Source: Geomonas silvestris (lineage in GTDB: Bacteria > Desulfobacterota > Desulfuromonadia > Geobacterales > Geobacteraceae). Taken from it: DNA of 64,000 bases. Positions 1-64,000 of the stretch are shown here, in pieces. The stretch is taken from the NCBI RefSeq assembly GCF_014193515.1, contig NZ_BLXX01000003.1, forward strand, positions 248,001 to 312,000, written 5' to 3'. A model generated the notes under the pieces. It was not told where the DNA came from. It was given only the letters and a program-made list of their open reading frames with translations, and did no database searches. The translations under genes and the position numbers were made by a program. Within the stretch, counting starts at the first letter, position 1; each line of letters starts with the position of its first letter.

Positions 1-531
1 GGCCAGGTTCTGCAGAAACAGCGAGATGGTGGTGATCGGGGTGCGGAACTTGTGCGAGATGAGGGACAGGAAGTTGGTCTTCAGCCGGTCCAGGTTCTTC
101 AAGTTGGCGATCTCTTCCTTCAGCGCCTTTTTGACCAGCGCCTTGTCGACGCCGCTTTTCAGCTGCAAAAGGTTGAGGGGCTTGGTGATGAAGTCGTCGG
201 CGTCCGCCTTCAGCGCCTTGAGGATCAGCTCCTTGTCGGCGTAGCCGGTCATGATGATCACCACCATGGTCGGCTCCTTCTCCTTGATCCGCTTGAGCAG
301 TTCCAGCCCGTCCACCCGGGGCATCATCACGTCGGTGAGGATGGCGTCGATGCCGCCGCGCTCGAAGATCTGGAGCGCCTCCTCGCCGTTGGCCGCTTCC
401 ACGACGTGGTAATCGTGCAGAGCCCGCATGCAGAGGTCGCGGATGACCGCCTCGTCGTCGACGATGAGGATGGTCTTCTGCTCCTTGTCCTGCACAAGTG
501 CCTGGTCGGAGTTCTGGGTGAGCTGGAACAT
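1..531 (-). CDS. response regulator/histidine kinase hybrid, C-terminus cut by window edge
   Basis: Only the N-terminal 177 residues are present; the gene runs off the left edge. Residues about 20-135 form a receiver domain with an acidic pair after a hydrophobic strand (ILIVDDE), the phosphoacceptor Asp67 in the TDVMMP motif, and the conserved Lys in ITKPL. A linker then leads into a HisKA-like helix (LSLISHKFRTPI) that holds the phosphoacceptor His. The order receiver-then-kinase is that of a hybrid kinase relaying signals from another kinase. The start is the only ATG ahead of the receiver. It lies about 140 bases downstream of alaS on the same strand, beyond a structured element that probably ends the alaS transcript. 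The signal is unknown. Confidence 0.85.
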   Translation of the reverse strand, partial: MFQLTQNSDQALVQDKEQKTILIVDDEAVIRDLCMRALHDYHVVEAANGEEALQIFERGGIDAILTDVMMPRVDGLELLKRIKEKEPTMVVIIMTGYADKELILKALKADADDFITKPLNLLQLKSGVDKALVKKALKEEIANLKNLDRLKTNFLSLISHKFRTPITTISLFLQNLA

Positions 532-621
532 GACGAATACCCGTAATAAAAGGACGACCCTAGATTAACAGTTCATAGCGGTACTGCAATGTATCAATGA
601 AAGAAGGAGGAGGTGCTTAAG

Positions 622-667
622 GTGGAGCAAAGGGGACAGGCACCTGGCGGAGCCAGTCCCCCTCCAC
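622..667 (-). terminator. structured GC-rich hairpin after alaS, probable terminator
   Basis: Read on the minus strand, outer arms GTGGAG/CTCCAC enclose arms GGGGAC/GTCCCC, which enclose a small TGGC/GCCA hairpin. It sits a few bases past the alaS stop. There is no long T-run, so it may be a repeated extragenic element or mRNA 3'-end stabiliser rather than a classical terminator. Confidence 0.5.
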
Positions 668-670
668 GAT

Positions 671-3298
<2,628 letters not shown>

Positions 3299-3308
3299 AA
3301 GCTAACCT

Positions 3309-3770
3309 CTAGTCGATGGATTGATAATTCAGTGCCGCGAAGATGGCGCGCAGGCTGAAGCCTTTGCGGCTTAAGTACCCCACCACCTTGCGTTTTTCCT
3401 TGTCCGGCGCGCTCTTCGCGTCGAAGCTCGCGAAACGCCGCTCGAGGGTCTCCCGCAAAAGCGTGCCCTCGTCGAACTCCTCGTCGATCTCGCGTAAGGT
3501 CTCGCGGATCACCGCCTCGGCAACCCCGCGGCGCGCCAGTTCCAGCTTGATCCGGCTCCCGAAGCCCCGGCCGTTTCTCACGGCGCTCGCGGCGAAGCTG
3601 CGCGCGAAGCGGGCGTCGTCCAGGTACCCAAGCTCCTTGAGGCGCGCCACGGCCTCCTCGACCCCCTCGCTAAACCCCTTCTCCTTGAGCTTGCGCCTGA
3701 GCTCCGCTTCCGAGTGGTCGCGCAGGGCGAGCACGCGCAGCGCACTCTCCATGGGGGTGCTGGTGCGCAC
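3309..3770 (-). CDS. recX: RecA regulatory protein RecX
   Basis: RecX binds RecA filaments and limits recombinase and coprotease activity. The 153-residue protein shows the three-helix repeat pattern of the family, including LRVLALRDHSEAELRRKL near the N-terminus and a YLDDARFARSF block. A GTG start directly abuts the pilT stop codon; an in-frame ATG at 3752 would remove only six residues and is an equally good start. The gene is translationally coupled to pilT and only one gene removed from recA, a common arrangement. Confidence 0.93.
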   Translation of the reverse strand: MRTSTPMESALRVLALRDHSEAELRRKLKEKGFSEGVEEAVARLKELGYLDDARFARSFAASAVRNGRGFGSRIKLELARRGVAEAVIRETLREIDEEFDEGTLLRETLERRFASFDAKSAPDKEKRKVVGYLSRKGFSLRAIFAALNYQSID

Positions 3771-4922
3771 CTAGAACTTCTCGATGACCAGTTCGTCGTC
3801 CGTGGCGGACGGCTCCGGCTCGGCGAAGTTGTCCCAGTTGGAGTCCGAGGTGGAGGAGATGCCGGAGACCTTGAGGGCGAAGTCGTCCGGGTTGGAGGAC
3901 TGGCGCATTGCCTCCTCGTAGGTGATGAGCCCCTTGGTCAAAAGCCCCATGAGCGACTGGTCGAAGGTCTGCATCCCGTAGCTCGTGTACCCCTGGGCGA
4001 TCGCCTCGGGGATCTGCTTGGTCTTTTCCTTGTCGTCGATGCAGTCCCTGATGCGCGCGGTGCCGATCATGACCTCGACGGCGGGAACGCGCCCCTTGCC
4101 GTCGGCACGCGGCACCAGGCGCTGGGAGATGACACCCTTTAAGATCCCCGAGAGCTGCATGCGCACCTGGCGCTGGTGGTAGGGGGGGAACACCGAGATG
4201 ATGCGGTTGATGGTCTCGGCCGCGTCCAGGGTGTGCAGCGTGGAGAGCACCAGGTGCCCGGTCTCGGCGGCGGTGAGCGCGGTCTCGATGGTCTCGTAAT
4301 CGCGCATCTCGCCCACCAGGATGACGTCGGGGTCCTGCCGCAGGGCCGAGGTGAGCGCCTTGCCGAAGGCGAGCGTGTCGAAGCCCACCTCGCGCTGGCT
4401 GATCAGGCTCTTCTTGTCCTTGTGCAGGTACTCGACCGGGTCCTCGATGGTGATGATGTTGCAGGTCCGGTTCTCGTTGATGAAGTCGATCATCGAGGCA
4501 AGCGTGGTGGACTTGCCGCTCCCCGTGGTGCCGGTCACCAGGATCAGGCCGCGCTGCTCCTGGGCCAGCTTGGTCAGTACCGGCGGGAGGTTCAAGGCCT
4601 CCAGGCTCGGGATGGCGATCGGGATGGCCCTCAGCACCAGGGCGACGGTGCCGCGCTGGGCGAAGGCGTTCACCCTGAAGCGCCCCAGGCCGGGGACGCC
4701 GTAGGAGAGGTCCACCTCGTAGGACTCCTCGAAGATCTTCTTCTGGCGCTCGTTCATGATGCCGAAGGCCATGGTGCGCACCGCGTCGGCGGAGAGGCGC
4801 TCCGCGTTGGGGATGGCGCGCAGCCTCCCGTCGATGCGGACGATGGGGGGGACGCCCGCCTTCAGGTGGACGTCCGACCCCTTCGCCTTCATGGCTATGG
4901 TGAGGATCTCGTTGAGTTCCAT
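3771..4922 (-). CDS. pilT: type IV pilus retraction ATPase PilT
   Basis: PilT is the cytoplasmic hexameric ATPase that powers pilus retraction and twitching. The 383-residue length is slightly above the usual 345-370. Residues about 130-138 hold the Walker A motif GTTGSGKST, followed by the Asp box and the Walker B/His box region (LVGEMRDYETIETALTAAETGH, LSTLHT). An N-terminal PAS-like domain precedes the ATPase core, and an acidic C-terminal tail follows the usual PilT end. It lies 11 bases after recA and abuts recX, so the three are probably cotranscribed. The Geobacteraceae often have several PilT paralogues; which one this is cannot be told from sequence alone. Confidence 0.95.
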   Translation of the reverse strand: MELNEILTIAMKAKGSDVHLKAGVPPIVRIDGRLRAIPNAERLSADAVRTMAFGIMNERQKKIFEESYEVDLSYGVPGLGRFRVNAFAQRGTVALVLRAIPIAIPSLEALNLPPVLTKLAQEQRGLILVTGTTGSGKSTTLASMIDFINENRTCNIITIEDPVEYLHKDKKSLISQREVGFDTLAFGKALTSALRQDPDVILVGEMRDYETIETALTAAETGHLVLSTLHTLDAAETINRIISVFPPYHQRQVRMQLSGILKGVISQRLVPRADGKGRVPAVEVMIGTARIRDCIDDKEKTKQIPEAIAQGYTSYGMQTFDQSLMGLLTKGLITYEEAMRQSSNPDDFALKVSGISSTSDSNWDNFAEPEPSATDDELVIEKF

Positions 4923-4933
4923 GGTGGTTTACC

Positions 4934-5932
<999 letters not shown>

Positions 5933-6051
5933 GCGGTATCTCCTGTCGCCCCCGTCGGGGGCGTCGTTGGTTAAGGTTGTTGTGCACAAAATTCTGCCAA
6001 AACTAGCACGAAATGCTCGGGACTTTCAAGTTTTCGTCTGCTTTTTCTTTC

Positions 6052-6087
6052 ATCCGTCCGATCCGTCCGATCCGTCCGATCCGTCCG
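6052..6087. repeat. four tandem copies of a 9-bp unit (ATCCGTCCG)
   Basis: Four perfect direct copies of a nine-base unit lie between the kinase stop codon and recA. They are non-coding on both strands in the chosen annotation. Replication slippage would explain them, and copy number is likely to vary between strains. Confidence 0.85.
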
Positions 6088-6097
6088 ATCTCGGAAG

Positions 6098-8092
6098 CTA
6101 AAACAGCGCCGGCTGGATGGCCTCCTGCTCGAGCGGCAGCACCACGAAAAAGGAGCTTCCCTGGCCGCTTTCCACCCAGACCATGCCGCCGTGCGCCTCC
6201 ACCATCCCCTTCACGATGGCGAGCCCAAGCCCCGCCCCCTTCCCCACGAAGCGCCCCTGGCCGCTCGAGTGGTGCCGGATCTCGCCCACCTCGTAGAAGA
6301 TCTCGAAGATCCGCTGCTGGTCCTCGGCCGGCACGCCGATCCCCTTGTCGCGCACCTCGACCTCCAGGTAGCAGCGCTCGCCGCAGCGCTGCAAGAAGCC
6401 GCTGTTGAAGCGCTCCAGGGTGGAGCTGCGCGCCTTCAGCAGCGCACTTTCCACCACCCGCCCGGTCACCTCGATCTCGCTCCCCTGGGGGCTGAAGCGC
6501 ATGGCGTTCAGCAAAAGCTCGCTGAAGACGCGCTCCAGGTACTTCCAGTCGCCGTCGAAGTAAGGGAGCTCGTCCAGTGCGGTGAACTTCAGGGTCTGCC
6601 CCTTCTCCTGCAAAAGCGGCTGCAACTGGGCCTTCAATTCGAGAAGCGAGTCTTTCAGGTGCAGGACGCTTGGGGCGATCTCGTCGCCGCGCGCCTCCAG
6701 CTTCACCAGCTTCAAAAGGTCGGCCACCAGCTCCTTGAGGCGCAGCCCGCCGTCGCGCACCATGCCGAGCACCTGGTCGGTATCCTCGCCCAACCCCTGC
6801 TGCAGGAGGTGCTCGGCACCCGAGATGATGCTGGTCAAAGGGGTGTTGAACTCGTGGGAGACCATCCCCAGGAACTGGTTCTTCATCCTATCCATGCGGC
6901 TTAGTTCGAGGTTCGCCTGCTCCACCAGGGCGAGGTTTTGCTTCAGCTTGGTCTCGGAGAGCCCCAGGTTGTGGCTGCTGCGCTCCAGGAGGTGGTAGGA
7001 GCGCAAGAGCTCGGCGCTCTTCCAGTTGAGTTCCTCGAAGAGCCGGTGCTGCCCGATGACGCTCCCCAGCTGGGTCCCGACGCTCCCCAGGAAGCGGAGC
7101 TCTTCGCTCGTGTAGTCGCGGCGCTCGGCGTGCAAAAGGTGCATCACGCCGATCGGCTGGTTCTGCGCCAAAAGGGGGACCTCGGTGACCCCCTGCCACC
7201 CGCTCTCGGCGGCGGCGAGCGAGACCTTTGCCCCCGCATCGAGGGTGTGCACCCCGGCTGCTGCCGCAGGGACCGAGGCCAGCTCCGCGAGGATCTGCTC
7301 CTGGACCCGGGGTGCGAGCGCCTTTTCGGCCACCAGCTTGGGTGCGGCCCCCTCCTCCTGCAGCAGGTGCAAGGCACCGCCGCCGGCCTTCAGCAGCTCG
7401 AGGGTCTCGGTCAGGGTCACCTGGAGCACCTCTTCGAGCCGGGGCCCCTGGTTCATCCCCGCCAGCACGTTGTTCAGGATGGAAAGCTCGCGGTTTCTCT
7501 GCCAGATCTCCTGCTCGGTGCGCACCTTGTCGGTGATGTCGCGCACGATGCAGTGCACGAGCTGCTCGCTCCCCAGATCGATGACCCGGGCGTCGATCTC
7601 ACCGAGGAATACCGAGCCGTCCTTCTTCTGGAAGGTGAGCCCCTCGGATTCGGTGGCGCGGCCGTGGCGGTTCAGGCGATTGACGAGGGCACGAAAGCGC
7701 TCCTGGTCGCAAGGGTGCACCAGGTCGCGCCCCCACATCCCGGAGAATTCGGGCTTGGAGTAGCCGAAGAGTTCCACCCCCTTGCGGTTCACCTCTTCGA
7801 GGCGGGCGGTATCGGCATCGAGGACGAAGATGGCGTTGCCGGCACCCTCGAGAAGACTCTTGTAGCGGCTGGCGGTCCGGGAGAGTTCCAGCTGGATGCC
7901 GCTGATCTCGTTACGCAGGCCGGAACTTAAGCGCTCTTCGCGGCGCCGGAAGGCCCCCCAGAGCATGAGGATCGCCTGGGCCAACAAGACGATAGCGGCC
8001 AGGTGCAGCCAGCCGGGCAGGGGGGTGAGCCGTTCCGCCACCAAGAGCAGCAGGTCGGCCACGATAAAGAGGATGAGGGTCGCAATGTTCAA
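6098..8092 (-). CDS. membrane-linked PAS-GAF sensor histidine kinase
   Basis: The 664-residue protein starts with two hydrophobic helices (residues about 3-50) with almost no periplasmic loop. A PAS domain follows at about 75-195 (YKSLLEGAGNAIFVLD), then a GAF-like domain at about 215-360. A coiled linker leads to the HisKA phosphoacceptor (MVSHEFNTPLTSIISG) and a HATPase domain with the N box (LLNAMRFSPQG) and G boxes (DKGIGVP, GKGAGLGLAIVK). No response regulator is adjacent, so the partner is unknown. The minimal exposed sensor part suggests a cytoplasmic or membrane signal such as redox state. It lies between cinA and recA. Confidence 0.88.
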   Translation of the reverse strand: MNIATLILFIVADLLLLVAERLTPLPGWLHLAAIVLLAQAILMLWGAFRRREERLSSGLRNEISGIQLELSRTASRYKSLLEGAGNAIFVLDADTARLEEVNRKGVELFGYSKPEFSGMWGRDLVHPCDQERFRALVNRLNRHGRATESEGLTFQKKDGSVFLGEIDARVIDLGSEQLVHCIVRDITDKVRTEQEIWQRNRELSILNNVLAGMNQGPRLEEVLQVTLTETLELLKAGGGALHLLQEEGAAPKLVAEKALAPRVQEQILAELASVPAAAAGVHTLDAGAKVSLAAAESGWQGVTEVPLLAQNQPIGVMHLLHAERRDYTSEELRFLGSVGTQLGSVIGQHRLFEELNWKSAELLRSYHLLERSSHNLGLSETKLKQNLALVEQANLELSRMDRMKNQFLGMVSHEFNTPLTSIISGAEHLLQQGLGEDTDQVLGMVRDGGLRLKELVADLLKLVKLEARGDEIAPSVLHLKDSLLELKAQLQPLLQEKGQTLKFTALDELPYFDGDWKYLERVFSELLLNAMRFSPQGSEIEVTGRVVESALLKARSSTLERFNSGFLQRCGERCYLEVEVRDKGIGVPAEDQQRIFEIFYEVGEIRHHSSGQGRFVGKGAGLGLAIVKGMVEAHGGMVWVESGQGSSFFVVLPLEQEAIQPALF

Positions 8093-8328
8093 GGCAGCTA
8101 CCTGTGACAGCGAGATCCGTTATGAGATCCGGGGCTCCCCCCGGTGGTACCCGTTGCAACGAGTTACGGCATGGATGACAACTGCTCGGCCGGGAAGTCT
8201 CCCGTGCGGTAGGGGCTTTACCCCATAGGCAGGAGAAGCCTGAGCCCGCGAGGCATGATCCCCAAAAGCACCGCAGCTGACCTCACGTGCTCCCCTTCGC
8301 AAAGGGGGGGTACGAGAATTCGGCGGAC
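8093..8328. other. intergenic region between kinase and cinA
   Basis: No convincing gene is seen here. It should hold the kinase promoter and ends in the small hairpin at 8291-8310. The weakly open frames crossing it lack ribosome sites and protein-like composition. Confidence 0.5.
8291..8310. repeat. short GC hairpin of the CCCC-TTCGCAAA-GGGG type
   Basis: A C-run and a G-run flank a short TTCGCAAA core, giving a small stem-loop just past the cinA stop codon. A longer relative with the TTGCGAA core is at 21624-21646, so this appears to be a dispersed intergenic repeat that may also serve as a 3' end for cinA. Confidence 0.45.
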
Positions 8329-9567
8329 CTAGCCCCGGACCTTCCCGGCGAGGAGCTGCCGGCGCAGCCAGTTGAGCGCGGTGAAGCAGGTGATGGCGCG
8401 GACCCGCTCCCGGTCGCCGGGGAACTGGTGGCGCTTGGCGCGGCACCCCTTCGCGTCGGCGAGTGCTATGTACACCGTCCCCACCGGCTTTTCCGCGCTC
8501 CCCCCCTCGGGGCCTGCGATGCCGGTGACCGAGATGGCGATAGCGGCGCCGCTCTTGGCCCGCGCGCCTTCGGCCATGGCGAGCGCCACTTCCTCGCTCA
8601 CCGCGCCGCGCGCGGCGATGAGTTCCGGCGCCACGCCGAGGAGCCGGCTCTTGGCCTCGTTGGAGTAGGTGACGGCGCCTTCCAGAAACCAGGCGGAGCT
8701 CCCGGCGGTCCGGGTGACCCGCTCGGCGATCATCCCGCCGGTGCAGGATTCGGCCAAGGCCAAAGTGGCGCCCGTTTTCCTGAAGAGCTCCGCGAGCACC
8801 GAGTCGAGCGTCGCCTCGTCCTCGGCAAAGAGGTGGTGCGCCATCCGCCCGCGCAGCGCCGCAAGCGCCGCCTGGTGCTCGGCCGGGTGTGTGCCCGGAG
8901 TGCGCAGGATCAGGTGGATCTCCGGGAACTTCACGCAGTAGGCGAGCTGCACCGGCGACCCTTCGGGAAGCACCCCCTCGAGCTCCGCCGCGGCGACCGC
9001 CTCGGGGAGGCCGAAGATCTTCAGGGTGCTGCGCAGCCCGGGGGTGACGCCGCTTGCCGTGAGGAGGACCGGAAGTACCGTCTCCTCGAGCATCGGCTTC
9101 ATCTCGAAGGGGACGCCGGGCATGAAGTAGCAGTCGGCCCGGCCGATGCTCACCCGAAAGCCGGTGGCGGTGCCGTTGGGGTTCGGGATCAGGCCGCACC
9201 CCTGGGGGAGCTGGGCCTGGCGGTCGTTCAAGGGGTGCAGCTCGCGGTTGAGCCTCTTGGCGAATTCCGCCAGGTGGGCCTGGGCTTCGGGGGAGTGCGC
9301 GAGCGGAACCCCGGCGGCGCGCGCGGCCGCGGCCGAGGTGAGGTCGTCCGGGGTCGGCCCCAGGCCGCCGGTGGCGAGCACCACGTCGTACACGGCAGCG
9401 AGCTCGTTAAGCGCGGCCACGATGGCCTCCTCGTCGTCGCCCACCATCAGGTGGCGCTCGGCGCGTAGCCCCAGGTCGTAGAGCCTCGTGGCGAGGTAGC
9501 TCTGGTTGGTGTCGGTCACCTCGCCGCAGATGAGTTCGTCGCCTATGGAAAGGGTGGCTACCTTCAC
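8329..9567 (-). CDS. cinA: CinA family nucleotide-damage/NMN amidase-like protein
   Basis: CinA proteins combine an N-terminal MoaB/Mog-like COG1058 domain with a C-terminal PncC-type domain that deamidates nicotinamide mononucleotide. The N-terminal part begins KVATLSIGDELICGEV with the TNQSYLA block and ATGGLGPTPDDLT motif. The C-terminal part shows LALAESCTGGMIAERVT, including the catalytic Ser region, and SVTGIAGPEGGSAEKPVGTVYIAL. I chose the GTG at 9567 because its GTGA overlaps the pgpA stop codon. The frame is open further upstream, but that segment lies inside pgpA. The gene gives about 412 residues, normal for CinA. Confidence 0.93.
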   Translation of the reverse strand: MKVATLSIGDELICGEVTDTNQSYLATRLYDLGLRAERHLMVGDDEEAIVAALNELAAVYDVVLATGGLGPTPDDLTSAAAARAAGVPLAHSPEAQAHLAEFAKRLNRELHPLNDRQAQLPQGCGLIPNPNGTATGFRVSIGRADCYFMPGVPFEMKPMLEETVLPVLLTASGVTPGLRSTLKIFGLPEAVAAAELEGVLPEGSPVQLAYCVKFPEIHLILRTPGTHPAEHQAALAALRGRMAHHLFAEDEATLDSVLAELFRKTGATLALAESCTGGMIAERVTRTAGSSAWFLEGAVTYSNEAKSRLLGVAPELIAARGAVSEEVALAMAEGARAKSGAAIAISVTGIAGPEGGSAEKPVGTVYIALADAKGCRAKRHQFPGDRERVRAITCFTALNWLRRQLLAGKVRG

Positions 9568-10013
9568 AGGAACCTCAGCACCAGGTGCAGGCAAAGGCAG
9601 GCGTAGATCCCGGCCGCGATGTCGTCAAGCACCACGCCGAAGCCGTTTTTCAGCGAGCGGTCGAACCAGCGCGCCGGCTGCGGCTTCACGATGTCGAAGA
9701 GACGGAACAGGAGAAAGCCGGCGAGGACCGACTGCCAGCTGAGGGGGGCGGCCGTCATGGTCACCAGGTAGCCGGCCACCTCGTCGATGACGATCTTCCC
9801 GGAGTCCTTCTCGTTGAAGACCCCTTCGGCAAGGCCGGCGGCCCAGCAGGAAAAAAGGGTGAAGGCGAGCGTGGTGAGGAGGTAGAGCGGCAGGGGGAGC
9901 CGGGAGAGCGCGAGGTAAAAGGGGATCGCCCCGAGCGTCCCGACGGTGCCGGAGGCGAACGGGGAGAAACCGGTACCGAACCAGGTTGCGGAAAGGATCA
10001 CGAAGCGCCTCAT
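9564..10013 (-). CDS. pgpA: phosphatidylglycerophosphatase A
   Basis: PgpA removes the phosphate from phosphatidylglycerophosphate in phosphatidylglycerol synthesis at the inner membrane. The 149-residue protein has the family opening (ATWFGTGFSPFASGTVGTLGAIPFY), several hydrophobic helices, and the conserved VIDEVAGYLVTM segment. It overlaps larC upstream and cinA downstream by four bases each (ATGA-type and GTGA-type junctions), so larB-larC-pgpA-cinA reads as one translationally coupled operon. Confidence 0.95.
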   Translation of the reverse strand: MRRFVILSATWFGTGFSPFASGTVGTLGAIPFYLALSRLPLPLYLLTTLAFTLFSCWAAGLAEGVFNEKDSGKIVIDEVAGYLVTMTAAPLSWQSVLAGFLLFRLFDIVKPQPARWFDRSLKNGFGVVLDDIAAGIYACLCLHLVLRFL

Positions 10014-11173
10014 CCCTGCCAGGTCTCCCTCTCCACGGTGCGGTACACCTCGATGAGCGGCAGCCCCTTCTTAAGGGCGATGCGGCGGCATTCTTCGAAC
10101 TCGGGGGTGATCCGGCCGTTACCCAGCACCTTCACCTTGAGCTTCCCGAGCGTAGTCTCCCGCTCCTCGATGCGGCGCTCTAGGGTGATCCGCTTGACCG
10201 GGTAGTAGCGCAGCCCGATCGCGCTCGATTCGGCGAGGATGAGGCCCGAGAGGCGCTCCAGGTCTCCAGGGTTCGCCAGTACGCTCACCAGGGTCCCGGG
10301 GCGGTTCTTCTTCATCTGCAGTGCGGCGAAGCTTACGTCGAGGGCGCCGGCCTCCAAAAGTCTTTCCATGAGAAAGCCCAGGAGCTCCGGGGTCATGTCG
10401 TCGACCTGGGTCTCGAGAACCAGGACCTCGCCGGCGTCCGACCCGGCCGTCTCCTCGAGTTCGCCCAGCACCAGGCGGAGCAGGTTGGGGACCTCGGCGA
10501 AGTCCTTCTCCCCCGCGCCGTACCCCATCCCCTGCACGGTCATGGGGGGCGGCGGGCCGAAGCTCTCGGCGAGCGCCGCGACGATGGCGGCGCCGGTCGG
10601 GGTGACCCGCTCCCCCTCGCCGATGTCGGCGGTGAGCGGAATTCCCTTCATGAGGAGCGCGGTGGCAGGGGCGGGGACCGGGAGCCTGCCGTGTGCGGTC
10701 CAGACGAAGCCGCGTCCGAAGGGAAGCCCCGAGGAGTAGACCTTCTCCACCCCCAGGTAATCGAGGCCGATGGCGGTCCCCACGATGTCGACGATGGAGT
10801 CCACCGCGCCCACCTCGTGGAAGTGCACCCGCTCGAGCGAGACGCCGTGCACCTGGGACTCCGCCTCGGCGAGCCGGCGGAAGATCTTCTGGGCGAGCTC
10901 CTTCGCCCGGGGCTTCAGCGGTGCCTGCTCGATCATCCGGGCGATGTCGCTGTAGTGGCGGTGCGGCTGGTCCTCCTCGGAAAGCCGCACCCTGAAGCCG
11001 GTGCCGGAGACCCCGTGGCGCTCGGCCGGCACGCTCTCCAGCGTGTACCCGGTGAAGGGGAGCTTGGCCAGCTCCCCGCGCAGCACCTCGAGCGGCAGCC
11101 CCAGTTCCAGGAGCGCCGCCACGGTCATGTCCCCCGCGATCCCCGCGAAACAGTCGAAATAGATGACCTTCAT
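10010..11173 (-). CDS. larC: nickel pincer cofactor nickel-insertion protein LarC
   Basis: LarC inserts Ni(II) into the pyridinium bisthiocarboxylate nucleotide to make the nickel-pincer cofactor of lactate racemase and related enzymes. The 387-residue protein has the family start (IYFDCFAGIAGDMTVAALLELG), the HEVGAVDSIVDIVG segment and the C-terminal ferredoxin-like part (ETQVDDMTPELLGFLMERLLEAGALDV). The usual histidine-rich insertion is short here. It overlaps larB and pgpA. No larA or larE is in the window, so the client enzyme is elsewhere or unknown. Confidence 0.93.
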   Translation of the reverse strand: MKVIYFDCFAGIAGDMTVAALLELGLPLEVLRGELAKLPFTGYTLESVPAERHGVSGTGFRVRLSEEDQPHRHYSDIARMIEQAPLKPRAKELAQKIFRRLAEAESQVHGVSLERVHFHEVGAVDSIVDIVGTAIGLDYLGVEKVYSSGLPFGRGFVWTAHGRLPVPAPATALLMKGIPLTADIGEGERVTPTGAAIVAALAESFGPPPPMTVQGMGYGAGEKDFAEVPNLLRLVLGELEETAGSDAGEVLVLETQVDDMTPELLGFLMERLLEAGALDVSFAALQMKKNRPGTLVSVLANPGDLERLSGLILAESSAIGLRYYPVKRITLERRIEERETTLGKLKVKVLGNGRITPEFEECRRIALKKGLPLIEVYRTVERETWQG

Positions 11174-11925
11174 GCCCTATCCCTGTTGATCAGGCTGGCC
11201 GCGTAGGCCGCGCCGAAACCGTTGTCGATATTTACCACCGTGACCCCGGCCGCACAGGAGTTCAGCATCCCCAAGAGCGCCGCCACCCCGTTGAAGGCGG
11301 CCCCGTACCCCACCGAGGTCGGCACCGCGATCACCGGCTTGTCCACCAGGCCGCCGACCACCGAGGGGAGCGCCCCCTCCATGCCGGCCACCACGACGAC
11401 CACCGAGGACTCGCTCAAAAGGTGCCGGCGCGACAAGAGCCGGTGCAGTCCCGCTACCCCCACGTCGAAGAGCTGCTCGACCTCGTTCCCCATGAGGCGC
11501 GCGGTGAGCACCGCCTCGGCAGCCACCGGGATGTCCGAGGTTCCGGCGCAGATCACCAGGATCTTGCCCCGCCCCCGGTTTACGATGGGGTGCTTCTCGA
11601 TGCTGAGGGCCCGCGCGTCGGCGTGGTAGACCGCCTCGGGGAAGAGCTCCTTGAGTTTGCGACCCTTGAAGCCGCTCACCCGGGTCGCCAGCACGTTGGA
11701 ACCCTTGTTGATGAGCGCGGTGATGATGGCCTGCATCTGCGCCACCGTCTTGCTCTGGCCGTAGATCACCTCGGGGAAGCCTTGGCGCAGCGCCCGGTGA
11801 TGGTCCACCGTCGCGCAGCCGAGGTCCTCGAAGGGGAGGTGTTTCAGCGTTTCCAGCGCCTGGCTCACGCCGAGCGTCCCTTCGCTCACTGCCTGGAGGA
11901 TTTTCTCTATGTTTGCCTGCTCCAT
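11170..11925 (-). CDS. larB: nickel pincer cofactor carboxylase LarB
   Basis: LarB carboxylates and hydrolyses nicotinic acid adenine dinucleotide in the first step of nickel-pincer cofactor synthesis. The C-terminal half resembles AIR carboxylase PurE: ILVICAGTSDIPVAAEAVLTA, VVVVVAGMEGALPSVVGGL and PVIAVPTSVGYGAAFNG. The 251-residue length is normal. It is the first gene of the operon with larC, pgpA and cinA; its promoter should lie just above 11925. Confidence 0.93.
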   Translation of the reverse strand: MEQANIEKILQAVSEGTLGVSQALETLKHLPFEDLGCATVDHHRALRQGFPEVIYGQSKTVAQMQAIITALINKGSNVLATRVSGFKGRKLKELFPEAVYHADARALSIEKHPIVNRGRGKILVICAGTSDIPVAAEAVLTARLMGNEVEQLFDVGVAGLHRLLSRRHLLSESSVVVVVAGMEGALPSVVGGLVDKPVIAVPTSVGYGAAFNGVAALLGMLNSCAAGVTVVNIDNGFGAAYAASLINRDRA

Positions 11926-12140
11926 GCTCAGAATGGTTCCTCCGAATGCTCAAAAGCGGGTCAAGGCTACCACATCAACGGATTTTTCGCTGCAAAAAAT
12001 AACTGTTGACCCACACGGCTCAAGGCTCATTGACAGCGGCCTGCCGGTCCGTTCATGGTTCTCTGGTTTTCACAGCCAAGGGGAGTTGCCGAAGTAAGGG
12101 TAGGGGGAGGGAATTTCCGGCAGATGGTACCGCGAACCCG

Positions 12141-12854
12141 TCACAGAGAGTCCCGAAGCTCTTTGAGGATCTCCAGCTGGCGCTGGTTGATCAGGGTTGC
12201 CAGGAACTGCTCGGTTTGCTGGTCGTGCTGGAACCGGAAGGTGCAGCGAAAGGGTGCCGACGCGCCGGAGCACTGCACCAGGGAGCAGGGGATGCGCGTG
12301 CAGTTGGGGAGCCCGGTCGTCTTGTCGATGATCTTCAGCTCGAGGCGCAGGTCCCGGCCACCTTCCAGTCCGCTGCGCACCAGGGTGTTGATGCAGCAGC
12401 CGCCCACGGAGATGTCCTGTACCACGCCGGAGATGCGGTCCGGGCCGCAGTGCAGGATCACGCTGATCGGCTTGTTGAGGCGCACCCGGACCGTCTGGCG
12501 GTTTTCGGCTTTGAGCTCCACGCTCGCGAAGTCGCAGAGTCTGACCAGGTTGCGCCGGATGTCGATGCTCTCCAGCCTGCCGAGCACCGTCTGCTCCAGG
12601 TACGGCGCGCGGATGAAGACCTCATTGCACTGGGCGATGGCCGCGAGCTGCAACTCGCTCGTGCTGAGCTCGACGTGTCGCCCGCGGATGTCGCTGATGG
12701 TGGCGGGGTGGGTGATGGGGAGTTCCTTGTAGATGTTGATGAGGGTGAGGCTTGCTTCGGGCTGTTCGGTTTTGAGCTGCTGCAGCACCCCGACGATGCG
12801 CAGCTGCTCCTCGGAGGCGGGTTCCTGGCTATGCTGGTCGCTGTTCACGGTCAT
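12141..12854 (-). CDS. PilZ domain protein, YcgR-like, probable c-di-GMP receptor
   Basis: The 237-residue protein has an N-terminal flagellar-brake-like beta domain (about residues 20-115) and a C-terminal PilZ domain. The c-di-GMP motifs are readable: an RxxxR signature (RQTVR) followed by the DxSxGG box (DISVGGCCI). PilZ proteins with this layout bind c-di-GMP and tune motility or secretion. It lies just downstream of a GGDEF cyclase on the same strand with a 214-base gap, so the two may act in the same circuit. No signal peptide or membrane segment is seen. Confidence 0.85.
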   Translation of the reverse strand: MTVNSDQHSQEPASEEQLRIVGVLQQLKTEQPEASLTLINIYKELPITHPATISDIRGRHVELSTSELQLAAIAQCNEVFIRAPYLEQTVLGRLESIDIRRNLVRLCDFASVELKAENRQTVRVRLNKPISVILHCGPDRISGVVQDISVGGCCINTLVRSGLEGGRDLRLELKIIDKTTGLPNCTRIPCSLVQCSGASAPFRCTFRFQHDQQTEQFLATLINQRQLEILKELRDSL

Positions 12855-13068
12855 GGTCGCAACTCGCTTCTACAGGTTAAGATGCTGAAATGATGGGCAA
12901 TCGGTAGTCTTGCCAGGTGCCGGCGCACGACATGCATAAGTATATGCTAATGATATTTGATTTTCCAGCGGCGGTAAAAATTTTCCGACGGACGGCTAGG
13001 GGGAGATCGTAGGTGCAGCGAAGGGGCGGTGTCCGGAGGGGGCGGCACGAAAAGGTCCGCGCCCCGCG

Positions 13069-15174
13069 CTAACAGGGGCGCTCGCTTCCGGGACGCTCGG
13101 AAGCGGGGGGATGGGTGAGGCAGCGCCCGACGTCGATGGGGAGCGCCGGCAGCACCGAGCTCTCCTCGGGGCGCTCCGCGGCGGCCTCCTCGGCCGCGCG
13201 GCGGTAGAAGCAGAAGTCGTTGCGGCCGTGCTCCTTCGCCTGGTACATGGCGAGGTCGGCGTTACGCACCAGGGTCTCGCCGTCCTGGCCGTCCTGCGGG
13301 TAGAGGCTGATGCCGATGCTGACGCTCGACTGCACCGGCTGCTCCGACAAGACGAAGACCCGCGCCAGTTCGTCCACCACGTGCCGAGCCACCACCGCGG
13401 CGTTCTCGGAGTTTTGCAGGTCGGACAGGATGACCAGGAACTCGTCCCCGCCGTAGCGGGCGATGGTGTCGCCCGAGCGGCAGCAGCAGGCCTTGAGCCG
13501 CTTGGCCACCCCCTGCAGCAACTGGTCGCCGATGGCGTGGCCGAACTCGTCGTTCACCGCCTTGAAAGAGTCCAGGTCGATGAACATGACGGCCAGGAGT
13601 TGGTTGTTGCGGGCGGCAAAGGCGATGGCCTGCCGCAGGTGGTCGTGGAACAGGTGCCGGTTGGGAAGGCCGGTCAGGGTGTCGTGGAAGGCCAGGTGCT
13701 CGATGGTCTCCTCCATGCGCCGTTTCTCGGTGATGTCCCGCACCACCTCGATTCCGGCGATGATCCGGCCGCTCGCGTTTCTCAGGGGAGAGGCGGTGAC
13801 CTCGGTGAAGATCTGCTGCCCGAAGGGGCTTACGCTGCGCACCGAGGAGTGGATCAGGCCGTCCTGGAAGGCGAGTGCCATCGGGCACCCAGGGCAGACG
13901 CTGTCGTGATTCTCGAATGCCTGGTAGCAGAGCTTCCCCACGTGGTTCCCCATCAGGGCGATCCCCTGCTGGTTCTGGTAGATCACCCGGAACTCCGTGT
14001 TCATGATGGTGAGCCCGACCCCCATGGCGGCGATGATCGCCTGGGTCTTCGCCTTCTCGTTTTCCAGGTTGGTGATCGCTTCCTGCAGCGCCAGGTGCTC
14101 GGTCGCCAGGCGCAGCACCATCTCGTTGAAGGCCGAGCCGAGATCGGCTATCTCCGCCGCGGTCGAGGGGGGGACCTGCTCCGGGACGCCGTCGCGCATG
14201 GAGAGGGTGCGGATCCGCTCGGTGAACCGGGAGAGCGGCGCCATCTGGTAATGCATGAGGAGCCAGACGATCCCGACCGAGGCGCCGGCTCCTGCCAGGG
14301 CTGCGATGTTCGCGTACTTCTTCGCCTTGGCGATCGGGGCGTAGGCCTCCTGCACCGGGAAGTTGGCGGCCAGTATCCAGTCGGTGTTCTTCAGGTGGCG
14401 TACCGTGGTGAGCGAACTCACCCCTTTGGAGTTCAGCGACTCCTCGGTCCCCTCGAAGCCCGCGATCCCCTTGTCGAAGGCCCGGTTCACCCCCGGTTTC
14501 AGGTCCTGCTTCATGATGCGGGAAGGGTCCGGGTGCATGATGAGCATCCGCGAAGAGTTGTAGAGGTAGAGGTAGCCCGTGTCGCCGATCTTGACCCGCG
14601 AGAGCTTGCCCAGGAAATTGTCCCGGGTCAGGTCGAGGCTGCCGGCCAGGATGGCCACCAGTCTCCCCTGGGGGTTGACGAGGGGGACGGTCAGGATGAC
14701 GGCGGGTTTGCCGGGGGTGTGGGTGGATACGTAGGGGTCGGAGATCTGCGGCCTCATGGTGGCCACGGTCTTCCTGTAGTACTCGCGAAAGGCGATGTCG
14801 CGCCCCCGGCGCCCTTTGATGTAGGGGGACTCGACGATGATCTTCCCCTCGGCCGAGAAGAGAAAAAGGGCGTTGTCGAAGATGGTGTGCAGGGCGGGGC
14901 GGCTGTCCAAGAGCTGCTGGGCCTCCTCGGGCCTGCCGGGGTCTACGGATAGAAAGAGGGGAGCTTCGGCGATAAGCGCCTGCTGGGCGTCCTGCAGGTC
15001 GGCGTCGATGCTGTCGCAGATCTCGGAGACCATCGAGAACTGCTGCTTGGAGATGAGCTGTTTGAGCTGGTACTCGAAATGGTCGTTGATGACGCTCGAG
15101 AACAGGAAGATGATCCCCACCGTGAGCAGGGAGACCGAGAGGCCAACTTTGGTTTTGATCTGGTGTCTCCTCAT
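13069..15174 (-). CDS. membrane diguanylate cyclase (dCache-HAMP-PAS-GGDEF)
   Basis: Diguanylate cyclases make c-di-GMP from two GTP. A transmembrane helix near residue 20 and another near 305 bracket a double-Cache periplasmic sensor (motifs FREYYRKTVATMRPQISDPYVS and GDTGYLYLYN). A HAMP-like linker, a PAS domain and a GGDEF domain follow. The active site is intact (ARYGGDEFLVIL), and an RSGD I-site five residues before it predicts product inhibition. I chose the ATG at 15174 for its GGAGGAG ribosome site rather than the upstream start. The ligand sensed by the Cache domain is unknown; it is divergent from the formate dehydrogenase operon. Confidence 0.92.
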   Translation of the reverse strand: MRRHQIKTKVGLSVSLLTVGIIFLFSSVINDHFEYQLKQLISKQQFSMVSEICDSIDADLQDAQQALIAEAPLFLSVDPGRPEEAQQLLDSRPALHTIFDNALFLFSAEGKIIVESPYIKGRRGRDIAFREYYRKTVATMRPQISDPYVSTHTPGKPAVILTVPLVNPQGRLVAILAGSLDLTRDNFLGKLSRVKIGDTGYLYLYNSSRMLIMHPDPSRIMKQDLKPGVNRAFDKGIAGFEGTEESLNSKGVSSLTTVRHLKNTDWILAANFPVQEAYAPIAKAKKYANIAALAGAGASVGIVWLLMHYQMAPLSRFTERIRTLSMRDGVPEQVPPSTAAEIADLGSAFNEMVLRLATEHLALQEAITNLENEKAKTQAIIAAMGVGLTIMNTEFRVIYQNQQGIALMGNHVGKLCYQAFENHDSVCPGCPMALAFQDGLIHSSVRSVSPFGQQIFTEVTASPLRNASGRIIAGIEVVRDITEKRRMEETIEHLAFHDTLTGLPNRHLFHDHLRQAIAFAARNNQLLAVMFIDLDSFKAVNDEFGHAIGDQLLQGVAKRLKACCCRSGDTIARYGGDEFLVILSDLQNSENAAVVARHVVDELARVFVLSEQPVQSSVSIGISLYPQDGQDGETLVRNADLAMYQAKEHGRNDFCFYRRAAEEAAAERPEESSVLPALPIDVGRCLTHPPASERPGSERPC

Positions 15175-15204
15175 GGGCGCCGCTCCTCCGGGCAACGCTG
15201 ACAA

Positions 15205-15633
15205 CTATGACATAAAAATATTTTAAGAAAACACTCTCCCGCAAAGTTTTCAGCTTCCCGCCACCCGGAACCTCCCGAGGGACGCGAGTCATCCCGCTGC
15301 CGGAACCGGCAAGCCTCAACCTCCTTTCGCCTGCACCGTGGTGCGCCTTCCCTGCACCCACTGAATGAGTTAGATTAAAAAGCCGTAAATGTTGACTGAG
15401 TATTTTGCTTGCCATGTTGAAAGACAGTTTCCCGTTTCGAGCTCTGTCTGAGAATCTCGGCCAGATTCTGTCAATAAAAGAAACGTCTCACGTTGACACG
15501 GGAGCAAGTTCTGCTTGAATTACGGAGGTTGACGGATAAAACGCACTTTCCAGGCAGTTAGCTTCGGTTCAGCTAGAAATCGTTATTTAAAGTGTCAGGA
15601 AGTTACTCGTTCAGACAGTGGGAGGTTCTTTAC
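15205..15633. other. divergent intergenic region between cyclase and formate dehydrogenase
   Basis: About 430 bases hold promoters for both flanking transcription units. The left part is AT-rich near the cyclase start. A sigma-70-like promoter facing right is at 15493-15521. A second ribosome-site-like sequence (ACGGAGGT near 15522) has no usable ORF after it. No other gene is seen. Confidence 0.5.
15493..15521 (+). promoter_or_regulatory. putative sigma-70 promoter of the formate dehydrogenase operon
   Basis: A perfect TTGACA box is followed after 17 bases by TGAATT. It is about 110 bases upstream of the catalytic-subunit start. The -10 box is weak, so activation by a regulator is possible. 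Confidence 0.4.
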
Positions 15634-18600
15634 ATGAAACTTAGCCGGCGCAAATTTCTCAAGGTGACCTCTGGCGTGGTGGGGGGCGGCGTCGCTGCCG
15701 AACTCGGACTTTTGGGGGTGAACACCGCCGCTGCCGCCGCCAAGGCGGGGAAGGTCCCGATCAAAACCGGGCGGCAGGTGCCGAGCATCTGCCCGTACTG
15801 CGCGGTCGGCTGCGGCCAGATCGTCACGGTGAGCGATGCCGGGGAGATCGTGGACATCCAGGGGAACCCGGACTCCCCGATCAGCCAGGGGACGCTCTGT
15901 CCGAAGGGGGCCGCGACCTTTCAGCTCGTCAAGAACGAGCAGCGCTGGACCACGGTCAAGTACCGCGCCCCCGGCAGCGACCGCTGGGAGGAGAAGCCGC
16001 TCGACTGGGCCATGCATCGCATCGCCGAGCTCACCAAGAAGACCCGCGACGCCCACTTCAACGAGTTCCAGGAGCTGCCCGACGGCAAGGATGGCACGGT
16101 CAAGAAGCGGGTGATGAACACCTACGCCCTCGCCTCCTTGGGCGGCGCCACCATGGACAACGAGTGGAACTACCTGCACCAGAAGCTCATGCACGGCCTG
16201 GGGGTGGTCTACCTGGAAAACCAGGCCCGAATATGACACTCCTCGACGGTCCCCGGTCTGGGGACCACGTTCGGCCGCGGCGGCTCCACCACCTTCCCGC
16301 GCGACCTCGAGAAATCCAACGCCGTCCTCATCATGGGCTCCAACATGGCCGAGTGCCATCCGGTCGCCTTCCGCTGGCCCCTGAAGGCGCGGACCGAACA
16401 TGATGCGGTGCTCATGCACGTCGATCCCCGCTTCACCCGCACCTCGGCCGCCTGCGACCTGCACGTGCCGATCCGCGCCGGCAGCGACATCGCCTTTCTG
16501 GGCGCCATCATCAACCACGTGATCAACTCGAAGCGCTGGAACGAGGACCCCTTCTTCCGCGAGTACGTGGTGAACTACACCAATGCCGCCACCCTGGTGA
16601 ACCCCGAGTACAAGGACACCGAAGAGCTGGGCGGCGTCTTCTCGGGGCTCGCCCCGAACGGCAAGTCCTACGCGAACGCGAGCTGGTCCTACCAGAGAAA
16701 CCCCGCGCCGCCCAAGGGGAAGGCCGGCCTCGGCCCCTTCAGCGACCTGTTGCTGCAGCAGGTGCCGGGGCGCCCCAAGACCGACCCGACGCTTGAGGAC
16801 CCCCAGTGTGTCTTCCAGATCATCAAGAAGCACTTCGCGCGCTACACCCCGGACCTGGTGGGCCGGGTCTGCGGCTGCACCCCGGAGCAGTTCCTGAAGG
16901 TCGCCGACACCATGCTCAACAACTCCGGTCGCGACAAGACCTCCAACATCACCTACGCCGTGGGGTGGACCCAGCACACCGTCGGGGTGCAGATCATCCG
17001 GGCCGCCGCCATGCTGCAGGCGCTTTTGGGCAACATCGGGCGCCCGGGAGGTGGCGTACTCGCCCTGCGCGGCCACGCAACCATCCAGGGCTCGACCGAC
17101 ATCGCGACGCTCTACCACTCGCTGCCGGCCTACCTGAACATGCCGGACGGCCGCAAGAACCACGAGACCCTGAAGGACTTCATCCTCACCGAGGGGGGCC
17201 CCGCCGCCACCAGCTACTGGGGGAACTATCCCAAGTTCGCGGTCTCCTACTTCAAGGCGCAGTACGGCGCCGCGGCAACGGCCGAGAACGACTACGGCTA
17301 CAACTACCACCCGAGGATCACCGGCGACCACTCGCACATGCCGATGATGCTCGACATGGCGGCGGGCAAGATCAAGGGGTTCTTCGTCATGGGGCAGAAC
17401 CCGGCGGTGGGGGGGCAGAACGCGCGCCTGCAGCGTAAAGCCCTGGCCAAGCTGGACTGGATGGTGGTGCGCGACTACTTCGAGACCGAGACCGCCGCCT
17501 TCTGGCGCAACTCCCCCGAGGTCATCTCCGGCGAATTGAAGCCCGCCGAGATCAAGACCGAGGTCTTCTTCCTCCCCGCGGCCGCGGTCGCCGAGATGGA
17601 AGGCTCCTTCACCAACACGCAGAGGCTCCTGCAGCAGCACGACAAGGCGGCCGACCCCCCCGGCGACGCGCGCAGCGACAGCTGGTTCACCTACCGCCTC
17701 GGGAAACTGTTGAAGGAGATGTACCGCGACTCGCCGCTCGACATCGACTGGGGGGTCAAGAACCTCGCCTGGGACTACGACCCGGAAGCGAAGGAGGTGG
17801 CCCCCTGGCGTATCAAGGACGAGCCCTCGGCCTACCGGGTCCTCAAGGAGATCAACGGCTACACGGTGGCGGACCAGAAACCGCTTCCCACCTTCGCGAA
17901 CCTGAAGGAGGACGGCTCCACCGCCTGCGGCGCCTGGATCTACACCGGCGTCATTCCCGAGGAAGGGAAGAACAACGCGGCGCGCCGCAAGCCCGACGAC
18001 TGGATCTCGCCAAACTGGGGCTTCGCCTGGCCCGCCAACCGGCACATCATGTACAACCGCGCCTCGGCGGACCGCGAGGGGAAACCCTGGTCCGAGGCGA
18101 AGAAGCTCATCTACTGGGATCCGGCAGCCGACTCGGGGACCAAGGACCCGGCGGGCAACCCGGTGAAAGGGAAGTGGGTGGCGCCGTCGGGCGAGGGAAT
18201 CGACTTCCAGCCCACCAAGGCGCCCGGCTTCATCGGCAAGGACGCAGCGCTCGGTTTCGACTGGCTCTCGGGCAACGACGCCTTCATCATGCGCCCCGAC
18301 GGCAAGGCCTCGCTCTTCGTCCCGGCGGGTCTCGTGGACGGCCCGCTCCCGACCCACTACGAGCCCTACGAGTCGCCCGTCAAGAACCCGGTCTACCAGC
18401 AGCAGGTGAACCCGGTCGCCAAGGTCTGGCAGGTGAACGGCAACAGCTACCATGCCGTCGCCGATCCGAAGTTCCCGATCGTGGTCTCCACCTACCGGGT
18501 CACCGAGCACCACCTAAGCGGCACCATGAGCCGCTGGCTCCCCTGGCTCGCCGAGCTGATGCCGGAGCTTTTCTGCGAGATCTCTCCCGAGCTTGCGGCC

Positions 18601-18879
18601 GAGAAGGGGATCAAGAACGCGGAGTACGTGACCATCCAGACCGCGCGCGGCGAGATCCAGGCCCGGGCGCTGGTGACCCGCAGGATGAAGCCCTTCACGA
18701 TCGACGGCAGGAAGGTCCACGAGATCGGCATCCCCTGGCACTGGGGGTGGCAAGGGAACGCGGCCGGCGACGTCGCCAATGACCTGAGCGCCATGGTGGG
18801 CGACCCCAACGTCTCCATCCACGAAGGTAAGGTGTTCACCTGCGACATCAGGGCTGGCAGGAAAGGAGGGCGGATCTGA
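15634..18879 (+). CDS. fdnG: formate dehydrogenase catalytic subunit, selenocysteine-containing
   Basis: This subunit oxidises formate to CO2 at a bis-MGD molybdenum or tungsten centre on the outer face of the membrane. It is one gene of 1081 residues interrupted only by an in-frame TGA at 16234-16236, read as Sec201. The context ARI-U-HSSTVPGLG matches the Sec site of FdnG-type enzymes, and a SECIS hairpin follows. A twin-arginine signal (SRRKFLK, residues 4-10) directs folded export. One [4Fe-4S] site is formed by Cys53, Cys56, Cys60 and Cys89. I chose the ATG at 15634 for its GGGAGG ribosome site and because it starts the Tat peptide. The stop overlaps the next ATG (ATGA). Annotation pipelines may split this gene into two ORFs. 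Confidence 0.96.
16234..16266 (+). promoter_or_regulatory. selenocysteine codon with bacterial SECIS hairpin
   Basis: The TGA at 16234 is followed after 11 bases by a perfect 7-bp stem GGTCCCC/GGGGACC closing a GGTCT loop. The distance and the GGU(C)U apical loop match the SelB-binding hairpin known from the E. coli formate dehydrogenase mRNAs. It lies inside the coding frame, as is normal for bacteria. Confidence 0.93.
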
Positions 18880-19700
18880 TGCCGAAAGGAATGTTCATCG
18901 ACACCACCATATGCACCGGCTGCAAGTCCTGCCAGGTCGCCTGCAAGCAGTGGAACGGCCTCTCCGCGGAGCCGGCCCACTTCGGCAAGAAGCCGGGGGT
19001 CCCCTACCCGGTCGCCCACAACTTCACCGGCGACTCCTACGACAACACCGGTTCCTTAAGCGCAACCGACTGGCGCCACGTCCGTTTCATCGAGCAGATC
19101 GACGAGCCGCGGGCCCAGAAGCGCTGGCTCTTCTCCAGCGACTCCTGCAAGCACTGCACGGATGCGGGCTGCCTGAACGCCTGCCCGACCAAGGCGATCC
19201 AGCGCACCGAGCTGGGGAACGTCATCGTGCAGCAGGATACCTGCATCGGTTGCAAGTTCTGCATTCCCTCCTGCCCCTACGGGGTGATCTCCTTTTCCGA
19301 GGAGACCGGCACCGCGCGCAAATGCACCCTGTGCAACGACCGGATCCACAACGGCCTGGGAACGGCCTGTGCCAAGGCCTGCCCGACCGGCTCGATCCGC
19401 TTCGGCGAGGTGGCCGAGCTGAGGAAGCGGGCCGACGCCCGGGTGGCCCAGCTGAAGGCCAAGGGGGAGAAGGCCCAGGTTTACGGCTACGACGAGGCGG
19501 ACGGGTTGAACGTCTTCTACCTCTTCGTGGACCGTCCCAAGGTCTACGGACAGCCCGAGCACCCGGTGGTGCCGCAGCGCCGGCTGGTGCTCTGCTCGCT
19601 GGTCACCATCCTGACCGCGCTCGGTATCGGGGCGGCGGCGCTGGTGAGCTTCCGCGAACGCTTGAACGGAACTTCCGAGGAGGGTCGCCATGAGTCCTGA
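18879..19700 (+). CDS. fdnH: formate dehydrogenase iron-sulfur subunit
   Basis: This subunit passes electrons from the catalytic subunit to the membrane. The 273-residue protein carries four cysteine clusters for [4Fe-4S] centres: Cys12/15/18/22 (CTGCKSCQVAC), CKHCTDAGCLNACP, CIGCKFCIPSCP, and CTLCND with CAKACP. A C-terminal hydrophobic helix (about residues 230-252) would anchor it in the membrane, as in FdnH. It has no signal peptide, so it would be exported with the Tat-bearing partner. Its start overlaps the fdnG stop and its end overlaps the next gene by 11 bases. Confidence 0.94.
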   Translation: MPKGMFIDTTICTGCKSCQVACKQWNGLSAEPAHFGKKPGVPYPVAHNFTGDSYDNTGSLSATDWRHVRFIEQIDEPRAQKRWLFSSDSCKHCTDAGCLNACPTKAIQRTELGNVIVQQDTCIGCKFCIPSCPYGVISFSEETGTARKCTLCNDRIHNGLGTACAKACPTGSIRFGEVAELRKRADARVAQLKAKGEKAQVYGYDEADGLNVFYLFVDRPKVYGQPEHPVVPQRRLVLCSLVTILTALGIGAAALVSFRERLNGTSEEGRHES

Positions 19701-20592
19701 GATCATTCAAGCCCCCGGGTGGGCCTGGTACTACATCGCCGTCTACTTCTTCGTGGCCGGCACCTCGGCGGGAGCCTACTTCATCGGCACCATGGAAGAG
19801 CTCTTCGGCTCCGGCCGGGAGCGCGAGGTGAGCCGGGCGGCCTGCTACCTCGCCTTCCCGCTGCTCATCCTGGTCCCGATTCCGCTCATCGCGGACCTGG
19901 GGCGCCCCGAGCGCTTCTGGCACCTGTTCGTCTACAACCAGGCGGGCTACCCCTACCTGAACCTGCAGTCCCCCATGTCGGTGGGCTCCTGGGTGCTCCT
20001 CGTCTTCAGCGTCTGCGCGCTGCTCTCCTTCCTGGACAACCTGGTGGCGGACAAGATCATCTCCTTCCCGCTCTTCTCCAGGTACTACAACAGGATCCCG
20101 CGCAAGCTCTACGCGGTGATCGGCTCCCTGGCCGGCTTCTTCATCGCCGGCTACACCGGCGTCCTCTTGAACGTCACTGCTCGCCCCTTCTGGGCCGCCA
20201 CCTCTCCGCTCATGGGGGCGCTCTTCATCGTCTCGGGGGCCTCCACCGGGGCCGCCGCCATCTCGCTCTTCCTCATCTGGAGAAAGCGCAACTCCGGCGC
20301 CGAGATAGAGCGCCTGGAGGCCTTCGACCGGGTGGTGATGGTGGCCGAGCTGGTGCTCTTGGCGGTGCTGCTGGTAATGGCCGGACGCACCGCGGCGCCT
20401 CTGGTCTCGCTCCCCTTCGTCGCCATGTTCTGGATCGGGTCGGTGGCGCTGGGGATCGTGGTGCCGCTTTGGTTCAAGATCCGCTCCCGCGCCGAGCGCT
20501 ACGGCGCGAATCCGGTGCTTGCCCACTACCTGTTCATACTGGCAGGCGGGCTCCTCTTGAGGATCAGTCTTTTACAGGCAGGACAGCTTTAG
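19690..20592 (+). CDS. NrfD/PsrC-type integral membrane quinone-interacting subunit
   Basis: The 300-residue protein has about eight membrane helices and opens with the NrfD pattern (PGWAWYYIAVYFFVAGTSAGAYFIG), then DLGRPERFWHLF. NrfD/PsrC proteins exchange electrons with quinone and bind no heme. E. coli FdnI instead is a diheme cytochrome b, so this enzyme has the alternative membrane module found in polysulfide reductase-like complexes. It begins inside the end of the iron-sulfur subunit and is followed ten bases later by fdhE. The direction of electron flow cannot be told from sequence. Confidence 0.92.
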   Translation: MSPEIIQAPGWAWYYIAVYFFVAGTSAGAYFIGTMEELFGSGREREVSRAACYLAFPLLILVPIPLIADLGRPERFWHLFVYNQAGYPYLNLQSPMSVGSWVLLVFSVCALLSFLDNLVADKIISFPLFSRYYNRIPRKLYAVIGSLAGFFIAGYTGVLLNVTARPFWAATSPLMGALFIVSGASTGAAAISLFLIWRKRNSGAEIERLEAFDRVVMVAELVLLAVLLVMAGRTAAPLVSLPFVAMFWIGSVALGIVVPLWFKIRSRAERYGANPVLAHYLFILAGGLLLRISLLQAGQL

Positions 20593-20601
20593 GGAGGGAA
20601 C

Positions 20602-21534
20602 ATGCGCACAACCGCTAGCGAGAACCTGGACCCGGTGGTGAAGCGGCTGCGCGAGATCGCGGCAAAGGTGCCCGAGTTGCGGGTGACCACCCGGCTCTAC
20701 GAGACCATTCTCCCCGTACAGCGCCAGGCCGAGGTGCGTGCTGCAGCGCTCGCGCTGGAGCCGGGAGATTTGCACCGGGCGCTTTCCGGCGGGGAGCCGC
20801 TTCTCGCTGCTGCAGATGTCGAGGTCGATGTCGATGCGGCGGCAGAGCTCATGCTGCAGATGCTGGTCGCCCTGGGCGAGGCGGAACTGCCGGATGCCGG
20901 GGCGAGGTGGCGGCTTTTCGGGGGGAGCGCGGAGAGCTGGAGCGAGGACGAAGTGGCAAACCTTGCCACCCTGCGCCGCTCCGCCCGCGGCATCCACCGA
21001 CTGCTCAGGAACGGCAGGCTCGACCCGGGCGAGCTTTTGGCCCAGGCAGCCAGTGGAGACCGAACCGGTTTCGGTGCCAGGTTTGCCGCCTACGATGTCG
21101 ATTGGGAGCTCCTCTGGACCCTGGCGCAGCACGCCTTGAAGCCCTTTCTCCACGAGGTGCGCAGGCAGGCGCCACTTGAGGAGATCGGGGTCTGGCAGCA
21201 GGGGGAGTGCTACGTCTGCGGAGCCTCGGCGACCCTTGGGGAGCTTCAGGACAACGACCAGGTGAAGCACCTGCGCTGCGGGCAGTGCGGCGCCGACTGG
21301 TACCACCCACGGCTTAAGTGCCACCACTGCGGCAACGAGGACCACGCAACCCTCAGGTACCTGCACGCCGAGGGGGACGAGCACCGGCGCGTCGAGGCCT
21401 GCGACCGCTGCCAGAGCTACCTGAAGGTGATCACCTCCTTCACCCCGACCGATCCCGAGCTGGTGGTGGTCGAAGACCTGGCGACCCTCGATCTCGACTT
21501 CCTGGCCCAGCAGCACGGCTACCAGCGCCCGTAA
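20602..21534 (+). CDS. fdhE: formate dehydrogenase accessory protein FdhE
   Basis: FdhE is a cytoplasmic rubredoxin-like protein needed for maturation or export proofreading of Tat-linked formate dehydrogenases. The 310-residue protein has four CxxC pairs in the C-terminal half: CYVCG, CGQCG, CHHCG and CDRC. These match the iron-binding motifs of the family. A strong AGGGAGGG ribosome site precedes the ATG. It is the fourth gene of the formate dehydrogenase operon. Confidence 0.93.
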   Translation: MRTTASENLDPVVKRLREIAAKVPELRVTTRLYETILPVQRQAEVRAAALALEPGDLHRALSGGEPLLAAADVEVDVDAAAELMLQMLVALGEAELPDAGARWRLFGGSAESWSEDEVANLATLRRSARGIHRLLRNGRLDPGELLAQAASGDRTGFGARFAAYDVDWELLWTLAQHALKPFLHEVRRQAPLEEIGVWQQGECYVCGASATLGELQDNDQVKHLRCGQCGADWYHPRLKCHHCGNEDHATLRYLHAEGDEHRRVEACDRCQSYLKVITSFTPTDPELVVVEDLATLDLDFLAQQHGYQRP

Positions 21535-21550
21535 CCTCAAAAGCTGTAAT

Positions 21551-21586
21551 CACAGAGGGAACACAGAGGGAACGCAGAGGGAACAT
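21551..21586. repeat. three near-perfect tandem copies of a 12-bp unit
   Basis: The unit (CACAGAGGGAAC-like) occurs three times in a row just after fdhE. It is non-coding and AG-rich. Nothing else of note lies here apart from the adjoining hairpin. Confidence 0.75.
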
Positions 21587-21623
21587 CTAACTAGTTGAAA
21601 TATAGGCTCCAGATGGCCTTGCG

Positions 21624-21646
21624 TCCCCCCCCTTGCGAAGGGGGGA
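21624..21646. repeat. C-run/G-run hairpin with TTGCGAA core
   Basis: Eight C residues, TTGCGAA and six G residues form a strong stem-loop between fdhE and mobA. It resembles the element at 8291-8310 and may be a dispersed extragenic repeat. It could also end the formate dehydrogenase transcript, but no clean T-run follows. Confidence 0.5.
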
Positions 21647-21760
21647 CAGGGGGGATTTAACCCCACGTTGCTACTGCCGATGAACGTGCGACGAAGAGTA
21701 GATTGACATCTCCGCGGGCCTTCATTTTTCAGCCGCCATCCGCACGAATCAGGTCAAACT

Positions 21761-22426
21761 ATGATCAACCACGTCGACATACCCTTTCCCGAGGTGACCG
21801 GGGTGATCTTGGCGGGCGGCCAGTCCAGCCGGATGGGGAGCAACAAGGCGCTCCTCCCCATCCGTAACGGCCGCTTCATCGAGATCATCCACCGCCGGCT
21901 CAATTCCCTCTTCGGCGAGCTGCTCATCGTTGCCAACTCCGAGGAACCGTACCGCTTCCTGGGCAGCCGCATCGTGGCGGACCGCTATCCGGGCCTGGGG
22001 GTGCTCGCCGGTTTGCATGCCGCCCTTGCCGAATGCCGCACCCCCTACCTCTTCGCCGTCGCCTGTGACATGCCCTTTCTCAACGACCGCTTGATCCGGG
22101 AACTGGTCTCGCGGCGCGGTGAGGCGGAGGTGATCATCCCGGAGACCGAGAAGGGGCTTGAGCCTTTGCACGCGGTCTACTCCAGCGCCTGCCTGCGCCC
22201 CGTCGAGGCGGCACTTGCCGAAAACCGGCGCCGGGTGGTTTCCTTCTTCCCCCAGGTGAGGGTACTGCGGCTTACTCCGGCGCGGGTAGCCGAGCTCGAC
22301 CCGGGTCTCCTCTCCTTGCGCAACATCAACACGCCCGAGGAGTACTTTGCGCTGCGTGAAAAGGAACCGCGCGCAGCCCGCACCGTTCAGCCTCCCCCCC
22401 CCGCCGGAGCTGGCTCCGCTGCATAG
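21761..22426 (+). CDS. mobA: molybdenum cofactor guanylyltransferase
   Basis: MobA attaches GMP to Mo-molybdopterin, producing the bis-MGD cofactor needed by the formate dehydrogenase just upstream. The 221-residue protein has the nucleotide-binding signature VILAGGQSSRMGSNKALLP near residue 10, the VADRYPGLGVLAGLHAAL block and VACDMPFLND. The gene is 226 bases after fdhE on the same strand and probably has its own promoter. Its placement fits supply of cofactor to the formate dehydrogenase. Confidence 0.93.
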   Translation: MINHVDIPFPEVTGVILAGGQSSRMGSNKALLPIRNGRFIEIIHRRLNSLFGELLIVANSEEPYRFLGSRIVADRYPGLGVLAGLHAALAECRTPYLFAVACDMPFLNDRLIRELVSRRGEAEVIIPETEKGLEPLHAVYSSACLRPVEAALAENRRRVVSFFPQVRVLRLTPARVAELDPGLLSLRNINTPEEYFALREKEPRAARTVQPPPPAGAGSAA

Positions 22427-22649
22427 TTAACCATCCTCCGCAGTTGTTCCATTGACATCGCCCCCTATGATTAGACCTTAAACCGTGAGCTGGCCGGCAA
22501 AAACGCTGCGACTATCACCTGAACGTGCTCGCCCGCTCCCGGCACCTTCCACCTCGAGAAAATTCCCCACTGTTGTTGAGGGGAAGACAGAAGATGGTAC
22601 TATCTGCTTGATTGGAAAATCCTAACACTTCTTTTCGGGAGGTGGCGGT

Positions 22650-23108
22650 ATGTTCATCAAAGTGGCGAGGTGGGAGCTGGGAAGTTGGCAGCAAAAGGTC
22701 TGGTTTGCCAGCCTCTTTGCCTTCATGGTTCTGGCAGGTGCCTTCCTGGGCTGCAACCGGCCGCGCGGGCTCCCCTCGGATGCGCTGATGGCGGGTAAGG
22801 TGGCGGCCGACGGCACCCCCTACTACGGCAAGACCATCCGGGTCTACGGCTACGTTTCCAACACCTCGGGAGCGGGGGTCTTCTCGATCTCGGATGGCGT
22901 GGGCGGAACCGCCTCGCTTCCGATCCTGGTTAAGTCCGACGGCTTTGCGGTGAACGTGGGGGAACTGGTGCTGGTCGAGGGAACGCCGACCGCCTACGAC
23001 TCGGGACGGGTGCGGCAGGACTACCGTATCGATCTCCCGCCGGAGACCGCGCGCGGTTGGGAGAACCGGCCGGTACTGATTGCCGTGAAGATGCGCAAGC
23101 TGGATTGA
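22650..23108 (+). CDS. membrane-anchored OB-fold-like protein of unknown function
   Basis: The 152-residue protein has an N-terminal hydrophobic segment (about residues 17-35) ending FLGC-N. This is only a weak lipobox match, so it is either a lipoprotein or a signal-anchored protein. The rest is beta-rich and shaped like the nucleic-acid/OB-fold tRNA_anti family (GKTIRVYGYVSN, FSISDGVGG, ILVKSDG, VGELVLVEGTP). Small exported OB-fold domains are seen in many deltaproteobacteria. A GGGAGG ribosome site precedes the ATG. No operon partner is obvious; I do not assign a function. Confidence 0.75.
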   Translation: MFIKVARWELGSWQQKVWFASLFAFMVLAGAFLGCNRPRGLPSDALMAGKVAADGTPYYGKTIRVYGYVSNTSGAGVFSISDGVGGTASLPILVKSDGFAVNVGELVLVEGTPTAYDSGRVRQDYRIDLPPETARGWENRPVLIAVKMRKLD

Positions 23109-23283
23109 CAGGTACGGGGGCGGGTGCCCAATGGCACAGGCTGTGACAAAAAAATCACCTCACCGTCATCGACCTTTGCAAAAGGATGTAGTATGATAGT
23201 TCCCGCTCGTCAGCGTTGTTACTACCTGACGGCGCGCCGCCACATAGGTGGCGGGTATTCATCCAGGAGGGAGTAGTACAGAA

Positions 23284-23442
23284 GTGAAGAAACATAACGT
23301 CAATCCGTTCGAAACAGCCTACGAACAGTACCGGCTTTTGAGCGAACGGAGCCAATCAGTAGACGACATAGCGGAGAAAAATCTCTACTTTCGCCGGAGG
23401 ATCAACCTCCTCGGCGTCATGCAATTCCTGCTCTCGGAATAA
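23284..23442 (+). CDS. small hypothetical protein, about 52 residues
   Basis: The likely start is GTG at 23284, behind an AGGAGGG site about twelve bases upstream. The frame is also open from an ATG at 23248, but the composition there is not protein-like. The product is charged and helical (NPFETAYEQYRLLSERSQ, EKNLYFRRRINLLGVMQFLL), with no signal peptide or cysteine. A promoter-like TATGAT near 23190 and a small GCCGCCAC/GTGGCGG hairpin precede it. A terminator follows. I do not recognise the family. Confidence 0.6.
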   Translation: MKKHNVNPFETAYEQYRLLSERSQSVDDIAEKNLYFRRRINLLGVMQFLLSE

Positions 23443-23464
23443 AAACTGACCAGGGTCAGAACCG

Positions 23465-23505
23465 AAAAAAAGGGGACCGTGCTGAAAGCGCGGTCCCCTT
23501 TTTCT
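23465..23505. terminator. bidirectional intrinsic terminator
   Basis: Arms GGGGACCG (23472-23479) and CGGTCCCC (23491-23498) are flanked by an A-run on the left and TTTTTC on the right. It lies between two convergent small genes and would serve both. Confidence 0.85.
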
Positions 23506-23524
23506 TGCTGCGTGCCAGATACTA

Positions 23525-23707
23525 TCAGCAGGTGCACCCTTCGAAAACGACCTGGGCGGTGTTGCTTTCCCGGTCGCTGATCTCCTGCAGACGGGCGCCG
23601 CAGGTGAAGGTGATGTCCTTGATGGTGAGGTGGCGGTTTTGCCTCGAGAAGCTCTGGGTGTGCACTGCAGAGCTGCAGTCGAGACAGGTGTGGTTCTGCT
23701 CTTTCAT
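23525..23707 (-). CDS. small cysteine-rich protein, about 60 residues
   Basis: The start at 23707 has an AAGGAGAG ribosome site; upstream codons in the same frame lack one. The product holds a CLDC pair near the N-terminus, a single TFTCG and a terminal GCTC, which suggests a small zinc-binding knuckle. There is no signal peptide. It has its own short upstream region and a shared terminator. I do not recognise the family. Confidence 0.65.
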   Translation of the reverse strand: MKEQNHTCLDCSSAVHTQSFSRQNRHLTIKDITFTCGARLQEISDRESNTAQVVFEGCTC

Positions 23708-23954
23708 CAACTCTCTCCTTGTTTGTGCTGTACATCGGCTAGTTCCTCCCGATGTTCTTCCGGCAGAAACCGCAAACAAGGATCATAGCTCAAATCCTTT
23801 CAACAAAGCTCCACAAATCTCTTTAACAAAACCTGCCGCCGCTCGATCCCACCCGGTTTCCCCTACTGCTGCAGGTCTTGACGTGCCGGGGGCGCCGCAG
23901 ACGCGGCGCCGGGGCCGTCCGGTTACTCCTCTTCGGCGCGCAGTTTACCGGAAG

Positions 23955-24473
23955 TTAGTGGTTTTCCCCGTGGTGCATCTCCCCCGGGTGTTCCATGTGC
24001 CCCGCGTGCCCCTTGTGCAGCTGGGCGTCCTCGCGTGCCGCGGCGAGTACGGTATCCCAGTCAACCAGCTTTCCGCCGTGCTCTTTCACGAATTTCTCGG
24101 CAATAGCCTGCTCGGCAAAGGCCCATTTGGGGCGCTTGGTCATCACCCCGCGCTTGTCGCCACCCATGACCCACACCGCTTTCGACGCTTCGACCAATCC
24201 GCGGCTGTCCCGGTCGGCGACCAGCAGGGCTTTTACGGTCTTCTCCGGGTGTTTGTCCATCTCGATCACCGCGCAGTTCAGGCTGCAGACCCCGGTCTCG
24301 CTGCCGTCCGCAAAGCGGAGCAACATGCGCGAGTAGCCGAAGGCCTTGCGGTCCATGCCGCAGTTCTCGCACGAGGCGTGAGCCGCGATGTCGTCCGCCG
24401 CCAGCGCGGCGCTTCTCACCCCGAACGCGGCGACAAAAGCCAGACAAAGTACGATTACCAGTTTGATCTTCAT
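23955..24473 (-). CDS. NosL-like exported copper-binding protein
   Basis: NosL proteins are envelope copper chaperones for nitrous oxide reductase. Here a signal peptide (residues 1-26) precedes the family's metal-site motif CENCGM (Cys35, Cys38, Met40), then SCSLNCAV-type cysteines in the core. The C-terminus is rich in His and Met (HKGHAGHMEHPGEMHHGENH), which would add soft-metal ligands. No nosZ is in the window. It is the last gene of a three-gene set with a TlpA-like lipoprotein and a beta-barrel, so it may serve copper delivery to another enzyme. The family match is good; the client is unknown. Confidence 0.82.
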   Translation of the reverse strand: MKIKLVIVLCLAFVAAFGVRSAALAADDIAAHASCENCGMDRKAFGYSRMLLRFADGSETGVCSLNCAVIEMDKHPEKTVKALLVADRDSRGLVEASKAVWVMGGDKRGVMTKRPKWAFAEQAIAEKFVKEHGGKLVDWDTVLAAAREDAQLHKGHAGHMEHPGEMHHGENH

Positions 24474-24520
24474 AGTTGCTGCCCTCCTTTAATTATTTGT
24501 CCCGCGAAAAGCGATGCTTG

Positions 24521-24595
24521 CCACGGAGACACGGAGCGCACGGAGAAAATAATAACGACCATTGTATCTTCGAGCCTTTCTCCGTGCCTCCGTGG
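24521..24595. repeat. inverted repeat built from CCACGGAG/CTCCGTGG arms
   Basis: A left arm of three ACGGAG-type blocks (24521-24548) is answered by TTTCTCCGTGCCTCCGTGG (24577-24595) across an AT-rich loop. It sits between the nosL-like gene and the TlpA-like gene. A related half-element is at 42434-42462. It looks like a dispersed intergenic repeat of this genome. Confidence 0.65.
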
Positions 24596-24612
24596 CGGAT
24601 TCCGCGTTTTAG

Positions 24613-25152
24613 TTATGGGAGCCCCGCCAGCGCGGCCTGCAGCCGGCTGCCGTTACGAAAGTCCTCGTTCAGGAGGATCACTCCGGCCGCGTCGATCACC
24701 ACCGTGGTCCCCATCGTCCCCTGCAGCGAGTTCTGCATCTGGTGCCCGGTGTCCGCCAGGATGCCGAAGCCGACCCCGGTGAAACCGTTGGCCAGTGCCG
24801 CAGCGGCCGCATCCGTCACGCTTCCCGAGACGTAGTCGACCAGGTAGAAGCCGACGTCGGGATAGGACGGGATCATGGTCTGCAATTGTGCGGTCTGCTC
24901 GTCGCAGCTCGGACACCACATGGTGAAGTAGAGCACGATGGCCTTCTTGCCGGAGAGTGCCGAGGCCCGCGTCACGGTGGTGCCGGAGATCTCGCTCACG
25001 CTGAAGTCGGCAGCGTTCTGGCCGACTCCCGGCCCGGTGCTGCCGGATTGAACGGGCGGGCGCTGGTCGGTTCCCGAAGGGACCAGGTTGTCGCCGCAGC
25101 CGGCCAGCGCAACGCAGAGCAAAAGGATCATGCCGAGTCTAGCGAAACACAT
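24613..25152 (-). CDS. TlpA/redoxin-family thiol-disulfide lipoprotein
   Basis: The 179-residue protein has a short lipoprotein signal with lipobox ALAGC (Cys19), a Ser/Thr-rich linker and a thioredoxin fold. The active site is WCPSC (Cys80 and Cys83) after the strand AIVLYFTM, and a GTMGTTVVID segment occupies the cis-proline region but lacks an obvious proline. It is thus a tethered periplasmic redoxin. The ATG at 25152 overlaps the beta-barrel gene by 14 bases; ATG at 25131 is an alternative that keeps the lipobox. It could keep cysteines of the NosL-like copper site reduced. Confidence 0.85.
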   Translation of the reverse strand: MCFARLGMILLLCVALAGCGDNLVPSGTDQRPPVQSGSTGPGVGQNAADFSVSEISGTTVTRASALSGKKAIVLYFTMWCPSCDEQTAQLQTMIPSYPDVGFYLVDYVSGSVTDAAAAALANGFTGVGFGILADTGHQMQNSLQGTMGTTVVIDAAGVILLNEDFRNGSRLQAALAGLP

Positions 25153-26125
25153 AGCGCACCCCCACGGTGAAGATGTCGGTGGTCGGGAAGTTCCTGCCCC
25201 AGCCTGACTCCCGGATGGCGTGGTTCCAGCCGGCGCGCACGCTCCAGTCGCGATCGGTTCCGGCGAAGGAGAGCATGCCCCCCACCGACTGCTTCATGAA
25301 GCCGCTGTTCGGGTCGCGCTGCCCGTTGTAGCTCACGTCGGCCTCGTCGAGATATGCGTAGGAGGCGGTCGTGGTGAGCGTGTCGCCCCCGGTCCCCAGG
25401 AGGAACCCGTAGCCAAGCGATGCGGAGAGGAAGGTCCGGTCACCCAGATCCTTGTGGTAGGGTTCCACGTACTTGCCGTATTCGCGGTTCACGCTGCGCT
25501 CGAAATAGGTGCCGTAGCTCGCGGCAAGGGAGAGGTCCCAATGCCTGATCATCTTCTCGATGTAGAGGTTGCCATCGAGCCGGTAAAAGCCGCGGCCGGT
25601 CACGTCGAAGCTGCTTTTCAGGTCGTCATAGGGCGAGTAACCGGTGGGGAGCAACAGGGATAGCCCGATGCTCACCGCGGGGACCAGGTCGCGGGCCGTG
25701 TGCACCCGCCAGGGCGACGTGTCGTCCAGGAGGTCGTACCAGACCGAGAGGGTGGTGTCGCCCAGGCCGCTGGTCTGGCTGGACACCCCCGAATAGGTGT
25801 TGTCGTTCCACAGGTAGGGGATGATGAGACTCACCTGCCAGTCCTCGAAGAACCGGTAGGCACCCCCCAGGTTCAGGCGGTACTGGTTCAGGTCCGCTCC
25901 GGGCGGGTCGCTGGTATGCCGGCCGTTTTGATTCCAGAATCCGTGGTAGTTCTCGTAGTCGAAGGATAGATCGGCAACTGCCTTGGCGTACTTGGGAACC
26001 ATCAGTGCGGTATTGGAGCCGCCTCCGCAGCAGGAGCCGGCCCAGGCGGTGCCGGAGCCGGCCAAAAGGCACCCCGCGACAAGCGCGGCCTTAAGGGTGC
26101 CGGAAAGATTGCGCAACAGCGTCAT
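25139..26125 (-). CDS. outer membrane beta-barrel protein with SCCGGG N-terminus
   Basis: A signal peptide (residues 1-29) is followed by SCCGGGSN and a series of amphipathic beta strands ending in a terminal aromatic/Arg pattern (VRYVFR). A GLGDTTLSVWY strand recurs in two other barrels in this window. Such proteins are annotated loosely as transporters. The two adjacent cysteines right after the signal may bind a metal or form a disulfide. It has a GAGGTG ribosome site and is the first gene of the set with the TlpA-like lipoprotein and NosL-like protein. Function unknown. Confidence 0.78.
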   Translation of the reverse strand: MTLLRNLSGTLKAALVAGCLLAGSGTAWAGSCCGGGSNTALMVPKYAKAVADLSFDYENYHGFWNQNGRHTSDPPGADLNQYRLNLGGAYRFFEDWQVSLIIPYLWNDNTYSGVSSQTSGLGDTTLSVWYDLLDDTSPWRVHTARDLVPAVSIGLSLLLPTGYSPYDDLKSSFDVTGRGFYRLDGNLYIEKMIRHWDLSLAASYGTYFERSVNREYGKYVEPYHKDLGDRTFLSASLGYGFLLGTGGDTLTTTASYAYLDEADVSYNGQRDPNSGFMKQSVGGMLSFAGTDRDWSVRAGWNHAIRESGWGRNFPTTDIFTVGVRYVFR

Positions 26126-26267
26126 GCGTCACCTCGATTCGTTCGGTAGAGGAAGCAACCCCCGAGGCACTGCTCCATACGTCGGTGGCATCCCCGGGAG
26201 GGGGTGGGGGAAGCCGCCATCTTTACCGCAGAGCCTCCGGGACTGCTGGAGGGAAGTACCAAAATAA

Positions 26268-26293
26268 CCGGACAGGGGCTTTGCCCCTGCCCG
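26268..26293 (-). terminator. probable terminator after the large lipoprotein gene
   Basis: Arms CAGGGGC/GCCCCTG with a TTT/AAA loop are extended by CCGG pairs. On the minus strand it is followed by GGTTATTTT. It lies about 15 bases past the lipoprotein stop. Confidence 0.6.
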
Positions 26294-26304
26294 GGATCGT
26301 CACG

Positions 26305-27897
26305 TCAAGGTGTCACACTGAAGGCTGCAAAACCGTTACTGAGCGCCGGATTGCTGTTGCCGTCCGGCGCATTGCCGTTGGTCGTGTAGGTGGTGCCGTT
26401 GATCGTGAGGCGCAGGTAGTACTTCGCGGTCGTTCCCGCAGTCATGGCAAGCCCTGCCGCGGTGTAGCGTCCGGTTGTGCCGACCGGGGCGAGTGCTGTC
26501 CAGGTGCTGCCATCGCTGGAGATGGCGACCTCGACGCTGCCCAGGGTAAGCTGGGGTTGGGTCCACTGCTGACCGGCGTAGACCGGGAGGGCCAAGCCGG
26601 CATCGGTGGAGGAGACGAAGACGGTCAGGTCATAGCTGCCACCGGTTGCGGTGCTCAGCGTATCCCTCCAGATCCGGTAGGTCCGATTGGTGGCCCCGAC
26701 CTTGTCGCCGCTGTTGGCCAGTTTCGCGGAAATGGTGTTGCCGGCGGGAAGCGCTTTGACGTTGGGATAGAAGGTGGCGGTCTCGGTTCCGATCACGATG
26801 CTGAGCTTCCAGTACATATCGATGCCGGTGGTCGCCATGCTGTAGTAGACGGTTCCGGCGTAGACGCCGGGGTTGCGGGTCTCGGTAACCGCGTTCGCCC
26901 AGGTTGAGCTGCTACTCATGGTTCCCATCACCATGAGCGGGGTGAGCGCGATCTGTGAGGCTAGGCCAAGCGCGGGCGACCCGTCGCTGCGCTTGGTCAC
27001 CTGGAACTGGAAGGTGTCCTTCCCCGCAACGTCGCCGCCGGCAGGTGCGATGTAGTCGACGCGGTAGCTCGGGGTGAGCGAGACGGAGCTGAAGGCGGGA
27101 GGCTCGAGGGTGCTGCCGGCGACCTTGCTCTTGTTGAAGCTGCCGGACTCGTAGTTGATGGCGGCGGTCGCGAAGGCCACGCCGACATCCTCGGGAACGG
27201 GGGTACCCGAGGCCGTGGTCACCGCGGCCGCGCCGTTTCTCCCGTCCAGGGTTCCGTCTGCCAGGTCTTCGGCGAGCGCTTCGACGAGCTCGGACTGTTT
27301 TCCCGGCGCCAGCGCGAGGTCCTTGGTGAGCTGGCTGAAGTAGGCGGCGTGCACGCCGGCGACGCGCGAGGCGGTGGGCGCGTTGCAGGAGATGTTGGCG
27401 AAAACCGGCGCGACGGAACTATCCGGAACAAAGCCGAAGGCCTGCTGGAAGGCGAGTTTCGCCGCGGTTAGCGTCATCCCCCTGGCGACCAGTTTCTGTA
27501 TGATCGTGCTGGCGGGATCGAGCGTTACCCGGGAGCCGGAGGCGCTCCCTGCCGCGACAAAGGCGCTGAAGCTGCCCAAGCTGACGCCGGAGGTGCCGGT
27601 CGCCTCGTCGGTGTAGCTGCCGCCGGTCGCCTGGAAGATCAGGTCGCGGCTCAAAGCGCTGCCCGGTACGGGAACCTGGAAGGAGCCATCGCTGGAGTTC
27701 ACGGTAAAGGGACCCGCGACCAGGTTGCCGCTCGTGTCTTTAACCGTGAGGGTGGTTCCGGTGACCGGGCCGGCGAAGACGGTGCCCGAAACGGTGGGCG
27801 TCGAGGCGGCCCCGCCGCCCGAACCGCCACCGCAACCGTACAGAAAGCACAGCGCCAAAAGGGAAAGAAGAAGGTAAAAAGGGATCGCTTTACGCAT
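26305..27897 (-). CDS. large exported lipoprotein with Gly-rich N-terminus
   Basis: The product is about 530 residues. A signal peptide ends in the lipobox FLYGC, followed by GGGSGGG, a frequent pattern in deltaproteobacterial surface lipoproteins. Residues about 35-130 resemble a carboxypeptidase-regulatory or Ig-like domain (VSGTVFAGPVTGTTLTVKD). The C-terminal half is Thr/Ser/Gly-rich and beta-like (SVEVAISSDGSTWTALAPVG). I chose the ATG at 27897 for its lipoprotein signal and GAGG site. The frame stays open to 28035 but only as low-complexity leader. No enzyme motif is seen; a surface or adhesive role is possible. Confidence 0.75.
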   Translation of the reverse strand: MRKAIPFYLLLSLLALCFLYGCGGGSGGGAASTPTVSGTVFAGPVTGTTLTVKDTSGNLVAGPFTVNSSDGSFQVPVPGSALSRDLIFQATGGSYTDEATGTSGVSLGSFSAFVAAGSASGSRVTLDPASTIIQKLVARGMTLTAAKLAFQQAFGFVPDSSVAPVFANISCNAPTASRVAGVHAAYFSQLTKDLALAPGKQSELVEALAEDLADGTLDGRNGAAAVTTASGTPVPEDVGVAFATAAINYESGSFNKSKVAGSTLEPPAFSSVSLTPSYRVDYIAPAGGDVAGKDTFQFQVTKRSDGSPALGLASQIALTPLMVMGTMSSSSTWANAVTETRNPGVYAGTVYYSMATTGIDMYWKLSIVIGTETATFYPNVKALPAGNTISAKLANSGDKVGATNRTYRIWRDTLSTATGGSYDLTVFVSSTDAGLALPVYAGQQWTQPQLTLGSVEVAISSDGSTWTALAPVGTTGRYTAAGLAMTAGTTAKYYLRLTINGTTYTTNGNAPDGNSNPALSNGFAAFSVTP

Positions 27898-28162
27898 AGA
27901 TATATCCTCGCGTACCAGGGTAGAGCTCACGGCGGAGCTCCCCGATGTGCCTGCCGGACCCCGGCGACCTGAGCTCGCATGGGAGCAGGCGCGCCGAAAA
28001 GGCGGCAAGGCGTGCGGATGCCGTGGCCTGAGCACCAGCTCGAGACGCCAAGCGGATGGTTCAGGGTACGAGTCCGGTCAGGGCGCAGCAGCTGCGCGGA
28101 AGATGGCCTGCCAGCGTCACACGCAGGCGGTTACCGATTCTTCCTGACAAGACGGCAAGGTG
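27898..28162. other. GC-rich leader between lipoprotein and Cys-rich genes
   Basis: This 265-base stretch upstream of the lipoprotein gene has many short inverted arms (for example GCGCAGCAGCTGCGC near 28083). I could not fit it to a riboswitch class. No gene with a ribosome site is seen. Confidence 0.4.
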
Positions 28163-28642
28163 CTAGCTCGCGAGGAGTCGTGGAGGTGGTTCGGGAGGTT
28201 CGGCCAAGCGGGAAACCGGCTGGCTCGGTGCTGCGGCAGGGGGGGGGGCGGAGAGCGGGGTGGCCAGGGCCGGGGTGAAGCTGAAGGGGATCGCTTCGCT
28301 CTTGGCGAAGTTGAGCAGGGTTACCTGCTTCGCAGAGCCGCAGGGGCAGCTGCACTTGAGGACCGGGGTGCCCTGTGCGCCTTTGGGCTTGCAGCACTCG
28401 CGGGTCTTTTCGTGCTGGTCGAACCTTTTCTTCTTAGCGCAGCAGCAGGTGTGGTTGGCGCGCTGTGCGGGCGAGCAGCCGCAGATGTCGCAGTCGCCGA
28501 CGCATTCGCCGGTGAGGGCATGGGCCAGGTGGGGGGAGCGCAGCGCCAAAGGCGCCAGCGGGCTCAGGGTCATAAGAAGGTAGACCACCGTGAGCAGCAG
28601 TGCCGTCAGGAAGCGACGTTGTGTGTGCCTGGAAACCTTCAC
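28163..28642 (-). CDS. cysteine-rich exported protein
   Basis: The start is probably the GTG near 28642, since the product then begins with a good signal peptide or signal anchor (RRFLTALLLTVVYLLMTL). The mature part is dense in cysteine: CVGDCDICGC, HTCCCAKKK, ECCKPKG and CSCPCGSA, 13 cysteines within about 75 residues. A Pro/Ala-rich tail follows. This is the pattern of a metal-binding or disulfide-knotted envelope protein. It is transcribed divergently from moeA across an AT-rich gap of about 480 bases. I do not recognise a named family. Confidence 0.7.
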   Translation of the reverse strand: MKVSRHTQRRFLTALLLTVVYLLMTLSPLAPLALRSPHLAHALTGECVGDCDICGCSPAQRANHTCCCAKKKRFDQHEKTRECCKPKGAQGTPVLKCSCPCGSAKQVTLLNFAKSEAIPFSFTPALATPLSAPPPAAAPSQPVSRLAEPPEPPPRLLAS

Positions 28643-28675
28643 CGTGAGGTGCCCCCGAATCAAATCACATGACAA

Positions 28676-29123
28676 AGCTGCCGATGCTGATAAAAAACAG
28701 CAGAAACGGCATTTTTTTGCAGGCGTTTCACTCTGCCCCGATTAAAGATGAACAAGCGCTGGCTGTGGGCTGGCAGAGAGAATCGCAATCTCTTAGTCTT
28801 CTATAATGCAATGACAGTGCCTGCAGAAAATTCGGCACATCGACTGACAAAAGAACGCATGCTATTGCGAGGGGTACAGTGACTATACTAAGTGCTCAGG
28901 AAAAATCAAGAGGACGTTAATGCGGGCGCTGTCTTTAACCGGACGGGAAGCATCTGGTGAGGAAAACTCTGCATACGTGAGGCAGTCTCTGGCTGAAACT
29001 CCCCCGGATCAGGAGGAACGCTGTGCCTTTGGGAAAAACTTGCAACTGACAATTGTCGCCAAATGTAGCATACTCTGCCAGGCCCGGATTCCGGGCGCTT
29101 CAGTCTCATCTCAAGGAGTCGTG
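28676..29123. other. divergent intergenic region before moeA
   Basis: AT-richer than its surroundings, with runs of A and T near 28690-28715. It must hold promoters for the Cys-rich gene and moeA. The frame preceding moeA is open from 28920 but is unlike MoeA and lacks a ribosome site, so I treat it as non-coding. Confidence 0.5.
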
Positions 29124-30356
29124 ATGGCGGAGATGTTCACCGTGCTTCCCCCCGAGGACGCACGCACGCTGTTATTCGAAAAATTACCTGCCGCGGTTGC
29201 CAGTGAATCGGTCGCTACCTCGGCCGCGCTGGACCGCACGCTGACCGAAAGGCCGCTGGCCCCTCACCCGCTTCCTGCCTTTTCCCGCAGCACCATGGAC
29301 GGCTACGCCGTCCGTGCCGAAGATACCTTCGGCGCCAGCGAGATGCTCCCCGCCTACCTCGAGGTGACCGGCGAGGTCCCCATGGGACGCGCCTGCGATC
29401 TCACGGTCGGTTCCGGCCAGGCCGCGGTCGTCTATACCGGCGGCATGCTTCCCGAGGGGGCCGATGCCGTGGTCATGGTGGAGCGCACCCAGAAGATGGG
29501 GGACACCGGCATCGAGGTGCTGCGTGCGGTAGCAGCCGGCGAGAACGTGGTGACGGTGGGCGAGGACGTGAAAGAGGGCGAGGCGCTCCTCGACGCGGGA
29601 CACACCCTGCGTCCGCAGGATCTGGGCGGCCTTATGGCGCTTGGCATCACCACCGTGCAGGTAGCCCGCCGGCCGCGCGTCGCCATCATCTCGACGGGCG
29701 ACGAGGTGGTCGCTCCTGAGGTTACTCCCGGTCCGGGGCAGATCCGCGACATCAACACCTACACCATCGCGGGGCTGGTGGAGCGGGCGGGCGGCATCGC
29801 CGTTCCCTGCGGGGTCGTGGGGGACAATTTCGAGACGCTTTTGGCCGCGGCAAGCGCGGCGCTCGAGGATGCCGACGTACTGGTGCTTTCCGCCGGCTCC
29901 TCGGTGTCCACGCGCGACATGTCGGCCGAGGTTTTGAACCGGCTGGGCACCCCGGGCGTGCTGGTGCACGGCGTCGCGGTGAAGCCGGGGAAGCCGACCA
30001 TCCTCGGGGTGTGCAACGGCAAAGCGGTGCTGGGGCTTCCCGGCAATCCGGTGAGCGCGATGGTGGTGGCGGGGCTCTTCCTGGTGCCGCTTGTCGAGCG
30101 CCTGCAGGGGAGAAGCCACCCCACGGCGCTCAGGCGCGTTGCCGCCCGGCTCACCCACAACGTCGCTTCGGTTCCGGGGCGCGAGGACTACGTCCAGGTG
30201 AAACTGGTGCATCGCGACGGCGAACTCTGGGCCGAGCCGGTCTTTGGCAAGTCCAACCTGATCTACACCCTGGTGAAGTCGGACGGACTGCTCAAGATCC
30301 CCCTCAATACGAGCGGCCTCTACCAGGGCGAGCATGTTGTCGTGGAACTATTTTAA
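29124..30356 (+). CDS. moeA: molybdopterin molybdenumtransferase MoeA
   Basis: MoeA inserts molybdate into adenylated molybdopterin. The 410-residue length is normal. The family opening is at residue 1 (MFTVLPPEDARTLLFEKL), then SRSTMDGYAVRAEDTFGAS, PMGRA, IYTGGMLPEGADAVVMVE-type block, STGDEVV, and the MPT-binding domain with SAGSSVSTRDM and GKPTILGVCNGKAVLGLPGNPVSAMV. I chose ATG 29124 because AAGGAG precedes it. A second MoeA-like gene follows after 24 bases, so both are cotranscribed and probably serve molybdoenzymes such as the formate dehydrogenase. Confidence 0.95.
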   Translation: MAEMFTVLPPEDARTLLFEKLPAAVASESVATSAALDRTLTERPLAPHPLPAFSRSTMDGYAVRAEDTFGASEMLPAYLEVTGEVPMGRACDLTVGSGQAAVVYTGGMLPEGADAVVMVERTQKMGDTGIEVLRAVAAGENVVTVGEDVKEGEALLDAGHTLRPQDLGGLMALGITTVQVARRPRVAIISTGDEVVAPEVTPGPGQIRDINTYTIAGLVERAGGIAVPCGVVGDNFETLLAAASAALEDADVLVLSAGSSVSTRDMSAEVLNRLGTPGVLVHGVAVKPGKPTILGVCNGKAVLGLPGNPVSAMVVAGLFLVPLVERLQGRSHPTALRRVAARLTHNVASVPGREDYVQVKLVHRDGELWAEPVFGKSNLIYTLVKSDGLLKIPLNTSGLYQGEHVVVELF

Positions 30357-30380
30357 CGAGCGAGGGAGCCTGAAGAGGAT

Positions 30381-32333
30381 ATGAGCAAGACCAAGAACTT
30401 CTACCTGGAGAACATCCCGCTGGACGAGGCGTGGCGCCGCTTCATCGCGGCACTGGAAGGTTGCGGCATGTGGAGCGAGCTCCCCGGCGAGGCAGTGGCG
30501 CTCGAGGAAGCCCTGGGTCGGGTGACCGCGCAGCCGGTCTGGGCGGCGCTATCCTCGCCCGGCTACCATGCAAGCGCCATGGACGGCTTCGCGGTGCGCT
30601 CCTCGGAAACGATCGGCGCCTCGGAGACCGCGCCGAAGCGTATTCCCGTCGGCCCCAACGGCCCGGCAAGCTACGTGGATACCGGCGACGCCATCCCCTC
30701 CTGGGCCGATGCCGTCATCATGATCGAGCACACCCAGCGGATCGACGACGCAGACGGAAGCCAGTCCATCGAGATCCACGCCGCCGTGGCCCCCTGGACC
30801 GCGATCCGCCCGATGGGCGAGGACATGGTGGCGACCGAACTGGTGCTGCCGGCGAACCACCTTTTGAAACCGGTGGACCTGGGGGCGCTGGCAGGGAGCG
30901 GGCACACCACCGTTCAGGTCAGGCGCAAGCCGCGGGTTGCGGTGCTTCCCACCGGGACCGAGCTGATCACCGTGGAACAGGCGGCCCGCGAAGGGGTGAA
31001 GCCGGGGGACATCATCGAGTACAATTCGCTCGTTTTGTCCGCCCAGGTGCGCGAGTGGGGGGGCGAGCCGACCCGCTACCCCATCACCATCGACGATTAC
31101 CAGCTGATCCGGGAAAAGGTACGTACTGCGGCCGAAACTCACGACCTCGTGCTGGTGAACGCCGGCTCCTCCGCGGGGAGCGAGGACTTCACCTCGAGCA
31201 TCGTCGAGGACCTGGGGACGCTTTTGGTGCACGGCGTGGCGGTGCGGCCGGGACACCCGGTGATACTGGGGGTGGTCGCTAACACGCCGGTGATCGGTAT
31301 CCCGGGCTACCCCGTTTCCTGCGCGCTCACCTCCGAGACCTTCGTGGAGCCTCTCTTGTCGCGCTGGCGCGGGCAGCAGCCCAACCAGAAGCCCCGCGTC
31401 CAGGCGAGCATCACCCGGAAACTCCTCTCCCCGATCGGGGAGGACGAGATGGTGCGGGTGACTGCGGGGCGGGTTGGCGAGCGCGTCGTTGCCGCACCCT
31501 TGTCGCGCGGTGCCGGCGTCATCACCTCGCTGGTGCGTGCCGACGGTATCGTGCGCATCCCCCGTTTCTCGGAAGGTGTCGAGGCCGGCCAGCAGGTGAG
31601 TGTCGAACTCTACCGGACCCCCGCCGATATCGAGAGGACCGTGGTGCATATCGGCAGTCACGACCTCTGCCTCGATCTTTTGGCCCAGCACCTGGCGGAT
31701 AGCGGGCGGCGCTTCACCAGCGCGAACGCCGGGAGCTTGGGCGGCCTGTTGGCGCTCAGGCGCGGCGACGCGCATCTCGCCGGCTCGCACCTGCTCGATC
31801 CGGCAACCGGGGAGTACAACGTCTCTTACGTAAAGCAGCACCTTCCGGGAATTCCGGTGGTCCTTATGACCCTGGTGCACCGCGAGCAGGGGCTCATCGT
31901 CGCCAAGGGGAACCCGAAAGGGATCCGCACCCTGGCCGACCTCTCCCGCGAGGACGTGCAGTTCGTGAACCGGCAGCGCGGCGCCGGGACGAGGGTGCTT
32001 CTCGACTACCACCTGGAAAAACAGGGGATCGCCGCCGGATCGATCGGCGGCTACCGGCGTGAGGAGTTCACCCACATGGCGGTGGCCGTCGCGGTGCAGT
32101 CCGGCGCCGCCGACTGCGGCCTCGGCATCGCCTCGGCAGCCCAGGCCCTGGGGCTCGATTTCATCCCGCTGGAAAAGGAGCGCTACGACCTGGTGATCCC
32201 CCGCGTCTACTTCGAGAGCGAGCTTGTGCGCCCGCTTTTGGACCTGGTACACGGTTCCAGGCTGCGCCGCGAGGTCGATGCCCTCTCCGGTTATGACACC
32301 GCCGGGATGGGGAAGATCATCGAATTGGACTAG
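30381..32333 (+). CDS. MoeA fused to a periplasmic-binding-protein-like domain
   Basis: Residues about 1-410 form a second MoeA (SAMDGFAVRSSETIGASE, PTGTELITVE, VNAGSSAGSEDFTS, GHPVILGVVANTPVIGIPGYPVS). Residues about 415-650 match a substrate-binding fold of the PBP_like/COG1910 type (HIGSHDLCLDLLAQHLAD, SNAGSLGGLLAL-type, GNPKGIRTLADLSREDVQFVNRQRGAGTRVLLDYHL). The binding domain lacks a signal peptide, so it acts in the cytoplasm and could sense molybdate, tungstate or another oxyanion. Fusions of this sort are known in anaerobic bacteria and archaea. The pairing with a normal MoeA suggests one copy favours Mo and the other W, which is inference. Confidence 0.92.
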   Translation: MSKTKNFYLENIPLDEAWRRFIAALEGCGMWSELPGEAVALEEALGRVTAQPVWAALSSPGYHASAMDGFAVRSSETIGASETAPKRIPVGPNGPASYVDTGDAIPSWADAVIMIEHTQRIDDADGSQSIEIHAAVAPWTAIRPMGEDMVATELVLPANHLLKPVDLGALAGSGHTTVQVRRKPRVAVLPTGTELITVEQAAREGVKPGDIIEYNSLVLSAQVREWGGEPTRYPITIDDYQLIREKVRTAAETHDLVLVNAGSSAGSEDFTSSIVEDLGTLLVHGVAVRPGHPVILGVVANTPVIGIPGYPVSCALTSETFVEPLLSRWRGQQPNQKPRVQASITRKLLSPIGEDEMVRVTAGRVGERVVAAPLSRGAGVITSLVRADGIVRIPRFSEGVEAGQQVSVELYRTPADIERTVVHIGSHDLCLDLLAQHLADSGRRFTSANAGSLGGLLALRRGDAHLAGSHLLDPATGEYNVSYVKQHLPGIPVVLMTLVHREQGLIVAKGNPKGIRTLADLSREDVQFVNRQRGAGTRVLLDYHLEKQGIAAGSIGGYRREEFTHMAVAVAVQSGAADCGLGIASAAQALGLDFIPLEKERYDLVIPRVYFESELVRPLLDLVHGSRLRREVDALSGYDTAGMGKIIELD

Positions 32334-32369
32334 AACAACCGCCGGGAGCGCCGTGCGGAACCAAAAAAA

Positions 32370-32401
32370 CGAGGGGCCGACGCTTGATGCGCGACCCCTC
32401 G
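32370..32401. terminator. terminator hairpin after the moeA pair
   Basis: Arms CGAGGGG/CCCCTCG are extended by further pairing and preceded by an A-run of seven. On the minus strand the A-run becomes a T-run, so it would also stop the convergent tetR transcript. Confidence 0.75.
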
Positions 32402-32484
32402 TGCTGTTTCTGGAGCTCACGGGCATCCGCGGGGAAGCCGCTTCCTCCCCTCCTTAGCTTGACCCCCCTCTTCCCCCGCGGACT

Positions 32485-33093
32485 TCAGCTGCGCGGCGCG
32501 TAGGCCAACAGGAACACCTCGACCGCGCGCGCCGTCCCTTGCTTGATCTGTTTCTTGCTCACCTCCCCCGGCAGGTGGAACAGGAAACGATCGATGAACT
32601 CCGATTCCAAGAGGCTTACCAGGTGCCGCGTGGCGATCTCGGGGTTGGTCTGGACGAGTTTCCCGGCGCTCATGGAGCATTCCAGGAACTGGGCGATAAG
32701 GTTCTGACTGCGCAGCACGCCGCGCTGGTAGATGTGACGGCCAAGCTCCGAATGTTTCGACTGGGAAATCGCCAGGTGACGGGTGGCCTGGACCTCGGGA
32801 GAGTACAAAAAACCGAGGAAGTGTTCCCCAAACCTGCGCAAGGCTTCGCCGATGTCGTCGGGGGCGGAGTCGAGTGAGGCGTGCAGCGCCTCGAACTCGT
32901 CCTCCGTCGATTTCAGCATCACCTCGCTGAAAAGCTCCTCCTTGGAGGAGAAGTAGTTGTAGATGGTTGCCTTCGATCCACCCACCCGGGCGCAGAGTTC
33001 CGCCATGGACGCCCGCTCGTACCCCACCGCTCGAAAAAGGCGCGCCGCTTCGTCAACGATCGCCTGCCGCTTTGTCTCGGTCTTCTGCTTCAT
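32485..33093 (-). CDS. TetR family transcriptional repressor
   Basis: The 202-residue protein has an N-terminal helix-turn-helix (AIVDEAARLFRAVGYERASMAELCARVGGSKATIYNYFSSKEELF) and a C-terminal TetR_C-like ligand domain. It is divergent from a tripartite efflux operon, with a palindrome at 33176-33190 between them. This is the classic set-up in which a drug-like ligand releases the repressor. The ligand cannot be told from sequence. Confidence 0.92.
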   Translation of the reverse strand: MKQKTETKRQAIVDEAARLFRAVGYERASMAELCARVGGSKATIYNYFSSKEELFSEVMLKSTEDEFEALHASLDSAPDDIGEALRRFGEHFLGFLYSPEVQATRHLAISQSKHSELGRHIYQRGVLRSQNLIAQFLECSMSAGKLVQTNPEIATRHLVSLLESEFIDRFLFHLPGEVSKKQIKQGTARAVEVFLLAYAPRS

Positions 33094-33157
33094 CCCCGGT
33101 CACGTTCCTCATGCTTCGTTAATTTATTTCGGGTTGCATTCTAGCCCAGTCTGGTAT

Positions 33158-33217
33158 ATTTTGTCCAACATTAAAACCGTACTGTACGGTACACTTATAA
33201 CTAAAGCAGGACAAAAT
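33158..33217. promoter_or_regulatory. putative TetR operator and divergent promoter region
   Basis: A 15-bp palindrome with a central T, ACCGTAC-T-GTACGGT, lies at 33176-33190. It sits inside a wider inverted repeat, ATTTTGTCC (33158-33166) and GGACAAAAT (33209-33217). TTATAA just before the efflux start may be a -10 box. The first element is the best candidate for TetR binding to both promoters. Confidence 0.6.
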
Positions 33218-33219
33218 CG

Positions 33220-34665
33220 ATGAGTTACAAGACGGTTGTTTATTTCGGGACGCTCTTTTGCAGCATTTTTGCCGCAGCCGCAGTTCTCGCCGGCTGCGCC
33301 GCCATTCCCGCCCTGAAAGCCTCCCAGAGCCTCAAGCCGGTCCAGGATTACCAGGCTTCTCGTTCTCTTTCCGGGTCAAAGACGGCCTGGCCGCAGGAGC
33401 GCTGGTGGGAGTCTTACGCCGATCCGCAACTTTCCGGTCTGATCGAGGAGGCACTCAAGGGGTCTCCCGATCTGGCGGCGGCGGGAGCGAGGCTGCGCCG
33501 CGCCGAGGCCTACCAGAACGTGGCCGGCGCGGCACTGCAGCCGCAACTGGGAGCGCGTGCCGCACTGGACTACGACACGCTGAGCTACAACTACCTCACC
33601 CCCCGCGCCATGACCCCCAACGGGTGGAACGACTACGGCATCGTCTCGCTCAACCTCGATTGGGAGATCGATTTCTGGGGGAAGAACCGGGCGCGACTCG
33701 CCGCCGCCACCTCCCAGCTCAGGGCGGGGGAGGCCGAGTTCGCCGAAGCGAGGCTCCTGCTTGCCTCCACGGTGGCGGCAGAGTATGCCGACCTGGCCCA
33801 GCTCTTTTCGCTGCGGGATCTGGTGTCCCGCTCCGCCGCCCTGCGCACGACGACCGTGCGGCTTTTCGACGAGCGCTTTGCAAACGGCATGGAAACCAAG
33901 GGGAGTGTGCATCAGGCGCGGGCCCGGCTGGCAGCCATCGAAGGGGAGCTGCAGGTGCTGGACGAGCGCATTGGTCTGAAGCGCAACCGACTTGCGGCGC
34001 TCCTGGGTGCCGGACCCGACCGCGGCCTCTCCATCGCACGCCCCACGATCAAAATTGCCGACGCGCTTGGCCTGCCGCGCGATCTTGCCGCCGACCTCCT
34101 GGGCCGCCGGCCAGATGTCTGCGCCGCCCGCCTGATGGCCGAGGCCCAGGCCGAGCGCATCAAGGAAAAACGCGCCGCCTTCTATCCCAACGTGAACCTG
34201 GCTGCGTTCTTCGGTTTCCAGTCCCTCGGCCTGGATCACCTTGTCAGAAGCGGCTCCAGCATTGGCGGTTTCGGGCCGGCCATCTCACTCCCCATCTTCA
34301 CCGGGGGGCGGCTCACCGGGGAGCTGCGCGGTGCCCTTGCCGAGTACGACGCCGCGGTCGCACTCTACAACGGCACCGTCACCCGGGCCCTCCAGGAAGT
34401 GGCCGATGTTGGTCTGAGCGGCAAGGCGCTGGCCGGGGAGCTCGTTTCGGCCCAGGCAGCGGTAGAGGCGGCAGGGGAGGCGCACCGGGTCGTCGACGCG
34501 CGCTACCGGGGCGGGCTAGCCACCTACCTTGAGGTGCTCTCGGCTGAAGATATCCTGCTCGACACCCAGCGCAACCTGGTGCAGTTGAGATCCCGGACCT
34601 TTACCCTGGACGTCGCCTTGCAGCGCATACTGGGCGGAGGCTATCGCGAGAAGACGACACTTTAA
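33220..34665 (+). CDS. outer membrane efflux lipoprotein, NodT/OprM type
   Basis: This TolC-like channel is the outer membrane part of a tripartite exporter. The 481-residue protein has a signal with lipobox LAGC (mature Cys near residue 26), then two OEP repeats typical of NodT (AAGARLRRAEAYQNVAGAAL, DLLGRRPDVCAARLMAEAQ, ISLPIFTGGRL). The start lies in the TetR-controlled intergenic region. It is 19 bases before the membrane fusion protein gene, giving an outer-to-inner order in the operon. Confidence 0.93.
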   Translation: MSYKTVVYFGTLFCSIFAAAAVLAGCAAIPALKASQSLKPVQDYQASRSLSGSKTAWPQERWWESYADPQLSGLIEEALKGSPDLAAAGARLRRAEAYQNVAGAALQPQLGARAALDYDTLSYNYLTPRAMTPNGWNDYGIVSLNLDWEIDFWGKNRARLAAATSQLRAGEAEFAEARLLLASTVAAEYADLAQLFSLRDLVSRSAALRTTTVRLFDERFANGMETKGSVHQARARLAAIEGELQVLDERIGLKRNRLAALLGAGPDRGLSIARPTIKIADALGLPRDLAADLLGRRPDVCAARLMAEAQAERIKEKRAAFYPNVNLAAFFGFQSLGLDHLVRSGSSIGGFGPAISLPIFTGGRLTGELRGALAEYDAAVALYNGTVTRALQEVADVGLSGKALAGELVSAQAAVEAAGEAHRVVDARYRGGLATYLEVLSAEDILLDTQRNLVQLRSRTFTLDVALQRILGGGYREKTTL

Positions 34666-34684
34666 CAGCAGAAGGAACAGACAG

Positions 34685-35848
34685 ATGACAGACGCATCTC
34701 TTGGCAGCAGCAAGGAAAAGGCACGCAAAGTTCAACTTTTGGCACTGGCCACCGTACTCGTCGGGGCCGGTCTGGCCACCGGTGGGTACTGGTACTTCGT
34801 CGGCTCGCACTTCGTCTCCACCAACAACGCCTATGCGGCGGTCGAGGTCGCCCAGGTGACTCCGGCCATTTCCGGAACCGTCTGCGAGATACGGGTGACC
34901 GACACGCAGCAGGTAAAACGGGGCGACCTCCTGGTGAGGATCGATCCGACCGACGCCAAGCTCGCCCTGGTACAGGCCGAGGCCGACCTGGATCGCGCGG
35001 TGCGTCGGGTGCGGGGCTACCAGGCCAACGACGGCAGCCTCATGGCGCAGGTGAACGCCCGCGAGGCGGACCAACAGCGCATCGCGGCGCAACTCGTGGG
35101 GGCCGAGGCGGACCTGGACCGGGCCAGGGTCGATCTCAAGCGCCGGGAAGCCCTCGCCGCCTCCGGAGCGGTTTCGGGGGACGAGTTGACCCGCGCCCAG
35201 AACGCCTTCGCGACAGCCAAGGCCAGCGTCGACGGGCTCAGGGCCGCGGCACGGCAGGCTTCGGCCAACCGGGCGACGGCTCTCAGCTCGAAAAAAGCCA
35301 ACGCGACGTTGATCGATCAGGCAAACGAACAGACCAACCCCGAGGTGGCGCTGGCGCGCGCCCGCCGCGACCAGGCACTGGTGGATCTGGAGCGGACCGC
35401 GGTAGTTGCGCCGGTCGACGGCATCGTAGCCAAGCGGCAGGTGCAACTGGGACAGCGGGTGCAGGCCGGAATGCCGCTATTGTCGGTTGTCCCGGTGCAG
35501 GAGATGCACGTCGACGCGAACTTCAAAGAGGTCCAGCTCAAGAAGGTGCGCACCGGCCAACCGGTCCAGCTCCATGCCGATCTCTACGGCACGTCGGTCA
35601 CCTATCACGGCACTGTCGAGGGTTTCGCGGGTGGCTCGGGGGCGGCCTTCTCGGCCATTCCGGCCCAAAACGCCACCGGGAACTGGATCAAGGTGGTGCA
35701 GCGCCTGCCGGTCAGGATCCGGCTCGACGGGGCAGAACTTAGGCGTCACCCTCTCAAGGTCGGGCTCTCCATGACGGCGGAGATCGATACCCGCGCCGGG
35801 CAGACACTCGCGAGGACGGCACATGACAGCGACCTGCACAGTAACTGA
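34685..35848 (+). CDS. HlyD/EmrA-type membrane fusion protein
   Basis: The periplasmic adaptor links the inner-membrane pump to the outer channel. The 387-residue protein has one N-terminal transmembrane helix (about residues 18-40), a lipoyl/barrel-sandwich half motif (NNAYAAVEVAQVTPAISGTV), a long alpha-hairpin of about 110 residues, the second half motif (TAVVAPVDGIVAKRQVQLGQRV) and a beta-barrel domain. The C-terminus overlaps the next gene by 26 bases. Confidence 0.93.
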   Translation: MTDASLGSSKEKARKVQLLALATVLVGAGLATGGYWYFVGSHFVSTNNAYAAVEVAQVTPAISGTVCEIRVTDTQQVKRGDLLVRIDPTDAKLALVQAEADLDRAVRRVRGYQANDGSLMAQVNAREADQQRIAAQLVGAEADLDRARVDLKRREALAASGAVSGDELTRAQNAFATAKASVDGLRAAARQASANRATALSSKKANATLIDQANEQTNPEVALARARRDQALVDLERTAVVAPVDGIVAKRQVQLGQRVQAGMPLLSVVPVQEMHVDANFKEVQLKKVRTGQPVQLHADLYGTSVTYHGTVEGFAGGSGAAFSAIPAQNATGNWIKVVQRLPVRIRLDGAELRRHPLKVGLSMTAEIDTRAGQTLARTAHDSDLHSN

Positions 35849-37373
35849 TGCCGAAAGCTCGGCCCCGCTTTCCGGAGGGCTCCTGTGGCTTGCCGCACTG
35901 ATGCTGGCCTCGGCCAATTTCATCGCGGTGCTCAACATGACCATTGCCAACGTATCGGTACCCAACATCGCGGGCAACTTGGGCGCGACCACCAGCCAGG
36001 GCACCTGGGTCATCACCTCGTACGCCGTCGGTGAGGCCATCACCGTGCCCCTCACCGGTTGGCTGGCGGCACGGTTCGGCTCGGTGCGGGTCTTCGTCGG
36101 CTCCATGGCGCTTTTCGGCATCTTCTCGGCACTGTGCGGGCTGTCGAATTCGCTGGGGCTACTCGTGGTCGCACGCATCTTCCAGGGGTTTTCCGGCGGC
36201 CCCCTCATGCCGCTGTCCCAGACGCTTTTACTGCGTATCTTCCCCAAGGAAAAGACCGCGGCGGCCATCGGGCTTTGGTCCATGACCACGCTGGTCGCTC
36301 CGGTGGTCGGGCCTATCATGGGCGGCTACCTGTGCGACGAGTTCTCCTGGCCCTGGGTCTTCTTCCTGAACGCCCCGATCGCGGCCGCTGCGGCTTTTTT
36401 CTCCTGGCAGCTTCTCAAACGCTACACCGAGCCGCTTTCCGCCAACCGGATCGACCTGGTGGGGCTGGGGCTATTGGTCGTCTGGGTGGCGGCGCTGCAG
36501 CTTGTGCTCGATGAGGGAAAGGACCTCGACTGGTTCGCCTCCAGCAAGATCGTGGCGCTTTCGGTAGTGGCGGCGGTCGGTTTCATTGCCTTTTTGATCT
36601 GGGAATTCCACGAAGCGCACCCGGTCGTCGATCTGCGCGTCTTCCGGCACCGCGGCTTCTCGGTGAGTGTCCTTACCATCAGCTTGGCCTTTGCGGCCTT
36701 CTTCGGGGTGAGCGTGCTGACGCCGCTCTGGCTGCAGAGTTTCATGGGGTACACCGCGACCATATCGGGCCTGGCTACCGCCTGGAGCGGCATCACCTCG
36801 ATTTTCCTCGCGCCGATTGCCGCCCAGGGTTCCATGAAGTGGGACCCGCGCAAGCTGGTCTTTGGCGGCGTGCTGGGTCTCGGGGCGGTGACCCTTTGGC
36901 GCGCGGTGGCAACGACGGACATGGGATTTTGGAACATCTCCATCCCGCTCATGTTCATGGGGCTCTTCATGCCGTTTTTCTTCATACCCACGACGGGGCT
37001 CGCGCTGGCAAGCGTGGAAGAGCACGAGATGGATTCGGCGGCAGGGCTGATGAACTTCCTGCGAACGCTCTCCGGCGCGTTTGCGACCTCCCTGGTCACC
37101 ACGAGTTGGTCGAACCGGATCACCGAAAACCACGCCGAGCTGGTAGGGCTTGCCGACAGCGATGCGAGCGTGAGGGCGATGCTGGAAGCATCGGGAGCGC
37201 CGCCGGAGGTGACCAACGAGCTGCTCGACTACCTGGTCACCGGCCAAAGCGTGATGCTCGCCACCAACCAGCTCATGTGGATCATCGGGATCGCCTTTGT
37301 GGTGGCGGCTTCGGTGATCTGGCTCGCTCCCCGGCCAAGCCGGGTGGTCGACCCGTCAGCTGGCGGGCACTGA
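35823..37373 (+). CDS. DHA2-family drug:proton antiporter, EmrB type
   Basis: The 516-residue protein has about 14 transmembrane helices. The family motifs are readable: NVSVPNIAGNLGATTSQGTWVITSYAV and the motif C region LWSMTTLVAPVVGPIMGGYL. It pumps hydrophobic compounds in exchange for protons and would use the two upstream proteins as its exit duct. The start overlaps the fusion protein gene. uspA follows after 25 bases and may be cotranscribed. Confidence 0.94.
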   Translation: MTATCTVTDAESSAPLSGGLLWLAALMLASANFIAVLNMTIANVSVPNIAGNLGATTSQGTWVITSYAVGEAITVPLTGWLAARFGSVRVFVGSMALFGIFSALCGLSNSLGLLVVARIFQGFSGGPLMPLSQTLLLRIFPKEKTAAAIGLWSMTTLVAPVVGPIMGGYLCDEFSWPWVFFLNAPIAAAAAFFSWQLLKRYTEPLSANRIDLVGLGLLVVWVAALQLVLDEGKDLDWFASSKIVALSVVAAVGFIAFLIWEFHEAHPVVDLRVFRHRGFSVSVLTISLAFAAFFGVSVLTPLWLQSFMGYTATISGLATAWSGITSIFLAPIAAQGSMKWDPRKLVFGGVLGLGAVTLWRAVATTDMGFWNISIPLMFMGLFMPFFFIPTTGLALASVEEHEMDSAAGLMNFLRTLSGAFATSLVTTSWSNRITENHAELVGLADSDASVRAMLEASGAPPEVTNELLDYLVTGQSVMLATNQLMWIIGIAFVVAASVIWLAPRPSRVVDPSAGGH

Positions 37374-37398
37374 ATTCCCGTCACCTAAGGAGGAGATT

Positions 37399-37866
37399 AT
37401 GTTCAAGCACCTGTTGGTACCAACGGATGGATCCGAGCTTTCCGGCGATGCGGTGGAGCGGGCAGTTGCCTTTGCCAGGGAAGCTGGAGCGCGCATCACC
37501 TTCCTTTCTGTCGTGCAGTCCTTTCCCAAGATCTACTACGGGGAGGGGGCGCTCTTCGACCCGCATCTGCCGGTCAGATACCGGGAGAGGATAGGCGAAC
37601 TGGCTGAGGACGCTTTGGGGAGGGCTGCGGAAACCGCTGAGAGGGGAGGGGTGGCATGCACCAAGCTCACCCTGGTCGGCGAGCAGGCGTACCAGGGCAT
37701 TATCCAGGCGGCGCTGGACCGTGGCTGTGATCTCATCTTCATGGCCTCGCACGGCTGGAGGGGCATCAGGGCCCTCGTGCTGGGGAGCGAGACCCACAAG
37801 GTGCTGACCCACTCGAGCATTCCGGTCCTGGTACACCGCAGTGCCAGGACCGCTGAACCGGATTAG
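37399..37866 (+). CDS. universal stress protein UspA family
   Basis: The 155-residue single-domain protein opens with MFKHLLVPTDGSELSGDAVERAVAFAREAG and ends with the ATP-binding type G-rich loop (ASHGWRGIRALVLGSETHKVLTHSSIPVLV). The GSETHKVLTHSSIPVLV pattern fits the G-2X-G-9X-G-(S/T) nucleotide site. An AAGGAGG ribosome site precedes it. It follows the efflux operon and may be cotranscribed with it. Confidence 0.93.
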   Translation: MFKHLLVPTDGSELSGDAVERAVAFAREAGARITFLSVVQSFPKIYYGEGALFDPHLPVRYRERIGELAEDALGRAAETAERGGVACTKLTLVGEQAYQGIIQAALDRGCDLIFMASHGWRGIRALVLGSETHKVLTHSSIPVLVHRSARTAEPD

Positions 37867-37870
37867 CGAC

Positions 37871-37960
37871 GTGGGGCTGTTGGCCAAAATCGTGACCTTT
37901 GGAACCATCGTGCTTTGGCTGCTGGTAATTCTGGTAACGCTGTTGCCGCGGCACAAGTGA
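37871..37960 (+). CDS. tiny putative single-pass membrane peptide, 29 residues
   Basis: A GTG start gives GLLAKIVTFGTIVLWLLVILVTLL then PRHK, a nearly perfect single membrane helix with a basic end. The same frame runs on upstream to a GTG at 37844 inside uspA, which would add nine residues. Only 13 bases separate it from the next tiny ORF, suggesting a small cistron pair behind uspA. The ribosome site is weak, so confidence is limited. Positive charge at the C-terminus suggests the N-out orientation. Confidence 0.45.
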   Translation: MGLLAKIVTFGTIVLWLLVILVTLLPRHK

Positions 37961-37973
37961 TGAAGGAGGCGCC

Positions 37974-38107
37974 ATGCGCAAGGAAGACCCGGAAAAAGAG
38001 CCCAACCACCCATCCACACCAGGCAATTCGATTCCAACTGGGACCTCTCCAGTACCCGTGCCATCACCCTGCTCAAGTTGTTGATTAAGAACAGAACTGC
38101 CAGGTAG
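37974..38107 (+). pseudogene. small ORF with apparent single-base frameshift
   Basis: ATG at 37974 has an excellent AAGGAGG site. Frame 1 gives MRKEDPEKEPNHPSTPGNS and stops at 38084 after 36 residues. A different frame over 38000-38107 gives an amphipathic, natural-looking C-terminus (FDSNWDLSSTRAITLLKLL then IKNRTAR), ending at TAG 38105-38107. Joining the two needs one base change in register near 38020-38030. It is either a decayed gene or an assembly/base-calling error. The N-terminal part is hydrophilic and Pro-rich. Confidence 0.45.
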
Positions 38108-38228
38108 CTCCTGCCCGTGTTTCGGCTGCCGGTTACGGCGAGTACCAGCCCTTGGCAGACAACCGCCAGGAAGAGGGGCGCGCCCAAAACCGCAGAGTGG
38201 ACATCGTTATGTTGAAGGCAAATCTGCC
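38108..38228. other. intergenic sequence before arsR
   Basis: No gene with a ribosome site is seen. The right edge runs into the arsR promoter. Confidence 0.4.
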
Positions 38229-38258
38229 TTGACACGTATCCGCTCAGCCGGATATAGT
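38229..38258 (+). promoter_or_regulatory. arsR promoter with overlapping ArsR operator
   Basis: A TTGACA box at 38229-38234 is followed by a TATAGT-like -10 box near 38253. Between and over the -10 lies the inverted repeat TATCCG-N6-CGGATA (38237-38254). ArsR bound there would block RNA polymerase. A matching repeat precedes arsC. Confidence 0.7.
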
Positions 38259-38264
38259 TCCGCC

Positions 38265-38606
38265 ATGTTCGATGACTCGGCAAAACTCTTCAAGGCTCTC
38301 TCCGACGAGACACGCCTGCGCATCCTGGCGCTGCTCATTGCCAACGGCGAGTTGTGCGTGTGTGATCTGACGGCCACGCTGCAGCTTCCGCAATCGACGG
38401 TTTCCCGCCACCTGGCCTATCTGAGGAAATCGGGTCTGGTCAGGGACCGCAGGGAGGGACTCTGGATGTATTACTCGCTGGAGCGCAAACGGGGATTTCC
38501 GGAAACACTGGTCGGCTTTCTTACTGAGAACCTCCTGCAGTTGCCGGAGGCCCGCGCGGACCAGCAACGGCTTCAGTCCACCTCCGAAGCTAACCGCTGC
38601 GCCTAG
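38265..38606 (+). CDS. arsR: ArsR family arsenic-responsive repressor
   Basis: The 113-residue winged-helix protein has the classical As(III) site ELCVCDL (Cys31 and Cys33) in the recognition helix region and the ArsR helix-turn-helix (QLPQSTVSRHLAYLRKSGLV). I chose the ATG at 38265 because upstream residues extend into the promoter. It heads the arsenic operon and its operator is just upstream. Arsenite or antimonite binding should release it. Confidence 0.95.
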   Translation: MFDDSAKLFKALSDETRLRILALLIANGELCVCDLTATLQLPQSTVSRHLAYLRKSGLVRDRREGLWMYYSLERKRGFPETLVGFLTENLLQLPEARADQQRLQSTSEANRCA

Positions 38607-38624
38607 TTTTTTTTGTTCAAATAC

Positions 38625-38640
38625 ATCCGCCTGTGCGGAT
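38625..38640. promoter_or_regulatory. second ArsR-type operator, before arsC
   Basis: ATCCG-N6-CGGAT is repeated here between arsR and arsC, with the same arm sequence and the same 6-bp gap as the operator before arsR. A T-run precedes it. ArsR probably binds here too and may uncouple arsR from the structural genes. Confidence 0.6.
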
Positions 38641-38657
38641 ATTGGGGGAGGCTTTCC

Positions 38658-39074
38658 ATGAAAAAACGGGTCCTTTTTCTCTGCACCCATAACTCCTGCC
38701 GTTCCCAGATGGCCGAAGGAATCGTGAATCACGACCTGGGCGACCGGTTCGACGCTTTTTCCGCCGGCACCGAGGCTACCGCGGTGAACGCCAGGGCCAT
38801 CGAAATACTAAAGGAGATCGGTATCGACATCTCCGGTCACCGCTCCAAGGTGCTTGGCGAGTTCGACGGCCAGCAGTTCGACTATGTGATTACCCTGTGC
38901 GGAGACGCGAACGACAAGTGCCCGCTCTTTTTCGGCGGCGTGCAGCGGACCCACATCGGGTTTAGCGACCCCTCCCGCCTGAAGGAGGGGACCGACGCCG
39001 AAATCATGAGGGAGTTCCGCAAGGTGCGGGACGAGATCCGGGTAAAGCTTACCGAGTTCCTGACCAAGCCGTAG
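38658..39074 (+). CDS. arsC: thioredoxin-coupled arsenate reductase
   Basis: ArsC reduces arsenate to arsenite for export. The 138-residue protein is of the low-molecular-weight phosphatase type: P-loop CTHNSCRSQ (Cys9 to Arg15) and the thiol relay pair Cys81 and Cys88 in CGDANDKCP. All three catalytic cysteines of the thioredoxin-linked class are present. I took the ATG at 38658 because the P-loop must lie near residue 9. Confidence 0.95.
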
Positions 39075-39108
39075 CGGGCGCCCCGGCTCTGTAAAAGGAG
39101 AAAAAACC

Positions 39109-40158
39109 ATGTCGTCAGGCCTTTCGCACAAGCTCTCGTTCCTCGACCGTTGGCTTACCCTCTGGATTTTCGCCGCCATGGCACTCGGTGTCGGTCTCGG
39201 CGTGGCGGTTCCCGGCATCGAGGCCTTCATCAACAGGTTCCAGATCGGCACTACCAATATCCCGATTGCAATCGGTCTCATCCTGATGATGTACCCGCCG
39301 TTTGCCAAGGTGAAGTACGAGGAGATGCCGGAGGTGTTCCGCAACAAGAAGATCCTCGGGCTTTCCCTGGTGCAGAACTGGCTGATCGGGCCGGTGCTCA
39401 TGTTCGTGCTCGCCGTTGTGCTGTTGCCCGACAAGCCGGAGTACATGGTGGGGCTTATCATGATAGGCCTCGCCCGCTGCATCGCGATGGTTATCGTCTG
39501 GAACGAACTGGCCAAGGGGAACACCGAGTACGCCGCCGGGCTGGTGGCCTTCAACAGCGTGTTTCAGGTTCTTTTCTACAGTGTCTACGCCTGGTTTTTC
39601 ATCACGATCCTCCCTCCGTTCTTCGGGCTCTCCGGCAGCCTCGTCGAGGTGAGCATCGGCCAGATCGCCCAGAGCGTCTTCATCTACCTCGGTATCCCCT
39701 GCATTGCCGGAGCGCTCACCCGCCTGGTGGGGGTGAAGCGGCTTGGTGTGGAGCGCTACCACCGGGAGGTCGTTCCCAAGATCGGTCCCATCACCTTGGT
39801 CGCGCTGCTTTTCACCATCGTCGTCATGTTCAGTCTGAAGGGGAACCTGATCGTGCAACTGCCGCTCGACGTGGTGCGCATCGCGATCCCGATGCTGATC
39901 TACTTCGTGGTGATGTTCCTGGTCTCCTTCTGGATGGGGAAGCGGCTCGGGGCTGACTACTCGAAGACCACCACCCTCGCCTTCACCGCGGCCAGCAACA
40001 ACTTCGAACTGGCGATTGCCGTGGCCGTTGCCGTCTTCGGCCTCAACTCCGGGGCGGCTTTTGCCGCAGTCATCGGTCCCTTGGTCGAGGTTCCGGTCAT
40101 GATCGGGCTGGTCAACGTCGCGTTCTGGTTCCAGAGAAGGTACTTCCAGGCAGGGTAG
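39109..40158 (+). CDS. acr3: ACR3-family arsenite exporter
   Basis: The 349-residue protein has about ten membrane helices and the Acr3 pattern: [17 protein letters not shown] near the start, [22 protein letters not shown], and [19 protein letters not shown], which carries the conserved Cys of the family. It exports As(III) with the proton-motive force. A GGAG-type ribosome site precedes it, and it lies 34 bases behind arsC. Confidence 0.95.
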
Positions 40159-40177
40159 GGGAGTCGCGGAGGGGGGC

Positions 40178-40732
40178 ATGGACTTCGAGGAGATCTACCG
40201 TCAGTACCAACCAAGGATTTACCGGTACCTGAGCAATCTCACCTGTGAGGCTGACGCTTACGACCTGAGCCAGGCGGTTTTCCTGAAGGTCAGCGCTTCC
40301 CTGGAGAGTTTCAGAGGGGACTCGTCCCTGGCGACCTGGATCTATCGCATAGCGACGAATACCGCCCGGGATTTTGCCGGCTCGACGCTGGTCCGGCAGC
40401 GGGAGGCTGAGGTAGTGACCGACGAGGGGGGCGGCCTTGACGGCATCGCAAATCCGCAGGCCGAGGATGTCGAGGAGCAGTACGTCCGCAAGGAGATGAA
40501 TGCCTGCATCAGCGGAATGGTTCAGGAACTGCCGGAGAGTTATCGTGAGGTGGTTGCGCTGAGCGACCTTGCCGAGCTCTCCAACGCGGAGATCGCCGCG
40601 GTGTTGGGGCTCAGCCTGGAAACGGTAAAAATAAGGCTACACCGGGGGCGCAATGTTTTGCGCGATGCCATGGAATGCCGCTGCCACCTCTACCGTGACG
40701 AAGGCAACGAGTTGAAGTGCGATCGCAAATAA
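40178..40732 (+). CDS. ECF-type sigma factor with Cys-rich C-terminus
   Basis: The 184-residue protein has sigma2 (FEEIYRQYQPRIYRYLSNLT, RGDSSLATWIYRIATNTARD) and sigma4 (LPESYREVVALSDLAELSNAEIAAVLGLSLETVKIRLHRGR) domains. The end, MECRCHLYRDEGNELKCDRK, holds three cysteines and a His, which could bind As(III) or Zn. It starts 20 bases after acr3, so it is probably cotranscribed. No anti-sigma factor is adjacent. ECF41 sigma factors are known next to CMD-domain genes, but those carry a SnoaL-like extension absent here. Confidence 0.92.
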   Translation: MDFEEIYRQYQPRIYRYLSNLTCEADAYDLSQAVFLKVSASLESFRGDSSLATWIYRIATNTARDFAGSTLVRQREAEVVTDEGGGLDGIANPQAEDVEEQYVRKEMNACISGMVQELPESYREVVALSDLAELSNAEIAAVLGLSLETVKIRLHRGRNVLRDAMECRCHLYRDEGNELKCDRK

Positions 40733-40777
40733 TTTTCGGGAAGGGCGTATCCTTTTACCCGTGTCCTCCGTCTATGG

Positions 40778-40801
40778 TTGCAGCAGCGACAATTGCTGCA
40801 A
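40778..40801. promoter_or_regulatory. perfect 8-bp inverted repeat upstream of the CMD gene
   Basis: TTGCAGCA (40778-40785) and TGCTGCAA (40794-40801) are perfect inverted arms with an 8-bp spacer, 22 bases before the CMD start. It can be an operator or an mRNA leader hairpin. A GGGAA element at 40738-40742 and a GTGTC-type element at 40761-40765 are spaced like an ECF promoter. Confidence 0.5.
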
Positions 40802-40823
40802 TTTCAGGCGAGAGGAGAAAATC

Positions 40824-41090
40824 ATGGACGAAAAGATCAAGGAGCTTATTGCCATTGGGGCAGCGATCGGAGCGCACTGCCAGCCGTGTCTCACCTATCA
40901 CCTCGAGAAGGCCCGCGAACTCGGCGTGGACGACGAGTCGATCCGTGCAGCGATCGAAACCGGGCACCAGGTGGAACGTGGCGCCATGAACGCCATGAAG
41001 AAGTTTTCCGAGGAGATCCTTCCCCCCAAAAACTGCTACGAGGACCGGTGCAAGTCCATGAAGCAGATGGCGTCTTCCTGTTGCGGCTGA
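40824..41090 (+). CDS. carboxymuconolactone decarboxylase/AhpD-fold protein
   Basis: The 88-residue protein contains the AhpD-like redox motif CQPC with a downstream His (Cys19, Cys22, His26) in GAHCQPCLTYHL. The C-terminal tail adds CYEDRC and SSCCG, giving extra thiols. AhpD-fold proteins act as thiol peroxidase partners. I chose the ATG at 40824 behind a GAGAGGAG site. It follows the ECF sigma factor after 91 bases and ends at a strong terminator. It may be the sigma factor's own target. Confidence 0.88.
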   Translation: MDEKIKELIAIGAAIGAHCQPCLTYHLEKARELGVDDESIRAAIETGHQVERGAMNAMKKFSEEILPPKNCYEDRCKSMKQMASSCCG

Positions 41091-41099
41091 ATGAGTGTG

Positions 41100-41125
41100 G
41101 GCCCCGGCAACGGGGCCTTTTTTTT
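41100..41125 (+). terminator. strong intrinsic terminator of the arsenic operon
   Basis: A 7-bp GGCCCCG/CGGGGCC stem with a GCAA tetraloop is followed by eight T residues. Confidence 0.93.
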
Positions 41126-41276
41126 GCTGATGGGGGGGCAAATGGACCGTTGACTCTCAGTTAATTAGTGGGCCTCTCGAGGTAAAACGACGAGATTTCA
41201 TAGGCTAGTATGGAAATAGCAGCTGCGCCACTTCATCGTACGATTGAATCCCGAAACAGAGCAGTCAGATGGGGGA

Positions 41277-41474
41277 ACTGCACCTTTTTGGATAAAAGTG
41301 AAGCTTTTTGGGAAAAAATGCAGCTTTTTCAAGAAAAGTGAAGTTTTTTGGGGGGAGAATATTACTTTTGTAGGAGAAAGAGAGGTTTTGCGCGCAAAAA
41401 GTGAAGCTTTTTCTGAAAAAGTGAAGTTTTTTGGAAAAAAGTGGAGTTTTTTGAAAAAAGGTGAAGTTTTCTGA
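41277..41474. repeat. degenerate 19-22 bp tandem array of phased A/T tracts
   Basis: About nine units of the form A4-6 GTGAAG (C/T)T4-6 GG lie in a row. Within each unit, AAAAG/CTTTT arms can form a small stem, and A and T tracts alternate at roughly half the period, about one helical turn. This is the layout of intrinsically curved DNA. Both strands carry open frames, but the translations are simple Lys/Phe or Phe/Lys/Ser repeats without a ribosome site, so I treat it as non-coding. It lies between the arsenic operon terminator and an unrelated gene. Confidence 0.9.
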
Positions 41475-41641
41475 CCGGGAAATGTCGCTTGCGATACAAA
41501 TGGTGACACTCCCAGCAGCGAGCTGGAGACGATGGTTCAGGATATTCGTTTGAGGAGGCGCGGGAATAGTTTTGGTTTTGGGGGCACGAGGAGGGCTAAG
41601 CTCCCGCCGGGGTGCCGGGAGCTTAGGCGGGGTCTCGTAAC
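41475..41641. other. intergenic region beyond the array
   Basis: No ribosome site or protein-like ORF is seen. A small CTCCCG/CGGGAG palindrome near 41595-41625 (AGCTCCCGCC and GGAGCT) may stop the FN3-like gene that ends at 41642. Confidence 0.35.
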
Positions 41642-42157
41642 TTAAGAATTGGGAATACTGATAGCTGCCGACCAGGGCCCAGCTTGTTTGCCACGGAGAG
41701 CTCGTACTTTCAACCAGTGGAAGAGCGCACGATTCAACCCGGGTATCACTATGCCTTTGCAAACTGTTGCAGACTCGTAGAGCCTCCAGTTCGATTCGAT
41801 GCTGGGATCTCCGTCGCTGATCCAGATCTGGTAACCCTTGGCGTTCTGAACCTTTGCAAAGGAAACCACGGGTTGTCCAAAGTTGTTGTACGTCACCCTC
41901 ACATCACGCACCTCGGCAAGAATTATAGCGGCGGACGGAGTTTTTTCGGTGGCGGAGTCAAAACCGAGCATCGCCGGCACCTTCGGGTTCACGATGCTGC
42001 AGGCCTTGGCTATACCACGATATTGCGCGATGTGTTTGCAGACTTCGAGACGGTCTTCTTCGCACGCCTTTGCCATTTCCGCATCGCCTTTGAGAAAACC
42101 GGCATAACTCGCCTGGTGTCGGGTGGTGGCGGCGAGTAGTTTCTCGACGTTTGGCAA
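41642..42157 (-). CDS. hypothetical protein with fibronectin type III-like domain
   Basis: The product is about 171 residues. The first half is helical and charged. Residues about 85-170 form a beta-sandwich resembling fibronectin III (VRVTYNNFGQPVVSFAKVQNAKGYQIWIS, ending LKVRALRGKQAGPWSAAISI). There is no signal peptide. The TTG start has only a weak upstream site, so the N-terminus is uncertain. Similar FN3 proteins are multicopy in some Geobacteraceae; this copy is isolated. No function is assigned. Confidence 0.6.
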   Translation of the reverse strand: MPNVEKLLAATTRHQASYAGFLKGDAEMAKACEEDRLEVCKHIAQYRGIAKACSIVNPKVPAMLGFDSATEKTPSAAIILAEVRDVRVTYNNFGQPVVSFAKVQNAKGYQIWISDGDPSIESNWRLYESATVCKGIVIPGLNRALFHWLKVRALRGKQAGPWSAAISIPNS

Positions 42158-42190
42158 TAGCGACTGACCGAAGTTCTCCCCTACGAGCTC

Positions 42191-42376
42191 TTACTCCGGG
42201 AAATAGTTGTCTCCGGCAAGAAAATATCCGATTATCATCGAGATGCCATTCAGTTGGAGAAGCCGTCGGCGCAGCGTTCTTTCCAGTTCAGGTTGAAGAG
42301 GGATGTCCGGAGGCAAGCTGACTAACGGATCGGGTACGGAGATGAGAATATCAAAGGGGCTATGGATTATGACCAT
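42191..42376 (-). CDS. short ORF of uncertain coding status
   Basis: The frame starts inside the terminator hairpin at 42353-42385, so the true start is probably lower. The C-terminal half (PLQPELERTLRRRLLQLNG then ISMIIGYFLAGDNYFPE) looks protein-like. It lacks a clear ribosome site and could be the remnant of a longer gene. Confidence 0.25.
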   Translation of the reverse strand: MVIIHSPFDILISVPDPLVSLPPDIPLQPELERTLRRRLLQLNGISMIIGYFLAGDNYFPE

Positions 42377-42385
42377 AGCCCCTTT
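42353..42385. terminator. strong hairpin after the beta-barrel gene
   Basis: Thirteen-base arms AAAGGGGCTATGG/CCATAGCCCCTTT close a 7-base loop. It is preceded by A and followed by T residues on both strands and lies about 80 bases past the barrel stop codon. Confidence 0.8.
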
Positions 42386-42433
42386 ATCATTTTTGCCGCG
42401 TTACCTGGTGTCTGATGTTGTCGCTTCGTTTGC

Positions 42434-42462
42434 CTTTCTCCGTGTGCTCCGTGCCTCCGTGG
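42434..42462. repeat. half-copy of the CTCCGTG repeat
   Basis: TTTCTCCGTGTGCTCCGTGCCTCCGTGG-like sequence next to the barrel stop matches the right arm of the inverted repeat at 24521-24595, without its partner arm. Confidence 0.55.
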
Positions 42463-43431
42463 CTAAAAACGCCAACTCACTGCGGCCTTGATCCGGTAGT
42501 CCGGCACGAGCTGCAGGGCGGTGTTGTTACTCACCACCGGAAATTCGGCGCCCAGCTCGGCGCTTAAGTGCTCCTTCCAGGTGTAGGAGAACTCGGGCCC
42601 CAAAAAGACCGAGGTCATGCCGGTATCCTCGGCGCTCACTCCCGCCAGATCGTCTTTCCCTTTATCCTCTCCGCTTAAGGCCAGCTGCAAACCCACGGAA
42701 CTCGTGTGCGAAAGGTAGAGGTAGCCGCCGGGCTTGAAGTGCCAGGCGAGGTCGTTCGCGTAGCGGTAGTCGTAGTCGCCGCGGCTGCGGATGCTGTACT
42801 GCAGGGCCGCGGTCACAAAGAGCCGCTCCCAGCTCGCGAAGACGCTGGTCCCCACGATGCCGTCATAGGAGCCGCTCCCCAGCGCGAGGTCGTGGCCGTG
42901 GATCCCTGAGGCCGGCACGCCGGGATCCGGCACGGTCTCGCTCAACTCCTCCTTGAGCCGCGTGGTGCTTCCCGTGGGGAACTTGACGCCTCCCAAGGCG
43001 CTCCAGACCACCAGGGTGTCTTCGGTCGTGTGCTGCAGGAGCCGGTAGTGTGCCGTAAGCGACAGATCGCCCAGTCCCGACTCGGTGCCGCTATCGATGC
43101 TGCCGGTAGGGGGGGGACGCCGAAAGGTGCGGTTGATGTAGGGGGCGTTCAGCTGGACACCGAACCGGTCGCTGAACTCGTAGCCGATGATGAATTGGGT
43201 GATGCTGCTGTCGAGTTTCTGGTCCGCCGGGTTGTCCACCTTGTGACCGTCTTGCTGCATGGTCCCGAAGTGGGTGAACTGTTCGAAGACGCCCAGGTGC
43301 AACCCCGGGTTGTTGGACTTCGCGGCCTCGGCGCGGTAAATGGCGCAAAGGTCGCAGGCCCCGGCCTGCGGTACGGGGAGTGCCAGCACAACTAAGATCA
43401 GCAGCGTCGAGGATAGCAGGAGCGATTTCAT
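42463..43431 (-). CDS. outer membrane beta-barrel protein with CDLC N-terminus
   Basis: ATG at 43431 has an AAGGAA site and begins a clear signal peptide (residues 1-25). The mature protein opens ACDLCAIYRAEAA, a CxxC pair, then amphipathic strands with GTESGLGDLSLTAHY and a terminal Phe (AAVSWRF) recognised by the BAM machinery. It is related in style to the barrel at 25139-26125, which opens SCCGGG. A CDF metal exporter lies upstream on the same strand. A metal or thiol-linked role is possible but not shown. Confidence 0.78.
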   Translation of the reverse strand: MKSLLLSSTLLILVVLALPVPQAGACDLCAIYRAEAAKSNNPGLHLGVFEQFTHFGTMQQDGHKVDNPADQKLDSSITQFIIGYEFSDRFGVQLNAPYINRTFRRPPPTGSIDSGTESGLGDLSLTAHYRLLQHTTEDTLVVWSALGGVKFPTGSTTRLKEELSETVPDPGVPASGIHGHDLALGSGSYDGIVGTSVFASWERLFVTAALQYSIRSRGDYDYRYANDLAWHFKPGGYLYLSHTSSVGLQLALSGEDKGKDDLAGVSAEDTGMTSVFLGPEFSYTWKEHLSAELGAEFPVVSNNTALQLVPDYRIKAAVSWRF

Positions 43432-43470
43432 GGCCGGGTTCCTTTCTTGGCAGTGGTGAAGGCAGTCCAT

Positions 43471-43855
43471 GACAGAGGTCTCACTGGCTGCGAAAAAATG
43501 TCGGCTGCTCTAAATTTTGCAACCATAGTTTGAACCTCTGATGTTGCCAACTAGTCCAAATTTCGTGTGATGGTCAGGAAAAGGGGGGCTGACAACAGAG
43601 AGATACCGCAACTGCTGTGCCAACGGCAGCTAAAGGTCACCGCGGTTGCTGCACAACGTCGCAAACAGGTGAAAGGCAGGCGCGCGATGGTGTGAATGGG
43701 TAAATTGAACGCCGACAATGTTGCGCGGTGATGGACGGTGGAGAGGTTCTCTATGACTATCTGAAGGAGGGGAAAAGTAGGTAGTCCCTGTATAGCTTTA
43801 GAATCCCTTTATGACTGTTTCACCGCGCATGGCACCTGAAGTTCTCCTGCCGCTC
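43471..43855. other. intergenic region between CDF and barrel genes
   Basis: Nearly 400 bases without a supported gene. The left part should hold the barrel promoter. No strong hairpin for the CDF 3' end is obvious. Confidence 0.4.
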
Positions 43856-44776
43856 TCACGAGAGTTTAGGGCATTCCTCGGCACACAGGTCGCAGCTGCC
43901 CGGGCAGGGTTCGATGTGCATCAGGATGTGGCTGTAGGGGAGGCGGAGCTTGATTTCGGCGGTGATCGCGTCACCGAGGGTGTGGGCGGCCTCGACGGTC
44001 ATCTGCCGGGGGACCACCAGGTGCATGTCGATGTGCCGGATGTGGCCAGACTTTCGGGTCCTCAGCTTGTGGTACTCGATGAACCTACCCTGGAACCCCT
44101 GCATCACCTCGTGGATCACCGCCTCCTCTTCTTCCGGCAGCTTCACGTCCAGTATGTGGAAAAAGGCGGTCCTGGTGAGATCCCAGGCGGCCTTGAAGAT
44201 GAGGGTGGCGACGATGATGGCGATGATCGGGTCGATCATGGCGATCCCGGTCGCCTTTATGGCTGCCAGGCCGGCCATGACCCCCGCCGAGGTATAGACG
44301 TCGGTCCTCAGGTGCATGGCATCCGCTTCGAGGGCCACCGAATCGGTGGCGTTGGCGACGTTTAAGAGGTGCCTGGAGATGAGGTAGTTCACCAGCGCCG
44401 AGATCGCCATGACCCCGGCCCCCAGTCCCAGGTGTTCCACCTCGACGACCCCGGTGCGCAGCTTGCCGGCAGCCTCCCAGATGATATAGATCGCGGCGCC
44501 GAAGATGAGGAGCGCCTCGATGGTTCCGGCGACGTTCTCGATCTTTCCGTGACCGAACCGGTGCTGGTCGTCGGCCGGCTTGCTCGATTCGCGCACCGAG
44601 TACCAGGCAATCCCGGCAGCAACGAGATCTACCCCGGAATGCACCGCCTCCGAGAGGATGGATACCGAGCCCGAGAGGAGGCCGACAACCACCTTCCCGA
44701 CAACCAGTGCCGAGTTGGAAAGTACCGAAAGCCTTGCTGCCTTCCGTTTTAACGTGTCATGTTCAGGATTGATCAT
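43856..44776 (-). CDS. cation diffusion facilitator (CDF) metal exporter
   Basis: CDF proteins export Zn, Fe, Mn or Co by antiport with protons. The protein has six helices with the family signature SILSEAVHSGVDLVAAGIAWYSVR, followed by HRFGHGKIENVAG and LEADAMHLRTDVYTSAGVMAG with paired metal ligands, and a C-terminal cytoplasmic domain. A C-terminal CxxxCxxxCxxC-like tail (PCPGSCDLCAEECPKL) is unusual and may bind extra metal. ATG 44776 is chosen; a start at 44839 would add 21 residues. The substrate is unknown. Confidence 0.9.
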   Translation of the reverse strand: MINPEHDTLKRKAARLSVLSNSALVVGKVVVGLLSGSVSILSEAVHSGVDLVAAGIAWYSVRESSKPADDQHRFGHGKIENVAGTIEALLIFGAAIYIIWEAAGKLRTGVVEVEHLGLGAGVMAISALVNYLISRHLLNVANATDSVALEADAMHLRTDVYTSAGVMAGLAAIKATGIAMIDPIIAIIVATLIFKAAWDLTRTAFFHILDVKLPEEEEAVIHEVMQGFQGRFIEYHKLRTRKSGHIRHIDMHLVVPRQMTVEAAHTLGDAITAEIKLRLPYSHILMHIEPCPGSCDLCAEECPKLS

Positions 44777-44898
44777 GTCTCGCTGCACAAGATTGGGAAT
44801 GAGTGTGGCTTCAGGAAGAATACGGTAACGCGGGAACATAAATCAAGGAAATTACAGCCAATGCACCGGCGATGCGCCTCTTGCGGCGGTTGAAAAAG

Positions 44899-44925
44899 AA
44901 GGCCGTGGTCCTGGACTACGGCCTT
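44899..44925 (-). other. orphan terminator-like hairpin
   Basis: Arms AAGGCCG and CGGCCTT with TCC/GGA inner pairs are followed on the minus strand by CTTTTTC. No minus-strand gene ends just above it, so it may mark the end of a lost or unrecognised transcript. Confidence 0.45.
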
Positions 44926-45171
44926 CAGTCGTCTGTGCACCGGTACTCACGAGGAGAGTTTCTCAAAATCTGACCTGCGCGGCTCGGCGGGTGGGCGGCC
45001 GAGGCATCGTGACAGCAATGCCTTGACAGGGCGTACCAACAAAAGAGTTCGAGGCATGACACAGCCTTGCTTATGACAGAATTTTATTTACACTCAGAGC
45101 GACTATATTCAGCAATTCGCATTCACACCTTGGGGAGCGCGTTGTCAAAACTCCTGGATCCGGCAGACCTG

Positions 45172-45714
45172 ATGAGAAGAGCCCTTACCTGTACCGTGGC
45201 GCTCTACCTTGCGCTCGGCGTCCTTTGCACTCTTTCGAGTGCTGCCGAGACATCCCGGTATGGGGAGCTTCCCCTGGACCAGGCGATACGAATCGGGTCG
45301 GGGCGCGAGGTGGTCGTCGAGATTTCCGATCCGGACTGCCGGTTCAGCCGCAGGATGGTCCGCTATTGGGACCAGCGGCAGGACGTGTCCCGCTTCATCT
45401 TTATGGTTGCACTGAGTAACCACCCTGAGGCGGCCGGAAAAGTCCGTTACATCCTGTGCGCCCGCGACCGTGTCGCAGCGTACCGGGAGGTCTACTCAGG
45501 CGGACTCGATTTCGGGGAGAAATCGTCAGAGCGCCAGTGCGACGACCAGGGCCTGGCCCGAGTGCACCGCGAGGTGGCAGCAAAGGTCGGTGCCGTGGGG
45601 ACCCCGACGTATCTCATCAAAGGTGTCAAGGTGGACGGCGCCAAGGTCGGAGAGATCGAGCGCCTACTGGGTGGGGCGAAGATTCCCTTCTCCGCAGGCG
45701 ACCCCGATTGGTAA
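45172..45714 (+). CDS. exported DsbC/G-like thioredoxin-fold protein with CxxS site
   Basis: The product is about 180 residues with a signal peptide (about residues 1-25). The thioredoxin fold opens VVVEISDPDCRFSRRM: the DsbC-type site is Cys56-Arg-Phe-Ser59, so the second cysteine is replaced by serine. The cis-proline loop (VGTPTYLI) is intact. A single-thiol site favours isomerase or mixed-disulfide trapping over oxidation. The ATG at 45172 is chosen because it begins the signal; the frame is open upstream without a ribosome site. It lies 81 bases before a multiheme cytochrome gene and may help assemble its hemes or disulfides. Confidence 0.8.
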   Translation: MRRALTCTVALYLALGVLCTLSSAAETSRYGELPLDQAIRIGSGREVVVEISDPDCRFSRRMVRYWDQRQDVSRFIFMVALSNHPEAAGKVRYILCARDRVAAYREVYSGGLDFGEKSSERQCDDQGLARVHREVAAKVGAVGTPTYLIKGVKVDGAKVGEIERLLGGAKIPFSAGDPDW

Positions 45715-45795
45715 CAGGCTACGTGCCTGTCGTGTTCCATGCTGTCGGGGCCCAGGTCGGGCTCCGGCCCGTGCAGTTGACTTAAGGAGGGGGCT

Positions 45796-47571
45796 ATGAT
45801 GCGAACTTTCCCCGGTACCCGCCACATCGTCAGTGCAGTGGCCGCCGCGTTTATCCTGGTTGCCTCCCTGGCAGCCGCCGCGACCGAAAGCGGTGCGGAT
45901 TCCTGCGTGGGGTGCCACGCGGACCAAGCCAGGATGGCCCAACTGGGCTACCCCCACCTGACCGTGACCCCTGCGGAGGTCGCACGGCAGTCGGGGATGC
46001 AGGCGGGGTGCTCCGACTGCCACCTGGGAGATCCGGGGCAGCAGGAGCTTAACGCCGCCCACCAGGGGATGGGGCGCCTGCAACCGGTGCGCAAGAAGGG
46101 GCTGCTGGTGGAGACCGGGCCGCGCCAAGTTCCGCTCGAATTGACCGGCGACCCGATGACCCGCATCAAGCACCGCATCCTGAAAAACGGCAAAAGCGTC
46201 GGGGACCCGGACGTGTCCCTCGTCCTCTACCAGGACAAGCGCCGGGACAACCTGTCCCAGGATTTCAAGGTCATAGAGCGCACCTGCGGCTCCTGTCACG
46301 CCAAGGAGTTCTCCGAGTTCACCCGCTCTACCATGGGGCTCAACGCGAAGCAGAGCCAGTACCGGGGCTGGGCCGACCCGAAGCGCGGTCCGCACAACTG
46401 CGGCACCTGGTTCGCAGGCAACCACGACCTCATCGCGAAGAACACCGCCCTTCCTTTCTCTCCGGAACAAAACGCCCTGAACCAGAGAAGCTGCAACACC
46501 TGCCATGTCGGATGTCTCGATTGCCACTACGACCCGGTGCCGGCAGATCCTGCCGATCCCTCCCGGGGTATGCACACCTTCAACCGGATACCCAAGCCGG
46601 AGAGCTGCTACGGAGGCGGGCGCGGCCAGATCTGCCATGCCGGACCGGAGGAGCGCCGCCGCGGCGCCGGGTATTTCGGCGCCAGTTACGCGAACCCCGA
46701 GGGGATGGAACCGGACATCCACCGGACCAAGAAGGTGCACTGCCTCGACTGCCACGAGAACAGCGGCTCGGGTACCGGGCTTGGTCACGCCATGGTGAAG
46801 AGGCAGGGGCGCTGTGACAAGTGCCATGCCGCGCAGCTCGAGGGGCATGAGAGGTCCCTGCACCGGAAGCTTTCCTGCGAGGCCTGCCATATCCACGACG
46901 TTTCCGGCTACCAGGGTACCTACTGGGGCCCGGGCCGCCTGGCCGGCGTCGAGACCCCCTACTTCAAATACAAGGAATACTACGGAATCATGAAGGACCC
47001 AATCCTCATACGTGACCAGAAGGGGCGCTGGATACCGGTGAAGCCGTTCCCGATGGCCGTCTTGAACCAGAAGGAGTCCTCCCTGAAGCCCGGGCTCCAT
47101 TGGCGCTGGCCCAAGGAGCTCCCCGACCTGCAAAGGACCGACGATGCCTACGGCCTGGTCGGCCTCTATGGCGGCCTTCCCGAGAACAACAACGCCCTGC
47201 TCTGGATCCAGATGGACAAGGTCTCCCACAAGTACGGCAAGAGCCGGCCCTGCGCCTCCTGCCACGCCTCGCCCGAAGGCGAGCAACGCCAGCTGGTGAA
47301 GTGGGACTTCAGCGATGCCGGGGCGCTCCCCTTCAGCGGCAGCCACACGGTGGTGGCGGATAAAAGCGGACTCGCCATCGTCGAACTCACTTCGGAGCCG
47401 ATCGAGCCGAGCGCCGGCTATCGCCTCTCCAGTCTGGCTCCCTGGATGTACCTGAAGGACCGCTGGCGCATCACCGGGGATTTTTCCCTGCCGGTGCTTC
47501 GGGACCGGAAGCTCTACGACCGGGTTGGCGGCGACAGCGGCCGGGCCCGCGAGGCGGGGGTGGTGCACTGA
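45796..47571 (+). CDS. exported multiheme cytochrome c, nine CxxCH sites
   Basis: The 591-residue protein has a signal peptide ending near residue 30. Nine CxxCH heme sites are readable: CVGCH, CSDCH, CGSCH, CNTCH, CLDCH, a second CLDCH, CDKCH, CEACH and CASCH. A tenth cysteine pair, CYGGGRGQICH, has eight residues between the cysteines and may bind heme atypically. The His-rich spacing suggests bis-His ligation. TAAGGAGG precedes the ATG. With the thiol protein upstream it forms a probable two-gene unit ended by a strong hairpin. A role in periplasmic or extracellular electron transfer is likely; the exact partner is unknown. Confidence 0.92.
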   Translation: MMRTFPGTRHIVSAVAAAFILVASLAAAATESGADSCVGCHADQARMAQLGYPHLTVTPAEVARQSGMQAGCSDCHLGDPGQQELNAAHQGMGRLQPVRKKGLLVETGPRQVPLELTGDPMTRIKHRILKNGKSVGDPDVSLVLYQDKRRDNLSQDFKVIERTCGSCHAKEFSEFTRSTMGLNAKQSQYRGWADPKRGPHNCGTWFAGNHDLIAKNTALPFSPEQNALNQRSCNTCHVGCLDCHYDPVPADPADPSRGMHTFNRIPKPESCYGGGRGQICHAGPEERRRGAGYFGASYANPEGMEPDIHRTKKVHCLDCHENSGSGTGLGHAMVKRQGRCDKCHAAQLEGHERSLHRKLSCEACHIHDVSGYQGTYWGPGRLAGVETPYFKYKEYYGIMKDPILIRDQKGRWIPVKPFPMAVLNQKESSLKPGLHWRWPKELPDLQRTDDAYGLVGLYGGLPENNNALLWIQMDKVSHKYGKSRPCASCHASPEGEQRQLVKWDFSDAGALPFSGSHTVVADKSGLAIVELTSEPIEPSAGYRLSSLAPWMYLKDRWRITGDFSLPVLRDRKLYDRVGGDSGRAREAGVVH

Positions 47572-47616
47572 GCGAAGTAGCCTGACGACCGGTTAGGTGG
47601 GTGAGCTATCAAAAAG

Positions 47617-47654
47617 AAGAAGGGCCTGCGGTAATGAATGCGCAGGCCCTTCTT
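47617..47654. terminator. bidirectional terminator between cytochrome and lipoprotein genes
   Basis: Fourteen-base perfect arms AAGAAGGGCCTGCG/CGCAGGCCCTTCTT close a 10-base loop, with A-run on the left and TTCTTG on the right. It separates convergent genes. Confidence 0.93.
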
Positions 47655-47742
47655 GTACGTGGCGGAGAGGTCCGCTGGCTGCCAGGATGGCAGGATCACT
47701 TCTCGTTGGATTCAGGCGTTCCGCCGCCTGACCTGGTGGCCA

Positions 47743-48708
47743 TTACTTCATCTGGCCGCCCATTCCCGACGCAGTCCCCGTCGTTCCGGTACCGGAGCCC
47801 ATCATGGTTCCCCCCGAAGTGGATCCTGTGGTCCCCCCGGTGCCGGATCCCATCATGGTTCCACCCGAGGTGCTGCCGCCCATCATGCCCCTGAAGGATG
47901 CGGACATGTTGCGGAAGGGTGCGCCGACCGGCATGCTGCCCAGGGTGCTGGTCATGCTCCCCATGAGGGTCGTCATGGCGGTCTGTGACCCGGCACCGGT
48001 CCCCTTGACCGAGGAAAGGTTGCTGAAGATCGCCCCCATCATGCCGCGGTAACGGTTGACGTCGACCGAGGTGCCGGAACCGCTGGTCATCATCACCTGC
48101 CCCATCTGGCTTCCCATCAGGTTCGCCATGTTCTGCGCCGCGGTGTGCATCGTCTGGCCGGTGGCACTGCCGGAATTGGCCATGTAGTCAGCCAGCATGT
48201 TGGTCCCCGCCGGGAGCCCGAGCTGGGCGCTCATCAGGTCCATTGCCTGCTGCATGCTGTATTTGCCGGTTGCCATCAATTCGTGGATCTCGGTCGACAT
48301 GGGGCTGATGAAGTTGCTGCTGACCGTTCCGCTGACGGCGCCGGCGGGCATGCTGAGGATGTAGCTGTTCGCCACGGTCTGGTTGGTGTCCTTGTCGATG
48401 GTCACCCCCTGGACCGCCATGGCGACGATCGGGTACTGACCCACATCGGCGGGATCGACGGTAAGAATGTAGTTGCCATTTGGGTCAGTGGTGGCGGTCG
48501 GCTCCCCCGCATCGGGCTGGTAGTTGCCGTTTTTGTCCATGAATACCGTGGCGTTCACGAGGTAGCCGTCCGCGACCTTCCCGGATACCGCGGCGGGCGA
48601 GCTCCCTGCCGGAGCCCCGGTGCTCCCCGTCGTGCCGCCGGAACCGCCGCATCCTGCCATCAAACCTGCCACAACCAGTACTGCCGCTGCCGAAAATCTC
48701 GTTGTCAT
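47743..48708 (-). CDS. exported lipoprotein with Gly/Met/Ser-rich C-terminus
   Basis: ATG 48708 has an AGGAG site. The 321-residue product has lipobox LMAGC, a GGSGGTTGS linker, a calcium-binding-like or SdrD-type beta domain (VFMDKNGNYQPDAGEP), a helical middle and a C-terminal repeat (GGTMMGSGTGGTTGS, GGTMMGSGTGTTG). Met-Met and Gly-rich repeats recall soft-metal-binding surfaces, but that is inference. It is the single target gene of a sigma-54-like promoter at 48885-48902. Function unknown. Confidence 0.8.
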   Translation of the reverse strand: MTTRFSAAAVLVVAGLMAGCGGSGGTTGSTGAPAGSSPAAVSGKVADGYLVNATVFMDKNGNYQPDAGEPTATTDPNGNYILTVDPADVGQYPIVAMAVQGVTIDKDTNQTVANSYILSMPAGAVSGTVSSNFISPMSTEIHELMATGKYSMQQAMDLMSAQLGLPAGTNMLADYMANSGSATGQTMHTAAQNMANLMGSQMGQVMMTSGSGTSVDVNRYRGMMGAIFSNLSSVKGTGAGSQTAMTTLMGSMTSTLGSMPVGAPFRNMSASFRGMMGGSTSGGTMMGSGTGGTTGSTSGGTMMGSGTGTTGTASGMGGQMK

Positions 48709-48761
48709 GGTCCCACTCCTCTTGCTGTGTTTATTGAAAATCTGATCGCCGTCATTGGCGC

Positions 48762-48853
48762 TCACATCAGGTGACACACTCCCAGGCAACCGGCGAGGCT
48801 AAGGATCGTCGCCAGGAGAGTGCCGCTGCCAGTAAGGTTGGTATCTTCATCAT
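48762..48853 (-). pseudogene. frameshifted remnant of a small lipoprotein in the leader
   Basis: In the 5' leader of the lipoprotein gene, GGAGGG is followed by ATG ATG and MMKIPTLLAAAL. In a second frame the sequence continues LLATILSLAGC-LGVCHLM and stops. A single frameshift joins a signal peptide to a textbook lipobox (LAGC). The mature part would be only seven residues, with one Cys-x3-Cys-His. It looks like a decayed copy of a lipoprotein start, or a short leader peptide. Confidence 0.4.
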
Positions 48854-48884
48854 CCCTCCGGTAAAGCTGTGACCTGTCGTGACT

Positions 48885-48902
48885 ATTCCACGCTTCGTGC
48901 CA
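48885..48902 (-). promoter_or_regulatory. sigma-54-like promoter of the lipoprotein gene
   Basis: On the minus strand the sequence is TGGCACGAAGCGTGGAAT. The -24 part (TGGCAC) is perfect; the -12 part is GTGGA where TTGCA is expected, so it deviates at two bases. Its twin at 50608-50625 is identical except one base, and each has a palindrome about 91 bp upstream. Confidence 0.6.
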
Positions 48903-48977
48903 AAAGGGTGCATCCCGATAACCGGCTGTTTACATTGCCGGGTTGCCGCTGGGGCGCGGGGCGGGAGAAGCGATGAA

Positions 48978-48993
48978 GTGAAATCTTTTGCAC
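48978..48993. promoter_or_regulatory. putative activator site for the lipoprotein promoter
   Basis: GTG-N10-CAC with core AATCTTTTG. It shares TCTTTTGCACC with the perfect palindrome at 50697-50718 and lies about 92 bp from the promoter centre. A second TTTTGCAC occurs at 49007-49014. It is a less perfect copy, so may bind with lower affinity. Confidence 0.5.
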
Positions 48994-49172
48994 CACCTGA
49001 ACGAAGTTTTGCACTTCTTTACCAAGCATGACGAAATGCGGGCCAGGGGTGACGGAAAGGCAGGGGAGGGCGTAGGTGAGAAGGGGAGGAAACGGTGTGG
49101 GGCTGGGGAGATAAAGAAAGGATACTTCCCCGGCGGCCTGGGCACGTCGGGGACTTGGAAAGGCGAGGATTC

Positions 49173-50027
49173 CTAGAACTGGTAGCTGACCGCCAACCCG
49201 ACACCGTAGTCGGGGCTGGCAGTTTCAATGCCCTTGGCGAGGTAACCGTCCAGACCCAGGTGTGTGGAGAGCTGGTACTTGGTCCTCAGGCGCAGCTCGA
49301 GGAGCGGGCCGCCCCCCTCGGTGGTCGTGGTGCTTCCCTTCACCAGGAGCATCGGGCGCAGCCGTTCGCCCACCTGGTACCCGCCGCCGGCGTAGTAGTA
49401 CAGGTAGTTCTTGACCGCCAGGATGTCCGACTTACCCTGGATGGTGTAGCCGAGCTCGCCGTCGGCGAACCAGTCGCCGTACCACTTGCTGAGCTCGACG
49501 GCAAACCCTCCGTCAAAGGCGCCGGTGCCGAGGAACTTGTTCTTGTCCGCAGTGGGGATCTTCAGGTAGGCGTTGGGACGTATGGCGGGGACGTACTCTT
49601 CTTCGGTGTAAAGGACGTAGCCGGCCTTGAGCTTTGTGTCACCCAACCCGTACTGCGAGGTATCCACGTTGCTGCCTGAGGCGCTGGTGCGCATCCCGCC
49701 TCCCATCATCGTCCCGGCCAGCATCGACGGCTGGGGAGCTCCGGCCTGCCCCTGCATCGCCATGTACTGTCCCGCCACCACCGCACTGGTGCTCTGGTAG
49801 ATGAAGGGGAGCTCCAGAGAGAAGTCCAGCCGCTGTGTCGGGTACACGGCGACAGTGAACGGCAGGAAGACCGCATCGGTGTGAATGCCGGTTCCGTAGC
49901 TGCCGGAGGCAAACTCGAAGCCAAGGCCTACCGCGTAGCGCACTTCATCGGCGTGGAGCCGCGCAGGGGAAAGGAGCGGGGCCGCAAGCGCAAGGATGCC
50001 GAACACCTTCTTGATCTGCCGCGCCAT
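49173..50027 (-). CDS. outer membrane beta-barrel protein with Met-rich loop
   Basis: ATG 50027 has a GGAGG site. The 284-residue product has a signal peptide, amphipathic strands and a terminal Phe (AVSYQF). A loop near residue 90-130 is Met/Gly-rich (QYMAMQGQAG, LAGTMMGGGMRTSAS). GLGDTKLKAGY is the strand shared with the other two barrels. It is the second gene of the putative sigma-54 operon headed by 50070-50582, with 42 bases between them. Function unknown; soft-metal contact is possible. Confidence 0.78.
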   Translation of the reverse strand: MARQIKKVFGILALAAPLLSPARLHADEVRYAVGLGFEFASGSYGTGIHTDAVFLPFTVAVYPTQRLDFSLELPFIYQSTSAVVAGQYMAMQGQAGAPQPSMLAGTMMGGGMRTSASGSNVDTSQYGLGDTKLKAGYVLYTEEEYVPAIRPNAYLKIPTADKNKFLGTGAFDGGFAVELSKWYGDWFADGELGYTIQGKSDILAVKNYLYYYAGGGYQVGERLRPMLLVKGSTTTTEGGGPLLELRLRTKYQLSTHLGLDGYLAKGIETASPDYGVGLAVSYQF

Positions 50028-50069
50028 GGCGCACCTCCAGATGCAACGTGCCTTCAGGTAATTCACCGC

Positions 50070-50582
50070 CTAGCGCATCATCCGGCCGCCGCCCCGCATC
50101 ATGCCGCCACCCGGGCCGCCGGTCATCCCACCGGAATTGACCCCCATCCACGTGGGGCCCCCCCTTTCGTTGCGCAGGACGGCCTGCCCTCCGGAGCTGC
50201 GGTTATCGAGCTTCTGTACCATGAGGTAGGTCTTGCCGTCCTTGCCTTGGGCCTGGGAACCTTTGGCGCTCACCTGGTCGTTGGGGCGCAGTTGAAGGTC
50301 CTTTCGTTGCCACTCGGAACTCTTTCCCATGCTGAGCGTGACCGTGCCGGTACCGGTTTTGATGTCCACGAAGACGTTGCCGTTTTCTTCTGTTCTGGGA
50401 GAGGAGAGCACGCTACCCGAGACCGTCGTCACCGTGTTGATGTCGTACCCTTTGGTGAAGTCGAGACCGCTTTTCCCCAGGTTGTCCCCACCAAAGCCAA
50501 AACCTGCCCAGGCAGAACCGGCCGCCAGGACGTTCAGGCAGAGTGCGAACAGCATGAAGAAGGTAACGCGGTCTTTGCACAT
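50070..50582 (-). CDS. exported protein with DUF5666-like domain and Met/Arg/Gly tail
   Basis: ATG 50582 has a GGAGG site 10 bases upstream. The 170-residue product has a signal peptide (about residues 1-28), a small beta-barrel segment (VTTVSGSVLSSPRTEENGNVF, DLQLRPNDQVSAKGSQAQGKDGK) like DUF5666 domains, and a C-terminus GGMTGGPGGGMMRGGGRMMR. The methionines and arginines in the tail echo the Met-rich motifs of the neighbouring genes. It heads the operon with the barrel gene and has the strongest promoter and activator site of the locus. Confidence 0.72.
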   Translation of the reverse strand: MCKDRVTFFMLFALCLNVLAAGSAWAGFGFGGDNLGKSGLDFTKGYDINTVTTVSGSVLSSPRTEENGNVFVDIKTGTGTVTLSMGKSSEWQRKDLQLRPNDQVSAKGSQAQGKDGKTYLMVQKLDNRSSGGQAVLRNERGGPTWMGVNSGGMTGGPGGGMMRGGGRMMR

Positions 50583-50607
50583 AGGGTGTTTTTCCTCCAA
50601 GATCCTG

Positions 50608-50625
50608 ATTCCACGTTTCGTGCCA
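50608..50625 (-). promoter_or_regulatory. sigma-54-like promoter of the DUF5666-barrel operon
   Basis: On the minus strand TGGCACGAAACGTGGAAT has the perfect -24 box; the -12 box GTGGA deviates from TTGCA. It is nearly identical to the element at 48885-48902. Confidence 0.62.
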
Positions 50626-50696
50626 GCGGGGCCTTTATGGGTAACACGCTGATATCTTGGGAGATGGTCGCCCCGGGTCAACAAGCTTCCCCGGAA

Positions 50697-50718
50697 CAGG
50701 TGCACTCTTTTGCACCTG
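50697..50718. promoter_or_regulatory. perfect palindrome, putative enhancer site
   Basis: CAGGTGCA-N6-TGCACCTG has 8-bp perfect arms. It lies in the gap between the regulator's stop and the DUF5666 gene, about 91 bp upstream of the sigma-54-like promoter, the expected distance for NtrC-type activation. A further TTTGCACGG follows at 50720. Confidence 0.7.
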
Positions 50719-50730
50719 TGTTTGCACGGT

Positions 50731-52080
50731 TCACCCCTCCTCCAGCAGCCCGTACTCCTTCAGCTTGTACTGCAGAGACCTTCGGGAGATGCCCAATTCA
50801 GCGGCAGCCAGGCGGCGGTTGCCTCCGTTTTTCTGGACCGCCTTGACGATGAGTTCGCGCTCCGTGGATTTGAGGGCCTCCCGGCTGTCCAGGGTTTCCG
50901 GCTTTCGTTGCTTCAAAAGCTCGTCCGGCAGCGTGCCCGGCCTGACGAGGTCCCGGGAGAGTATCACCGCGCGCTCCATGACGTTTTGCAGCTCCCGGAT
51001 GTTTCCCGGCCAAGAGTACCCTTGCAGTGCGGCAAGCGCCTGTGGGTCGATCCCGTTCAGGCTCTTGCCGAGCTGGCCGCTGAACCGTTTAAGGAAGTAG
51101 CCGACCAGGGAGGGGATGGCGTCCCTGCGCTCGCGCAGGGGAGGGAGGTGCAGGGGGAAAACGTTGAGCCGGTAGTAGAGGTCTTCACGAAAGCGGCGCT
51201 GGTCCACCTCTTCGCGCAGGTTGCGATTGGTGGCGGCGACGATCCTGACGTCCGCCTTGATCTCCCTGCTGCCCCCCACCCGCTCGAACACCCGCTCCTG
51301 CAGGACGCGCAACAGCTTGGCCTGCAAGGGGAGCGGCATCTCGCCGATCTCGTCCAGGAAGATCGTTCCACCCTTGGCAAGCTCGAATTTCCCCTGCCGG
51401 GGCTGGATCGCACCGGTGAAGGCGCCCTTTTCGTGGCCGAACAGCTCGCTCTCCAGCAGGTTTTCCGGGATGGCGGCGCAGTTGAGCGGGATAAAGGGGG
51501 CCCCCCTCCGGGAGCTCAAAAGGTGTACGGTTCGGGCCACCAACTCTTTCCCGGTGCCGCTCTCCCCGAAGATGAGGACGTTCGCCAGGGTGTCCGCCAC
51601 CTCGTGCACCAAGCGGCGCACCGTCTGCATGGCAGAGCCGGCGAAGATAAGCTCCTCCGGCGGCAGTCCGGCCGCCTCCAGTTCCTTGAGCGAGAGGTAT
51701 TCCCGCGCCTGCACCTGACCCGCGATGCTGCGGCGCACCACGTCGAGGAGGGTGTCCGGCGAGTCCAGGGGCTTGGTGAGGAAGTCGATCGCCCCCTCCT
51801 TGATGGCGGCAACGGCCTCGTCCACCTTGCCGAATGCGGTGAGGAAGATGAACGGCGGAGCGCCGAGGTCGTTTCTGGTTTCGCGGAACAACTCGAGCCC
51901 GCTCTTTCCCGGCAGCTTCAGGTCGGAGATCACCAGGTCGAAGCTCCCCTGCCGCAAGAGCTTGAGCCCCTGGATGCCGTCCGCCGCGCACAGCACCTGG
52001 TGCCCGTCATCCTCGAGGATGGTCTGCAAAAAGCTGCGGAAGGTTGCATCGTCCTCCACCAGCAGGATCGTTCCCTTCAT
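50731..52080 (-). CDS. sigma-54-dependent response regulator (NtrC family)
   Basis: The 449-residue protein has a receiver (Asp53 in VISDLKLPGKSG; TKPL), an AAA+ domain with Walker A GESGTGKE, the sigma-54 contact loop KGAFTGA, Walker B LDEIGEM, and a C-terminal Fis-type helix-turn-helix (NRRLAAAELGISRRSLQYKLKEYG). It activates sigma-54 promoters after phosphorylation. Its gene overlaps that of the kinase by four bases. The two promoters in this locus are the obvious targets. Confidence 0.95.
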   Translation of the reverse strand: MKGTILLVEDDATFRSFLQTILEDDGHQVLCAADGIQGLKLLRQGSFDLVISDLKLPGKSGLELFRETRNDLGAPPFIFLTAFGKVDEAVAAIKEGAIDFLTKPLDSPDTLLDVVRRSIAGQVQAREYLSLKELEAAGLPPEELIFAGSAMQTVRRLVHEVADTLANVLIFGESGTGKELVARTVHLLSSRRGAPFIPLNCAAIPENLLESELFGHEKGAFTGAIQPRQGKFELAKGGTIFLDEIGEMPLPLQAKLLRVLQERVFERVGGSREIKADVRIVAATNRNLREEVDQRRFREDLYYRLNVFPLHLPPLRERRDAIPSLVGYFLKRFSGQLGKSLNGIDPQALAALQGYSWPGNIRELQNVMERAVILSRDLVRPGTLPDELLKQRKPETLDSREALKSTERELIVKAVQKNGGNRRLAAAELGISRRSLQYKLKEYGLLEEG

Positions 52081-53327
52081 CGTCCACTCCCATCTGCTGC
52101 GCCGGAACTCTCAAGCGGCAGGGTCAGCGTCACCTTGGTACCCTCATCCGGTTTGCTCGTCAACTGAATTTTCCCCCGGTGTTCCTCGGCAATCTTCCGG
52201 CACAGGGCAAGCCCCAGGCCGGTGCCGCGCGCCTTGGTGGTGAAGAACGGCTCGAACACCCGGGCGAGGTCGTCCCCGGCGATTCCCGTACCGCTATCTT
52301 CGACGCGGGCGACGGCGCTCTTGCCCGAGGAACCGACGCTCCAGCGCAGGGTCCCACCTTCGGGCATCGCCTGGAGGGCGTTCTTGCCAAGGTTCAGCAG
52401 CACCTGCTCGATCCGGTCCCGATTGCCCCAGACCCGCACCTCTTGCGCAACCTGGATGGACATCTCCACCCCGAGTTGGCGGGCCTCGTCGGAGAGCATC
52501 GCGGCCACGTGGTTGGTTACCTCGCCGAGATCGAAGGCATCCTTTGCGGGGGGCTCGCTGGAGGCGTAAAAGAGAAGCTCCGTGACCAGGTCCTCCAGGC
52601 GGCAGGCCTCCGCCACGATATTTTGGGCAAATCCGCTGTTGCGGGGTTCGGCGGGCCTTTTCTCGATCACCTGGGCGAACCCCTTGATGCCGGCGAGCGG
52701 GTTGCGGATCTCGTGGGCGAGCATGGCCCCCATGACCCCCAGTCGTGCGAGGCTCTCCTGGCGCGTCATCTCCCGTTGCATCCGTTCCTCCCGACGCGCG
52801 GAGCGGAGCAACACGGCGATCAGGCCCCACACGCCCGCCAGCATGCCGAGCAATATGGCGGTGTCCAACCTGGCCCGGCGAATGACCGAGTCGGCGCGGT
52901 AGGTGTGCAGGGTGAGGCGCAGGACGAGGGTTTCCGTGGGGAGGTAGAGGGGGGTCGTGAACTGGAAGGCCCGTTCTCCGGTGCCCAGAGTCACCCGCTC
53001 CTCGGTGGGGGCGGCTCCAGGGAAGCCCCGCTCCAGAGCGTCATCTCCGGTTGCGGTGCCGATGAGATCCGGGTTGGAGTGGAAACGGTAGATGCCGTGC
53101 CGGTCGACCATCGCGAAATAGGCGATGTCGGGCGGCCGAAACTTCGCGAGGCTGGCCAGGGAGGGGTCGTGAACTGCAAGACGGTCGATTGCGGCGCTGA
53201 GCGACAGCGCCAGGCCGCGCAGGTTTTCTTCCGCAATGGGGCCTGCCTGGCGGTAGTTGTAGGCGGCAAACCACAGGAGAAGAACGGAGAGGCAAAGCCC
53301 TGCCGATATGATGGCTTTTCTGAGCAT
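52077..53327 (-). CDS. membrane sensor histidine kinase, partner of the NtrC regulator
   Basis: The product is about 416 residues from ATG 53327 (ATG 53333 is an alternative two codons earlier; AGGATGT precedes 53327). A signal-anchor helix (about 3-22), a periplasmic region of about 150 residues and a second helix (about 175-195) give a sensor facing out. The kinase core has HisKA phosphoacceptor AMLAHEIRNPLAGIKG, N box LLNLGKNALQAMPEGG and G2 box FFTTKARGTGLGLAL. The periplasmic part lacks Cache or PAS hallmarks I can name, so the ligand is unknown. Confidence 0.9.
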   Translation of the reverse strand: MLRKAIISAGLCLSVLLLWFAAYNYRQAGPIAEENLRGLALSLSAAIDRLAVHDPSLASLAKFRPPDIAYFAMVDRHGIYRFHSNPDLIGTATGDDALERGFPGAAPTEERVTLGTGERAFQFTTPLYLPTETLVLRLTLHTYRADSVIRRARLDTAILLGMLAGVWGLIAVLLRSARREERMQREMTRQESLARLGVMGAMLAHEIRNPLAGIKGFAQVIEKRPAEPRNSGFAQNIVAEACRLEDLVTELLFYASSEPPAKDAFDLGEVTNHVAAMLSDEARQLGVEMSIQVAQEVRVWGNRDRIEQVLLNLGKNALQAMPEGGTLRWSVGSSGKSAVARVEDSGTGIAGDDLARVFEPFFTTKARGTGLGLALCRKIAEEHRGKIQLTSKPDEGTKVTLTLPLESSGAADGSGR

Positions 53328-53547
53328 GTACATCCTGGTTTCGCGAACCAGCTCTTTTTCCGCGCGCTTTACGTGGAGGCGCACTCTGTGAGTGAGACGG
53401 TACCTGCAGATTCGCCGGGACGACTTTGTCCCGGCTGCTGCGCTTCTACTATTTTGCCGGCCGGAGGGCTTTGGCACCACGGCTCAGCCATTGGCAGGTG
53501 CCGCTATCACAGTAGAGAGGTTGCCAGAAGAAGTATCATAGTTCCAT

Positions 53548-53823
53548 TCATTGTCCATTTCCAGATTCGATTTGGCCTCTTTTCTCGTCGGAATAGGTAT
53601 TGACGCTGTCTTTTCTCCCGGTCTGGTCCTGGGCGAAGATCTCGGCGCTCACCTTGGACTGCACCAAGACCTTCCTGCGGTTGGGGTCGTAGGAGATCGG
53701 CACCTCGGTCAGCTTGACCCGCTCGATCTTGGGCTGGATTACGAAGATGCTCCCTTTCGACATGTTGACCAGGACCTTGGTGAAGCGCCCGGTGTTGGCC
53801 ACCTCCTTCTGGATGACCCCCAT
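53548..53823 (-). CDS. small hypothetical protein with uncertain start
   Basis: The ATG at 53823 has a GGAG site six bases away (CCGGAGCAGCTTATG) and gives about 91 residues. The same frame is open upstream to about 53899 and reads ASCQVAYAELSGITPEQL, which looks like a lipoprotein start that lost its signal; no proper start codon is there. The rest is beta-rich (NMSKGSIFVIQPKIERVKLT, SYDPNRRKVLVQSKVSAEI). Either a short protein or a 5'-truncated one. I do not recognise it. Confidence 0.5.
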   Translation of the reverse strand: MGVIQKEVANTGRFTKVLVNMSKGSIFVIQPKIERVKLTEVPISYDPNRRKVLVQSKVSAEIFAQDQTGRKDSVNTYSDEKRGQIESGNGQ

Positions 53824-54129
53824 AAGCTGCTCCGGAGTGATGCCGGACAGTTCCGCGTACGCGACTTGACACGAGGCGCGTTCCGCCGCTTGATCAACGG
53901 GCGGCTCCGTGGTGAGTACTCCTTAGCCCGTCCAGCCCAAGGCGACAAACGAGGTAGGACTGATGCACCACCGGTGTGGGGTAAGAGAACGGATTAAGTA
54001 GGCAGAATGGGAAAAAAGTGGTATCACCCGTTGCATGACGACGGTGTTTGTCGAAGGTCTACCCCCTGCGGGCATTTTCCCGTGTCCCCTTGTGCCGCAC
54101 CTTGAGCCGTAGCGGGACGGAGTCCTGTC
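53824..54129. other. divergent gap before the large kinase gene
   Basis: Holds the truncated-looking upstream frame of the small gene and the promoter of the kinase. No further gene seen. Confidence 0.35.
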
Positions 54130-56652
54130 ATGGACGACGCATCCAAAGCAGCACACTCTTCGATTAAACTCCCCTCCTTGATCCGGAGGCGACGGGACGG
54201 GCTACGCGCGTTTTCCGTGGCACTCCTTGTCTGGCTGGTACTCTGCGCGCTCGGCTGCCTGGCGGGGGGGCGCTGGTACCAGGGGTACCTGGTCGACCGA
54301 CTGCGCCTTTCCGCCGCCCATCTGCTGGGAACCAAGGGGACGGCCCTGTCGGCCGCGATCAACCGCAGGCTTGCGCTGCTGGAAGGACTGCACACCTTCT
54401 CGGAGGCCAACGTCGTGGCGGCAGATTTCGGGAGGCGCTTTGAGACCTACGCCGCAGGGCTCCACGCCGGGGCCAGGGACGTACGCATCTTTGCCGTCGC
54501 CCCAGGTGGCGTGATTCGCTACCTCTACCCGGTGGAGGGGAACGAACTGGCCCGGGATCTCGACCTGTTCCGCGATCCACATACACGCGCGGACGCGCTC
54601 AGAACCCTTAAAACCAGAGGCATCACGCTGAGCGACCCCTACGAGCTGCGCCAAGGGGGGCTCGGCATGGTGGCGCGCAAGTCGGTGTACGACCGGGGGA
54701 GGTTCTGGGGGCTCGCCACGGTGGGGCTCAACGTCCCATCGATCCTCAGCGAGGCGCGACTCGACGAAGAGAGCCGCTTCGCACTGGCCCTCAGGGATCA
54801 CTCGGGAAGGACCTTCTACGGCGCTTCGGCCACCTTTTCCGCTGCCCCGGTACGCCTTGACGTCGAGCTGCCCGAGGGGCACTGGGAACTTGCGGCGGTG
54901 CCGAAGGGGGGGTGGCAGGCGGCGGTCCGCAACGACCTCCTCTGGTTTCAGGCCGGGGTCGCCCTGGCCGCGCTCTGCCTGGCCGGTATCGTCTCCCTGG
55001 TCTACGAGAGGCAGTGCCGACTGGGCGCCGCGGTGGCGCAACGGACCGCGGCGCTCGAGGAAAGCGAAGAGTACAACCGGGCCTTGTTCGAACTCTCCCC
55101 GACCGGGCTCGCCCTGTGCCGCATGGACGGCAGGCTTGTGGACGTGAACCAGGCTTTTGCAGGGATGCTGGGGCTGGATGTCGAAGAGGTCCTGGGACAC
55201 AGCTATTGGGAGTACACGCCGCAGCGCTACCACGACCAAGAGCGGGAACAGCTGGACCGTCTGGAGAAAGCGGGACGCTACGGTCCCTATGAGAAGGAGT
55301 TGATCGGCAAAAGCGGCCAGGTCCAGGTACGGCTCCAGGGGCGCCTTGTCGAGCATAACGGCGAGCGCTTCATCTGGTCCAGCATCGAGGACGTAACCGA
55401 CCAGAAAAAGGTGCAGGCGGATCTGCGGCGGGAACACCGCTTCTCCGAGGGGTTGATCGACAGCCTTCCCGGAGTCTTCTACCTCTACGATGAAAACCTG
55501 AAGTTCCTCAGGTGGAACAAGAACCTGGAGCGGGTCCTTGGGTACACCCACGAGGAGATCGCGGCCTTGAGCCCGCTCGACCTCTTCGCCGACGACGAGC
55601 GGGAACTCCTGCAGACGAAGATCCGGGATGTCTTCAGCCGCGGCGCCTCGCACGTCGAGGCCTACTTCTGCACCAAGGAAGGCGAGCGCATCCCGTACTT
55701 CTTCACGGGCCTTAAGACCGAGATCGATGAGTGCAGCTGCCTGATCGGCATCGGGATCGACATCTCGGCCCGCAAGGAGCTGGAGCGCGAGCTGACCGAG
55801 ATGAACGCCACCTTGGAGACGCGTGTCGCGGAGCGCACCCGGCAGCTGCAGGAGAGCAGGGTCGAACTGGAGTGTCTGGTAGAGGACCTGAAGGAAAAGA
55901 GTGACCAGCTGGCGGCCGCCAACGAGAAGTTGCAGGAGGTCGACCGGCTGAAGTCGATGTTCATCGCCTCGATGAGCCACGAGCTGCGCACCCCGCTCAA
56001 TTCGGTGATCGGCTACTCGAGCATCATCGTCAACGAGTGGCTGGGGCCGCTTTTACCGCTGCAGAAGGAGAACCTGGCCATCGTACTGCGGGCCGGCAAG
56101 CACCTCCTTTCCCTGATAAACGACGTCATCGACGTCTCCAAGATCGAAGCGGGGCAGATCGAGGTGCGCCCCGAGGAGTTCGATCTCTTCGACCTCGTCA
56201 CGGAGGCGGTTCAGCAGTTGGAGCCGGACATCCGCCGCAAGGGGCTTGAGCTCCGCGTCGTCAACGTGCACCAGGTACTCATGAGCGACCGGCGCCGCCT
56301 GCTGCAGGCGACCCTGAACATACTCAGCAACGCCATGAAGTACACCGAAGCGGGGTCGATCGAGCTCGCCGTCCTCCCCGGCGAGGGGTGGGTCGAGGTC
56401 GCGGTGAGCGACACGGGGATCGGCATCTCGGAACAGGAGGCGGCGCTGATCTTTCAGCCCTTCCAGCGCCTGGACTCGGCGCTGCGCGGCACGGTGTCGG
56501 GGACCGGGCTCGGTCTCTACCTCACCGCGAAACTCGTCACGGAGGTCCTGCGAGGCAGCATACGCTTCACCAGCAAACCCGGCAGCGGTTCCACCTTCAC
56601 CATCCACGTCCCCCTTAAGGCGGGTGCCGAGCCGGCGCCGGAGGGTGCTTGA
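54130..56652 (+). CDS. CHASE-PAS-PAS sensor histidine kinase
   Basis: The 840-residue protein has a first helix (about 30-50), a periplasmic CHASE domain (VRIFAVAPGGVIRYLYPVEG, LSDPYELRQGGLGMVARKSVY), and a second helix (about 280-300). Two PAS domains follow (about 315-430, 440-560), then a long coiled coil. The kinase core has HisKA MSHELRTPLNSVIGYSSIIV and HATPase G boxes (SDTGIGIS, GTGLGLYLTAKLV). It starts a three-gene signalling cluster with a response regulator and a hybrid kinase. The signal is unknown. Confidence 0.92.
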   Translation: MDDASKAAHSSIKLPSLIRRRRDGLRAFSVALLVWLVLCALGCLAGGRWYQGYLVDRLRLSAAHLLGTKGTALSAAINRRLALLEGLHTFSEANVVAADFGRRFETYAAGLHAGARDVRIFAVAPGGVIRYLYPVEGNELARDLDLFRDPHTRADALRTLKTRGITLSDPYELRQGGLGMVARKSVYDRGRFWGLATVGLNVPSILSEARLDEESRFALALRDHSGRTFYGASATFSAAPVRLDVELPEGHWELAAVPKGGWQAAVRNDLLWFQAGVALAALCLAGIVSLVYERQCRLGAAVAQRTAALEESEEYNRALFELSPTGLALCRMDGRLVDVNQAFAGMLGLDVEEVLGHSYWEYTPQRYHDQEREQLDRLEKAGRYGPYEKELIGKSGQVQVRLQGRLVEHNGERFIWSSIEDVTDQKKVQADLRREHRFSEGLIDSLPGVFYLYDENLKFLRWNKNLERVLGYTHEEIAALSPLDLFADDERELLQTKIRDVFSRGASHVEAYFCTKEGERIPYFFTGLKTEIDECSCLIGIGIDISARKELERELTEMNATLETRVAERTRQLQESRVELECLVEDLKEKSDQLAAANEKLQEVDRLKSMFIASMSHELRTPLNSVIGYSSIIVNEWLGPLLPLQKENLAIVLRAGKHLLSLINDVIDVSKIEAGQIEVRPEEFDLFDLVTEAVQQLEPDIRRKGLELRVVNVHQVLMSDRRRLLQATLNILSNAMKYTEAGSIELAVLPGEGWVEVAVSDTGIGISEQEAALIFQPFQRLDSALRGTVSGTGLGLYLTAKLVTEVLRGSIRFTSKPGSGSTFTIHVPLKAGAEPAPEGA

Positions 56653-56710
56653 TCTTCCGGTTGTCTGCGGCGCATGATTTTGTAAAGGACACCACGAGAC
56701 GGAGCGGTCC

Positions 56711-57109
56711 ATGAAAAAGGTTCTGGTCATCGAAGACAACCGCGACAATTTCGGGCTGATCAGGTTCGCCCTGGAGCGGGCGGGCTACCAGGTGGAGGCG
56801 GCGGAGACCGGCAGCGACGGCGTGAGCCGCGCCCTTCAATCGCACCCCGACCTGATCATCGTCGACATCAACCTTCCCGATTTCGACGGCTACGAGGTGA
56901 CGCGGCGCATCAGAGAGGGAGCGCCGGGGCGCGACGTACCGATCGTAGCCATCACCTCCCACGCGATGCTGGGGGACCGGGAGAAGACCCTCGCCGCCGG
57001 ATGCACCGCCTACTTCGAAAAACCGATCGACCCCATCACCATCGTGGAGGACATGGAGCGTGCCATCGCCAGCTTCCGCGCCGCCCACGCCCCGGGAGGC
57101 AGACCGTGA
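56711..57109 (+). CDS. single-domain response regulator
   Basis: The 132-residue receiver has Asp9-type acidic pair (VLVIEDN), phosphoacceptor Asp52 (IIVDINLPDFDG), and the Lys region EKPID. No output domain. It probably shuttles phosphate between the flanking kinases. Its stop codon TGA overlaps the GTG of the next gene. Confidence 0.94.
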   Translation: MKKVLVIEDNRDNFGLIRFALERAGYQVEAAETGSDGVSRALQSHPDLIIVDINLPDFDGYEVTRRIREGAPGRDVPIVAITSHAMLGDREKTLAAGCTAYFEKPIDPITIVEDMERAIASFRAAHAPGGRP

Positions 57110-59508
57110 AGGCACTTATCGTCGACGACCGCGAGGAGGACCGCAGGCTTTTGAGGTACAACCTGGAGTGGCACGGGTACCAGGTGCTGGAGGCGGCCAA
57201 CGGGGAGGTCGCCCTGGAACTGGCCCGCCGGGACAAGCCTGACCTGGTGATCGCCGATGCCCTCATGCCGGTGATGGACGGTTTTCAGCTGCTGCGCGAG
57301 ATCAAGAAGGATGTCAGCCTGGAGGCGGTTCCCTTCATCTTCTACTCGAGCGTCTACACCAGCGAGCGCGAAGAGGAGCTGGCCCTCTCTCTGGGGGCGC
57401 TTGCCTACATCACCAAGCCCAAGGACGCCGACCAGATCTGGGAGGAGATCGCCCGGCTCACCGCGGGGGGGCTCCCGGCCCCGGCCCCGAGCGCGCCGCA
57501 GGCTGCCAGTCCCGACGACGAGACCTTCCTCACCCAGTACAGCCGGATCGTGGCCACGAAGCTTGAGGAAAAGGTGCGGGAGTTGGAGGAGGCGAACTCG
57601 GGCCTGAGCCACTCGGAGCGCCGTTACCGCAACCTCTTCGCCAGTCTGCGCGACGCGGTGGTCATCTCGGACCTTTCCCGCCAGGTGATCGACGTGAACC
57701 AGCCGGCCTGCCGGGACCTCTTCGGCTACCAGACCGAAGAACTCTTGGGGCAAAGCACGGCGCTTTTCTACGCGGACCCCAGGGATTTCGAGCGGGTGGG
57801 CCAGGAGGTGTTCAGCCACCCGGGGCAAGAGGACCGGCTTTTGGAGCTCAAGTTGCGGCGCAAATCGGGCGAGCTGTTCGACGCCGAGGTCTACGCCCTC
57901 AAGATGCTTGACGACGACGGCAAGGTGGCCGGCACCATCGGCGTGGTCCGGGACATCACCGAGCGCAAGCAGTCGGCGGAGAAGCTCGCCCAGAGAGAGG
58001 CGGAATTCAGGCGCATCTCCCGGGAGTTCCACGCCCTGCTCGACGCGATCCCGGACAGCCTCTTGCTGATCGACCGGGAGTTCCGGGTGATCTGGGCCAA
58101 CGAGGCGGCGGCCCGAAGCGTCGGCACGACCCCGGAGCAGCTTTCCGGCAGGTTCTGTTACACGCTCGGCTCGGAGCGCAGCACGCCGTACGAGGATTGT
58201 CCGGCGCTGAAGACCTTCGACACGGGGAAGCCCGTCAGCGAATCGGTGACCGGGAAAGACGGGCGGACCTGGGAGATCCAGACGGCTCCCCTTCTTGACG
58301 AGGCCGGCGGGGTCATTTCGGTCATCGAGGTGAAGCGGGATGTCACCGAGCACAAACGGCTCGAGGCCCAGTACCTGCAGGCTCAGAAAATGGAATCGAT
58401 CGGGACCTTGGCCGGCGGCGTGGCGCACGACTTCAACAACATCCTCACCGCCATCATCGGGTACGGCCAACTGGCCCGGATGAAGATGGCTCCCGGCGAC
58501 CCGCTGCGGCACAACATCGACGGCATACTCGAGGCGGCGGACCGGGCGGCCCACCTGACCAAGGACCTTTTGCTGTTCAGCAGAAAACAGGAGAACGAGC
58601 GCAAGGTGGTGGACCTGAACGAGGTGGTGGCGAAGTCCGGTACCTTCCTGAGGCGGGTGATCAGCGACGACGTGGTGCTCAAGTGCGTGCACATAGGGGG
58701 CGCCCTTCCGGTGCTCGCGGACCGGCACCAGTTGGGACAGGTGCTCATGAATCTGGCGGTGAACGCCTGCGATGCGATGCCGCAGGGGGGCGAATTGGTC
58801 CTGCAGACCGAGCGGGTCGTGTTGAGCGACGACTTCGTGCAGGCCCGCGGACTCGGCAGGCCCGGCAGCTACGCGCTGTTGACCGCTTCGGACACCGGCG
58901 AGGGGTTCGACGAGTCGTTGGGCCAGCACATCTTCGAACCCTTTTTCACCACGAAGGAGGTGGGGAAGGGGACCGGGCTTGGGCTTGCGGTGGTCTACGG
59001 CATCGTGAAACTGCACGAAGGCTTTATCACCGCGTACAGCGAACCGGGGCGGGGAACCACCTTCAGCATCTACCTGCCGCTACTTTCGGAGGCCTCTCAG
59101 GAGGACGCGGTCCTGCGGGAGGCGCCACCCGCGCGGGGGAGCGAGACGATCCTTTTGGCCGAGGACGACCTTTTGGTGCGTAACCTGGTGGCCAGCGTGC
59201 TTCAGGAAGCCGGATACGTCGTCATCGAGGCGGTGGACGGCAGCGATGCCGTGCAGAAGTTCCGGGAGGCACCCGATGCCATAGATCTTTTGCTCTTCGA
59301 CCTCGTCATGCCGCGGATGAGCGGCAAGGAGGCCTACGACCAGATCGCCAAAGACCGGCCCGGTACCAAAGTGATCTTCGCCAGCGGCTACGCCCCCGAC
59401 ATCGCGCGGCAGAAGGCGTCCTTCGGCGAAGGGATGCACCTGGTCCGCAAACCCGTTGCGCCCAACGAGCTGTTGCGGGCCGTGCGTAAGGTACTGGATG
59501 AAGCTTGA
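57106..59508 (+). CDS. hybrid histidine kinase (REC-PAS-PAS-HisKA-HATPase-REC)
   Basis: The product is about 800 residues from GTG 57106, chosen for the GGAGGC site and the GTGA overlap with the preceding gene; the frame is open further up within it. Order: receiver (LIVDDREEDRR, IADALMPVMDG), PAS (about 195-315), PAS (about 320-440), HisKA VAHDFNNILTAIIGYGQLAR, HATPase (DTGEGFDES, GKGTGLGLAVVYG) and C-terminal receiver (LLAEDDLLVRN, LLFDLVMPRMSG, VRKPVAPNELL). It lacks membrane helices and is thus a cytoplasmic integrator. With the two genes upstream it forms a phosphorelay; the output is not encoded here. Confidence 0.93.
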   Translation: MKALIVDDREEDRRLLRYNLEWHGYQVLEAANGEVALELARRDKPDLVIADALMPVMDGFQLLREIKKDVSLEAVPFIFYSSVYTSEREEELALSLGALAYITKPKDADQIWEEIARLTAGGLPAPAPSAPQAASPDDETFLTQYSRIVATKLEEKVRELEEANSGLSHSERRYRNLFASLRDAVVISDLSRQVIDVNQPACRDLFGYQTEELLGQSTALFYADPRDFERVGQEVFSHPGQEDRLLELKLRRKSGELFDAEVYALKMLDDDGKVAGTIGVVRDITERKQSAEKLAQREAEFRRISREFHALLDAIPDSLLLIDREFRVIWANEAAARSVGTTPEQLSGRFCYTLGSERSTPYEDCPALKTFDTGKPVSESVTGKDGRTWEIQTAPLLDEAGGVISVIEVKRDVTEHKRLEAQYLQAQKMESIGTLAGGVAHDFNNILTAIIGYGQLARMKMAPGDPLRHNIDGILEAADRAAHLTKDLLLFSRKQENERKVVDLNEVVAKSGTFLRRVISDDVVLKCVHIGGALPVLADRHQLGQVLMNLAVNACDAMPQGGELVLQTERVVLSDDFVQARGLGRPGSYALLTASDTGEGFDESLGQHIFEPFFTTKEVGKGTGLGLAVVYGIVKLHEGFITAYSEPGRGTTFSIYLPLLSEASQEDAVLREAPPARGSETILLAEDDLLVRNLVASVLQEAGYVVIEAVDGSDAVQKFREAPDAIDLLLFDLVMPRMSGKEAYDQIAKDRPGTKVIFASGYAPDIARQKASFGEGMHLVRKPVAPNELLRAVRKVLDEA

Positions 59509-59557
59509 GGGAAGGTGAGGGCAGGGGGGATGGTCGTCGGCCGGCGAAGGGACTGCT

Positions 59558-62122
59558 TCATCCGGCTCTGTTACCGTCCGCTATTCTCAGAAATCGACCC
59601 TTGAAGAGCTCAAACCATACAACGCTCAAAAGGCCGGCAGTAACTGATATTACAACGTCCAGCGGGTGTACTGCGCAGAAGCGAAAGACCTCCCTGGCTG
59701 CGGGCACGTTTAGGACAATCGCCAGAAAGCCCACGGCCCCTCCGGTAACCCACCATAGGGCGGAGTTGGGAACTTTTAGGATGGCCCCCAGCGTGGCCGA
59801 CCAGGACCGGTTGGTCATCATCAACCCGAGATTGGCGATGATCAGGGTCATAAACGTCAAGGTACGCGCTTCGTACTCCCCTTGTCCGCGGCTAAGGCAC
59901 ACCCCAAAGACCGCAAGCAACATCACCAGGACGCCCACCCCCTGAAGGGTGCTCAACAGCAGAACGCGTCTGCTGAAGAGTGGTTCCGCCGGAGGGCGCG
60001 GGGGGCGGTCCATGGTCGCCCCCTCGGCCGGTTCGACTTCGTAGACGATGGAACAGGCCGGATCGATGATCAGGTGGAGAAAGGCGATATGGATCGGCAT
60101 GAACAGAAGCGGCCAGTTGAAAAACACCGGGATGAGCGACATACCGGCTATCGGCACATGGATGGCCAGCAGATAGGCCATCGCCTTCTTCAGGTTGTCG
60201 AAGATCCGCCGCCCCATCCTTACCGCCTTGACAATGGAAGCAAAATCATCATCGAGCAGCACGAGATCCGATGCCTCCCGCGCCACGTCCGTGCCGCGTC
60301 CACCCATGGCTATGCCAATGCGGGCGCATTTCAGGGCCGGGGCATCGTTAACGCCGTCGCCGGTCATGGCAACGATTTCGCCGTTTGCCTTGAGAGCCTG
60401 CACCAGACGCAACTTCTGCTCAGGAACGACCCTGGCAAAGATGTTTACCGTCCCAATCCGCTCCCGTAATTCAACCTCGTCCATCCGGTCCAGCTCCGGG
60501 CCGGAAATGACCTGGTCCCTTTCTTTGAGTCCGATCTGCCGGGCAATGCTTCTGGCCGTGCCGGGATAATCGCCGGTGATCATCACCATCCTGATTCCTG
60601 CGCGATAACAGTCGGCAAGGGCAGGGGCAACCGTCGGCCGCACCGGGTCGGCCAGGCCGACCAACCCCAGAAAATCAAAGGTAAAATCGTGCTGCTCTTC
60701 GGGAAGCCCCTTTTCCTGAAAATTGGAACGGGCCACACCCAGGACACGCAAGCCGTCGTTGGCCAGCCGGACAACCGCCGCCATCATCTCGGCCTGCTGT
60801 TGCCCGTTGAAATGGCAGAGGTCAGCCACCGCCTCGGGCGCCCCCTTGGCAGCGATCACGAAGTCCTGCCCCGCCGGCGCCCGCCAGACATGAGACATGG
60901 CCAGCAGCTCCGGAGAAAGGGGATATTCCTTTTCCAGGGACCAGTCACCGTGCAGATGTTCGGTGTGGGCAAGGTACGTCTCACCGAACTCCTTGATGGC
61001 CCTCTCCATGGGATCGAACGGGTCGCGCTGACTGGCAAGAATGCTGAACTCGACAAGATCGTGAAAAATGTCCGGTGGAGGGGCGTTGCAAAAATCACCG
61101 ATGGGATAGAAAACGTTGTCGGCGTACAGGGTGGTGACGGTCATCCGATTCTGGGTAAGGGTGCCGGTCTTGTCCACACAGAGAACGGTGGCCGAACCGA
61201 GTGTCTCGGCCACCGATGACCGCCGGGTGAGTACCTGGGTGCGTGAGAGCCTCCACGCCCCCAGAGCAAGGAAGATCGTCAGAACCACCGGCAGTTCGTT
61301 GGGCATAACCGCCATGGCAAGTGTAAGTCCGGCCAGTACACCGTCAAGCCAGGCGCCACGAGTGAAGCCATAGGTGACGATCAGGATGGCACACAGAACC
61401 ACTACTACCGTGGCCAGGATCCGGACCAGGCGCCCGGTTTCCTTTTGGAGCGGGCTTTCTTCGCCGGTCACCCCTTGCAAGGCGACACCGATCCTGCCGA
61501 TAGCGCTCTGTTTACCGGTGGCGGTGACCCGGGCGATGCCTTGACCGCTCACCACGAGGGAACCTGAAAACACGAAGGGGATATCGTCGCCACCCGGCTG
61601 ACTCGGGGGCGTGGACACATTTCCCGGGCTTTTCCTGACGGCCACCGATTCGCCTGTCAGCAGCGATTCATCGGTGGACAGGTTGGTGCAGTCGAGTACC
61701 AGGGCATCGGCAGGGACCCGATCCCCTTCGGCAAGGATAATGCTGTCGCCGCGTACCACCTCGCGACCGGCAATCCGTTTCCGGGTTCCGTCACGGATCA
61801 CCAGGGCGCGAGGGCTGGAAAGGTCCCGGAGCGCTTCCAAGGCACGCTCAGTTTTCCGCTCCTGGTAGAGCGTGATCCCCATGACGAAGAAAATAAACGC
61901 AAGCAGCATTAGCGCTTCCTGCATGTCTCCGACCAGCAGGTAGATGCCGCCGCAGGCTACCAGCAGCAGAAACATCGGTTCGCGCATGACATCCCGGGCT
62001 ATCTGGAGATTCCCTCGCTGGCCGGAAGCAGGGAGCTCGTTGGGGCCTTCTTCCGTGAGAATCTGCGCTGCTTCGACTGAGGAGAGCCCGGCAGGATCGA
62101 GCTGTTCGATTATAAGGGCCAT
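59558..62122 (-). CDS. P-type cation-transporting ATPase (P2/P3-like)
   Basis: The 854-residue protein has N-terminal cation-ATPase domain (LDPAGLSSVEAAQILTEEGPNELP), TGESVAVRKS, the catalytic DKTGTLTQNRM, hinge MTGDGVNDAPALK and ten membrane helices. The ion-site segment is AVMPNELPVVLT, with NELP where Ca2+ pumps have EGLP. That points away from soft-metal P1 pumps and toward P2/P3-type cation pumps, but the ion is uncertain. ATG 62122 has a GGAGG site; the frame stays open above. Stands alone between a kinase cluster and an AT-richer area. Confidence 0.92.
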   Translation of the reverse strand: MALIIEQLDPAGLSSVEAAQILTEEGPNELPASGQRGNLQIARDVMREPMFLLLVACGGIYLLVGDMQEALMLLAFIFFVMGITLYQERKTERALEALRDLSSPRALVIRDGTRKRIAGREVVRGDSIILAEGDRVPADALVLDCTNLSTDESLLTGESVAVRKSPGNVSTPPSQPGGDDIPFVFSGSLVVSGQGIARVTATGKQSAIGRIGVALQGVTGEESPLQKETGRLVRILATVVVVLCAILIVTYGFTRGAWLDGVLAGLTLAMAVMPNELPVVLTIFLALGAWRLSRTQVLTRRSSVAETLGSATVLCVDKTGTLTQNRMTVTTLYADNVFYPIGDFCNAPPPDIFHDLVEFSILASQRDPFDPMERAIKEFGETYLAHTEHLHGDWSLEKEYPLSPELLAMSHVWRAPAGQDFVIAAKGAPEAVADLCHFNGQQQAEMMAAVVRLANDGLRVLGVARSNFQEKGLPEEQHDFTFDFLGLVGLADPVRPTVAPALADCYRAGIRMVMITGDYPGTARSIARQIGLKERDQVISGPELDRMDEVELRERIGTVNIFARVVPEQKLRLVQALKANGEIVAMTGDGVNDAPALKCARIGIAMGGRGTDVAREASDLVLLDDDFASIVKAVRMGRRIFDNLKKAMAYLLAIHVPIAGMSLIPVFFNWPLLFMPIHIAFLHLIIDPACSIVYEVEPAEGATMDRPPRPPAEPLFSRRVLLLSTLQGVGVLVMLLAVFGVCLSRGQGEYEARTLTFMTLIIANLGLMMTNRSWSATLGAILKVPNSALWWVTGGAVGFLAIVLNVPAAREVFRFCAVHPLDVVISVTAGLLSVVWFELFKGRFLRIADGNRAG

Positions 62123-62413
62123 CTGTCCTCCCGTTGTTCGTGGCATCGTGAATCATTTTGCCGTTGCGATACCACAGGAATTCAGTGCTGATCCGATTTT
62201 TTGCGTGGCACTGCGATACAACTCCCGTGCCTGGGAATTCTTCTTCCGGTATTCGAGCAACTGCCGGCGCCACACGAAGTCTATGCCACGCCGCTGGACG
62301 ATGGGCGCTATCTCTGCTCCCCCCCGCACCCCTCCAAGTGTGGTATTGGGATATCACCAAACTGCTGGGGCCGGAGAAGTGGACCTTCAGGTTAGAATTG
62401 TACTTAGTGAAAT
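62123..62413. other. promoter region of the P-type ATPase and gap
   Basis: No supported gene. Overlapping open frames here share no ribosome sites and look like random translation. Confidence 0.4.
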
Positions 62414-62662
62414 TTAGAATCTGATCAGGATGGCGAGGTAGTTGGTTGACTCGCGTTTGAAACGCGGAAGATATTTCTTGATGCTACTCTTCCGTGTCGC
62501 CTTCGATTCTGGCGAGGATACAGTCTGCTGCCATCTGTGCTTTAGTTGCCCATGGTGCATCGTGCATAACAATATCTGGAGCTCGACCATACTCGTTCTC
62601 ACTATTGTGATAACGTTAACATCGATGCCAGTGGTCAGAACTACAGCCATCACCTTCAACAA
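62414..62662 (-). CDS. hypothetical small protein, AT-rich region
   Basis: Of 82 residues, the C-terminal half (ESKATRKSSIKKYLPRFKRE then STNYLAILIRF) looks like natural protein. The start is uncertain: TTG at 62662, or ATG a few codons in, behind AAGGTG. An opposing frame of the same length also exists; I prefer this strand because its neighbour is on it. No family recognised. Confidence 0.35.
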   Translation of the reverse strand: MLKVMAVVLTTGIDVNVITIVRTSMVELQILLCTMHHGQLKHRWQQTVSSPESKATRKSSIKKYLPRFKRESTNYLAILIRF

Positions 62663-62724
62663 ATTGTTGTATCATGCATCACTTCCCTAGCTATCACAGC
62701 CGCTCTAAAGTATTACCTGTATCT

Positions 62725-62973
62725 TTATATGTTGCCGCCAACTCTTATGAAAGCTGAAATTTTTATATCGCAGTGGTTCTCGATTTCTTGCATCTGCTCA
62801 ATTGCGTACTCACCTAATGCATCTTGTACTTCTTCTGTAGTTAGAAATAAGCTCACCCAACGATCGAATTCTTCATTATTTGCATTATTTGACCATTCAA
62901 TAAATTTTATGCGCGCGACAGCAGACAGTTTAGTAGCCAAGATACCAGTGAGAATTGATTTACTGCCAGCCAT
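62725..62973 (-). CDS. hypothetical small protein
   Basis: The ATG at 62973 has a strong GGGGGAGG site. The 82-residue product is a mix of helix and charged residues (KFIEWSNNANNEEFDRWVSLF, LTTEEVQDALGEYAIEQMQE) with no signal peptide or Cys motif. It stands 62 bases before the other small gene on the same strand, so they may form an operon. The sequence is AT-richer than the rest of the window. No family recognised. Confidence 0.6.
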   Translation of the reverse strand: MAGSKSILTGILATKLSAVARIKFIEWSNNANNEEFDRWVSLFLTTEEVQDALGEYAIEQMQEIENHCDIKISAFIRVGGNI

Positions 62974-63391
62974 AACGCCTCCCCCCTGATAATGCGCTCA
63001 CCTTTACTGATAATTGACCATGTCACATGTTTGTGCGCTAGTGCCATGCCCTCAGACTCAAAAAAATAATCTCAGCCCGTCTCAAACGACAAGAATACAG
63101 GGTGACACCCGTGACTAGAGGTAGGAACCTGCGAACTTACTTCTGGATTGTGCATGTAGCTGTAATGCCTCTGCCCCCCCTCACTTCGGAATTTTAGTCT
63201 CCGGCGAGCCCCCGTACGGGACCCTCAGCAAAACTTTTTCCACTACAACTTCAAGTTCCAGATGACGCCACTAAGACAAATCATCCAAAGTGAGAGTGCC
63301 GATTCTCACGGCTTGGGCAAGGCGAGCGGATCCCCCAGGGACGTACTTTAAACGCGCATTGAGGTTGCCTGGATATTTGAAGTCGTAGCTT
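62974..63391. other. AT-richer intergenic stretch
   Basis: More than 400 bases with no supported ORF. Short inverted arms such as GGTGACACCC/GGGTGTCACC occur near 63101-63112. It separates the small genes from the FtsH-like gene. Confidence 0.4.
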
Positions 63392-64000
63392 TCATTGTGG
63401 TAACTGGCGCAGAATTTCTCCTACCCGCACACCATCCAGGGTCTCCTCTTCTTGGAGGGCCGTTGCCAGGGCGTCCAAGAACTGCTTGTGCGCGAGCAGT
63501 AATGCGTCGGCAACCTTTTCACCCTGCCAGATGATGTTGCAGATTTCCTTATCGATCACCCACGCCATTTCTTCGGAGAACCCCTTCTCCTCTGCCAGTT
63601 TGCGACCGAGAAAGGGATGCTCCTCCCCCCGGGTGAAGGCAACTGGGCCGACTTTTTCGCTCATGCCCCATTGGCAGACCATCTTCTCAGCCAGGTCGGT
63701 AACCATCTTTAAATCGCTCTGTGCACCCGTTGACGCCTCTCCAAAAACCAGCAGCTCGGCAGACCTTCCGCCCAAGGCTACGCTGATGCGGTTTTCCAGA
63801 TAGCTGCGGGGATAATAATAGCGATCGTCCTCCGGGAGTTGTTGGGTGATTCCCAGCGCCATGCCGTGGGGAATGATCGTCACTTTGTGGATCGGATCGG
63901 TGCCCGGCAGGAGCTTGGCGATTAGGGTATGCCCCGCCTCGTGGTAGGCGGTTATGCGTTTCTCCTGTTCGGAGATGACCATCTTGCGTTCGCCCCCCAT
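63392..64000 (-). CDS. ftsH: FtsH-like ATP-dependent zinc protease, C-terminal part only
   Basis: 202 residues of the peptidase domain lie in the window; the AAA+ part is off the right edge. The zinc motif is AYHEAGH with its third ligand region near TGAQSDLKMVTDLAEKMV. The C-terminus ends after the helix bundle typical of FtsH. It faces the small genes and the P-type ATPase on the same strand. Whether it is the main FtsH or a second copy cannot be told. The left end is a normal stop. Confidence 0.9.
   Translation of the reverse strand: MGGERKMVISEQEKRITAYHEAGHTLIAKLLPGTDPIHKVTIIPHGMALGITQQLPEDDRYYYPRSYLENRISVALGGRSAELLVFGEASTGAQSDLKMVTDLAEKMVCQWGMSEKVGPVAFTRGEEHPFLGRKLAEEKGFSEEMAWVIDKEICNIIWQGEKVADALLLAHKQFLDALATALQEEETLDGVRVGEILRQLPQ

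Follow-up and report, generated by a model that had tools for sequence, protein, structure and literature searches.

Few proteins are known for the entry of copper across the outer membrane of Gram-negative bacteria, and copper uptake by Geobacter-like organisms is poorly known. A copper-dependent sulfite reductase is the client of the NosL encoded in the Shewanella sir cluster, and YcnK of Bacillus subtilis carries a NosL domain. The sir cluster lists nosL, together with nosY, without nosZ (PMC5955497), so the separation of a NosL from nosZ has a precedent. There the gene lies beside sir genes, and the other gene content of that cluster is unlike that of the operon described here. The ycnKJI copper-acquisition operon of B. 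subtilis shares with our locus a YtkA domain, found in YcnJ (PMC12362106), but it is Gram-positive, based on CopC/CopD, and has no barrel, redoxin or leader peptide. For Paracoccus, NosL is described as a delivery factor, and those NosL proteins that have been tested bind Cu(I) (PMC6530538). At the level of control, the nearest described counterparts are two leader peptides. CutF of Rhodobacter capsulatus has a signal sequence, a Cys motif and a Pro-rich end (PMC9973294). In CruR of Bordetella pertussis 45 residues separate the CXXC from the RAPP motif, a distance conserved within one or two residues and reported to play a role in copper control (PMC9426467).

Here we describe a five-gene unit on the minus strand of Geomonas silvestris, at positions 23955-28642 of the window, meaning the whole stretch of 64,000 nucleotides that was analysed. 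It encodes, in this order, a Cys-rich leader, a YtkA-like lipoprotein, an outer-membrane barrel-like protein, a redoxin lipoprotein and a soluble NosL-family protein. The preliminary description had recognized the barrel, redoxin and NosL ORFs at 23955-26125. All three are present on this strand as the last genes of the unit, and the three-gene extent was too short: the lipoprotein (26305-27897) and the leader (28163 to ~28642) lie upstream, in the same direction. Of the two genes missed, the leader gives the strongest clue to function.

A profile search with the barrel, first in 141 genomes of the order and then in 277 genomes of the class, returned 19 strong loci (>500 bits) from 19 different order-level genomes and one further class-level locus, G271. 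The order lipoprotein-barrel-redoxin-NosL was kept in all 19 order-level loci and in G271 (20/20), and thus the grouping noted earlier is not due to chance. G028, from the same genus as the window genome, and L011, a contig from MnB_3 (a Geobacter MAG), each have the complete set of five in identical order. The leader stood at the operon head in 15 of the 19 order-level loci; it was missing from three of the 18 in which this position was visible (L064, L078 and L079), and in L071 the contig edge intervened. The overlap between the barrel and redoxin genes consisted of the same 14 bases in 18/19 loci. The distribution was patchy, with a strong barrel match in only 2 of the 48 genomes of the window's family. 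Neighbourhoods covered ~6 kb around the barrel, and more in the window and in G121. L063, which duplicates L011, was excluded from the locus counts. Also left out were the weak barrel matches in G089 and G116, the second matches in G110 and G114, and those in G027 and G033, whose loci were judged by eye to be rhodanese-type clusters and not relatives of the operon. As to plasmid spread, neither barrel nor NosL had a tblastn match (E 0.01) in the plasmid collection. A role as a defence system was rejected, with PADLOC matching none of barrel, redoxin and NosL.

The window leader (28163..28642, minus strand) is ~159 aa long if translated from the GTG at 28642, an inferred start codon; the mechanically called ORF begins at the TTG at 28675. 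It has a signal-like N-terminus ending in AHA, a Cys cluster (GDCDICGC..TCCC), then CSCPCG, and a C-terminal end, PPEPPPRLLAS, placed 48 residues past the Cys of PCG. Visual inspection and a motif search indicated that the leader is exported and that its mature portion has a Cys metal motif. The leader matched nothing in Pfam or NCBIfam, and a search of three leaders against DUF2946 (PF11162) gave no hit, even with E values as high as 10 allowed. A leader profile found matches in 60 of the 141 order genomes. We compared 40 leader ORFs, a set including L063 and both halves of the split L065 leader. In 39 of them the final 15 residues contained a PP, the exception being the first half of the split ORF, and the usual end was PPDPPP followed by a few residues, within a general PPxPPP tail. 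Measured from the PCG Cys, the distance to this tail was 48 residues in 31 of 38 ORFs and 47 in five, the remaining two having 51 and 52; the two ORFs outside the tail pattern were the first half of L065 and L105, which ends in LPPVPPPKV. The distance from the N-terminal Cys cluster to the tail varied, unlike the PCG spacing, between 101 and 158 residues (sd 18). Part of the constancy of the PCG spacing may be plain homology.

In its layout the leader resembles CutF and CruR. It is the product of a first gene, exported, with a Cys metal motif and a Pro-rich C-terminal tail, and it stands upstream of copper genes, OprC relatives among them. The fixed spacing is also alike, with 45 intervening residues in CruR and the PCG Cys 47–48 residues before the tail here. 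It differs in having no DUF2946 match and in carrying PPxPPP in place of RAPP, and the window leader, at ~159 aa, exceeds the limit of <150 aa used in the CutF survey. Because they are too long and not DUF2946 proteins, we regard the leaders as CutF/CruR-like in their working and not as members of these families. By analogy, the leader is probably copper-responsive, and the operon is probably under nascent-peptide copper control.

The leader family also heads operons of a different kind. A second copy in the window genome (C22, L080) is followed by genes for TonB and for a TonB-dependent receptor, the latter with OprC as its best solved relative (E 1e-38). The CPSRM and HLM of this receptor align with the copper ligands defined for OprC in PMC8610252, giving a CxxxM-HxM site. 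Within the receptor cluster, 12 of 15 ORFs carried both the CxxxM and the HxM motif; two of the others were shorter or cut, and one was full length (L098). Our operon is like those of the OprC/NosA transporters in that the same leader family heads them, in the window genome and in others, with the copper ligands conserved there. It is unlike them in the barrel itself, a different protein of about half the size that matches no TonB receptor family. These OprC orthologues appear to tie the leader family to the import of ionic copper.

On a single contig, L092, three leader copies headed different gene sets (1425-16338). Between the copies lay TonB, ExbB and a TonB-dependent receptor in which CxxxM and HxM motifs both occur.

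The barrel-like protein (25139..26125, minus strand; 328 aa) begins, after AWA, with the mature N-terminus GSCCGGGS, in agreement with the SCCGGG start given in the preliminary description. SCCG at the mature start was invariant in 19/19 loci. The window barrel matched nothing in Pfam or NCBIfam, and scattered weak Pfam barrel matches (E up to 1) occurred among the 19 members, with PF13557 in four and DUF2490 in eight. Its barrel-like character is suggested by the signal sequence, a strand-rich prediction and these scattered matches. AlphaFold models built from two-sequence alignments, with pLDDT values of 33 (barrel) and 48, were too poor to use. The barrel and leader families belong to no clear curated family, and the other parts of the operon touch known ones.

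The WCPSC lipoprotein of the preliminary description was recovered as an AhpC/TSA-type redoxin lipoprotein (24613..25152, minus strand). It has a lipobox (LAGC, C19), the WCPSC motif with C80-x-x-C83, and an AhpC-TSA match (PF00578) of 42.8 bits, cut-off 26; its gene overlaps that of the barrel by 14 nt. The lipobox Cys and the CxxC were invariant in 19/19 loci. The Sco/SenC copper chaperones carry a CxxxC motif; the redoxin here, with C-x-x-C in all 19, falls outside that group. The upstream lipoprotein (26305..27897, minus strand; 530 aa from ATG) contains a YtkA-like stretch below the curated Pfam cut-off (PF13115; E 0.061 in the window, 0.0031 in L011). YtkA is described as acting in oxidase metal loading in B. 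subtilis and in the YcnJ copper importer (PMC12362106). Another small YtkA-like protein was encoded between NosL and MacB-type ABC genes, immediately after NosL, in L076 (8095-8562) and in L078 (3545-4066); of these the L078 copy alone was scanned.

The NosL-family protein (23955..24473, minus strand) is predicted to be secreted and carries the motifs CENCGMDR and CSLNC. Its identity as NosL-like was borne out by a PF05573 score of 43.1 bits against a cut-off of 24, and the family profile matches the solved NosL chains 7og7, 2hpu, 7znq and 7osf. CxxCGMDR and CSLxC were invariant in 19/19 operon proteins, all of which therefore keep the CxM motif, within CGM, to which a copper role is ascribed (PMC6530538). 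Of the CENCGM protein with a His/Met tail described earlier, the motif is conserved, and the tail is peculiar to this copy, being absent from the other members with a complete C-terminus. On visual inspection none of the 19 signal regions, the window copy included, showed a lipobox, and the lipoprotein anchor of canonical NosZ-assembly NosL thus seems to be missing. The operon protein shares with the NosL of nitrous oxide reductase clusters the PF05573 match, the CxxCGM holding the CxM copper motif, and secretion. It differs from them by the absence of a visible lipobox, the extra CSLxC, a genome without NosZ and other neighbours.

The window genome has three NosL genes. The second (G000:C23, L008, NosL at 8837-9289, minus strand) is of the same CxxCGMDR/CSxxC type and lies behind MacB-like ABC genes and a cytochrome c plus Peripla_BP_6-type protein; modules related to this cluster adjoin the barrel operon in other genomes. 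The third (G000:C15, L007, 7254-12058, plus strand) has a ZnuA-like gene (so judged by eye) and a redoxin before it and FtsX-type ABC genes after it, which suggests a metal-handling cluster.

The preliminary description had proposed copper import or delivery to a client other than NosZ, in an anaerobe with no nosZ nearby. NosZ is indeed absent, both from the vicinity and from the whole assembly, where the best TIGR04246 matches were short, confined to the cupredoxin end, and reached 31.5 bits against a cut-off of 625. None of the 19 operon genomes has NosZ; its single occurrence among the 141 order genomes, in G006, lies outside them. A normal NosL displaced from a nos cluster elsewhere, the outcome named in advance as fatal to the proposal, is therefore ruled out in this genome. 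The import or delivery part of the proposal gains support from the link between leader and OprC. The label 'anaerobe' needs care, as the genome has five COX1-family, two COX2 and 13 Cu_oxidase_2 matches, and the missing client ceases to be a puzzle because the organism encodes several copper enzymes.

To relate the operon to such enzymes, we compared genomes with and without it. COX2 was found in 14/19 operon genomes and 74/122 others (Fisher p 0.32), and Cu_oxidase_2 in 16/19 and 82/122 (p 0.18), both being mildly commoner with the operon but not significantly so. COX1-family genes, counted in the 20 operon genomes alone and hence without a background, occurred in 17; no COX1-family match was obtained in G088, G093 or G271, which have the operon. 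In G121 a single strand carries, one after another, the operon, a further NosL, an ABC module and coxBAC. FtsX/MacB-type ABC modules or partner genes lay beside the operon in 8 of the 19 loci, some with an extra NosL (L064, L065, L066, L067 in divergent orientation, L070, L072 with one partner gene only, L076 and L078). Despite the coxBAC adjacency, the client does not appear fixed, since three operon genomes are without haem-copper oxidases; a cytochrome oxidase is likely the client in some genomes, not in all.

From the gene content and conserved motifs, we give a little better than an even chance to an operon for copper acquisition and periplasmic delivery that serves clients other than NosZ. 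The barrel would let copper pass the outer membrane and would have its Cys-Cys N-terminus on the periplasmic side. The redoxin would hold the metal as Cu(I) or keep the Cys residues of its partners reduced, and the YtkA-like lipoprotein and NosL would receive Cu(I). From these it could be handed over to NosL-linked ABC modules and to non-NosZ copper enzymes such as cytochrome oxidases and multicopper oxidases. The leader may sense copper during its synthesis, with the Cys motif outside the ribosome and a PPxPPP stall at its end, and the stalling would set the expression of the downstream genes, as CutF and CruR do. Weighing against this reading are the three operon genomes with no COX1-family match, the non-significant COX2 and Cu_oxidase_2 associations, the leaderless loci L064, L078 and L079, the poor barrel model, the YtkA match below the cut-off and the hairpin found in the window between lipoprotein and barrel. 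A bolder version, tentative and with clearly less than an even chance, is that arrest peptides of a new, copper-sensing class (PCG, 47–48 residues to PPxPPP) control two alternative import routes in one bacterium. One would be the TonB-driven OprC; the other would be a TonB-independent small channel with a periplasmic Cys-Cys mouth, passing Cu(I) via the redoxin lipoprotein to soluble NosL.

Two directions of copper movement are conceivable, as CutF-type control would fit defence and CruR-type control uptake. Through CutF, copper raises the expression of the next gene, and many CutF-like genes lie ahead of efflux genes (PMC9973294). PcoB/CopB are outer-membrane proteins linked to copper removal (PMC7558416). 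On this footing the leader could induce the operon at high periplasmic copper, in the manner of CutF/CutO, with NosL and the CC-headed barrel binding, exporting or sequestering the metal. We consider this unlikely: an efflux pump or multicopper oxidase gene never recurs in the conserved unit, within the ~6 kb inspected around the barrel, OprC-type importers are encoded in the sister operons that this leader heads, and the Paracoccus NosL delivers copper (PMC6530538). The lack of a recurring efflux part in the unit and the tie of the leader to OprC lead us to prefer uptake.

The same ~6 kb neighbourhoods revealed no other recurring enzyme gene inside the unit, which speaks against a maturation set dedicated to a single copper enzyme of the periplasm or outer surface, whether a cytochrome oxidase, a multicopper oxidase or another, in which the barrel serves the enzyme and not uptake. 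The G121 cluster adjoining coxBAC, the COX1-family genes in 17/20 operon genomes and the part of YtkA in B. subtilis oxidase metal loading (PMC12362106) would agree with such a set. However, haem-copper oxidases are absent from three operon genomes and the COX2 and Cu_oxidase_2 associations are not significant, and we hold this reading to be quite improbable. A cargo other than copper, either another soft metal or a sulfur species, seems very unlikely. CutF-like proteins with only His motifs do precede nickel/cobalt genes (PMC9973294), and two operons lie near cbi genes (L069 and L074), but our leaders are rich in Cys, the OprC copper site is conserved in the other targets of these leaders, and NosL binds Cu(I) where tested (PMC6530538).

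The gene combination was not recognized in the preliminary description, and we likewise found no account of the operon, the barrel family or the leader family in the open-licence literature, judged by titles and the beginnings of abstracts. We infer an operon of the copper-acquisition type with a copper-responsive leader, in which the barrel, the leader and the combination would be new. If true, metal-reducing bacteria have a TonB-independent copper route with its own periplasmic relay, and NosL-family proteins gain a role outside N2O reduction. Copper-responsive leader peptides would gain a new family, whose fixed Cys-to-tail spacing is a measurable geometric rule that makes the sensing model directly testable.

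Upstream of the leader, a weak sigma-70-like promoter match (9 of 12) was found at 28882..28909, minus strand, one of two in the region against 0.7 expected. Terminator-like sites were not more numerous in the region than by chance. In CutF a stem-loop shields the ribosome site of the next gene; folding of the sequence before the lipoprotein start gave z values of -2.1 to 0.6 in 14 loci, L011 being left out as no start was assigned, and offered no support for a stable stem-loop. A C-over-G bubble was computed as a candidate Rho site and discounted, because it coincides with the Pro-rich tail codons of the leader. Between the lipoprotein and barrel genes, a 12-bp hairpin followed by TTATTTT (26268..26294, minus strand) is a possible attenuator or partial terminator. 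This gap was enlarged and held a strong hairpin in both genomes of the genus (window 26126-26304; L016 8238-8370), and ranged from -13 to 61 nt in the 17 remaining loci. The hairpins in this gap of the window and of G028 suggest that, in this genus, the genes of the operon are unevenly expressed. The redoxin-NosL gap (window 24474-24612) contained a long inverted repeat of the CCACGGAGGCACGGAG type, which may be a dispersed repeat, because one arm word recurs in L007 of the same genome. Elsewhere in the window, at 15676-18879 on the plus strand, a formate dehydrogenase alpha subunit appeared selenoprotein-like, with a single in-frame TGA as codon 187 of the portion read (ENQARI-U-HSS) and the frame open on both sides.
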